DNA of 33,159 nt, taken from IMG/VR virus record IMGVR_UViG_3300036944_001154, positions 1-33,159 of that record; one strand, 5' to 3'. The DNA is from a virus. The notes beneath the pieces were generated by a model. That model was not told the DNA's origin. It was given only the letters and a program-made list of their open reading frames with translations, and did no database searches. The position numbers and the translations under genes were made by a program. This document shows positions 1-33,159 of this stretch, one piece after another; position 1 is the first letter of the stretch; every line of letters starts with the position of its first letter.

Positions 1-1113
1 CTCATAGCTCGGATTGCGAGAAATCTGAATCCAGTCCGTCTGCGACTTTGCCGCATTCGCACGAGCGTAAAACGTTCGGAAGGCCCCGCCTGACTCCCAT
101 TCAGAACCAGCATCAGCCCAGATGGAAACCACATAATCCGGCGAAAGCCCCGTCCAAAGCGGCGTGAAAACCGCATCCGGCGTCGCTGCCACATGGGTTG
201 CCAAATCCAGCCCGGAAGACATCCCGCACGGCATAAAAATCACCCCTCCACCCGTCGAATTGTAAATGCCAGTAAGCGGTGCAAGCTCCACGATCCCAGT
301 GGTCACATTCGTCACTCGCAGTCGGTAAAACGGAAAATTCGAACTCGGCAAATTATAAGTTGCCCAAACTCCGATGATAGAAGCGTTAGCCGTATTGATG
401 TTCGCCAACGTAGTCCAAGCACCCGCGCCGTTGGCCTGATACTGCAAATCAAATGACCCTTTCCCAGGCCCCGCGATATAACCGATGCACGCCCGATCTC
501 CCCGCACATTGCCCGTCGCAGCCCCCCCGCTCGTAAATTCCGCCGAAGACCCAATCGCAAACGTCGTTCCTCTTCCGTTTATCCAGATATCCGGGCGGCC
601 ACTGTTTGGCAGACTGTGGTTCGTCACAGTTCCCGAAGTGTTAAAAGTCTGAAGCCCGATCAACCCTGCGGACGCCATAAATGGCCCCAGCCCAAAATTA
701 CCACCCGTTTCCGAAAGTGAATCTCCAATCAAAATCCCCCTGAGCGGCACCGAAGTTGACGAATTCCAAGCTGAAATTCTCGCCATGCTCCAAGGCTGCG
801 CGTTGACCGCGTCCGCAGTTGCCTGCACATCCGTGCCAGCCTTCCCATCCAGCGCCCCCTGAAGCCCGCTCGTCTGCGCAATCGTCAGCGCCCCTGCGTC
901 CAGAAAATCCCCATTCTTAAATGCCGCCACGTTCACGAATTCCGCAATCGTGATCTTCTTCGACCCCGCCGTCCCCGCCGAAATATCCACGATGGGAAGC
1001 AAGTCACTCGTGGCCACATCAGCCCCCGTGATCGCCGTCCGCTCGCTCACTTTTTGCCCCAAAACAGGCACCGCCAAAACCACCAAAAGCCCTAACAATT
1101 TCATCATTTTCAT
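1..1113 (-). CDS. Tail-fibre-like protein with SGNH/GDSL esterase motif, partial (runs off left edge)
   Basis: The minus strand is open from the ATG at 1113 through base 1 (371 codons) without a stop, so the C-terminus lies outside the window. Residues 1-20 look like a Sec signal peptide (positive start, then LLGLLVVLAVPVLG), which is unusual for a tail protein. Residues about 127-138 read ILIGDSLSETGG, a block-I GDSL nucleophile motif of SGNH hydrolases (Ser132). A beta-rich stretch follows. Near the partial end, PDYVVSIWADAGSEW sits where SGNH proteins carry their block-III region, so a beta domain may be inserted between blocks. As the last visible gene of the tail cluster it is probably a receptor-binding or capsule/O-acetyl-modifying tail protein. 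That role is inferred; the GDSL motif and signal-like start are seen directly. Confidence 0.75.
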   Translation of the reverse strand, partial: MKMMKLLGLLVVLAVPVLGQKVSERTAITGADVATSDLLPIVDISAGTAGSKKITIAEFVNVAAFKNGDFLDAGALTIAQTSGLQGALDGKAGTDVQATADAVNAQPWSMARISAWNSSTSVPLRGILIGDSLSETGGNFGLGPFMASAGLIGLQTFNTSGTVTNHSLPNSGRPDIWINGRGTTFAIGSSAEFTSGGAATGNVRGDRACIGYIAGPGKGSFDLQYQANGAGAWTTLANINTANASIIGVWATYNLPSSNFPFYRLRVTNVTTGIVELAPLTGIYNSTGGGVIFMPCGMSSGLDLATHVAATPDAVFTPLWTGLSPDYVVSIWADAGSEWESGGAFRTFYARANAAKSQTDWIQISRNPSYE

Positions 1114-1132
1114 AAATTTTCTGTGTTGTTGT

Positions 1133-1351
1133 TCACCCTTCTTCAAGCTCGAAACCACCATCTTCACGAAGCTCTGGAACCCCATCCTCACCCAGCACCG
1201 CAGTCACCGGCACATCCGGCGGATCTACCTCGCTCAGCTCGATCACGATCCGGTTCAGCGACACCACCACAGACGTGCATGGGTCGATCACCAGCGTCAG
1301 CGATTCCGCCGTCTGCTTCCAGTTCGCCTCGTAGTATTTCGGACAGCCCAT
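1133..1351 (-). CDS. Small acidic hypothetical tail-cluster protein (72 aa)
   Basis: The frame opens at ATG 1351 and closes with TGA at 1133. It starts five bases after the previous gene's stop and ends 20 bases before the partial esterase gene, so it fits the compact late operon. The protein begins MGCPKYYEANWKQTAESL and has a strongly acidic C-terminus rich in Glu and Asp. I recognise no family. Its position between the tail hub/116-aa gene and the tail fibre suggests a small tail-tip or fibre-attachment protein, but nothing in the sequence proves it. Confidence 0.6.
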   Translation of the reverse strand: MGCPKYYEANWKQTAESLTLVIDPCTSVVVSLNRIVIELSEVDPPDVPVTAVLGEDGVPELREDGGFELEEG

Positions 1352-1355
1352 CGCC

Positions 1356-1706
1356 TTAGATACTTTCTAAAATTTCAAGTTCCCCCGTCAGCCAGGTGTG
1401 CCGGACTCCCTCAGCGTCCGTCACTCGGATCCGCCACTGCCATTTCCCGAAAGTCAGCCCCGGAATGTCCTGCTGGAGCACCTTGAATGACCACTCCGCC
1501 TCGTTCAAGATGTCGATCTCCTCAGCCACATCCGAGGAGAGCTGCACTACCTCCCCGGCGTTCACTCCCTCCTTGCGAAACCGCATCGTCACCAGCCTCA
1601 TCACACCATCAGGCGCACTCGCTCCCTTCCGCAAGCTGATGGACGGAATCTCCTCGAAAGTGTCACCTTGTGTCATGGGGTCGAGTTTAAGTGTTGTCGG
1701 TTTCAT
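1356..1706 (-). CDS. Hypothetical tail protein (116 aa)
   Basis: The frame is open further upstream, but the ATG at 1706 is preferred because it overlaps the stop of the 534-aa tail protein as ATGA, the spacing used throughout this operon. The product starts MKPTTLKLDPMTQGDTFEEI and has alternating hydrophobic and polar residues with a WQWRIRV motif, suggesting a beta-sandwich fold. A baseplate or tail-tip role follows only from position. It has no membrane segment and no recognised catalytic motif. Confidence 0.7.
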   Translation of the reverse strand: MKPTTLKLDPMTQGDTFEEIPSISLRKGASAPDGVMRLVTMRFRKEGVNAGEVVQLSSDVAEEIDILNEAEWSFKVLQQDIPGLTFGKWQWRIRVTDAEGVRHTWLTGELEILESI

Positions 1707-3307
1707 ACGTTCACGATTTTCCCGCTCAGCGGGCTTGAAAATTGATTGATCAGATTGCTGGGATTCGACGCCGCCCGCCCCATGTTCAGAGACGCCCCGC
1801 CCGTGATCAGATCCACGTCCAGGCCCGAGGTCATCGCCCCCATCGTGGACCATTTTGGAAGTCCACCACGGATGTTGATCCGGTGCCCAGGCATCGGCAG
1901 CGGTGCCCCTGGATAGAGCGGCATCGACCCCTGCACCGGCACATAGTTTTGCGCGGCGAAAAGGTTGCTCGCCAGCCCCGGCACCGGCGTCACCAGCGCC
2001 TGATCCTCAGGATGCACGAACACCGTCAGAGTCGGGTAATGAGTCCCCACAGTCGGGATGATGAAATCCACGAAAACCGCGAAATGATACACCCCACTGA
2101 TCACCGTTGCGGATGCCCGCCCGGTCGAGATCAGGTAACTCCCCACCGCTCCATATCCGCTGGAGTTATACTGCCCAAAAACAATCCCGCTCACCCGTGT
2201 TTCCTTCTCGATGATCGCGAACTCAGTCACCATGAAATCCAGCACTTGTCCCTCCACGATTTGATACCGATCCAAGCCCGTGATCCCTCGCGGCGAAGAA
2301 GGAAATGCGCCGCCATCCCCGAATAAGCTCCATGGCACCGCCCCAAGATCAGCTTCCGCACTGACGATCACCGGATCAAAGAGCTGAGCCAGCCCCCACA
2401 CCTGCGAAAAATAAAGATTTTCCACCGTCCGCAGTGTCCCGATGCGTGGAGTATAAGCCCGGAAGTCACTGCGGCCCGGCCCGGAAAGCGCCAGGATCTG
2501 CCGCCCCAGCGGTGACACCGCCGTCGTATCCCCTGCGCTTTCAGACCCATAAATCAAAAGCCCTTGCGAATCTACCCGCATCGTCTGCACCGTCACGTTA
2601 GCAGGCACCAGTTGCCGCTGCTCCTGCACCCGAGGAATCCCCGCCCGGTTATCGTCCGCGGTCAGATCGTAGGTCACCACCGGAGCCGATGACCGCCGGA
2701 TCACATCCAGCGTCGGCACCGTCGTATCATACCGGAATCGAGTCGCAGCGTCCGGCACGAATTGCAGCATCGTCGTCAGCACACTGTCCCCCGTCCCATT
2801 CTGAAATTGCATCTGCGGAACCTGAAAAGTCTGGTCGATGGAACCCATCTGAATCGGCAATCCCATCGCCCCCAAACGACTCACCAGCGCCCGGATGGAA
2901 ACCGCCAAATCCTGCGACGGAAAAGTAAACGCCGGCCTCTCCTGCGAGGTCCCCGCGCCGTCCGTCAAGATGCTCGTCAGCTGCACCTGCTCCAGCCACC
3001 ACCACGGCCCGGAGATCGTCGCCGTCGTCACCGTTTTCGCCCCGTCCCACTCCTCGGAAAGTCCCGTGCAAACCCCCTTGAAAACTCTCGATCCATCCCC
3101 GTCCCACAGCGTGATTTCCTGCAAATATTCCGGCGCTTCATCGCCCTCGCAAACCAGTTGCAAGAAATCTGCCGCCATGCTGGCAAACGTCAATTTCGCC
3201 CCCGTCACCCCAAGCGCTCCCAGCTCCTGGCGCGTCAGTCCCCATGCCTTCCCGGCCTCGCCGGAAATCGCATACGGTGCGCGGAAAATGAACAACGTCG
3301 GACTCAT
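1703..3307 (-). CDS. Tail hub/tail-tip protein (534 aa)
   Basis: A long, clean minus-strand frame follows the tape measure gene directly (ATGA overlap at 3304-3307). The protein is soluble and beta-rich. An N-terminal section with LTFASMAADFLQLVCEGDEA and VFKGVCTGLSEEWDGA resembles the domain order of tail hub proteins (gpD/gp27-like, known for baseplate hubs): a two-barrel start, then a linker with SIRALVSRLGAMG. The length and the position straight after the tape measure are typical of a siphovirus distal tail or hub protein. The assignment rests on synteny and general character, not on a decisive motif. Confidence 0.6.
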   Translation of the reverse strand: MSPTLFIFRAPYAISGEAGKAWGLTRQELGALGVTGAKLTFASMAADFLQLVCEGDEAPEYLQEITLWDGDGSRVFKGVCTGLSEEWDGAKTVTTATISGPWWWLEQVQLTSILTDGAGTSQERPAFTFPSQDLAVSIRALVSRLGAMGLPIQMGSIDQTFQVPQMQFQNGTGDSVLTTMLQFVPDAATRFRYDTTVPTLDVIRRSSAPVVTYDLTADDNRAGIPRVQEQRQLVPANVTVQTMRVDSQGLLIYGSESAGDTTAVSPLGRQILALSGPGRSDFRAYTPRIGTLRTVENLYFSQVWGLAQLFDPVIVSAEADLGAVPWSLFGDGGAFPSSPRGITGLDRYQIVEGQVLDFMVTEFAIIEKETRVSGIVFGQYNSSGYGAVGSYLISTGRASATVISGVYHFAVFVDFIIPTVGTHYPTLTVFVHPEDQALVTPVPGLASNLFAAQNYVPVQGSMPLYPGAPLPMPGHRINIRGGLPKWSTMGAMTSGLDVDLITGGASLNMGRAASNPSNLINQFSSPLSGKIVNV

Positions 3308-4899
3308 CGCTGAAGGTTTTCCACTTGCTTCCGCAGCTGCTCAATCTGCTGCTTGTTAGACTGATTCTGAGACGCCACCTGAGTGATGATTTGCAAGATC
3401 TCCTGAGTGTTCGTTCCCGCCGTCGCTAGCCCCGCTTGGATCTGCCCGATGAGTTGCACCGACGCCCTCGCCAGCTGGTCACTTTCCGCCGCCGTGATCT
3501 GCCCGTCTGCCACGATTGCCTCAATCGCCGCCTTCGCCTGCACCGCCGTCGCATTGGTCGTTTCGATCTTGGAAAGCGCCTCGCTCAACGTCGTCGCCTG
3601 CTGCTCCTGACTGGTGATCAATCCCTCCGATCTCGCCACCAAATTATCTTTTGCCAGCGTCTGCTCGATGCGTCCGATATTGATCCCCACCGCCGACGTG
3701 ATGTCCGTCAATTTCGTCTGAGCCGCCACAAAAGCATTCTCCGCTTTTTGCACGATTCCACCGTCTTTCGTCAGCGTCAAAATCGCCGCGTCCAGCGCAT
3801 CCGCCCGCGCTTCCAAAGCCGCGATGTTTGCCTTCAGCGCAGGGTCCGCAACCTGCCTCGCAGCTTCATTCGCCTGCCGAACATCTCCCACTTGAGCAGG
3901 GGCGAAACCAATCCCGCCACCAGGTGCAAAAAGATTCGGCCCGCCGAAAGCATTCGCTCCCCGTGCCTGTTTTGTCAGCGCGTCCCGCTCCGTTCTTGCC
4001 GCTGCAAGTTCCCCTCGAATTGCAACGAGATTTGCCTGCTCAGTATCAGCCAGCGCTTTTAATTGCCCAAGTCTATCAGCGGCATCACCCACGGCGCGTT
4101 TGGCATCTTCTGCCCGTTGTGTCTCCGTCTGAATTTGCTGATCGGCAGTCAGTTTTCTTTTCTCTTCTGCCCGTTTCTGAGCCGCCTCAAGTTCCGCATA
4201 AGCATCCACTTGTTGCCCTAACAAAATCGCAATATTTCTCTGAGCGGTCGCCACTTTGTCGGCATCTGCCAAACTTGCGGTTGCAAAATTCGCAGATGCT
4301 TCTTTTGCATTAACAAAGTCTCCCCTCATGACATCCACGGCATCCGCCGCATCGTCTATTTTGGTCTTAAGTGTATCAAACCGTTCCGTCTCCAGAGTTC
4401 CCGCATTCGTCGCGATCTCCCCGATCTTCTCGGTCATTTCCTTCGCCTTCGTCGCCGTCGAGGTGAACAACCCCTCAAGCTGTGCCAAGCCCACCGCCGC
4501 AATCGAGATCGCACCCGCCAAGCCTGCCGTTCCACCCAGCGAAAGCACCAGCCCCGGAATGTTGTTCAACACCCCCCGGATTCCATACTGAGCATCCTCA
4601 AGACCCTGCGAAAATAGCAGCAACGCCGTCGAGTTATCCCGGCTTGACTTCGCCATCTTCGTCGCCCCCGCCGTGTAAGTCTCGCTCGTCCCCTTCGTCT
4701 TCGCGATCTCATTATTCAGATCGTAAAACGCAAACTCAGAAACCTTGGCCTTGTCCTGGACATTCTCAAACGCCCGCACCGTCTCACGCTGCGAAGTCGC
4801 AGCCAGATCACTCATCGCCGCATCCACCTGGTGGATTGCCTTCGCAGACTCCTGGGTCCCAGTCGTCTTGACGCCGATGATGATGTCCTTGTCAGCCAT
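3304..4899 (-). CDS. Tail tape measure protein (531 aa)
   Basis: The protein starts MADKDIIIGVKTTGTQESA, a common tape-measure opening. A hydrophobic patch at about residues 110-150 (LVLSLGGTAGLAGAISIAAVGLA) is followed by long Ala/Glu/Gln-rich helical and coiled-coil segments to the end, which closes with a Gln/Lys coiled coil (NKQQIEQLRKQVENL). It sits between tail-tube-side genes and the hub gene, where tape measures lie. At 531 aa it is short for the family; at the known ratio of about 0.15 nm per residue it would set a tail of roughly 80 nm, which is an inference. I see no peptidoglycan hydrolase domain. Confidence 0.8.
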   Translation of the reverse strand: MADKDIIIGVKTTGTQESAKAIHQVDAAMSDLAATSQRETVRAFENVQDKAKVSEFAFYDLNNEIAKTKGTSETYTAGATKMAKSSRDNSTALLLFSQGLEDAQYGIRGVLNNIPGLVLSLGGTAGLAGAISIAAVGLAQLEGLFTSTATKAKEMTEKIGEIATNAGTLETERFDTLKTKIDDAADAVDVMRGDFVNAKEASANFATASLADADKVATAQRNIAILLGQQVDAYAELEAAQKRAEEKRKLTADQQIQTETQRAEDAKRAVGDAADRLGQLKALADTEQANLVAIRGELAAARTERDALTKQARGANAFGGPNLFAPGGGIGFAPAQVGDVRQANEAARQVADPALKANIAALEARADALDAAILTLTKDGGIVQKAENAFVAAQTKLTDITSAVGINIGRIEQTLAKDNLVARSEGLITSQEQQATTLSEALSKIETTNATAVQAKAAIEAIVADGQITAAESDQLARASVQLIGQIQAGLATAGTNTQEILQIITQVASQNQSNKQQIEQLRKQVENLQR

Positions 4900-4901
4900 G
4901 G

Positions 4902-5543
4902 TTACGCAATTCTAACCGCCCGCATGATCGACCCCGCTGCCACCGTCACCAGTGACCCGCCGATTTCAGATTTTAACCCAATCGCCAGCGGCGATGCCGG
5001 TGCCGTCCCCGTCGTCCGCACCATCCCCCGGATGATGATCGGGAAAAAAGTATCTGCCACCGGAGCCGTCAGATTCAGCATGTAAACCCCGAACGCGCTG
5101 CAATAAAGCCGCGCCGTGTTGTTCGTCACCAGCGTGTTGGTCGTCGGCGAGATCATCTCATAAGCCACCCACGTCGTCTGCCCGCTCGGCCCGGTCAGTT
5201 GCACCTGCACCCCCGTCGTCGTCACCGCCGCCTTCACCATCAGCATGATCTCGAACTCATAGGTAGCCGAGGCCTCCAGATCCAAGCTGAAGCTCCCGAT
5301 GGCCGCGTCCGTCGTCGTGCTGTTAGTCGCATCCGTCCCGAGCACGGAATACAAATCCCGCATCACAAACCCCCGCGAATCCCACACCCCGATGCCGTCC
5401 GCGTAGAGCCAAAGCGGCGTCTCCGTCCCGTTGCCCAGCGCCACCGGAAACCCGCTTGCAAGAGTCCCTCCCCCGCTTTGCAGATACCACGAAAACGCAT
5501 TGTCCGGTGCCCCGATTGATTTGCCTGAGAGTGAAGTTGCCAT
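4902..5543 (-). CDS. Hypothetical tail structural protein (213 aa)
   Basis: The frame runs from ATG 5543 to a stop at 4902, two bases before the tape measure start. The product is Thr/Ser/Ala/Gly-rich with strictly alternating beta-type sequence (for example SFSLDLEASATYEFEIMLMVKAAV). It has no signal peptide, and its isolated hydrophobic runs are beta-like rather than transmembrane. This suggests a beta-sandwich tail or decoration protein. The classic pair of frameshifted tail chaperone genes normally found just before a tape measure is not evident here, and this protein does not look like one. Confidence 0.65.
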   Translation of the reverse strand: MATSLSGKSIGAPDNAFSWYLQSGGGTLASGFPVALGNGTETPLWLYADGIGVWDSRGFVMRDLYSVLGTDATNSTTTDAAIGSFSLDLEASATYEFEIMLMVKAAVTTTGVQVQLTGPSGQTTWVAYEMISPTTNTLVTNNTARLYCSAFGVYMLNLTAPVADTFFPIIIRGMVRTTGTAPASPLAIGLKSEIGGSLVTVAAGSIMRAVRIA

Positions 5544-5562
5544 AATAGTTAATCGTTAAAAT

Positions 5563-6072
5563 TTAAGCCGCCGAGTGCAGCGCGCCGAGCGCCGAGTGAG
5601 TCTCCAGAATCCAGTCCATCCGCACCCCCGCCGCATGAGTCAGGCCCGAGACCGGCACCGGCTTCCCCACTTCCAGCTTGTAGCCGGTCATCGTGCGGAA
5701 TCCATTCCCCACCCGTGCCCGCGATGACACCCCGAGGATCACCGCCTCCATGAAGTCCCACACCTCGCCCCCCGAGATCGAAACGCGCACCTTCCCCGCC
5801 TGCCTCATCGGCAGCGAGGCCGGGTATCGCATCGCATAAGCCGCCGCCGCCGCATGGCTCGCGTGATTCACCAGCCGTTGGAATTCCAGTGGACGCCGAG
5901 ATCCCCCCAGCGGACTTGCGTTGCCATAATCCTGCCCCGCCGGCCGCCACACCGCCGCCGTCTGCTCAAAGCCGAACTCAAGCGTCGCCTCAGTCCGGTC
6001 GCCATAATCCAGCAACCGCACCGACCCGCAAGAAGCCTTGATGAAATCCACCTGATAGAGAGTCGCAATCAT
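5563..6072 (-). CDS. Hypothetical tail-cluster protein (169 aa)
   Basis: The ATG at 6072 overlaps the stop of the 274-aa gene (ATGA). The product starts MIATLYQVDFIKASCGSVRLLDYGDRTEATLEF. It contains an Ala-rich helical stretch (NHASHAAAAAYAMRYPASLPMRQ) and then beta-type sequence. A similar-length competing frame on the same strand (5549-5950) is Gly/Ala low-complexity and is judged a shadow. No family is recognised. The position between tail tube and tape measure points to tail assembly. Confidence 0.65.
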   Translation of the reverse strand: MIATLYQVDFIKASCGSVRLLDYGDRTEATLEFGFEQTAAVWRPAGQDYGNASPLGGSRRPLEFQRLVNHASHAAAAAYAMRYPASLPMRQAGKVRVSISGGEVWDFMEAVILGVSSRARVGNGFRTMTGYKLEVGKPVPVSGLTHAAGVRMDWILETHSALGALHSAA

Positions 6073-6893
6073 GCCGTGATCACCGGAGGTGTGTTAGGGG
6101 TTAATGTCGGCGCACCGGAAAACACCGAAGGCGGCGCCACCACTTCACCCAGTCCTGCGACCAAGGGTGTCCCGCTGCCGAATCCTGGCACCACAGCCCA
6201 GCCCGTGGTCGTAGGCCGTAGCCCTTGCACCGACCAGGTTCCCGTCTGAGTGGCTCCCGAAAAATAACGCATCACCCATAGCCAGATCGCATCCGTCGCC
6301 GCCTGCCAAGTGGCACCCAGCCCACCCACAAATCCCACACCCGGCGAGGAGTCAGGAAAAACAATCCGCCCGCTCGGGATCGAAACCGCATCTCTCAATG
6401 TCAGCCCACCGTCACCGGCCAGCACCCATCGAGCCGTCCCCGCGTCATCATACAGCCAGTAAAGCGCAGACGATGCGAAATCCGCCGTCGCCACCAAAAC
6501 TCGCGATGCCGTCGATTGCAACCCGGTCGCCACATAGCCGCCCTTCGGTGCCAGCGCGTTCAGCGTCGTGGTCGCAGGCGTCACAAGATACCCCTGATAG
6601 ACATCCTTCCAAGCACCCGCCCCCGGAGCCGCTGCATTCCCGTTGGAGCTCCACTGCGAGCCGCCTGGAAAATTCAGCGACCAAGGTGTCACCACCCGTG
6701 TCAAAGTTCCCGTCGCATCCGGGGAAAGCGTTCCCGTCACGGTAAGCTCATCCGCGGATCCACCCCCCACACCCGGCACCACATGCACCGCCCCAGGGCT
6801 TCCCGGACTGGCACTCGGCACCGTGTGCAATGTCCCAGGCACGCCCGGGCTTGCACTCGGCACCGTGTAGATCGTTGGAGGGTCCGCTGGCAT
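6069..6893 (-). CDS. Pro/Gly-repeat structural protein, paralogue of the neighbouring 133-aa gene (274 aa)
   Basis: The N-terminus repeats a TVPSASPGxPG unit twice (residues about 10-40), with Pro and Gly spaced in a collagen-like way. The matching DNA repeat includes GCACTCGGCACCGTGT at two places in 6813-6869. The rest is beta-type sequence with several Trp residues. It shares its first residues (MPxDPPT) and its last (PPxITA) with the gene upstream (6897-7298), and both contain a WSxNG motif, so the pair probably arose by duplication. Lying just after the tail tube gene, they could be tail decoration or fibre-like proteins; that is inference. Confidence 0.65.
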   Translation of the reverse strand: MPADPPTIYTVPSASPGVPGTLHTVPSASPGSPGAVHVVPGVGGGSADELTVTGTLSPDATGTLTRVVTPWSLNFPGGSQWSSNGNAAAPGAGAWKDVYQGYLVTPATTTLNALAPKGGYVATGLQSTASRVLVATADFASSALYWLYDDAGTARWVLAGDGGLTLRDAVSIPSGRIVFPDSSPGVGFVGGLGATWQAATDAIWLWVMRYFSGATQTGTWSVQGLRPTTTGWAVVPGFGSGTPLVAGLGEVVAPPSVFSGAPTLTPNTPPVITA

Positions 6894-6896
6894 CGT

Positions 6897-7298
6897 TTAG
6901 GCAGTGATGATGGGAGGTGTCCCCGCGCTAACCGCCGCCACCGTCGGCACTCCCGTGCCAAGGCTCACGGACCACGGAATCAGACCGTCAGGAGTCTGCG
7001 CCACGCTCGTCCTCGTCGCCGAGAAAACCCCGCTCCGCGCAATCCGCCAATCAGCCCCGGAAACATACTCCACGATGGTGTTGGTGCCGCTCGCGACCAG
7101 AGTCCCATTCGTGGACCAAGCCGCCCGTCCCCCCGTCCGTCCGCAGTAAACCACCGGACCATTGATCCCCGCAGTCGAGACCCCTGCGATCACCAGCACA
7201 CCCTTGCCAGTCGGCGCAGGTTCGAAGACAGCCGCCGGGGCAGACGGAGGAATCCCCGCCGATGGCGGGACAAACACAGTCGGTGGATCACTTGGCAT
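6897..7298 (-). CDS. Small structural protein, paralogue of the 274-aa gene (133 aa)
   Basis: The frame opens at ATG 7298 and ends three bases before the next start. The product begins MPSDPPTVFVPPSAGIPPSAP, a Pro-rich leader, then has beta-type sequence with AAWSTNGTLVASG and ends GTPPIITA. Head and tail signatures match the 274-aa neighbour, with the middle shorter. No known domain is recognised. A surface-exposed tail or decoration role fits the position after the major tail protein. Confidence 0.65.
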   Translation of the reverse strand: MPSDPPTVFVPPSAGIPPSAPAAVFEPAPTGKGVLVIAGVSTAGINGPVVYCGRTGGRAAWSTNGTLVASGTNTIVEYVSGADWRIARSGVFSATRTSVAQTPDGLIPWSVSLGTGVPTVAAVSAGTPPIITA

Positions 7299-7331
7299 CG
7301 GACGAGGATGTTAGGGGTTCGTGAGGTTGGA

Positions 7332-7886
7332 TTAAGCGACCGCAAGAGTCGTGTTCGAGGCCGAGTCGCGAAGCTCCACCGTGTAGGTCAGCTTTTTCGT
7401 CGTCGGTCCCACCGTGCCCGGATCGGACAAGCGCAGGCGTGACCAGAACTGGGTCCGCTGCACCACGGCCCCGGACTTGTTCTGAAGTTCGAGGAAGGTC
7501 ACCCCTTCCACGTAGTCATCATTTCGGACGAACGGGCTTTGTGCCACACCCACCACCGGCTCGGTCAGAAGCAGCAGTTCAAGCATCTTGAAAATGCTCG
7601 ATGTCTTCGCCGTGGTCCCCGTGTAGGTCACCTTCTTGAGAGTGTTTTCCTCATCGTCCGTGTATCCACCCGAAGCCTTCGGAATCGGGAAAACCTCCGT
7701 GTCGAAGGTCCGCTCAAGCACGAGCGTCTCGGTGTCCTGGAGCTGGTAAGCCGTCCAGTTCGTGGCGGGTGATGCATCCGGCCAAGCCGTTGCGGTCACG
7801 GTAACGGAATCCACCACCTCACCGGCGGGGATAAAATACACACGAGCGTTCAGCAGCTCGCGGCGGATCATTGTTGGTGCGCTCAT
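7332..7886 (-). CDS. Major tail tube protein (184 aa)
   Basis: The length and character fit a siphovirus tail tube subunit: a mixed alpha/beta protein with many beta strands, few cysteines and an acidic YTDDEENTLKK loop. It lies just downstream of the tail-terminator-like gene and upstream of the tape measure, the standard place. The start MSAPTMIRRELLNARVYFIPAG is preferred because the ATG follows a short AT-rich gap of 23 bases after the previous gene. The absence of any sheath gene next to it argues for a non-contractile tail. Confidence 0.65.
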   Translation of the reverse strand: MSAPTMIRRELLNARVYFIPAGEVVDSVTVTATAWPDASPATNWTAYQLQDTETLVLERTFDTEVFPIPKASGGYTDDEENTLKKVTYTGTTAKTSSIFKMLELLLLTEPVVGVAQSPFVRNDDYVEGVTFLELQNKSGAVVQRTQFWSRLRLSDPGTVGPTTKKLTYTVELRDSASNTTLAVA

Positions 7887-7909
7887 AATGTTAGTTTCTT
7901 ATCGTTTTG

Positions 7910-8359
7910 TTAGGAGAGACGGCTCAAGACCTCCACATCGAGGTCATAAATCAGATAGTTGTTGTCAGGCCTGGCGAGTCCGCTCTTGACCGTGATTTCG
8001 GAAATCCCCAACGCCTCGGCAGTCTCCCAGGAATGCAGCACCGTTGCCGCGTCTTCCATCAGACTGTCCGCCGGTTTGTTCAAAGAGCTGAGAATCGGTG
8101 CCGCGTAGATCGTCACCTGATAGTTGCGGACCACATCCGGGTTGTTCGCGCCACTGTTGTCGGGATTCGTGAAGCCCTGGTAAAACACGCTGACAAACGC
8201 CCCGCTCCCCTTCGCCCGCCCCTTCGCCAGCCCTAGGTTTTTCTCGATCTCCGTGTCGATGTCCAGCTGCTGGTCCACGACCACAGCCACCCCACGGAAC
8301 CCGCCACTGTTAGCGAGCCGCTCCACGATTGCCTTGGCGATAGTGATTCCGATGCTCAT
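7910..8359 (-). CDS. Tail terminator / tail completion-like protein (149 aa)
   Basis: The protein begins MSIGITIAKAIVERLANSGG and has alternating helices and strands in the pattern of small tail terminator proteins (a helix, a strand VAVVVDQQLDID, then a strand with YQVTIYA). Position (between the gp10-like connector and the major tail protein) and length both fit. The start codon lies five bases from the previous stop. The family assignment is by position and general fold, not by a diagnostic motif. Confidence 0.6.
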   Translation of the reverse strand: MSIGITIAKAIVERLANSGGFRGVAVVVDQQLDIDTEIEKNLGLAKGRAKGSGAFVSVFYQGFTNPDNSGANNPDVVRNYQVTIYAAPILSSLNKPADSLMEDAATVLHSWETAEALGISEITVKSGLARPDNNYLIYDLDVEVLSRLS

Positions 8360-8364
8360 GTCAA

Positions 8365-8973
8365 TCAGGCCAAGGAAGCCCCCCCGTTTTGGTTAATCGC
8401 CAGGCTCAGCTCCCGGCTGATCTCCAGCAAAAAGGATTTCGTCGTCGTCTCCGCTTGCAGCTCCGTCGTCATCGGCGCACGCGCTGCGATGTTCAGGTTC
8501 CGAGAATGCGGCCTCACATAAGAATAATTCCCCCGGCTCTTGACCAGGATCGCCACCTTCCGCTCGTTGATCTGCCCACGGGTCAGTTTTGCATCCTTGT
8601 TGCCTCTGGCAACCGTGGCCCGATTGTGCCCTCTCACCTGCACCTTGCCCTTGAAGCCAAACTCATGCAGCGCAAAGTATTTCACCTCCGAGCCGAAGCC
8701 CATCGTCACCTCCCGCGATGACAAGTTGATTTGCGGTTTGGTCGCCCTCAGTGTCCGCCGCAATCTTTTGGTGACCTCACCCAGGCGATGCTCAGCAACC
8801 GGAAACGGACCTTGGCCGGTAAAGCGGTTTTTCACCGCCCGCCCAAGCACCGTCTGCCCCGCGTTGAGCATCCCCCGCGCCACCGCCGCGAGACCCACCT
8901 GCGGCAGATCCCCAAGCTTCGCGAACAAAGCCTTGGACCGTGCCGATTGGTCAATGGAAATTGAAATCTTCAT
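8365..8973 (-). CDS. HK97 gp10-like head-tail joining protein (202 aa)
   Basis: The frame is open upstream, but ATG 8973 (MKISISIDQSARSKALFAKL) is chosen: it lies five bases after the stop of the previous gene, and the upstream extension is Gly/Ala nonsense. The protein contains a Lys/Arg-rich core, EVKYFALHEFGFKGKVQVRGH, where Y-F-A-L-H-E-F-G is close to the Y-A-xx-xE-F-G motif known from HK97-gp10-like and minor-tail Z-type proteins. It is strongly basic. It most likely joins head and tail. Confidence 0.7.
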   Translation of the reverse strand: MKISISIDQSARSKALFAKLGDLPQVGLAAVARGMLNAGQTVLGRAVKNRFTGQGPFPVAEHRLGEVTKRLRRTLRATKPQINLSSREVTMGFGSEVKYFALHEFGFKGKVQVRGHNRATVARGNKDAKLTRGQINERKVAILVKSRGNYSYVRPHSRNLNIAARAPMTTELQAETTTKSFLLEISRELSLAINQNGGASLA

Positions 8974-8978
8974 ATCAG

Positions 8979-9581
8979 TTAGACTCCCGAAAATCGGCGA
9001 TAAGGCCGCAGCCCCTCCACCGTGGCAGCGGTCAAGCCCTCTGCCGTCACCTGTTTTTTCTGCTCCTTGCGCAGCGCAATCGACCCGAAAAGCTCCCGCG
9101 CCTCGGCCTGTGCCTGCACCTCCGCCACCCACAATTCCAGCACGTCCGCAGGCAGCGCCGTCGAGCCGCTCGGTTGCGTCGTCCCATCCATCGGGTCCAG
9201 CCAGTAGCCGCCCGTGTAGGTCACAATCAGCCGCTCGTTTTCAGTCCCCGGAGGAGTCGCAAAACTTAACACTCCAGAAGACAAACTCGGCGAATAATCC
9301 CCCTCATAATCCGTCACCGCACCCGTGAAAGCCCGCGTGTCCAAGCTCGTCACCACCTCCACTGGAAACCGCCGCAGCGACACACTCAGCACCCGTGCCG
9401 AGAACTCATCCACCGCCCCCACCAACCTGTCAAAATCCCGATTGCAAAACCGTTGAAACTGCATTGCAACCGCCAGCCCCAACCGAGTCGCCTCCGCATC
9501 CCATGTATCCTCCTCGACCCCGGCACTCGGAAGAATGCGGCTCTTGAGGTAAGTCAACGATGAGAATCCGGCGGCTAGCAT
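8979..9581 (-). CDS. Head-tail connector protein (200 aa)
   Basis: This follows the 61-aa gene by three bases. It has an N-terminal helical section (LTYLKSRILP and RLGLAVAMQFQRFCNRDF), then beta-type sequence, and ends in a helical YRRFSGV tail. That order, and the place between capsid and tail genes, matches phage head-tail connector (gp6-like) proteins, which bind the portal. The motif LIVTYTGGYW resembles a stretch common in this family (VxYxGGY). No membrane or signal segments are present. Confidence 0.65.
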   Translation of the reverse strand: MLAAGFSSLTYLKSRILPSAGVEEDTWDAEATRLGLAVAMQFQRFCNRDFDRLVGAVDEFSARVLSVSLRRFPVEVVTSLDTRAFTGAVTDYEGDYSPSLSSGVLSFATPPGTENERLIVTYTGGYWLDPMDGTTQPSGSTALPADVLELWVAEVQAQAEARELFGSIALRKEQKKQVTAEGLTAATVEGLRPYRRFSGV

Positions 9582-9584
9582 AAG

Positions 9585-9770
9585 TCAGGCTTCAGTTGGA
9601 GTGGTTGCGAGTTCTACGAGTTCACCCAGAGCCGCAGCGCGTTCCGCAGTGGTTTCGAAGGTGTCGCCCTTTGCATAGTGGAGATTGTCCTCGCACACGG
9701 GTTGCCCTGTGACTCGCACAGTGACCAGATCGGAGGTTTCGCCAGCACCAGATGTTTGTTTTTTTGCCAT
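9585..9770 (-). CDS. Small hypothetical head-region protein (61 aa)
   Basis: The frame is open further upstream, but ATG 9770 (MAKKQTSGAGETSDLVTVRV) is the natural start: it sits just after an AACATT segment like those before other genes here. The upstream extension would run into the AT-poor gap after the capsid gene. The product includes HYAKGDTFETTAERAAALGELVE, resembling small proteins encoded after the capsid gene in HK97-like phages. No function is known. Confidence 0.65.
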   Translation of the reverse strand: MAKKQTSGAGETSDLVTVRVTGQPVCEDNLHYAKGDTFETTAERAAALGELVELATTPTEA

Positions 9771-9820
9771 AATGTTAGAAGATAGACCGGGGAGATCGCT
9801 CCCCCCGGTCAGGTTGGAAC

Positions 9821-11122
9821 TTAGGACGCAGGCAGCGTCATGACAGCCAAGGCCGAGGCACGGCAACCCACCGCATCAAAGCGGGAGTGACCACGGAACG
9901 AACGCTCAAGAGTCGTCCAGCGAGCCTGGTCAGAGGACTCGAAGGTGAACATCTTCCGCATCCCCACCGCATAAGCGCGAGGATCGCCGAACACCGCCAC
10001 CTTGGCCGAGGCCGCGTTGGTCGATGGAGCGGCACCCACCGGAGTGACCGGGAACCCGAACAGGTTCAAGATCCCGCCCGCAGACGGGGCCTCAAGCGCA
10101 GTCTGGAACACCGGACGACCGTTGGAATCACTCACGCCGATGGCGGCAGCGATCAAAGTCGGGTGCATCCACCAGCGTGCCTGGCGGTTGAGCACCACGG
10201 CGTCCACCGTGGTGAGGCAGCGCAGCCAGTCCTCATACTTCGTGGCGGCGATGGTCGTGCGAGTCGCAGCGGCAGTCGCTGCGGTGCCGAAGTTGAACAA
10301 GCCGGTCACACCGCCGTTGGTGGCATCGGCAGTGCCGTTACCAGCGAAGGCCGCGAAGTCAGCGCGGAAGTTGACCGCTCCGATGAAATCATCGAGCACG
10401 TCGGCAACCACGTCGAACTCCCCATCCTCCAGAAGTTGCAGCGAGACGTTGAGCAAGACAGCGATGACCTCGACGTCAAGCGTGACCGTGGTCCCGGCCT
10501 TGGTCGTGTCATCACTCACGGCACCGCCTTCGGTGAGGATGAAGTTTGCCACTGGGCGAGCGGTCTTGATCGGCAGCTTGGTGTTCTTGGTGCCAACCGG
10601 ACGAACGCCCAAGGTTGACCAGGCACCGAAGCGAAGCAGCGATTCGTAGATGTCCACGGCGAGCTGATCATTGATCATCGTGGAACCCGGCGAGCTATCC
10701 TCACCCAAGGCCTTGTTGGCGATGTCATGCAGACCCACGCTGCGAGCGATCATGCCGAAGACTTGCTTGGCGCTTTCCTTGTCGCGGATCGTCCGTTGAC
10801 CAAGGCTCAGGGTGTTGCCACCGTGTGCCATGCGGGACTCCATGCTGAGTTGAAGCTGAAGCTTTTTGACCAGCAGGTCGATTTGCTTGAACTCGTTGTC
10901 GAATCCGTGGAAATCGTTTTTCACCTTCGTGAGTTCCTCCATCGTCTTCTTGGTGGAAGCATCGAGGTTGTCATAGTTTTTCAGAAGCGTCTCCTGATCG
11001 GTGCGCATGGCCTTCTGATTCCCCAGAACCTGCGCTTGGAAATCCTTCTCAGCCAAAGCAGTTCCACCGGCTCCCATCTCTCCGTTAAATTCCGCGAAAA
11101 GCGGTTGAAATTTGTTTTTCAT
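9821..11122 (-). CDS. Major capsid protein, HK97 fold (433 aa)
   Basis: ATG 11122 (MKNKFQPLFAEFNGEMGAGG) is chosen over the longer frame to 11215, whose extra residues overlap the protease gene. Residues about 20-105 are a charged coiled coil typical of the delta domain/scaffold of HK97 capsids. The mature part starts near the Gly/Ser-rich GEDSSPGSTMIND segment. Later features include a P-loop-like region (LLRFGAWSTLGVRPVG), EGGAVSDDT and the C-terminal IFGDPRAYAVGMRKMF-type motif, seen here as VAVFGDPRAYAVGMRKMF, which is characteristic. It follows the protease gene by 28 bases, the classic protease-capsid order. Confidence 0.9.
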   Translation of the reverse strand: MKNKFQPLFAEFNGEMGAGGTALAEKDFQAQVLGNQKAMRTDQETLLKNYDNLDASTKKTMEELTKVKNDFHGFDNEFKQIDLLVKKLQLQLSMESRMAHGGNTLSLGQRTIRDKESAKQVFGMIARSVGLHDIANKALGEDSSPGSTMINDQLAVDIYESLLRFGAWSTLGVRPVGTKNTKLPIKTARPVANFILTEGGAVSDDTTKAGTTVTLDVEVIAVLLNVSLQLLEDGEFDVVADVLDDFIGAVNFRADFAAFAGNGTADATNGGVTGLFNFGTAATAAATRTTIAATKYEDWLRCLTTVDAVVLNRQARWWMHPTLIAAAIGVSDSNGRPVFQTALEAPSAGGILNLFGFPVTPVGAAPSTNAASAKVAVFGDPRAYAVGMRKMFTFESSDQARWTTLERSFRGHSRFDAVGCRASALAVMTLPAS

Positions 11123-11150
11123 AATGTGATTTGTAATGTGTGATTTCTCG

Positions 11151-11954
11151 TTAGATTTTAGACAGACTCTCCAAGAACACCTTCCGCTCTTCCGCCTGAC
11201 GCTCCGCCTTCTCACCGCCGCCAGGCTTGCCGGGTGATTGACTTGGGAATTGCTGTTTTGCTTTCTCAGAGAATTGAATCCGGCTCATCTCGCGGGCGAT
11301 GAGTGTCCGGGTAACGTCATCCGTTTCGGGACGTTCCATGGCCTTGCCAGCCACGGTTAGAAAATGCATGTCGGAATCGGTAAAGCCCACCGCTGCCAAG
11401 TCCGCATCGCGGATGCAGCCGGAAGAGTAGCTCTTCGCCAATGCCTCGGGATTCGCCCCGATGATGCAGGCGCTCAGCTCGATCTGGATCTGCTTGAGGT
11501 AGATGTAGGAAATCTCCGCACCCTCGCCCACACTCCGCCCAATCTCGCTCAGTGCCTGGCTCCATCCCTCGCCGCCATTGCGGACATACTTCACCGGGAT
11601 AAACCCAACGGAAACCGCTTTCAAAAATCCGCCAAGGGTCATCTTCCACCCGAGCTGCGCCATCGAAGACTCTTTGACATCCTTCGCCCATTGCACCCGC
11701 TCGATCAGGTTGCGACCTTCCACCCGTGCCGACACCACGCTGCCAAGCAGCTTGTCAATGCTCCAGTAGTTGTGGGAATCCACAAACGGCGCGTTTTTCG
11801 CAAACCGGGAAAAGTCCCAACCGCTCACCGCCACCACTTCGTTGTAGCTGTCAATCGCTTCGTTAGACGCCACGTAGTCCACAAGCCCATCGGCCTCGTT
11901 GACGATTTTGACTTCCACGGCCATGCCGCGTCGGATGCTGGATTCTGGTTTCAT
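11151..11954 (-). CDS. HK97-type prohead protease (267 aa)
   Basis: The fold is recognised by a His in FVDSHNYW, the Ser in GGFLKAVSVGFIP, and the C-terminal IQIELSACIIGANPEAL block, equivalent to the LxExSxxxxPANPxA signature of the U35 prohead proteases. It cleaves scaffold segments during head maturation. It is followed at once by the capsid gene and preceded by the Dam remnant, which appears inserted between portal and protease. The last 50 residues are charged and probably act as the scaffold-interacting tail. Confidence 0.85.
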   Translation of the reverse strand: MKPESSIRRGMAVEVKIVNEADGLVDYVASNEAIDSYNEVVAVSGWDFSRFAKNAPFVDSHNYWSIDKLLGSVVSARVEGRNLIERVQWAKDVKESSMAQLGWKMTLGGFLKAVSVGFIPVKYVRNGGEGWSQALSEIGRSVGEGAEISYIYLKQIQIELSACIIGANPEALAKSYSSGCIRDADLAAVGFTDSDMHFLTVAGKAMERPETDDVTRTLIAREMSRIQFSEKAKQQFPSQSPGKPGGGEKAERQAEERKVFLESLSKI

Positions 11955-11969
11955 AAATTGTTGATTATT

Positions 11970-12750
11970 TCAAATTGGATTTTGAATGATGAGTTCAAGG
12001 TATCGCCCTCGTTTTTCTTTTTGAATTGCAATGCCAAGCGAACGGTCCACTGCTGTGATCCGACAACCGGCAAACACCTTGCGCATGTCTGCCGAGTCCG
12101 AGCAGGTGAGCACCCAGCGGCCTTTCAGATTGGCCAGCACATCGCAAAGGATTTGAAAATCCGCTAGGGTCCAGCTCTTGTAAGCTTTTTGCTTCCCGCC
12201 TACATACGGAGGATCGATGAAGAAAAAAGTCTTTGGGGAATCGTAAAGTTCCAAGCAGCGCTGCCAGTCGAGATTTTCCACCGATACGCGGTCGAAACGC
12301 GCAGAAAAATCCCGTATTCTGCCCTCCAGACTTTCCCTCGATGAACATGCCCCGCCGCCGGACGATTTTTGAACGCCAAAACTCATTCCATCTCCGCCAA
12401 AAGAGATCAACCGCTGATGCAGAAACTCTGCCGCACGCTGTATTTCTGTTAGAGGGGGGGGAGGCTTTTTGCCGTTTCATCTCGGCACGGCTGTTGACCA
12501 TGAAGGCAAGCTCGCGGATCAGTTCCTCGTGATGGTGCTTGGCCTGGCGGAATGCGTTGACAAGGTCGCTGAATGCATCGTTGTAAATCTCCGCCTGGCC
12601 GGGATGCCTTGGTTTGGCGAGCAAGAGGGCTGCACCGCCGCCAAAAACTTCACAATAGCATTCCGCATCCGACGGAACAAGCGGCAGCAAATACTTGAGG
12701 AGGGAGGACTTGCCCCCCTGCCATGTAAGAATTGGAACAGTTCTTTTCAT
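11970..12750 (-). pseudogene. Dam-like DNA adenine methyltransferase, frameshifted in a C8 tract
   Basis: The first part (ATG 12750 to about 12460) reads MKRTVPILTWQGGKSSLLKY with EVFGGGAALLLAK (SAM-binding motif I of D12-class methyltransferases) and IYNDAFSDLVNAFR. The second part, in another frame (about 12450-11970), reads on through FFFIDPPYVGG (catalytic DPPY) to the stop. The join is at a run of eight C in coding sense (12454-12461). Removing one C gives one continuous 260-codon frame; the 781-base span is exactly one base too long. Even so, the first frame stays open to 11995 by chance. It is either a pseudogene, a phase-variable gene or an assembly error. Composition is more balanced than in neighbours, suggesting acquisition. 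Confidence 0.85.
12454..12461. repeat. Homopolymer G8 (C8 in coding sense) at the Dam frameshift
   Basis: Eight consecutive G on the plus strand, lying exactly where the two Dam reading frames meet. Such runs are known slippage sites in phase-variable methyltransferases. Seven C would restore the frame. Confidence 0.9.
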
Positions 12751-12751
12751 G

Positions 12752-14923
12752 TTAGTAAGGAATTTCCTCCCCTTCGTTGCCCTCGATGTCCGAGCCATCC
12801 GGCCCGCTCACCGCGATCATCACGCAGTTGCAGTTGATCACCTCCTTCGCCGGAGCGTCAGGATCTCCCGGGTGATCCATTTCGAATCCCCCCACATTGA
12901 ATTTCTCATCGGCCGGCACGATCTGCTCGTTCGCCGCTTGATGGCTGAGCCGCACATTGCCGATCCCCGAGGTCAGCCACTGCTTCCACCTCACACCCGC
13001 ATCGCGGAATGCCATCGCCCGCGCAGTCTCATAGGCAAAAGTAGTCTCCGTCTTCGCGATCACCAATCCGCGGGCTTTGTCGATCCCCTGGAACTTCCGC
13101 CGCACCCGGTCAGCCAGCTCGGCCATCGTCTCACCCTTTTGCAGTCCCTGGTCCAAGTCCGCGACCACCGCGTCCCAAACCTGCTGCCCTGCACCGGCCA
13201 GTCGATTCTCGCGCTTCGTGAGCGCCTCCAGCACCTCCGCTGCCGGTTGCACCAATGGCTCATCCTTGCCCAGCTCATCCGTCCACACCTCGAAGCCCGC
13301 CGTCTCCAGCGCATTGCGCGAAACCTCAAGCAACCCCTGAGTCCATTTGGGCAACCAAGCATCCAAGTCGAACACCAACCGCAGCGCCTCCAGCAAATTC
13401 TTCTTCTCCACTCCCGACTTCTCCGCCGTCTCCATCGCCGCGATGTTCCGCAGCGTCTCCGCCCGCGCATCCATCAGGAACCGCGAAACCTTCGTCTGAA
13501 ATTTCTTCTCCCAAGGCTTCCGGTAAGCATACAGCTTCTCCCACTTAGGATTCACCTTGAAATCCGCCTTCTCCTTCAAGTGTGCATCACACCCGCAACC
13601 CCGTTGCGCCCGAGCTGCAAAAATCCTCTCCAGATCATCCTCCGCCGCCACCGGCTCGGACAAAGGCGCCGGGTTTGCATTCCCATCAGCCTCAATCTCC
13701 GTCAGATTAAACGGAATCCGCCCCACCGCATCCCCCGCAAACCTTGGCATTTTCAGCCGGAAATAATCACTTGCCTGCAACCACGGCATCCCCAGCGCCA
13801 CCGCCTTCGTCGCAGTCTCAAACCGCTCAGCCCGCACCGCCTGCATCGTGGAATGACTGTCCCACTCGAAATCCACGAACACCGTCTCACGAGTCCCCAA
13901 GAACCGTGCCGACACAACCTCCATCCCATCCGCGATCTTCGAAGCCAGCGGCATACAGGTGTCCTCGATCAACCGGAACCGATCCGATGCCGACCCGATA
14001 CTATAACTCGCCTGCGGATCCGCGTAAGACGGCGGCACACCGAACGCGATGTAAACCTCTTTCCGGTTCTCTAACCGCTGAGTCACAAACTCGGAATCCA
14101 CCGATGAAACCCCGGCCTCCTTCACATCCACATCCCCAGGCAAAAACGCCGCCCGGAAATCCCCACTCCGTCCAAGCTCCCGCTTCTGCCTCAGCTGCGC
14201 CGTGATCTGCTCGATCTGCGGGTCAGTGAATTGTCCCGACCGCCCGATCACATACGGCCCCCGGTCTCCGTTGTTGCTCGCCAGATTCTTCGCAAACACC
14301 CCAGCCGAATAATCACTCTCAGCCGCGATCATCGCACTCTCCCATTCCGAGAGTCCTAACACCTCATGATAAGGATTCCAAAACTTATGATGAATGACCT
14401 GCTCCGGGATCAGCTGGTTTTGCTTCCCCCCCGCATCCGTCCAGATCCATCCGACCAACTCCCGCCCGCTCATCACCGCGTTCATCGAGTCGTGCCGCGC
14501 CAAAATCAGCGGCGACTTCCGCCCCCGGGGTTTCAGCCAGGTATCATCCAAAATCCAAAAACACTGCCCCTTGAGTTTCAGCAAAACCACCGTCGCCTCG
14601 ATCAGCTCCTGCCGGTTCATCATCCCCGCCGCCGTCCGCGCAGGCTTTTCCCAAAACCGAGTCAGCTCCGGGTTGTCGATCACCACATCACCCCCACGTC
14701 GATCCTGAGTGATCACCAGCGGCCTCATCGAAATCGGCCCTGCCACATGACCAATCGCACTCCGCACCCAAGCAGACTTGCCATAGGGCCGCGTCAGTGC
14801 CGCATTCCCAGCAGCCCCGCCGCCGTCCAGCAGATCCCCAAACATCGCCGACTGCCAACCCATGGATTTCGCAATCGCTCCACCCACCACTGGCACCCTC
14901 GAAATCAGCCCTCTCAAATTCAT
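12752..14923 (-). CDS. Portal protein fused to Mu-F/SPP1 gp7-like head morphogenesis domain (723 aa)
   Basis: Residues 1-400 resemble an HK97-family portal: small helical start, SAWVRSAIGHVAGPISMRPL, then NQLIPEQVIHHKFWNPYHEVLGLSEWESA and ASNNGDRGPYVIG. The C-terminal third resembles the Mu gpF/SPP1 gp7 domain: RGLVIAKTETTFAYETARAMA, the W-x-T-S-x-x-x-x-V-R-x-S-H motif and the closing PxDPDAPAKEVINCNCVM, a Cys-rich end typical of the family. The two are usually separate genes in Mu (gp29 and gpF), so the single chain is a fusion. It starts at ATG 14923, overlapping the 62-aa gene as ATGA. Function: DNA entry vertex and head assembly. Confidence 0.85.
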   Translation of the reverse strand: MNLRGLISRVPVVGGAIAKSMGWQSAMFGDLLDGGGAAGNAALTRPYGKSAWVRSAIGHVAGPISMRPLVITQDRRGGDVVIDNPELTRFWEKPARTAAGMMNRQELIEATVVLLKLKGQCFWILDDTWLKPRGRKSPLILARHDSMNAVMSGRELVGWIWTDAGGKQNQLIPEQVIHHKFWNPYHEVLGLSEWESAMIAAESDYSAGVFAKNLASNNGDRGPYVIGRSGQFTDPQIEQITAQLRQKRELGRSGDFRAAFLPGDVDVKEAGVSSVDSEFVTQRLENRKEVYIAFGVPPSYADPQASYSIGSASDRFRLIEDTCMPLASKIADGMEVVSARFLGTRETVFVDFEWDSHSTMQAVRAERFETATKAVALGMPWLQASDYFRLKMPRFAGDAVGRIPFNLTEIEADGNANPAPLSEPVAAEDDLERIFAARAQRGCGCDAHLKEKADFKVNPKWEKLYAYRKPWEKKFQTKVSRFLMDARAETLRNIAAMETAEKSGVEKKNLLEALRLVFDLDAWLPKWTQGLLEVSRNALETAGFEVWTDELGKDEPLVQPAAEVLEALTKRENRLAGAGQQVWDAVVADLDQGLQKGETMAELADRVRRKFQGIDKARGLVIAKTETTFAYETARAMAFRDAGVRWKQWLTSGIGNVRLSHQAANEQIVPADEKFNVGGFEMDHPGDPDAPAKEVINCNCVMIAVSGPDGSDIEGNEGEEIPY

Positions 14924-15108
14924 TTCGCCCCCCTTTCGGTTTGCTCACCCACCGCCCGGACGCAACCCCGTTGCAAATCGCCGGAACCCCGTTGCAAAAT
15001 GGCGATAGACTTGCCCGCCCCCAATGATGCCACATTTCGGCACCCCCCCCTAGAATCGGCTCCTAGCGGCGGTTTTTGCATACGGTGAGTTGGTGGCTTG
15101 GAAATCAT
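14920..15108 (-). CDS. Small hypothetical protein between terminase and portal (62 aa)
   Basis: Starts at ATG 15108, just after the terminase stop, and its TGA overlaps the portal start as ATGA. That tight junction on both sides supports it. A longer frame in the same phase exists, but it would overlap the terminase gene. The product is basic and Gly-rich (MISKPPTHRMQKPPLGADSRGG...) with no membrane segment. No family is recognised. In Mu-like phages small genes occur at this place. Confidence 0.6.
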   Translation of the reverse strand: MISKPPTHRMQKPPLGADSRGGCRNVASLGAGKSIAILQRGSGDLQRGCVRAVGEQTERGAK

Positions 15109-15109
15109 G

Positions 15110-16504
15110 TTAGCAGAGGATGAGACGGATCTCAGTTTGGATGCCGCTGGCCGCACGGTGAGCCAATGCAAGAGCGGTCGAGCGGTCAGCGTGACCATCT
15201 TCAGTATGAGGTGCCCGGTAAGTCACCGTGCCTGCACTGGTCGTCACTCGATTGATCGAATGCAGGTCCTCACGAATCACTCGGCTGATAGGAACCAGAA
15301 ACCTGCGATTTTCAAATCCCATGCGTAGCTTCGAAAACAGATCAACCTTTACGGGGTTAGAAAATGTCACCAGTTCGACTTTGCCATACAAGTGACGAGC
15401 CGGGTCCCACTCTCCAAACTCTTCAACCAGGTAATCACCCATGCCCACGCCCGGGCCGGTGTAGTCCACTGAGATCCGCTGAGCCCTTTTGATCCGAGGC
15501 CGTAACAGTTCCACCTGGCGAGGAGTGCTCATCTTGGCCATCTCCAAAACCTCAAGAGTTTGTTCGATGTCTCCAAGTTTCGCATTTGACCAGGCTACCG
15601 AAAGGTCACGCTTACGGGCAAAGTCCAGACCCATGAAAATAGGCAGGTGATACCCGGATTCCCAAAACTCAGCCGAAAGGCTTGTGGTTGCCGCCATGCT
15701 TTCACAAGAGGCGATCAGATCGTAGGGCAACAACACCGACGATGAATCCATTGGCTCGCACTCATACTCCTGTGCCCAGGCATCAGGATCATCCAAAGCA
15801 CGGCGTAGCTTTTCCGCATCGAGCGGCATCCCATCCGCGATGGCATCATGAATCGTAACCTTGTGGGCGCTGTATCCATTCTCAGCCGCTTTTTCCCACA
15901 GTGAGAAAAACTTGTTGTTCCGACCGTTGAACGTAGAGACCACCCGCAGCTTCATCTCGCGCCGGATGTCCGTGCTCTCTCCTTTGATCAATGCCCGGAA
16001 GCGATCAAGGAATGTGCCCGCGAGCGCGTTGGTGGTAGCCGGGAACATAGCCGCCCAGATCGCATCAGGATCTTCGTGATAGGCGAACTCATCCAGAATC
16101 GTGTTGGCGCTGTATCCACGCGCCGTGGATGGATTGGCTGGAATCGCAATGATCTTTGACCCGTTCGCAAAAGCAATCTCCGTGCTCCGTAGCAATCCCT
16201 CGGCGATGCCGCCACGATCCTCGGCAATGTCTTCGATCACCATGCGGTAAGCTGCCTGCCACTCCTTTGCCTTGGACAGCCACTCGACCGATTGCCGCTC
16301 TCCGGCGCTCATGCAAACCCACTTGGTGCCGGGGTCGATCAGGCAATCATGCACAGCCTCGCCACTGGTGTTGGTGGACTTGCCCCACTGCCGCGTTGTC
16401 ACAGCAATCTTATATTGCGCATGATCATCCACAAAAGCCCGCTGCTTCGGATAAAGCAGGTCCTTGGGTGAGATGTTCGCAGGAATGGTTGAGTCAGCCG
16501 TCAT
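15110..16504 (-). CDS. Terminase large subunit, Mu gp28-like (464 aa)
   Basis: ATG 16504 is chosen because it overlaps the stop of the small terminase as ATGA. The frame is open 192 codons upstream but that stretch is Gly/Ala nonsense, a shadow of the small terminase gene. Motifs: Walker A-like VTTRQWGKST (Lys42), Walker B-like TILDEFAYHED (Asp138-Glu139), and the RNase H-like nuclease aspartate in MGLDFARKRD (Asp294). These are the ATPase and nuclease centres of phage packaging terminases, which pump and cut DNA at the portal. The order small subunit, large subunit, small gene, portal is close to Mu (gp27-28-29). Confidence 0.85.
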   Translation of the reverse strand: MTADSTIPANISPKDLLYPKQRAFVDDHAQYKIAVTTRQWGKSTNTSGEAVHDCLIDPGTKWVCMSAGERQSVEWLSKAKEWQAAYRMVIEDIAEDRGGIAEGLLRSTEIAFANGSKIIAIPANPSTARGYSANTILDEFAYHEDPDAIWAAMFPATTNALAGTFLDRFRALIKGESTDIRREMKLRVVSTFNGRNNKFFSLWEKAAENGYSAHKVTIHDAIADGMPLDAEKLRRALDDPDAWAQEYECEPMDSSSVLLPYDLIASCESMAATTSLSAEFWESGYHLPIFMGLDFARKRDLSVAWSNAKLGDIEQTLEVLEMAKMSTPRQVELLRPRIKRAQRISVDYTGPGVGMGDYLVEEFGEWDPARHLYGKVELVTFSNPVKVDLFSKLRMGFENRRFLVPISRVIREDLHSINRVTTSAGTVTYRAPHTEDGHADRSTALALAHRAASGIQTEIRLILC

Positions 16505-17076
16505 TTCAGAATTTCCCGAATTCGTTTGTTTTGCTCCTCCTTCGAAATCGAAGATTCGAGAACTCCCTTGGCTTCGTCTAACAAAGCCGCCTTCCGCTCC
16601 AACATCGCCACCCTCCGCGCATCGTGCTCCAGGCTCTTGTCCGTCTGCTTCAGCCGCTTGTCGTTTTGCTCCAGCTTCGTCCGCCCTTGGCCGATCTTCA
16701 TCATCGCCGAAAACAACTTGGCATCCTTCATCTGGATTCCACGCGTCGCCATCATCACCACTCCGGCCCGCTCGATGGCCTCCGGTGTCATGGAGCGATC
16801 CTTTCGCATCTCCTCCTTGATCTGATAGACGACATTCCGCGAGTTCTGAAAGTCCCGCCGCACCGCAAGCCACTTGTAAAAATCCGAGACAGTAGAGACC
16901 GATTTGATAGTAATGCCGTGCTCGTCTTGCAACCACACCATCACCTCCACGAGCTTCAGCTTCTGCCCATCCTTCTCGGGATGACGCAGCCGCCACATCA
17001 CATCCGCAAATTCCTGATCCGCTTCCGCTTTGTTTTGAAGGATCGCATCCGGCCTCGATGTTCTCGGAATATCCAT
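16501..17076 (-). CDS. Small terminase subunit, DUF3486/Mu gp27-like (191 aa)
   Basis: The protein begins MDIPRTSRPDAILQNKAEAD, has a predicted N-terminal helix-turn-helix region (VVWLQDEHGITIKSVSTVSDFYKWLAVRRD) that would bind DNA, then a long charged coiled coil, and ends with KEEQNKRIREILK. This matches the Mu gp27-type small terminases (DUF3486). It directly precedes the large subunit (ATGA overlap) and follows an 88-aa gene by no gap. Role: recognise phage DNA for packaging. Confidence 0.8.
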   Translation of the reverse strand: MDIPRTSRPDAILQNKAEADQEFADVMWRLRHPEKDGQKLKLVEVMVWLQDEHGITIKSVSTVSDFYKWLAVRRDFQNSRNVVYQIKEEMRKDRSMTPEAIERAGVVMMATRGIQMKDAKLFSAMMKIGQGRTKLEQNDKRLKQTDKSLEHDARRVAMLERKAALLDEAKGVLESSISKEEQNKRIREILK

Positions 17077-17343
17077 TCACTTGATTCGATGATGGTTAAT
17101 GCCCGCCTTGGTGATGACCCAGCCATCGAGATCAAGTTCGTCGATGCGCTCTTTCCGCACAAAAGCCTCACTGTGGTTCCACTCGATGGCATCACGCAGC
17201 TGGGTCAGATCAACACCGCCGCCCACAAGCTCATTGATCGCCTCAAGCATCGGGCCTTCAGACAACACCTCGCCATCTTGCATCAGCAGGACCTCGCGAA
17301 CCTTTTGTCTCACTCGACCGTTAGAAATTCGTTGTTTGCTCAT
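17077..17343 (-). CDS. Hypothetical protein (88 aa), possibly Mu gp26-like position
   Basis: The frame ends with TGA at 17077, immediately followed by the ATG of the small terminase, and starts overlapping the stop of the 188-aa gene (ATGA). The product, MSKQRISNGRVRQKVREVLLMQDGE..., includes an Asp/Gly turn and ends GWVITKAGINHHRIK; it looks like a small winged-helix or similar fold (LxQLRDAIEWNHSE). It occupies the place of a Mu gp26-type gene. No function is established. Confidence 0.6.
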   Translation of the reverse strand: MSKQRISNGRVRQKVREVLLMQDGEVLSEGPMLEAINELVGGGVDLTQLRDAIEWNHSEAFVRKERIDELDLDGWVITKAGINHHRIK

Positions 17344-17906
17344 CCGTTGTGATTGTGAGTGGGTTGGACCTTCATGGATGCCGGTGCGATCGCGGCCGCT
17401 AACTTACCGATCTGCCCGGCGACATCGGAGTTGACCTTCAGGCCTGCGACTTCCTCACGCTGTTCGTTGACGACTTCCCAGATCTTCTGCCGTCCCGCGT
17501 GGGCCGCGCTCGCCACCTTGCCGATCTCTTCACTCATCACCTTGTGCTGCCTCTCGATCTTCCCTGTCAGCGCGGTGTTTTGAGTCGTGATTGCCGACAT
17601 CGTTTCCCGGAACATGCTCTTCATCTCAGCCGCACTCCCGTTGACCATGCCCTTCATCTCCGCGATGTTTCCGGCGATGTTCGCTTCCAGGCGCTCGAAC
17701 TCCCGCCGCGTCACGAACTCATCCTTCATCCGCATTTCAAACGGCTGTGGTAGGTTCACGTGGATTTCCTTCCTGACCTCTTCCTTGATCTTGTCCCGCT
17801 TCACCAGCGTCAGCACAAAACCACCCACCCCTGCCAGGAATGTCCCCAAAGCACCAAGCGACACCATGTCACTCGCACCCACCGCTGCTTCTGCTAGAAT
17901 CATCAT
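17340..17906 (-). CDS. Membrane-anchored coiled-coil protein, DUF2730-like (188 aa)
   Basis: Residues about 15-35 form a transmembrane helix (MVSLGALGTFLAGVGGFVLTLV), followed by a basic stop (KRDKIKEEVRKEI) and a long helical coiled-coil region to the C-terminus, ending in a His/Asn-rich tail. It resembles Mu gp25-type small membrane proteins (DUF2730-like) near the terminase genes. It sits between the 78-aa and 88-aa genes with ATGA overlaps on both sides. It might be a spanin-like or lysis-accessory protein; the sequence alone does not decide. Confidence 0.55.
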   Translation of the reverse strand: MMILAEAAVGASDMVSLGALGTFLAGVGGFVLTLVKRDKIKEEVRKEIHVNLPQPFEMRMKDEFVTRREFERLEANIAGNIAEMKGMVNGSAAEMKSMFRETMSAITTQNTALTGKIERQHKVMSEEIGKVASAAHAGRQKIWEVVNEQREEVAGLKVNSDVAGQIGKLAAAIAPASMKVQPTHNHNG

Positions 17907-18139
17907 AAAATGTTTTTGAGTTTCTTGGCCTGCTTGGCCGCTTGCTTGGCCAGATACCTGGAACCCGCGATCATCATCACGCGCACAGCCACTTCATCCC
18001 GCAGCTCGGAAGGCTCCCGGCCATCCACGTAATGCAGCAGACCCACCAACTCAGGACCACTCAGTCCCTGAATGAACGTCGTCCGCTCGGAATCACTCTT
18101 GCAAGCGATCGCCTCATAATGGTTGCGAGCAAGCTTCAT
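17903..18139 (-). CDS. Small hypothetical protein with basic C-terminus (78 aa)
   Basis: The frame is open upstream to 18235 but ATG 18139 (MKLARNHYEAIACKSDSERT) overlaps the amidase stop as ATGA and is the proper start; the upstream part is the shadow of the amidase. The C-terminus is Ala/Lys/Gln-rich (RYLAKQAAKQAKKLK). It shares an operon with the 188-aa coiled-coil protein. No known family. Confidence 0.6.
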   Translation of the reverse strand: MKLARNHYEAIACKSDSERTTFIQGLSGPELVGLLHYVDGREPSELRDEVAVRVMMIAGSRYLAKQAAKQAKKLKNIL

Positions 18140-18723
18140 GCCTTCCCGTTGGAGGTTGAGATTCCAAAATGTTTCCGCACCCCAGCAGCCAAAGCCCTGG
18201 CCGATGCCGATTGATTCGCCGGATTCCGAAGCCAAGCCTCGCCCGCCGCCGTGTGGATAAACTCCAACTCGAAGAGCACCGCCATCATGTGCGTCTTGCG
18301 AAGCACCGCGAAACCAGCCTCCTTGTCCGGATCTCCATCGCTCATGTCCATGCGCCGGCGCTTCGAAGGAAAGCCCTGGCCAAAAGCCCGGAAGAGTTCC
18401 GTTGCAAAATCATCCGCACGCGTGTCGCCCAGAGTCGTGAAAACCTCGAACCCATCCCCTTTACCTGGAGGCCCCGAGTTGCAATGGAGCGAGAGGAAGG
18501 CATCCGCCTCCCAGTCATTCGCGATCATCGCCCGCTTGCCCAGGTCAACAAAAGTATCATCGCGCCGGGTATAGTTGATCTCAAACTCACCCAGCAGCAT
18601 CGCACCCAGCAGCATCCCCACCGCAAGAGCCACATCAGACTCGCGCAACCCGTTAGGCCCCACAGCTCCCGAGTCATGTCCCCCATGCCCCGCGTCGATC
18701 ATCAGTTTAGGTCTGCGTTTCAT
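18136..18723 (-). CDS. Endolysin: N-acetylmuramoyl-L-alanine amidase, Amidase_3 type (195 aa)
   Basis: The zinc amidase signatures are intact: His13 in MIDAGHGG, Glu28 in LRESDVALAV, His80 in LSLHCNS, and catalytic Glu152 in FELEFIH. This family cuts the bond between N-acetylmuramic acid and the peptide stem; here it would release virions. No signal peptide is visible, so export would depend on a holin. The gene overlaps its small upstream neighbour by ATGA, and an SD-like GGAAGGAA precedes the ATG by about 13 bases. The family also includes host enzymes, but the place next to holin-like genes fits an endolysin. Confidence 0.9.
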   Translation of the reverse strand: MKRRPKLMIDAGHGGHDSGAVGPNGLRESDVALAVGMLLGAMLLGEFEINYTRRDDTFVDLGKRAMIANDWEADAFLSLHCNSGPPGKGDGFEVFTTLGDTRADDFATELFRAFGQGFPSKRRRMDMSDGDPDKEAGFAVLRKTHMMAVLFELEFIHTAAGEAWLRNPANQSASARALAAGVRKHFGISTSNGKA

Positions 18724-18872
18724 GCCCGTGGATTCCTTCCCAGATCACAGTTCATCAAAATTTCATTCTGCTCCCGCCGCGTTTCCGCATCCTCCCCGCA
18801 TCGCCTCCGACGCAAAACCAGCAGGGTCACCAGCACCCCTACTGCTATGCTAAATTGCGTCGTCGGCTCCAT
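18720..18872 (-). CDS. Small membrane protein directly upstream of the amidase (50 aa)
   Basis: This short frame is too small for routine listing but is convincing: ATG 18872, TGA overlapping the amidase ATG. Residues about 8-20 form a hydrophobic helix (SIAVGVLVTLLVL), then a basic RRRR stop and a charged tail. Such a one-pass protein next to an endolysin suggests a holin or spanin component. The junction and the TM helix are seen; the role is inferred. Confidence 0.6.
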   Translation of the reverse strand: MEPTTQFSIAVGVLVTLLVLRRRRCGEDAETRREQNEILMNCDLGRNPRA

Positions 18873-18900
18873 CGTTTTGTCCTGGTGTCCCGTTTTCTGT

Positions 18901-18930
18901 TATAAGTCTTCTCGGTCCTCTCAGTCCTAT
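18901..18930 (+). repeat. Intergenic repeat, family B copy 1
   Basis: Degenerate copy of an AGTCC-type repeat (TATAAGTCTTCTCGGTCC...). It lies at the end of the minus-strand 72-aa gene and contributes its TAG stop (bases 18927-18929). Orientation is the same as in all other copies. Confidence 0.75.
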
Positions 18931-19145
18931 TGCTTCTGAGGAGCGAACGCGTCGTCCGCATGGATGAACATGTTTGCGTTGTAGCTCGGGACTCCGCCGT
19001 TGGTTGGAACTGGGATCACGCCGATGTTGCAGGTCTCAGCTCCAGGCGTCGTCTTCACCACGATCCCGGCAACCGCATTGCCCTGCCAATCCTTACCGAC
19101 CACTTGGTCGCCGATCTTTGCCTCACGGCCGTTTTGATAATGCAT
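18927..19145 (-). CDS. Small hypothetical beta-rich protein (72 aa)
   Basis: Frame from ATG 19145 to TAG at 18927; the stop lies inside repeat copy B1. The product is MHYQNGREAKIGDQVVGKDW..., with a short SH3-like start (KIGDQVVGKDWQGNAVAGIVV) and no signal or membrane segment. A small phage protein with this opening is known from several tailed phages but no function is established. The spacing on both sides (54 bases to the 50-aa gene, about 150 to the holin-like gene) is larger than elsewhere in the operon. Confidence 0.6.
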   Translation of the reverse strand: MHYQNGREAKIGDQVVGKDWQGNAVAGIVVKTTPGAETCNIGVIPVPTNGGVPSYNANMFIHADDAFAPQKQ

Positions 19146-19256
19146 GTTTTTGATTTCTGATAGAATCCCTTAAAATTCAGCGGCACGGGTCATGGGTGTG
19201 TCTCCTACGAGTTAACCTGCCCTCACTGGCCGCCTAAAAATCTTCCTCTTCTTCTT

Positions 19257-19291
19257 TCTGATCACTGCTCACTGCCCACTCGGCACTTCTG
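19257..19291 (+). repeat. Intergenic repeat, family C copy 1
   Basis: TCTGATCACTGCTCACT followed by GCCCACTCGGCAC. It ends two bases before the stop of the minus-strand holin-like gene. A nearby AAAATTCAGCGGC (19172-19184) recurs at 19866-19878. Confidence 0.75.
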
Positions 19292-19293
19292 CC

Positions 19294-19728
19294 TCACTTC
19301 TCCCTCACCACCCGCGCCTCAACCACCAGCCCGCCCTTCGAGGAATAACTCACCCTCGAATCCGGCGTCTCTACCCCCACCCGAATCGGCACCGCACGCA
19401 GCGCATCCATCTGCGCCGGAGAGCACGAGGGCAGCACTCCTACCAGTGCCGCCGTCGCTATCAATCCAACCCAAACGGGAAACCCGCTTGCCTTATTACC
19501 TAACTCACCAGCCCCCAGGCCGATGAGAGATCCGATCCAGCCCAGGGCCAGCCGGGCCAAGCCCGCCGCCACTGCGCCGATGATAATGATGAGAGGATCA
19601 ATCAGGTCCGCCCCGGCTTTGTCCACCGCCGCCACCTGATCAGGCGCGATGATTTGCCAGGATAAAAACAACCCGCCAAGCCCGGCGAGAAATGTCAGAA
19701 AATGACGAATTTGTGATGCGATGTTCAT
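19294..19728 (-). CDS. Holin-like membrane protein with C-terminal lipobox-like segment (144 aa)
   Basis: Three hydrophobic stretches are seen: about residues 10-27 (FLTFLAGLGGLFLSW), 45-65 (LIIIIGAVAAGLARLAL) and 84-100 (VWVGLIATAALVGVLP). The third ends PSCSP, so a Cys follows a lipobox-like ALVGVLPSC. A small soluble tail of about 40 residues follows. With the amidase two genes downstream, a holin or combined holin/spanin role is likely. That the Cys segment is a real lipid-attachment site is uncertain, because it is internal and preceded by other membrane helices. Confidence 0.6.
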   Translation of the reverse strand: MNIASQIRHFLTFLAGLGGLFLSWQIIAPDQVAAVDKAGADLIDPLIIIIGAVAAGLARLALGWIGSLIGLGAGELGNKASGFPVWVGLIATAALVGVLPSCSPAQMDALRAVPIRVGVETPDSRVSYSSKGGLVVEARVVREK

Positions 19729-19752
19729 GGCTAGCAGTATGTGTGTTTTCTT

Positions 19753-19797
19753 CTCTGATCACTGATCACTGCTCACTCGGCACTGACCACTGCCCAC
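19753..19797 (+). repeat. Intergenic repeat, family C copy 2
   Basis: CTCTGATCACTGATCACTG followed by CTCACTCGGCAC; it shares its core with copies at 19257 and 22137. It lies 24 bases upstream of the minus-strand holin-like start. It is one of several repeats in the 212-base gap 19729-19940. Confidence 0.75.
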
Positions 19798-19890
19798 ACC
19801 TAACCACACCTCCCGCGCATCGCCCCACACCTCCCACACCTCAAACACTTTACTTCGTCCCGCCCAAAAATTCAGCGGCTAGGCCACTCA

Positions 19891-19930
19891 TTCTTTCAGT
19901 GTTTCAGCATCTCAGCGTTTCAGCTTTTAC
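19891..19930 (+). repeat. Intergenic repeat, family A copy 1
   Basis: Repeats of TTTCAGCAT/CTCAGCGT ending CAGCTTTTACC. It lies ten bases beyond the stop of the minus-strand HTH gene. The copy points the same way as those at 22541 and 24231 although the neighbouring genes point the other way. The gap 19729-19940 also holds C2 and an ACACCTCC-rich stretch; no gene is seen there. Confidence 0.75.
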
Positions 19931-19940
19931 CTGAAAACTC

Positions 19941-20258
19941 CTAGAGCGCATCGCGTTCCGCCTTGTATCTCAACACAGACTCCGAATCAAGCCGCAGTGC
20001 CGCGTTGGATTTCTTACCATCTTTGCGCTTGAGCACCCGCGCACCCGGCTTGCGGCCTGCGATCAACCCCAGCCGGTAGAGATCAGTGACCGTCCACGGC
20101 TCCACTCCTAACACCTTGGCCGTTTGCTTCACGCTCATCTCACTCAGCGGCTTTCTCGCCACAAGTTCCATCCGCCCGTCACCGCATGGAACCAGCTCAG
20201 ACTTCCAAATAAGAGTCAGTTGCTCAGACCGTGCATGAGTCGTGCTGGAGGCTTGCAT
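19941..20258 (-). CDS. HTH DNA-binding protein, MerR/excisionase-like (105 aa)
   Basis: Residues about 39-75 fit a helix-turn-helix of the winged MerR/excisionase kind (LSEMSVKQTAKVLGVEPWTVTDLYRLGLIAG), followed by basic RVLKRKDGKK. It is the only clear regulator in the minus-strand late block and stands upstream of the lysis and packaging genes, so it could be the late-gene activator, the job done by Mor/C in Mu. That is inferred from position only. It could also be an excisionase-like accessory. The N-terminal 38 residues are unremarkable. Confidence 0.65.
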   Translation of the reverse strand: MQASSTTHARSEQLTLIWKSELVPCGDGRMELVARKPLSEMSVKQTAKVLGVEPWTVTDLYRLGLIAGRKPGARVLKRKDGKKSNAALRLDSESVLRYKAERDAL

Positions 20259-20285
20259 GACACTAGGGTATCACCCCATGGGCAA

Positions 20286-20310
20286 AATAAGTCCCATAGG
20301 CCCTCTCCGT
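20286..20310 (+). repeat. Intergenic repeat, family B copy 2 (degenerate)
   Basis: AATAAGTCCCATAGG then CCCTCTCC. It lies upstream of the minus-strand HTH gene start, in a short gap that also contains the near-palindrome CCCATGGG (20276-20283). Confidence 0.55.
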
Positions 20311-20318
20311 CGATGAGT

Positions 20319-20417
20319 TCATCCCCACAACCACATCACCGCACGCCAAACCGCCACAGCAGCCAAGATCAGAACAGCCATAATCACCATCCCAAAGATT
20401 TTGGAGTCAGAATACAT
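20319..20417 (-). CDS. Tiny membrane protein (32 aa)
   Basis: ATG 20417, TGA at 20319; the start lies just after the lipoprotein stop. Nearly all of it is one hydrophobic helix (IFGMVIMAVLILAAVAVW). Such mini-holins or antiholins occur next to spanin-like lipoproteins. Support is limited to the tight junction and the helix, so this is tentative. Confidence 0.45.
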   Translation of the reverse strand: MYSDSKIFGMVIMAVLILAAVAVWRAVMWLWG

Positions 20418-20421
20418 CGCA

Positions 20422-20745
20422 TTATTGCAGGTCTTCAATTTGTTTCTCTACATCAGCAAGCTCAGCATTAGCTGATCTCAAGTCTTCGACTGCTAACGCA
20501 ATCTCACCTTGGGTCTGAGCCATCTCAACTGCCAACCTGGCAGATTTCACAGTCCTCTTTGCCTCTGGCAGTGTGCAAACCATCAAAAAGCGTAATTTTT
20601 CATCCTTTCCTGCATTCTCTGCTATCTCTTGAATCGCCTCCTGTCGTATCAACGACTCCGTGCCTTTTTCTTTGCACCCGCCACAGAAAAGCAGCATTGC
20701 TATCAGCATCCATTTTATGAGGCTTTTTATTTTTCCTGATTCCAT
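20422..20745 (-). CDS. Lipoprotein with coiled coil (107 aa), spanin-like candidate
   Basis: A charged start is followed by a hydrophobic LIKWMLIAMLLFCGGC, where GGC with the preceding LLFC gives a lipobox (Cys near residue 24). The rest is a helical, heptad-rich segment ending DVEKQIEDL. An SD-like AAGGA precedes ATG 20745. The shape (short lipoprotein with coiled coil next to lysis genes) suits an outer-membrane spanin (Rz1/u-spanin). It is the first gene downstream of the minus-strand RHH, so it could also be an immunity or exclusion lipoprotein made in the lysogen. Confidence 0.65.
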   Translation of the reverse strand: MESGKIKSLIKWMLIAMLLFCGGCKEKGTESLIRQEAIQEIAENAGKDEKLRFLMVCTLPEAKRTVKSARLAVEMAQTQGEIALAVEDLRSANAELADVEKQIEDLQ

Positions 20746-20767
20746 GGTCCTTGGATCACTTTAGATT

Positions 20768-21028
20768 TCAAGCTCTCCGCTTCTTTCCCTCTTCGCAAAC
20801 CGTGGCCAGTGTTGCCTTCTTGGGCCGTCCTCCTTTGGCGTCGCCTAACCGGGGCGGCGCCGCTCGATAAGCCGCTGGAAGGTTCACGCCGTTTCGTGCC
20901 AGTTCCTTAAGAACCGCATCCCGGATGAATGATGCCCTATCGCTAAATCCAAAGCCTGGGTAAGCAGCGTCGATTTCGTCAACAAACCGCTCATCCATCA
21001 AAAGTAGAATCTGTCGTGTGGAAGGCAT
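20768..21028 (-). CDS. Ribbon-helix-helix protein (86 aa), divergent switch, left arm
   Basis: Sequence MPSTRQILLLMDERFVDEIDAAYPGFGFSDRASFIRDAVLKELARNG carries the RHH (CopG/Arc) pattern: a short beta ribbon (RQILLLMDE), then two helices with SFIRDAV. A basic tail follows (GGRPKKATL, KKRRA). RHH proteins bind DNA as dimers and usually repress their own promoters. It diverges from a second RHH gene at 21108 across a 23-bp palindrome. I infer it to be one of the two regulators of the early/late or lysis/lysogeny switch. Confidence 0.75.
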   Translation of the reverse strand: MPSTRQILLLMDERFVDEIDAAYPGFGFSDRASFIRDAVLKELARNGVNLPAAYRAAPPRLGDAKGGRPKKATLATVCEEGKKRRA

Positions 21029-21076
21029 TTGTTGGCTTTTAAGGTTTTTTTGCGGTCCCGGCTATTTTTTTATTGC

Positions 21077-21099
21077 CAATATATACCCGGTATATATTG
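21077..21099. promoter_or_regulatory. Perfect 23-bp palindrome, probable RHH operator with -10 element
   Basis: Arms of 11 bases (CAATATATACC and GGTATATATTG) around a single central C. It lies in the gap between the divergent RHH genes. A TATATT inside the right arm (21093-21098) would make a -10 box for the rightward gene, with transcription starting near ATG 21108, giving a leaderless or nearly leaderless message. No convincing -35 is seen at normal spacing. Confidence 0.8.
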
Positions 21100-21107
21100 T
21101 GTTTCCC

Positions 21108-21272
21108 ATGCCCGCCGCAAAAAGCAAGCCTCACCCAACCCTCAAGAAGGCCGTTCTCGTGGTCTTTCCCGCAGACGTGGTGGCCGCGTTGGATGCTATC
21201 GCGAAACGCGAAGACACCGACCGATCCAAGTTCATCCGCAAAGCCGTCCGCAACGCCATCCGAGGAATTTGA
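21108..21272 (+). CDS. Ribbon-helix-helix protein (54 aa), divergent switch, right arm
   Basis: Two upstream ATGs exist in frame or nearby, but 21108 (MPAAKSKPHPTLKKAVLVVF) leaves the palindrome outside the gene and starts a complete RHH domain: ribbon KKAVLVVFPADVV, helix AALDAIAKRED, turn TDRSKFIRKAVRNAI. At 54 residues it is close to the minimal RHH size. No SD is seen; the gene may be leaderless. It heads the early operon and precedes the 139-aa gene by four bases. Function inferred: repressor or activator acting at the palindrome. Confidence 0.75.
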   Translation: MPAAKSKPHPTLKKAVLVVFPADVVAALDAIAKREDTDRSKFIRKAVRNAIRGI

Positions 21273-21276
21273 ACCA

Positions 21277-21696
21277 ATGTCCACTCACGCTGAACTCTAC
21301 CTAGCTACCCGCGCAGCACTTCAAGCCGCTCAGCAAGCATACCGCCTTGCGCGACTAAACCTCCGCAAATGCGACCCCCATCAATTCCACCTAATGACAG
21401 TTGGTGAAACCGCCGCAAAAAATTTCCGGTCTCCATCCAGTCGCAGTGCTGCGTTGATTTCCCGCCGCGCCGCCATTGAGAAAACTGTGACTCTCAATTG
21501 GTCTCTAAAAGATCCCTTAGACCATGAAGCCAATTGGGAAGAGTGCTGTCGGATTGGAGACATTTTGCGCACCGCTGGCTTGTTTGCTCAGGGGTCAAGC
21601 GTTGCTCCAACCGTCCGCAATTGCGCCATAAGAAACGGCCTTATGAAGGAACGGGTGTATGCCTCAAGCGTATCCACCAACCCCAACCCCGCCTAA
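21277..21696 (+). CDS. Hypothetical early protein (139 aa)
   Basis: The ATG at 21277 has a good SD (GAGGAA ending ten bases upstream) and starts MSTHAELYLATRAALQAAQQ. The longer frame to 21073 overlaps the RHH gene and is rejected. The N-terminal 40 residues are helical; the rest is of mixed type with two Cys pairs spaced far apart. No family is recognised. It sits second in the early operon. Confidence 0.65.
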   Translation: MSTHAELYLATRAALQAAQQAYRLARLNLRKCDPHQFHLMTVGETAAKNFRSPSSRSAALISRRAAIEKTVTLNWSLKDPLDHEANWEECCRIGDILRTAGLFAQGSSVAPTVRNCAIRNGLMKERVYASSVSTNPNPA

Positions 21697-21704
21697 CACC
21701 TACC

Positions 21705-21995
21705 ATGCCAGACCCCCACGATAGCGATGACGACGACAAGCTGGCCGAGGCCATCGCCGACGCATGGGTCGAGCGCGCCGCCCACGATTCAAACCTTCGT
21801 CGCATCGCCCTCATCGCCGCCGGAAAACGGCAGTGGCCTGCCGACATGACCACCAGCGAGCTAGCCCGTCACCTCGGCACCAGTCGCCGCACAATCAGCC
21901 GCATCGAATCAGACGTCATCAAGCGTCTCCGCCTCGATCCCAAGACCCTCCGCATCCTCCGCGAAATCCACCCCACCAACCCGCCAACACCATGA
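21705..21995 (+). CDS. Small HTH protein, sigma-70 region 4-like (96 aa)
   Basis: An acidic N-terminus (DSDDDDK) is followed by a helix-turn-helix at about residues 46-80: DMTTSELARHLGTSRRTISRIESDVIKRLRL. The form (SELAxxLGxSRxTISRIExxxxxRLR) is that of region 4 of sigma factors and related small regulators. ATG 21705 follows the previous stop by eight bases, in a TACC context shared by many genes here; its TGA overlaps the next ATG. A transcriptional regulator is likely, target unknown. Confidence 0.7.
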   Translation: MPDPHDSDDDDKLAEAIADAWVERAAHDSNLRRIALIAAGKRQWPADMTTSELARHLGTSRRTISRIESDVIKRLRLDPKTLRILREIHPTNPPTP

Positions 21996-22156
21996 GCCCC
22001 ATCATCTTCACCCTCACGATCCTCGCGCCCCGCGTTGAGAACCTCACCGACTACGCCGCCGGTCTCCTCGTCATCCAGCGCAACCGCATCCCCCAAAACA
22101 TCTGGATCCACCCCCAAGATCACGCCGCCCTTCTCCCTCTGATCACTGCTAACTGA
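21992..22156 (+). CDS. Small hypothetical protein ending in a repeat (54 aa)
   Basis: Starts by ATGA overlap with the HTH gene. Product MSPIIFTLTILAPRVENLTDY... Its last residues, PLITAN and the stop, are encoded by the intergenic repeat copy C3, so the repeat supplies the gene's 3' end. The N-terminal FTLTILAP is too short for a secure membrane helix. No family is recognised. Confidence 0.55.
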   Translation: MSPIIFTLTILAPRVENLTDYAAGLLVIQRNRIPQNIWIHPQDHAALLPLITAN

Positions 22157-22170
22157 TCACTCGCCACCTC
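22137..22170 (+). repeat. Family C copy 3, providing a gene end
   Basis: CTCTGATCACTGCTAACTGA then TCACTCGCC. It matches copies 19257 and 19753 in core and orientation. The TGA within it is the stop of the 54-aa gene. Confidence 0.75.
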
Positions 22171-22189
22171 TTCCATCTCCACACCTACC

Positions 22190-22540
22190 ATGACAACCAA
22201 CCCCACCATCACCACCCGTCGCACCCTCATCGCAGCCCGCGCTCACAAACTCGGCCTCGGCTCGCTCTCCCTCATGTGCCTGCTCCACGAGCACGGCTCA
22301 GTCAAAATGGCCTTCGCCGCCCGCGAATGCTCCGTCTCATCCTCCAACCTAACAGGCCTTGCAGACACCCTGCACAGCCTCGGGTTTGCCATCAGCGAAA
22401 AGGAACCCCTCGACCGTCGCCAGGTCACGCTCTCACTCACCCCCCTCGGTTGCCTCGCCATCGAAGCCATCCTCGAAGGCCGCGCCGACAATCCACAATT
22501 CAACGCCCGCAAATCCCTCGGCCTAAGACTCACCCGCTAA
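22190..22540 (+). CDS. MarR-like winged-helix regulator (116 aa)
   Basis: The order SLSLMCLLHEHGSVKMAFAARECSVSSSNLTGLADTLHSLGF followed by EPLDRRQVTLSLTPLGCLA is the MarR recognition helix and beta wing (DRRxVxLxLTxxG). It lacks the long dimerisation helices of full-length MarR proteins, so it is short. It lies in the early operon with other small regulators; repressor or activator is inferred. The ATG is in a TACC context without SD. Confidence 0.75.
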   Translation: MTTNPTITTRRTLIAARAHKLGLGSLSLMCLLHEHGSVKMAFAARECSVSSSNLTGLADTLHSLGFAISEKEPLDRRQVTLSLTPLGCLAIEAILEGRADNPQFNARKSLGLRLTR

Positions 22541-22580
22541 CATTTCAGCATCTCAGCATTTCAGCATCTCAGCATTTACC
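22541..22580 (+). repeat. Intergenic repeat, family A copy 2
   Basis: CATTTCAGCATCTCAG twice, ending CATTTACC. It fills the gap between the MarR-like gene and the next ATG (three bases after TTTACC). Confidence 0.8.
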
Positions 22581-22583
22581 ACC

Positions 22584-22748
22584 ATGAACTCCATCCAACG
22601 CCGCGCTCACCTAGGCCTCGCCATTGAAGGCCCATTCTCCCGCAACCGTCGCACCGGCCTCATCCGCCGCATTGATGGCTGGCAGCTCCTCGCAGTCCTC
22701 ACCCTCTCAGCAGTCGTCACCATCCTGATCCTCGCCGTCTGCATCTAA
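22584..22748 (+). CDS. Small membrane protein (54 aa)
   Basis: ATG 22584 directly follows repeat A2. The N-terminal 30 residues are basic (PFSRNRRTGLIRRIDGW); the C-terminal 22 are one hydrophobic helix (LLAVLTLSAVVTILILAV). The topology is likely cytoplasmic N-terminus with a C-terminal anchor. No family is recognised. Missed by size limits but in-frame, neatly spaced and followed by 23 bases before the next gene. Confidence 0.6.
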   Translation: MNSIQRRAHLGLAIEGPFSRNRRTGLIRRIDGWQLLAVLTLSAVVTILILAVCI

Positions 22749-22771
22749 CGCCGACCTTCAGACCTTTTCCC

Positions 22772-23098
22772 ATGCTCTACCTCATCGACATCACCTGGAA
22801 CCGCCGCACCCCTGAAACCGACCGCCCTAAAACCGGAGTCGAAACCGTAGCCATGGCAGGCCGCTCGTTTACCGTCGCCAAAGGCAAGGCCGTTAGAAAA
22901 TTCAACCTTCATTTCGGAATGCATCTCGCAATCCAGAAGGTCACCGAAAAACAAGACCCCGCCCAGATCCACCAAGACGGATACAAGCGCATCGACTGCG
23001 GATCCGGTCAGCACTTCGGCATCTGCCGCAAATGCGGCAAAGGCCACGGCACCGTCCTCATGGAGCGCGGCGTCTTCTCCAAAGGAATTCCAGCATAA
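22772..23098 (+). CDS. Hypothetical protein with Cys/His cluster (108 aa)
   Basis: Starts MLYLIDITWNRRTPETDRPK. The C-terminal third reads KRIDCGSGQHFGICRKCGKGHG, with three Cys and two His that could bind one zinc ion, as in a zinc ribbon. The rest is mixed alpha/beta. No known family. It precedes repeat B3. Confidence 0.6.
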   Translation: MLYLIDITWNRRTPETDRPKTGVETVAMAGRSFTVAKGKAVRKFNLHFGMHLAIQKVTEKQDPAQIHQDGYKRIDCGSGQHFGICRKCGKGHGTVLMERGVFSKGIPA

Positions 23099-23099
23099 G

Positions 23100-23131
23100 C
23101 CCATAAGTCCTATCAGTCCTCTAAGTCCTAT
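23100..23131 (+). repeat. Intergenic repeat, family B copy 3
   Basis: CCATAAGTCCTATCAGTCCT then CTAAGTCCTAT, six bases before the ATG at 23138. It is the clearest copy of its family. Confidence 0.85.
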
Positions 23132-23137
23132 CTCTTT

Positions 23138-23998
23138 ATGTCCACCGAATCCCCACTCACCAAACGCGCCCGCGAACTCAGCCAAGGTAAACACAACCCA
23201 TCCGCTGAAGTCATCACCAAAGCCGAGTTCGCCGCCATGGTCCAAGACCTGCCGTCCCACAAAAACCGCCCCATCCCGCTCTCAACCGTCGAGATCGTCA
23301 CCGACGCCCAGGTGGACGCCGCCGAACTCCAAGGCCTGGCAGAAGCCATCACCCGCAGTCGCGAGATCATCGGCAAGCACGAGCAATCCTGCCACGAGAC
23401 CACCCTCGAACACTACCTCGAAGCAGGCCAGAAGCTTGCCCGCGCACAGGAGATTTTCACGCTCTCCACTCAAGACAAGATGGCCACAGCACGGCAGGGC
23501 AAGGCTCTGTTGTCCACGGTGGACAACAGAGACCAACCAGCCCCCCAAGACTCCCCCGAAGTCCTCGCCAACCGAGGATTCTCCGCCTGGCTCGCAGCTG
23601 CTCTCCCCGACCTCAAGCGCCCCACGGCCATCCGCTACGCCACAGCCTACCGCTCCCTGGAACTCCCTTTAGATGCCAAGCCCACCGAGATCCGAGCCAA
23701 GATCAAAACCCTTCGTCACGAGGCAACCAAGGCAAACCTCCCCATGCCCACCCTCGCCAGCGTCCTCAAAGCAGCACCCAAGCCACAGCCCCCAACGGAA
23801 TCTCTAGTCGTCCTCGTTCCCAAGTCTTCCAAACAGCTCAAGCTCGAAGACGCCCGCGAGATCTTCGACGGCTGGATGCAGACCTTCGACAAGGCCCTCA
23901 AGCGCGGCCAGCTCGACCACCTCGACCGCAAAGGCCTCATGAATCTCAACGACTTCGTCGCCACCGTCCGCGACCGCATCAACGCCAGACTCAAGTAA
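23138..23998 (+). CDS. Hypothetical early protein, helical, DUF3102-like middle (286 aa)
   Basis: A mainly helical protein. The middle, FSAWLAAALPDLKRPTAIRYATAYRSLEL followed by a long spacer, is of the type seen in DUF3102-like phage or plasmid proteins (LARAQEIF... at 105-130, then a second helical unit). The C-terminus ends with a helical VRDRINARLK. An association with DNA partitioning or replication is known for DUF3102, but the match is weak. It precedes the transposase by two genes. Confidence 0.55.
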   Translation: MSTESPLTKRARELSQGKHNPSAEVITKAEFAAMVQDLPSHKNRPIPLSTVEIVTDAQVDAAELQGLAEAITRSREIIGKHEQSCHETTLEHYLEAGQKLARAQEIFTLSTQDKMATARQGKALLSTVDNRDQPAPQDSPEVLANRGFSAWLAAALPDLKRPTAIRYATAYRSLELPLDAKPTEIRAKIKTLRHEATKANLPMPTLASVLKAAPKPQPPTESLVVLVPKSSKQLKLEDAREIFDGWMQTFDKALKRGQLDHLDRKGLMNLNDFVATVRDRINARLK

Positions 23999-24003
23999 CA
24001 GCC

Positions 24004-24216
24004 ATGGAAACCATCATCGGAAAAAGATTCAAGGCTGTGATCAATGGCAAAAAGTGCCTCAACGGCAAGCCCTATGGTTGCACCGTGTCAGGACAAATCC
24101 AGAGCGGCGATGGCACTGAAGATATCTACGAAGCCGTCGCTCAAATTGCCGAATCCCTTCGCTCAGAAAACCGCGAGATGGAGTATCCACACAGCATCCG
24201 AATCACCATCGAGTAA
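24004..24216 (+). CDS. Small hypothetical protein (70 aa)
   Basis: Frame METIIGKRFKAVINGKKCLNGKPYGC..., ATG 24004, TAA 24216. Mixed alpha/beta; the opening VINGKKCLNGKPYGC is beta-like. No family is recognised. Spacing of five bases to the previous gene and about 54 to the transposase, which includes repeat A3. Confidence 0.6.
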   Translation: METIIGKRFKAVINGKKCLNGKPYGCTVSGQIQSGDGTEDIYEAVAQIAESLRSENREMEYPHSIRITIE

Positions 24217-24230
24217 ACTCTTCCCTCTGA

Positions 24231-24267
24231 TTTCAGCTTTTCAGCCTTTCAGCTTTTCAGTTTTACC
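24231..24267 (+). repeat. Intergenic repeat, family A copy 3
   Basis: TTTCAGCTTTTCAGCC then TTTCAGCTTTTCAG, ending TTTTACC, three bases before the transposase ATG. It resembles copies at 19891 and 22541. Confidence 0.8.
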
Positions 24268-24270
24268 AAA

Positions 24271-26394
24271 ATGCAACTCACCCTCATCGACTACACCTCC
24301 CCCGAGTGGGAAAACCTATCGGCACCATTGCGCATCGAGATCCAAGATTGGCTCGAAGCTCTATACCCGCCCAAACAGTCAGGCGTCACCGCTTGGCTAA
24401 CCGAAGTCGGTGAGTCCATGGGGAAAAGCTACGCCACGGCCCGCCGCAATTACGACCTGCTGCTTGACTCTAACTGGAATTGGAAAGTGCTCTTGGATTT
24501 GCGCAAAACCGCCAAGGACTCAGTCATCCTCGACGGCACCGGCTCCCAAGTCTTCCGCGCCTACCTCGTCACCCTCGTCGGTCAATACAAACGCAAAAAC
24601 GCAGCCGCGTTCCGGCACCTCCGCCAAGACATCTGGCGCAAGCGCGAGGAAGTCATCCCAGGCTACGAAGGTTTTCCCGGCTGGCCTAAAATTCCCATGG
24701 GCTGGACCGATCGCAATCTGGCTCGCATCGTCAAAGCCGAAACCAATCGCGCCCGTTTCGCCTCGCTCCGGATCGGAACATCCAGCAAAACCAACAGCTA
24801 CCTGCCCACCGTCCACCTCACCCGCGTCGGACTCCAACACGGCCAAGTCATCCAGGTGGACGACGTTCGCCATGACAACTGGGTCACCCTTGGCAAGTCC
24901 GGCAAATACGTCCGCGTCAACGAACTCGGCGCACTCGACCTTCTATCCGGCAACCGTTTCCAGTGGGGATGCAAACCCCGCCGCCGTCGCTCGGATAAAA
25001 CCTACGAGGACATCAATGGCAGCGACATGCGCCTCTTCACCGCAGGCCTCTTCCATCGCTGGGGTTACTCTCCTCACGGCTGCATGATCATGAGCGAGCT
25101 CAACACCGCCAAGGTGGACGAGCGCATCGCCAAGATCCTCTATGACGTAAGCGGAGGACTCATCCGCGTCGAGTATCAGCCTATCGAGGGGAAACAAGCC
25201 GCACTAACAGGATTTTGGAACGGCACCGAGGGTGGGAACTTCCGCGCCAAGGCCTGCTTGGAATCCCTTCACAATCTCATCCACAACGACCTCGCCGCGC
25301 TCACCATGCAGACCGGCTCTCCCTCATCTGGCATCAAAGGCCCCGTCACCACGGACCGCATGATCGCCTACGCCGCTTCCATCATGCGCCAAGTCCTCAA
25401 AAAATGCCCGGATCGTGCCCACCTCCTGCGGCTTCCAGGCATCGACTATCACACCCAGTTCATTCCGTTCCTCATGGACTACTACCACCACGGCCTTGCC
25501 ATGCGCACAGACCACAACATGGAAGGATGGGAGCGACTCAACTATGTGGTCACCGAATACACCGCCCTCCCAGGATCAGACCATTGGCTCAGCCAGGCGG
25601 AATTTCTTCAGCTTCCGCAAGAGTCACAACTCATCATTGGAAACGCCGTTAAAAAAGACCCCCAGAACTGGTCAAAACGTCGCAACCTCTCACCCCTCGA
25701 AGTCTGGAACCAGCGCCCCAAGTTTCTCCCCATCCCGCCCGTGACCATCTGCGACATCATCGGCGAGGACATGGCCCGCGAAGTGACCGTTAGAAAAGGC
25801 TTTGCGGAATTTGAAGATCAGGAAATCTCGCCAGACGCCCTCATCTACACCGCACGCTTTGCCTCCGGCCCTAACCGTGGGCGCGAAATCCCCCACGGCG
25901 AGAAAATCAAACTCTTCGCCAATCCATTTGAAGACGGCAGCGCATTCGTCATGGACGCACGCGGCCATTACCTCGGACAGCTTCTTCTCTACAAAAGATT
26001 TTCTGCCGTCAACGCCGCTGCCTTCCACACCGACGCCCCCTTCGAAGAGCGCCCATCCCTCAAGAGCGAAGAGTTCATCCGCGCCACCGGCGAGAAGCGT
26101 GAACGCATCGCCACCATGCTCGAACCGGATCGCATCAATCACCGCGAAGAAGTCCAAGCCGCCAAAGACCTCCGCGAACACAACCGCAAGCTCATCAACG
26201 GCGACCCCATCACCCCCGAAGAGATCCACGACTCCCACGTTGCAGCAGGCCATCAAGCCCACCGCACCGCCGCCGCAAACCGCCTGCAAGCCCACGGCAA
26301 CCCCTTCGATTCCGCGCCCTATCAGCCCGACGAGGAAATCCGTTCCGCCTGGGACGAACTCCCCGATGACTCTCCTCTCCCTGACGCATTCTAA
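24271..26394 (+). CDS. Transposase A, MuA/rve type (707 aa)
   Basis: The RNase H-like (rve) core is recognised at residues about 190-335: Asp197 in VIQVDDVRHD as first acid, then Glu331 in KACLESLHNLI as last acid. The Asp-Asn motif of the second acid (DNG/DNT in relatives, Asp336 of MuA) appears as Glu276 in MIMSELNTAK. The spacing 276-331 (55) matches MuA (56). After it comes a beta-barrel C-terminal region (about 520-580), then a charged tail. The N-terminal 190 residues are probably helical end-binding domains. Catalyses DNA cleavage and strand transfer of the phage ends. It would use the ATPase next door as target selector. Confidence 0.9.
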   Translation: MQLTLIDYTSPEWENLSAPLRIEIQDWLEALYPPKQSGVTAWLTEVGESMGKSYATARRNYDLLLDSNWNWKVLLDLRKTAKDSVILDGTGSQVFRAYLVTLVGQYKRKNAAAFRHLRQDIWRKREEVIPGYEGFPGWPKIPMGWTDRNLARIVKAETNRARFASLRIGTSSKTNSYLPTVHLTRVGLQHGQVIQVDDVRHDNWVTLGKSGKYVRVNELGALDLLSGNRFQWGCKPRRRRSDKTYEDINGSDMRLFTAGLFHRWGYSPHGCMIMSELNTAKVDERIAKILYDVSGGLIRVEYQPIEGKQAALTGFWNGTEGGNFRAKACLESLHNLIHNDLAALTMQTGSPSSGIKGPVTTDRMIAYAASIMRQVLKKCPDRAHLLRLPGIDYHTQFIPFLMDYYHHGLAMRTDHNMEGWERLNYVVTEYTALPGSDHWLSQAEFLQLPQESQLIIGNAVKKDPQNWSKRRNLSPLEVWNQRPKFLPIPPVTICDIIGEDMAREVTVRKGFAEFEDQEISPDALIYTARFASGPNRGREIPHGEKIKLFANPFEDGSAFVMDARGHYLGQLLLYKRFSAVNAAAFHTDAPFEERPSLKSEEFIRATGEKRERIATMLEPDRINHREEVQAAKDLREHNRKLINGDPITPEEIHDSHVAAGHQAHRTAAANRLQAHGNPFDSAPYQPDEEIRSAWDELPDDSPLPDAF

Positions 26395-26420
26395 CCAAAC
26401 AATCCAACCAATCAACCACC

Positions 26421-27473
26421 ATGCTACCCACACCATCCACCCAACCAGAAACCGACTCCCAACGCTCCACCGGCAGCTACGGGATTGCCTCACACAATTT
26501 TGAGACCACCCTCGCAACCTATCCCGAGTCCGCGCATGAAATCCTCCGTTACTGGTTCTTCCTGGGCAAAGATCGCGATTGGTCTCTTGCCAAACTTCAA
26601 GAAGCCACTGGCGTCAGCACCACCACCCTCTCCCGCGTCTTCCGTGGCGTCTATGGTGCCGAAATCGAAAGCGTGATCGCCACCCTCGAACGCGCCCGCC
26701 TCACCTACGCCGAGAGCGTTGACAATCCCGATTTCATCGAGACCAGCCTCGCCCGCCGCCTCTTCGCTACCTTCGATAAAACCCGCGCCCTCGGCAACGT
26801 CTCCATCGTCTGGGGCAAGATGGGCATCGGCAAAACCGCCGTCGCCACCGAATACCAGCGCCTCAACAATCACGGCAAAACTCTCCTCGTCCGATTCCCC
26901 GCCGGTGCCACATTCGCCTTCTTCGTCGCCCACGTCGCCAAAGCCTGCGGCGTCGCCACCCGCTCCCAAAGCCAGCTCCAACAACGCCAGAAAATCTATC
27001 AAGTCCTCTCCGCTGGCAAGCGCCTCCTGATCGTCGATGAACTTCACCAGGCATTCCTAACAACCCGCAGCGACACCGCCGTCAAGTGCTGCGAGTTCCT
27101 CCGCGAGATAATAGACGTTTCCAACTGCGGCCTCGTCCTCATGGGAACCAAGCTTCTCCAAGAGTCAGTCTTTTCAGGCCCCCACAAAGATGCCCTCGCC
27201 CAACTCGTGGACCGTGGAACCGTCCAGATCCCACTCCCTGACAAAGCCACCAAGAGCGATGTCAAAGCATTCCTTGCAAACTACGGCCTTCAGTTCCCGC
27301 ACCCGGAAGATCCCGCCGCGCCCATCCTTAACGACATCCTCGTCAGCCACGGCCTGCGCAAACTCACCATGCACCTCCGCGACGGTGCCGCCTTCGCACG
27401 CAAGCGGCAAGAGCCCTACGACTGGTCACACTTCCTAGCCGCCTTCCAAGCCATCCAATCCCTCAGCAAATAA
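26421..27473 (+). CDS. MuB/TniB-like AAA+ ATPase (350 aa)
   Basis: An N-terminal HTH is seen (about residues 55-80: WSLAKLQEATGVSTTTLSRVFRG), as in MuB. Walker A is GKMGIGKTA (Lys138-Thr139), Walker B RLLIVDELH (Asp206-Glu207), with a further TKLLQES sensor-type motif. The HTH-plus-ATPase order defines MuB-like target-choice proteins. Spacing to the transposase is 26 bases. Known role in the family: polymerises on DNA and delivers target to the transposase and protects the own genome from insertion. I infer the same here. Confidence 0.9.
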   Translation: MLPTPSTQPETDSQRSTGSYGIASHNFETTLATYPESAHEILRYWFFLGKDRDWSLAKLQEATGVSTTTLSRVFRGVYGAEIESVIATLERARLTYAESVDNPDFIETSLARRLFATFDKTRALGNVSIVWGKMGIGKTAVATEYQRLNNHGKTLLVRFPAGATFAFFVAHVAKACGVATRSQSQLQQRQKIYQVLSAGKRLLIVDELHQAFLTTRSDTAVKCCEFLREIIDVSNCGLVLMGTKLLQESVFSGPHKDALAQLVDRGTVQIPLPDKATKSDVKAFLANYGLQFPHPEDPAAPILNDILVSHGLRKLTMHLRDGAAFARKRQEPYDWSHFLAAFQAIQSLSK

Positions 27474-27497
27474 CTCAACCTGTCACCTCAACCAACC

Positions 27498-28178
27498 ATG
27501 TCCTACCTCGCTCCCTGCCTCGCCGATCACCCGATCTATCAAAAACGATCCACCGCAATCCAAGACACCTGGCACATCCATCGCGGCACCGTCGCTCTCT
27601 ACATCGTCGGCCCCGGACCCACCGCCATGCACCGCGCCTCTGACTCCTACTATTTCGGAAAAATCGGCACCGACGAAGAATGGCAGATCGCCCGTCGCGC
27701 CCTCGGCATCCTCCGCCGCACCGCCACCGAAGACGCAGGCCCCGAAGAAATCAAAGCCGCCCTGGAAAAAGCCGCCGACCAAATTGCCAACGGCATCACC
27801 GACATCCGCGAAGACTCAGCCGAGCCATCGGATCCACAGCCTAACATCAAGCCGCAAGCCATCGCCACCCAGGAAGACGCCCGCCGCGTCCTCGCCGCCG
27901 TCGAGTTCGTCACCGGCATCCCTGCGCGTGACATGCACCTTCCCACCCGGAACGTTACCCAGTCCGAAAAAGCCCCCCGCGTCCGCGCAAAATCCCACGC
28001 CTGCCTAGCCCTCATGCACTTATTTCCAGGTAGCCGATACAACGACCTCGATGACCTGCTCGGTTTCGTCCGCGACACCACCAACCGCAGCCTGGTCCGC
28101 CACCGTGAATCCTACATCCGCGAGGCTAAATACGCCGCCAACCACGCCACCATTTTGGCCAAACTCTCCCCCGCATGA
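27498..28178 (+). CDS. Protein with DnaA domain IV-like C-terminus (226 aa)
   Basis: The first 110 residues are of unknown type. Residues about 130-215 resemble the DnaA C-terminal DNA-binding domain and relatives (VEFVTGIPARDMHLPTRNV, then ARVRAKSHACLALMHLF and a following DDLLGFVRDTTNRSLVRHRESY). In DnaA this part reads VxxxxxxxxxxLxxxxRxxxVxxARQxAMYLxR..., with a later GxxHSTVxxA motif, here altered. It may be a replication or regulatory protein recognising a DNA site. It lies just after the transposition genes and overlaps the next gene by ATGA. Confidence 0.5.
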   Translation: MSYLAPCLADHPIYQKRSTAIQDTWHIHRGTVALYIVGPGPTAMHRASDSYYFGKIGTDEEWQIARRALGILRRTATEDAGPEEIKAALEKAADQIANGITDIREDSAEPSDPQPNIKPQAIATQEDARRVLAAVEFVTGIPARDMHLPTRNVTQSEKAPRVRAKSHACLALMHLFPGSRYNDLDDLLGFVRDTTNRSLVRHRESYIREAKYAANHATILAKLSPA

Positions 28179-28444
28179 GCACCCTCACACCCATCGCCCG
28201 CGAGACCCTCGGCCTCGCCGTCCTTAGAGACATCCGCGTCGGTCAATCCAGCGCCGATTGGATTGCCCGCCGCGTAAAAATCAACGCCACCACCGCCACC
28301 GAAATCCTAACCGATCTCGTCGCCGCCGGACACGCCGAAACCGACACCATCTCCGACACCATCTCCGACACCATCTCCGACACCATCTCCGACACCATCA
28401 CCGTCTATAAAATCACCACTCAAGGCCTTACCGTCATTTCCTAA
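28175..28444 (+). CDS. Winged-helix protein with 12-bp tandem-repeat insert (89 aa)
   Basis: An N-terminal winged helix-turn-helix (SADWIARRVKINATTATEILTDLVAAGHAE) is followed by five tandem DTIS/DTIT units (from about residue 57) and a final YKITTQGLTVIS. The repeat separates the recognition-helix part from a final strand, so it probably lengthens the wing. The ATG overlaps the previous stop. It probably binds DNA. Repeat number may vary between strains, changing the wing length by four residues a time. Confidence 0.6.
   Translation: MSTLTPIARETLGLAVLRDIRVGQSSADWIARRVKINATTATEILTDLVAAGHAETDTISDTISDTISDTISDTITVYKITTQGLTVIS
28343..28402 (+). repeat. Tandem 12-bp repeat, five units, in-frame
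   Basis: GACACCATCTCC four times exactly (28343-28390), then GACACCATCACC once. Each unit is four codons, so changes in copy number keep the frame. Confidence 0.95.
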
Positions 28445-28445
28445 C

Positions 28446-28754
28446 ATGCCCACCCCCGACCTACAAACTCCCCGCCTTGTCAGCGCACCTCGCGAGCAAT
28501 ATCTTCGGAAGGAAGAGACCCGCATCCGCAGCGCCGCCATCGCCATGCTCGCAGCAGGCCCGTCCCCCGACATCCGCTCCGCTTTCGATGCCGTCCTCCA
28601 TGCCGAGGATCTCTACGACATCCACGATGTCACCGCCACCTTCTACGGCCAGCGCGGACAATCCTCAAAAAACATCACCCACACCCGCTACGCCACCCAA
28701 GCCATGCAGCTCAAACTCCGGTCATTAGACCAGCTCTCTTTCCTAGTTCTTTGA
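28446..28754 (+). CDS. Hypothetical early protein (102 aa)
   Basis: Frame begins one base after the previous TAA (TAA-C-ATG). Product MPTPDLQTPRLVSAPREQYL... is helical in the middle (RIRSAAIAMLAAGPS) with no recognised motif. An overlapping gene frame at 28751 (TTG) would start inside its end; I prefer the ATG at 28775 for the next gene. Confidence 0.6.
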   Translation: MPTPDLQTPRLVSAPREQYLRKEETRIRSAAIAMLAAGPSPDIRSAFDAVLHAEDLYDIHDVTATFYGQRGQSSKNITHTRYATQAMQLKLRSLDQLSFLVL

Positions 28755-28774
28755 ACCAAAACACACACACCACA

Positions 28775-29026
28775 ATGTCCAAAAAAAGCACATCCCACGA
28801 AGCCGCCCAACGCAAAGTCTGGCAGTCCGAACTCCACCTCCTCGCCAAGAACGAAAAAGCCGTCGTCCGAGATTTCAAACAGGCCCGCGCCCCACTGGAA
28901 AAAGCCGCCAAACTCGCCGCCAAAAAACTCGCTGCGTTCGAGGCCCGCAGCAATCGCCAACTCCCTCGCACCCTCAAGGCCATCGAGCGCCGGCGCGGCA
29001 TCCTCAACGGCAAACTCGGCCTCTAA
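28775..29026 (+). CDS. Small basic helical protein (83 aa)
   Basis: ATG 28775 (MSKKSTSHEAAQRKVWQSEL) is preferred to a TTG 24 bases upstream. The protein is Lys/Arg/Ala-rich and mainly coiled-coil or DNA-binding type (KAAKLAAKKLAAFEARSN). No family. It precedes repeat B4. Confidence 0.55.
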   Translation: MSKKSTSHEAAQRKVWQSELHLLAKNEKAVVRDFKQARAPLEKAAKLAAKKLAAFEARSNRQLPRTLKAIERRRGILNGKLGL

Positions 29027-29030
29027 TCCA

Positions 29031-29060
29031 TCAGTCCCATCAGTCCTCTAACTCCTATCC
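29031..29060 (+). repeat. Intergenic repeat, family B copy 4
   Basis: TCAGTCCCATCAGTCC then TCTAACTCCTATCC, two bases before the ATG at 29063. It matches B3 closely. Confidence 0.8.
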
Positions 29061-29062
29061 AA

Positions 29063-29563
29063 ATGACTCCCCAACAAATCGCCGCCGATGTTGACCGCCT
29101 CATCGTCATCAAGGCTCAAATCGCAACCCTAACCCTCGAAGCAAAAGCCATCGAATCCCGGCTCGAAAACGCAGCCCTCCACGGCGAACAAATCCCGCTC
29201 CAGGACACGCAGCGCGAAGGCAAACAATTCATCGCCCGGGGCACCTCATTCTCCGTCCCCGTCCGCTTCGAAGCAGACAACCTCATCAGCACCTTCAAGC
29301 ACGACTCCGAGCTTCACCGCTACCTCAAAACCATGCTCGGAGACGCCTTCTCCAAGTTTTTCAAAGAGGTTCACGCCTACGAGCGAAAACACAAAGACGA
29401 CGCCAACAAATTCCGCAAATTCTGCCGTAAGGAATTGGAGCCAGACGCCTACGCCACATTGATCAAAGCGCTCCTCTCCAAAGACAAAGACGGTATCCCA
29501 AAAAGCAAGACCGTTATTGCCCTCGCCGACGCCAAACCCCTCACTCAAATCGCCACCTCTTAA
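29063..29563 (+). CDS. Hypothetical protein (166 aa), coiled-coil start
   Basis: The N-terminus MTPQQIAADVDRLIVIKAQIATL... is coiled coil; a middle FEADNLISTFKHDSELHRYL follows, then basic YERKHKDDANKFRKFCRKEL. I compared it with Mu Gam (a dsDNA-end binding protein, usual here) and see no convincing match. It may still play that role; the position in the early operon would allow it. No recognised motif. Confidence 0.6.
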   Translation: MTPQQIAADVDRLIVIKAQIATLTLEAKAIESRLENAALHGEQIPLQDTQREGKQFIARGTSFSVPVRFEADNLISTFKHDSELHRYLKTMLGDAFSKFFKEVHAYERKHKDDANKFRKFCRKELEPDAYATLIKALLSKDKDGIPKSKTVIALADAKPLTQIATS

Positions 29564-29576
29564 CCCCTTTAGGACC

Positions 29577-29621
29577 GGCACCGGAGCGGCCTAGTCCCCC
29601 GCACCTCATGTCCCCGGTGCC
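29577..29621. other. Inverted repeat in early-operon gap, no T-tract
   Basis: GGCACCGG (29577-29584) and CCGGTGCC (29614-29621) are complementary, with a 29-base loop. It lies in the 113-base gap 29564-29677. No downstream U-tract, so not an ordinary terminator. Nothing else is seen in the gap. Confidence 0.5.
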
Positions 29622-29677
29622 CCTTCCCCGATCCCGTCCCCGCCTGACAGCCCTCACTAACCAACCTACCTACCATC

Positions 29678-30034
29678 ATGACCACCGCCCTAATCCTCCG
29701 CGACCCCAAAACCCCAAAAATCCGCGTCCTCGAAGTCGATGGCCCTAACCCGGCCGTCGATCCGATCATCAACTATTCCCCCCGGATGAACCTGCCACTG
29801 TTGTCATTCGAAGAGTGGCTCGCCCTGCCAGATCACGACAAAAACCCTCGCTATGAGAACCCCTCGGTTCAGGACTTCAGCAGCGCTCGCAGAGTCGCTG
29901 CGCTCATTACAGCGAACCTGCCTTACAGCCGCATTAAAATCGAAATCCTCGCTCGCTTGGAACTCCTTTTTCCATATTGCACCGAGGATTACATCTTGGA
30001 CCTAAAACTGACCCTCGCCCGCAACGAAATATGA
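29678..30034 (+). CDS. Hypothetical early protein (118 aa)
   Basis: Product MTTALILRDPKTPKIRVLEV... includes SFEEWLALPDHDKNPRYE and a helical YSRIKIEILARLELLFPYC. No known motif. Its TGA overlaps the next gene's ATG. Confidence 0.55.
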   Translation: MTTALILRDPKTPKIRVLEVDGPNPAVDPIINYSPRMNLPLLSFEEWLALPDHDKNPRYENPSVQDFSSARRVAALITANLPYSRIKIEILARLELLFPYCTEDYILDLKLTLARNEI

Positions 30035-30465
30035 ATCCAATCCACCAAGGCACCATGAGCGAAACCCGCGTCTGGGCACGGCAAATCGTCGATACCATCA
30101 TCGCCGAAAAAGTCCACGGACCCGTAGGTTGCCTCGCCCGCGAAGACGTTCTCGAACTTCGAAAAATTCTCCGCCAAACCGTCCCCATCATCGGCCTCTC
30201 CAGGTGGCAAATCAAAATGCTCCGCGAAGAGTTCCGCGCCGCCCTGGGCCACCCGTATCCGAGACGCCCAAAAATGCGCCGGCGCACCCAACTCCAGGAG
30301 CGAGACATCCTCCCCTCCATGCGACCCTGCCCACGCAAAAACGGACTGCTCAACGTCGAGCGCATCCGCGGCGACGCAGATGCTGGAAAACAAACAGAGA
30401 GCTTGTCGCCGTCGGATGACGCGACTTGTTCGATGGCCGAATTACCAACCGACTCCGACTCATGA
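30031..30465 (+). CDS. Hypothetical early protein (144 aa)
   Basis: ATG 30031 overlaps the previous stop as ATGA; a second in-frame ATG at 30055 is also possible. The N-terminal half is helical (RQIVDTIIAEKVHGPVGCLAREDVLELRKIL), then a basic linker, RRPKMRRRTQLQ, and an acidic tail. It may bind nucleic acid but shows no recognised domain. Its stop overlaps the 51-aa gene's ATG. Confidence 0.55.
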   Translation: MNPIHQGTMSETRVWARQIVDTIIAEKVHGPVGCLAREDVLELRKILRQTVPIIGLSRWQIKMLREEFRAALGHPYPRRPKMRRRTQLQERDILPSMRPCPRKNGLLNVERIRGDADAGKQTESLSPSDDATCSMAELPTDSDS

Positions 30466-30617
30466 GCAAAGGGAAAAAACGCTGCTACGTCTGCGGGTGC
30501 GCACTCACCAACCAGAACCGAAACTCCATCCGCCGAAAACACGCTGGACTTTTCTACGACTGGATATGGGTGGATTGCTGCCACTCATGCAAAGCCAAGG
30601 AGCACAAGAAGCCGTGA
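30462..30617 (+). CDS. Zinc-finger protein, HNH-like remnant (51 aa)
   Basis: Start ATG 30462 by ATGA overlap. Two Cys pairs frame it: Cys8-x2-Cys11 and Cys40-x2-Cys43, with RKHAGLFYDWIWVDCCHSCK between. The pattern resembles the zinc knuckle of small HNH endonucleases and of phage zinc proteins, but no clear HNH catalytic triad is seen. It is the last gene before the composition-shifted module. Confidence 0.65.
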   Translation: MSKGKKRCYVCGCALTNQNRNSIRRKHAGLFYDWIWVDCCHSCKAKEHKKP

Positions 30618-30692
30618 AACTCAGTCCATCGAACGCATAAATCCTCGCACCATGACCGACACCGCCACTCCGCCACGCATGGCCCGCTGTAA

Positions 30693-30721
30693 CCAAAAAC
30701 CCGCTCCGAACTCGGAGCGGG
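30693..30721 (-). terminator. Rho-independent terminator for the minus-strand HTH operon
   Basis: CCCGCTCCGA and TCGGAGCGGG (30700-30709 and 30712-30721) form a 10-bp GC-rich stem. On the minus strand it is followed by TTTTT (30699-30695). It lies 39 bases beyond the stop at 30760. On the plus strand there is no T-tract, so it acts one way. Confidence 0.85.
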
Positions 30722-30759
30722 TGATGGTTGCGAGCGATGCCTTGTTGAGTGTCTTTTTG

Positions 30760-31008
30760 TTAGCGGCTCCGATCCAGCTCAACGCCAAGCATGTTGAGCG
30801 TGGCGGCTGGCGGGACAACGCCCTGCCAAAACTTCTCGACGCTTCGCGGCCCTTGATAGCCGCAATGGGCCGCAAAGTCCGCCCGGCTCCAGCCGAGCTT
30901 CTGGAGTGCGGCTGTGAGTCCGGGGCCGTAGTCCATGACCTCCCCGCCATCACTGAGGATGACGGGAATGCCGCAGGACGACTGTGGGTGATTGCATGTC
31001 GTCCTCAT
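30760..31008 (-). CDS. XRE-type helix-turn-helix regulator (82 aa)
   Basis: A short Cys/His-rich start (CNHPQSSC) and GIPVILSDGGEVMDYGPG lead into an XRE/Cro-like HTH: LTAALQKLGWSRADFAAHCGYQGPRSVEKFWQGVVPPAATLNMLG. The stop of the upstream gene is three bases away, so both are co-transcribed, and a terminator follows. The protein is read against the early operon direction. Divergent from a methyltransferase gene and with paired palindromic sites between (31294 and 31326), it probably represses that region. A later in-frame ATG (30936) has an SD-like GGAGG, but the conserved-looking stretch before it favours the longer start. Confidence 0.75.
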   Translation of the reverse strand: MRTTCNHPQSSCGIPVILSDGGEVMDYGPGLTAALQKLGWSRADFAAHCGYQGPRSVEKFWQGVVPPAATLNMLGVELDRSR

Positions 31009-31011
31009 GGG

Positions 31012-31242
31012 TCAGCGGATGGTTACGTTGCAGCGGCAGACCACTTGGCCGATGCCGGAGTTAAAGATTGCGATTGCGCCAGCCTCTTCAGCGGCCTTGC
31101 GGCTGTAAAAGTGGTCATTGGCGGCACGCTCATTGAGCTTGGCGAGCTTGGCTTCGCATTCCGGGCGATGGATCTCGTCAACATGGTTGGCGGCGAAATC
31201 GACAAGGGTGAAGTGGCGGCGGTATCCTTTAGGCGAGTGCAT
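31012..31242 (-). CDS. Hypothetical protein, first gene of the XRE operon (76 aa)
   Basis: ATG 31242 (MHSPKGYRRHFTLVDFAANH) is preferred; the frame continues 25 codons upstream but that part covers an operator-like palindrome. The protein is helical with ECEAKLAKLNERAANDHFYSRKAAEEAG and ends VVCRCNVTIR. No family is recognised. It may be a partner, antitoxin-like or regulatory subunit of the XRE protein. Composition is G-richer on the plus strand than in the flanking early genes. Confidence 0.6.
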   Translation of the reverse strand: MHSPKGYRRHFTLVDFAANHVDEIHRPECEAKLAKLNERAANDHFYSRKAAEEAGAIAIFNSGIGQVVCRCNVTIR

Positions 31243-31293
31243 GGTATTTGTTGGTTTGGTGTTGGTAGTCGCGTCGTGCAACTGAGGACACTC

Positions 31294-31310
31294 TACACCG
31301 CAGCAGTGTA
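31294..31310. promoter_or_regulatory. Operator-like palindrome 1 (TACAC-N7-GTGTA)
   Basis: TACAC, seven bases, GTGTA. With an identical architecture at 31326-31342 and centres 32 bases apart, both would lie on the same face of the helix. It lies between divergent regulator and methyltransferase genes. Confidence 0.75.
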
Positions 31311-31325
31311 TCCGCAAGAAAAATC

Positions 31326-31342
31326 TACACTTTTTTTGTGTA
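31326..31342. promoter_or_regulatory. Operator-like palindrome 2 (TACAC-T7-GTGTA)
   Basis: The second copy has arms CTACAC and GTGTAG with seven T between. It can also form a short hairpin. Together with copy 1 it probably binds the XRE repressor cooperatively (inferred). Confidence 0.75.
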
Positions 31343-31409
31343 GCCCGAAAACACGCTCTTTTTCTCCACTCAACGCTAGCCTATCCCACGGGGAGGGCGA
31401 AAAAATATC

Positions 31410-32093
31410 ATGAATACAAAACCGACTCCGCCGCCCTCCCCGTTGGGATCAGGCACTTGTTCTGTGTCTTTGGATCTCCGACTCGGGGACTGCATGGAAC
31501 ACATGGCAACCTTCCCCGACGGCTACTTCGACCTCGCAATCGTTGATCCTCCCTACGGCCTCGGCGACAAGCTGACCAACGGTGGAACATGGGCGGCGAA
31601 ATACTCCAACGATGACAGCAAGTGGGACGTGAAACCGCCGCCTGAATACTTCGCGGAACTCCAGCGGGTGGCAAAAAACTGGATCGTGTGGGGCGCGAAC
31701 TACTTCTGCGACATGCTGCCGCCGACTCGCCAAGTGATCGTGTGGCACAAGCCAAGCATGGATGGAATGCACACGATGAGCAACTGCGAGGTGGCCTTCA
31801 CCAGCTTCGACCGCAACTCGAAAAAAGTCAGTATCCCGCACCCAGGCGACGAGAGAATCCACATGTTTCAAAAGCCGGTGGCACTCTACAACTGGCTTCT
31901 CGGGAACTTCGCGGAACCCGGCCAGCGCGTGCTGGATACGCACATGGGAAGCGGAAGCATCGCCATCGCCTGCCACTTCTCGGGGTATCCGCTGGTGGCC
32001 ATGGAAGCGTGTCCGAAACACTACGCGGCGGCAATGGAGCGAGTCGAACGGGAAACGCGACAACTCACGCTTTTCTCTTCACAGAACAGTTAA
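31410..32093 (+). CDS. Site-specific DNA methyltransferase, DPPY first (beta-type order), N6-adenine or N4-cytosine (227 aa)
   Basis: Catalytic motif IV DPPY at residues 46-49 precedes the SAM-binding motif I VLDTHMGSGSIAIA (174-187), the beta-class order. Other blocks are present: RQVIVWHKPS and HMFQKPVALYNWLL. The class modifies adenine N6 or cytosine N4 and protects phage DNA from restriction; the target is unknown. No restriction enzyme is next to it, so it is an orphan. Codon choice has more G on the plus strand than the early operon, so it was probably acquired with the neighbouring regulator. Overlap is none with the next gene (two bases between). Confidence 0.9.
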   Translation: MNTKPTPPPSPLGSGTCSVSLDLRLGDCMEHMATFPDGYFDLAIVDPPYGLGDKLTNGGTWAAKYSNDDSKWDVKPPPEYFAELQRVAKNWIVWGANYFCDMLPPTRQVIVWHKPSMDGMHTMSNCEVAFTSFDRNSKKVSIPHPGDERIHMFQKPVALYNWLLGNFAEPGQRVLDTHMGSGSIAIACHFSGYPLVAMEACPKHYAAAMERVERETRQLTLFSSQNS

Positions 32094-32095
32094 TT

Positions 32096-32221
32096 ATGCC
32101 CACCTCCGGCCTCAGTCACTACCCCTGCAAATTCTGCAAAGGCTGGCACTTGGGCAACAACCCCAAAAAAATCCAACTCCGCCTCGACCAACTCTTCACC
32201 GACCGCCCCACCAAACCATGA
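32096..32221 (+). CDS. Tiny zinc-motif protein (41 aa)
   Basis: ATG 32096, TGA overlapping the next ATG (ATGA). The motif HYPCKFCKGWHLG (Cys11, Cys14, His18, with His8) is a knuckle seen in many small phage proteins of the form CxxCxGWHxG. Probably single-zinc, function unknown. Too short for ordinary gene finding. Confidence 0.7.
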   Translation: MPTSGLSHYPCKFCKGWHLGNNPKKIQLRLDQLFTDRPTKP

Positions 32222-32922
32222 AAACGACCCACAAGAAAGCCACCAGCAAGCCCGTTGCAACCAAGCCACGCGGCAACCTGACCCCTAAGCAAAAGCAAAT
32301 CCTCGTCATGCTCGCAAGCGAGGGTTTCAAGCTGCAGAATCCCGAAATCAGTTTTGATGATTGGCGGCACGAGCAAGTCATGGACGCCGTCCAAAAAACC
32401 GGCCTTACCGCCTGCAACCAGGAGCACTATTCCGACCTCATGGGCCACTTCCTCACCGCCGCCGGACGCGATGCAGAAGCCCTCGCCTGGTTCATGAAAA
32501 ACGGAAAAAATCCCGAGCGCCAACTGGCCTGGAAAATCTCAAAAGTCCTGGCAGATCACACCTTCCTCGCGCACTCCACCATCGAGCAAATTACCGCCGC
32601 CACAGCTCCCCGCTCACTTCGCCGTCGCCTGGCGAAACGCGAGGCCCTGCAAGACCACGCAGACGGCCCCATCACCTACGATTACCTGGTGTCAATCGTC
32701 CGCGACAAAACCCGCCGCCCAAGTCTGACCCTCACCTCGGATCTTGCCACCTCACTTGCCGACCGTTGCAACATCGTAGAGCTTTATCAGATCCTCTACA
32801 CGCTCAACAACCGCATCGCAGATCGAGAAGGCACAGGCCTCATCGAAGATCGCAACAAATCCCAAAATTCCGCCGCCGCCAAGGCCCGCCGTTCCCCCCA
32901 CACCCTTGCCCAACGGTTTTAA
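32218..32922 (+). CDS. Hypothetical early protein (234 aa), weak gp16/GemA-like features
   Basis: The start is basic (TTHKKATSKPVATKPRGN), then LTPKQKQILVMLASEGF with an EISFDDWRHEQVMDAVQKTGL segment and later a helical repeat region and a charged tail. The order recalls Mu gp16/GemA-type proteins (DUF1018), which also close early operons, but the similarity is weak. It is followed by a strong terminator, so it is the last gene of the early strand. Confidence 0.6.
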   Translation: MKTTHKKATSKPVATKPRGNLTPKQKQILVMLASEGFKLQNPEISFDDWRHEQVMDAVQKTGLTACNQEHYSDLMGHFLTAAGRDAEALAWFMKNGKNPERQLAWKISKVLADHTFLAHSTIEQITAATAPRSLRRRLAKREALQDHADGPITYDYLVSIVRDKTRRPSLTLTSDLATSLADRCNIVELYQILYTLNNRIADREGTGLIEDRNKSQNSAAAKARRSPHTLAQRF

Positions 32923-32947
32923 AGCACCTCTTTGAATCGCACCTGCC

Positions 32948-32983
32948 GGAGCCTTGCGAAATCCTTGCAAGGCTCCTTTTTTT
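32948..32983 (+). terminator. Rho-independent terminator of the early strand
   Basis: GGAGCCTTGC pairs with GCAAGGCTCC (10-bp stem, 9-base loop), followed by seven T. It lies 25 bases beyond the last stop codon. Confidence 0.95.
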
Positions 32984-33159
32984 CTCAAATGCGTGTCCAT
33001 TCTGCCTTTTTGGTGCCATTTTTCTCAACTGCCGCCTTGGCCACGCACTGCGCCGCAGATCTTTGATTTTCGGTCATTTTCGGGCTACCATGGGCTTTTT
33101 CGGGCTTTCTCAAATCCTCTGTCCTTTTGCTCCGCCACTTGCGGTTCTCCGCTTCAAGG
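32981..33159. other. Non-coding right end with three related repeats
   Basis: TTTCTCAAAT recurs at 32981 and 33106, and TTTCTCAACT at 33021. The first and third copies continue into the similar TGTCCxTTxTGC with a one-base indel. TTTTCGGGCT-type sequence also recurs between (33077-33106). No gene is credible here. In transposable phages repeats near an end are transposase-binding sites; that is a hypothesis here, because no TG/CA terminus or target duplication can be seen in the window. Confidence 0.5.

Follow-up and report, generated by a model that had tools for sequence, protein, structure and literature searches.

Intergenic arrays of heptamers are known from scattered bacteria, and there is no agreed origin for them. 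The STRR repeats of filamentous cyanobacteria are likewise short, tandem and intergenic; they fall into families, of which a single genome carries several, and their words differ from the array words described below. The closest precedent for the arrays reported here is the set of TAACTGA heptamer direct repeats, which lie between genes in Beggiatoaceae, Cyanobacteria and Bacteroidetes (MacGregor 2015, PMC4679880). As described in that article, these are likewise short intergenic tandem heptamers that fall into sets split by related 7-mers, they often stand just before a start codon and they are taxonomically scattered, while a same-orientation subset in Microcystis was left open by the author. 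Unlike the TAACTGA repeats, the present arrays use other words with periods of 7, 8 and 9, one of their families has a fixed block of 36–40 bp, and they occur in Verrucomicrobiota and their Mu-like phages, whereas PMC4679880 mentions neither Verrucomicrobia nor phages. Furthermore, the orientation of the present arrays has been tested against strand skew.

Two further systems invite comparison. REP and REPIN sequences with RAYT, as outlined in PMC3116915, are also short dispersed intergenic blocks that are copied around the genome, but the present arrays have neither a palindrome nor an adjacent Y1 gene. The single-strand transposition of IS200/IS605 elements (PMC6006769) resembles the arrays in the orientation bias relative to replication that is expected of it, yet no gene, ends or subterminal hairpins were found in the arrays. 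Four exact strings of the array words were not found in the text of 5.39 million papers, among which subscription journals were little represented, and a search by titles and abstract openings, similarly limited, returned no recognisable report of the families in Verrucomicrobiota.

The window, meaning the whole stretch of DNA that was analysed, is a 33,159-base virus record from IMG/VR and represents a contig of a Mu-like phage. It encodes a Mu-type transposition module at 24271–27473, with a transposase-like gene (24271–26394, + strand, PHROG 310) that is 83% identical to its counterpart in the related phage L224, and a MuB-like DNA transposition protein (26421–27473, + strand, PHROG 296). 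Other products include the major head, portal and terminase proteins and an endolysin. Genes point left up to about 21 kb, including those at 18.1–20.3 kb, and mostly right beyond. They were predicted with our own codon-usage caller script, without Prodigal; longest-ORF calling was avoided because extended starts placed arrays inside ORFs. A relative of the transposase is present in 33 of 288 Verrucomicrobiota genomes, the best match among them being only about 33% identical, and the host of the window was not found in this sample.

Three families of short tandem arrays lie between the genes of the window, all on the + strand. Family A repeats the 7-mer TTTCAGC followed by one free base with a period of 8, family B repeats AGTCCTATN with a period of 9, and family C repeats CACTNNN with a period of 7. 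If heptamer repeats are taken as tandem intergenic units of 7 nt, only C belongs to them. In the window itself the units read TTTCAGC, AGTCCTAT and CTGATCA, the word TAACTGA not being among them, and related ACTGATA units are found in L043–L089, phages of another lineage, and in genome G182. In mismatch-tolerant searches, family A gave 9 matches against 0.58 expected from dinucleotide shuffles of the window, family B 7 against 0.18, and family C 4 against 0.03, and none of the 100 shuffles per family reached the observed number. The initial annotation had reported these three families at these places, and both the sequence and the shuffle controls bear it out; randomised sequence, which it had named as a possible source of as many matches, never equalled the counts in the window.

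The family A arrays all share a TTTACC ending. The first, at 19894..19931 (+ strand, 8-bp units TTTCAG.., ending TTTTACC), runs antisense to both flanking genes, which point left, and it also adjoins the stop of the gene at 19941–20258. The second (22541..22580, +, ending TTTACC) and third (24231..24267, +, ending TTTTACC) each stand 3 bases before an ATG, at 22584 and at the transposase start at 24271, respectively. Family B has 9-bp units. Its array at 18900..18931 (+) overlaps the stop codon of a gene that points left, 18927–19145, and its arrays at 23101..23132 (+) and 29028..29059 (+) are followed, after 5 and 3 bases, by the ATG codons at 23138 and 29063, respectively. Family C, with 7-bp units, adjoins the stop of the left-pointing gene 19294–19728 at 19258..19287 (+), lies between left-pointing genes at 19755..19792 (+), and at 22139..22168 (+) provides the TGA stop of the ORF 21992–22156 upstream of the gene at 22190; the tail reads CACTCGGCACT in the first two copies and CACTCGCCACC in the third. 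Of the ten copies originally listed, one, a family B copy placed at 20286, is weak, consisting of one degenerate match at 20289..20306 (+) with 3 mismatches in 18. The position two to six bases before an ATG that had been noted for several copies applies to the arrays at 22541, 24231, 23101 and 29028, and not to the C copies.

The units have a defined shape. Each base of TTTCAGC is kept in at least 91% of neighbouring family A units, a count in which neighbours needed a 5/7 match and which thus slightly favours the seven bases, while any base may occupy the eighth position (T 514, A 414, G 287, C 187). CACT recurs at exactly 7 bases in 173 cases, compared with 2–15 at most other spacings apart from 14, which corresponds to two units, and CACT-N3-CACT-N3-CACT occurs 97 times against 8 for the N4 version and at most 1 for other spacings; these counts come from genomes and loci sampled for the C-tail and do not give a genome-wide density. 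A set of 68 non-redundant copies, from which 3 near-duplicates of 71 had been removed and coding-type matches excluded beforehand, shows a C block of about 36–40 conserved bases with sharp edges that give way to near-background sequence.

The arrays are also closely fitted to gene edges. Only 2 of 56 C-type arrays lie inside called genes, and the 3' side of the arrays is close to a gene edge. In three sets of arrays, the antisense copies lie a median of 8, 2.5 and 5 bases from the stop codon, and at distances such as -5, -13 and -21 the stop codon of the gene falls within the array. The arrays can supply stops because TGA is present in the reverse strand of A and in both strands of C, and periods of 8 and 7 reach all three frames.

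Families A and C are not private to the window locus, as both occur in Verrucomicrobiota chromosomes and C also in other Mu-like phages. Two units of family A were found in 58 of the 288 Verrucomicrobiota genomes, against 9 for a reversed-pattern control, and three units in at least 114 genome-contig stretches, many labelled Verrucomicrobia and others not. Family C occurs in 12 of the 288 genomes (control 1). Within a single Verrucomicrobiota family, that of genome G198, 11 of 60 genomes have C with the CACTCGGCACT tail (control 1), and so do 24 viral stretches, several of them from relatives of the phage in the window. Family B has been seen in phages, and its exact pattern is not enriched in the 288 genomes (8 against 15 for the reversed control). 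Absence outside this locus, which the initial annotation had held to count against its proposal, is thus contradicted for A and C, while B lacks enrichment in hosts. Many genomes in the 288-genome sample carry none of these arrays.

The common orientation of the arrays follows the strand and not the genes. GC skew is negative, and the + strand therefore C-rich, in every one of the 22 bins (1.5 kb each) across the window (1..33159). At third codon positions, read in gene sense, the skew is -0.58 in right-pointing and +0.32 in left-pointing genes, and these opposite values indicate that the asymmetry is a property of the strand. Since the + strand is C-rich whatever the direction of the genes, the window arrays run along the C-rich strand, in agreement with the earlier observation that every copy points one way despite left-pointing genes at 18.9–20.3 kb and right-pointing genes beyond 21.1 kb.

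Wider orientation tests, on the C-tail copies, the pooled arrays and the permuted words, used the skew at the third codon position of called genes in place of whole-sequence skew. In the complete genome G111, A arrays are nearly all on the + strand at 1.09–3.64 Mb and on the - strand at 4.08–5.37 Mb, the switch between 3.64 and 4.08 Mb coincides with the change in skew, and the C-rich strand carries 20 of the 23 arrays. Of 43 C-tail arrays in six genomes from the G198 family, 38 are on the C-rich strand, 3 on the G-rich strand and 2 in flat regions. On viral contigs obtained after the rule was formed, the 19 intergenic C-tail arrays divide into 16 C-rich, 2 G-rich and 1 flat, 7 of 26 matches having been excluded as coding, mostly one sequence common to several contigs. 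Pooled counts, in which weak-skew genomes were kept and arrays inside called genes left out, place intergenic C-type arrays on the C-rich over the G-rich strand by 76 to 7 of 84, and A arrays by 88 to 23 of 118; with one vote per locus the figures become 47 to 6 and 50 to 4. The C-type polarity is 68 to 2 where the absolute skew reaches 0.15 or more and 8 to 6 at lower values, whereas A arrays show no such step (69 to 18 at 0.15 or above, 24 to 7 below). All three usable family B copies in the pooled test come from phages and lie on the C-rich strand. Array polarity along the C-rich strand is thus observed in phages and hosts alike.

This polarity might simply mirror composition, if the arrays were slippage microsatellites in neutral spacers of a C-rich strand. 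Slippage would suit their periods of 7–9 and varying unit number, the words are richer in C than in G, the spacers are C-rich, and in the majority of bacterial genomes examined, heptamers are reported to outnumber other long simple repeats (PMC4679880). However, permuted words of equal composition gave only 443:338, 645:517 and 113:63, or 1.2 to 1.8:1, where the real words gave 62:9, 35:7 and 65:9, or 5 to 7:1. Slippage alone is also unlike a dispersed C block of 36–40 bp, whose edges and fixed tail recur in copies at unrelated loci, and unlike the family A unit of seven fixed bases and one free base. It can be regarded as a possible but rather doubtful origin.

Whether the arrays serve the genes that they adjoin is a separate matter. 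They might be translation leaders, that is, 5' sites for S1, cold-shock-type or other RNA-binding proteins that replace the Shine-Dalgarno sequence, as has been proposed for TAACTGA. Four window copies are followed by an ATG after 3–5 bases, an SD-like motif is found upstream of 0 of 17 right-pointing genes, and the leaders of A and B, read in the sense direction, form weak folds, but these folds lie within about 1 SD of their own shuffles (z 0.1 to 1.2). Sense-strand folds of the arrays are weak altogether, with the exception of one C copy. The window copies at 18.9–19.9 kb are antisense to their neighbours, and elsewhere, in the six G198-family genomes, 11 C-tail arrays are sense to both neighbours and 16 are antisense to both, the later viral contigs have 6 sense and 13 antisense, and A arrays are 51 sense and 46 antisense. 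In gaps with a G-rich sense strand, A arrays are antisense in 23 cases and sense in 1. Beggiatoaceae differ in this respect, as their TAACTGA repeats mostly run forward towards the start codon (PMC4679880). Moreover, related phages carry other words or none upstream of the same genes. With about half of the copies antisense to flanking genes, the leader function raised by the initial annotation is not supported as a general explanation, and we consider it unlikely. Both in this group of phages and in the G198 family, array orientation does not depend on gene sense, and the gene-independent orientation first noted in the window extends to the chromosomes of hosts and to related phages, in which it follows the C-rich strand.

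The rule has exceptions. Orientation by strand asymmetry and not by gene direction, as expected of a replication-polarised sequence, is found poorly in weak-skew genomes: C-type arrays stand at 4 to 1 in G270 and 1 to 3 in G273, both with weak and patchy skew, and A arrays at only 13 to 8 in G020. Gene sense also matters for the C-type arrays of L043–L089, which are 59 sense and 32 antisense, in partial accord with a leader role, and occur in all skew classes. Most family A arrays in G111 are in the sense orientation relative to the gene that follows. An estimate of the leading strand from gene direction was rejected, being biased by codon preference. The positions of dnaA and rRNA are not at clear skew switches, and no rRNA was found in G111. 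In G198, array loci tend to have stronger skew than 15 background stretches.

KOPS and other polarised oligomers are recognition sites whose orientation is read by proteins, and the arrays could be polar sites of this type, kept by selection and read by a protein that tracks DNA or senses fork direction. The polarity is strong, and that of the C-type arrays is present at strong skew and absent at weak skew. On the other hand, close relatives carry different words and any one genome contains few copies of each, which is not the pattern of a conserved recognition motif, and the words are missing from many genomes of the phylum; such a role is very unlikely.

Still less probable, to the point of being hardly credible, is an identity as REP-like or IS200/IS605-like miniature elements inserted by a Y1 transposase into the lagging-strand template. 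Lagging-strand targeting is known for IS200/IS605 (PMC6006769, in outline), and a Y1 gene (E < 1e-17) is present in 11 of 12 array genomes against 2 of 10 others, but these 22 genomes were chosen by hand, and the link is confounded by kinship with genome size uncontrolled. The arrays contain no REP-type palindrome; among the 25 longest inverted-repeat pairs listed for the window none spans an array, and only the 6-bp TGATCA lies inside C. Ownership by Y1 or RAYT was rejected, as 0 of 20 Y1 loci lay within 1.5 kb of an array of family A or C. Intrinsic terminators were rejected as well, as 0 of 9 terminator-like sites in the window (a GC-rich hairpin and a T run; 12.8 expected in shuffles) fall on arrays, which upholds the earlier statement that the arrays are not obvious terminators. 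That they are not known elements is partly correct: the window has no Rfam match at the gathering score and the arrays are not REP or REPIN, but they do belong to a known broad kind, the intergenic heptamer direct repeats.

The words are exchanged while the gaps persist. In phage L224, gaps homologous to those of the window hold other words, for instance repeated TTCTCAC and CTGAAAACTGAACA. The 3' end of the gene 19941–20258 bears an A array in the window, a C array in phage L394 and none in L398. Among the matches listed, the gap before the gene at 29063 has no B array in L398 although its flanks are 87–90% identical, and L082 and L044 have different words in one gap between flanks that are 96–99% identical. 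In related phages, words are thus swapped at fixed gene gaps.

Leader function, slippage alone and Y1 movement each fail to account for one of three facts, namely the polarity, its independence of gene sense and the swapping of words in fixed gaps. The best reading, which we hold tentatively and at somewhat less than even confidence, is replication-linked copying of words into gene gaps. Existing word blocks would be copied into gaps in a strand-specific manner during DNA replication, possibly by copying or annealing onto the single-stranded template behind the fork, giving new arrays in which units are later gained and lost. Selection would purge copies inside genes and so leave the arrays adjacent to start and stop codons, with the stop itself often provided by the array. 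A Mu-like phage copied in one constant direction would then acquire a single polarity genome-wide, as in the window. The polarity is a direct observation, and we infer the mechanism from it, since the link to replication rests on skew, which is taken to reflect replication direction; no insertion event, enzyme, donor or clean target duplication was seen for the arrays.

To conclude, the present analysis measures the polarity of these arrays against skew in both phages and hosts, and separates it from gene direction and composition. It is possible, though we would not put it higher, that they are tiny mobile word-arrays with one orientation to the fork and no obvious transposase, which exchange words at fixed gaps and are carried between hosts by phages. 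The measured polarity makes the origin of such arrays testable, and it also serves as a warning that arrays located before start codons need not be regulatory.

Strand asymmetry in the window (1-33159) is very strong, constant along the entire phage and independent of gene direction. Between the family C and family A arrays, which end and begin at 19792 and 19894, respectively, positions 19800-19850 contain an additional word family, CCCACACCT, with a period of 9, and similar words (CACACCTCC) occupy the matching gap in the related phages L394 and L398. A second composite word, CTGAAAACTGAACACTGAAAACTAGCAAACT, is found in L302-L345, L224 and L398, and often lies close to the C block in both host and phage. 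Within the gene at 28175-28444, a 12-bp repeat, CCGACACCATCT, is present in five in-frame copies (28341-28403).

In the bacterial genome G020, the L266 locus (C11, about 13-20 kb) carries dense A arrays on both strands, alongside the other repeats CGTCCTC and TTTTCTCTTCAGC, and the stretch 'GGACGCCG..GCCCTACC' recurs there. In phage contigs of another lineage (L043-L089), the spacers are full of ACTGNNN heptads and words such as TTTTGCC; some of these contigs possess Shine-Dalgarno-like leaders, and near-identical flanks are common to several of them.
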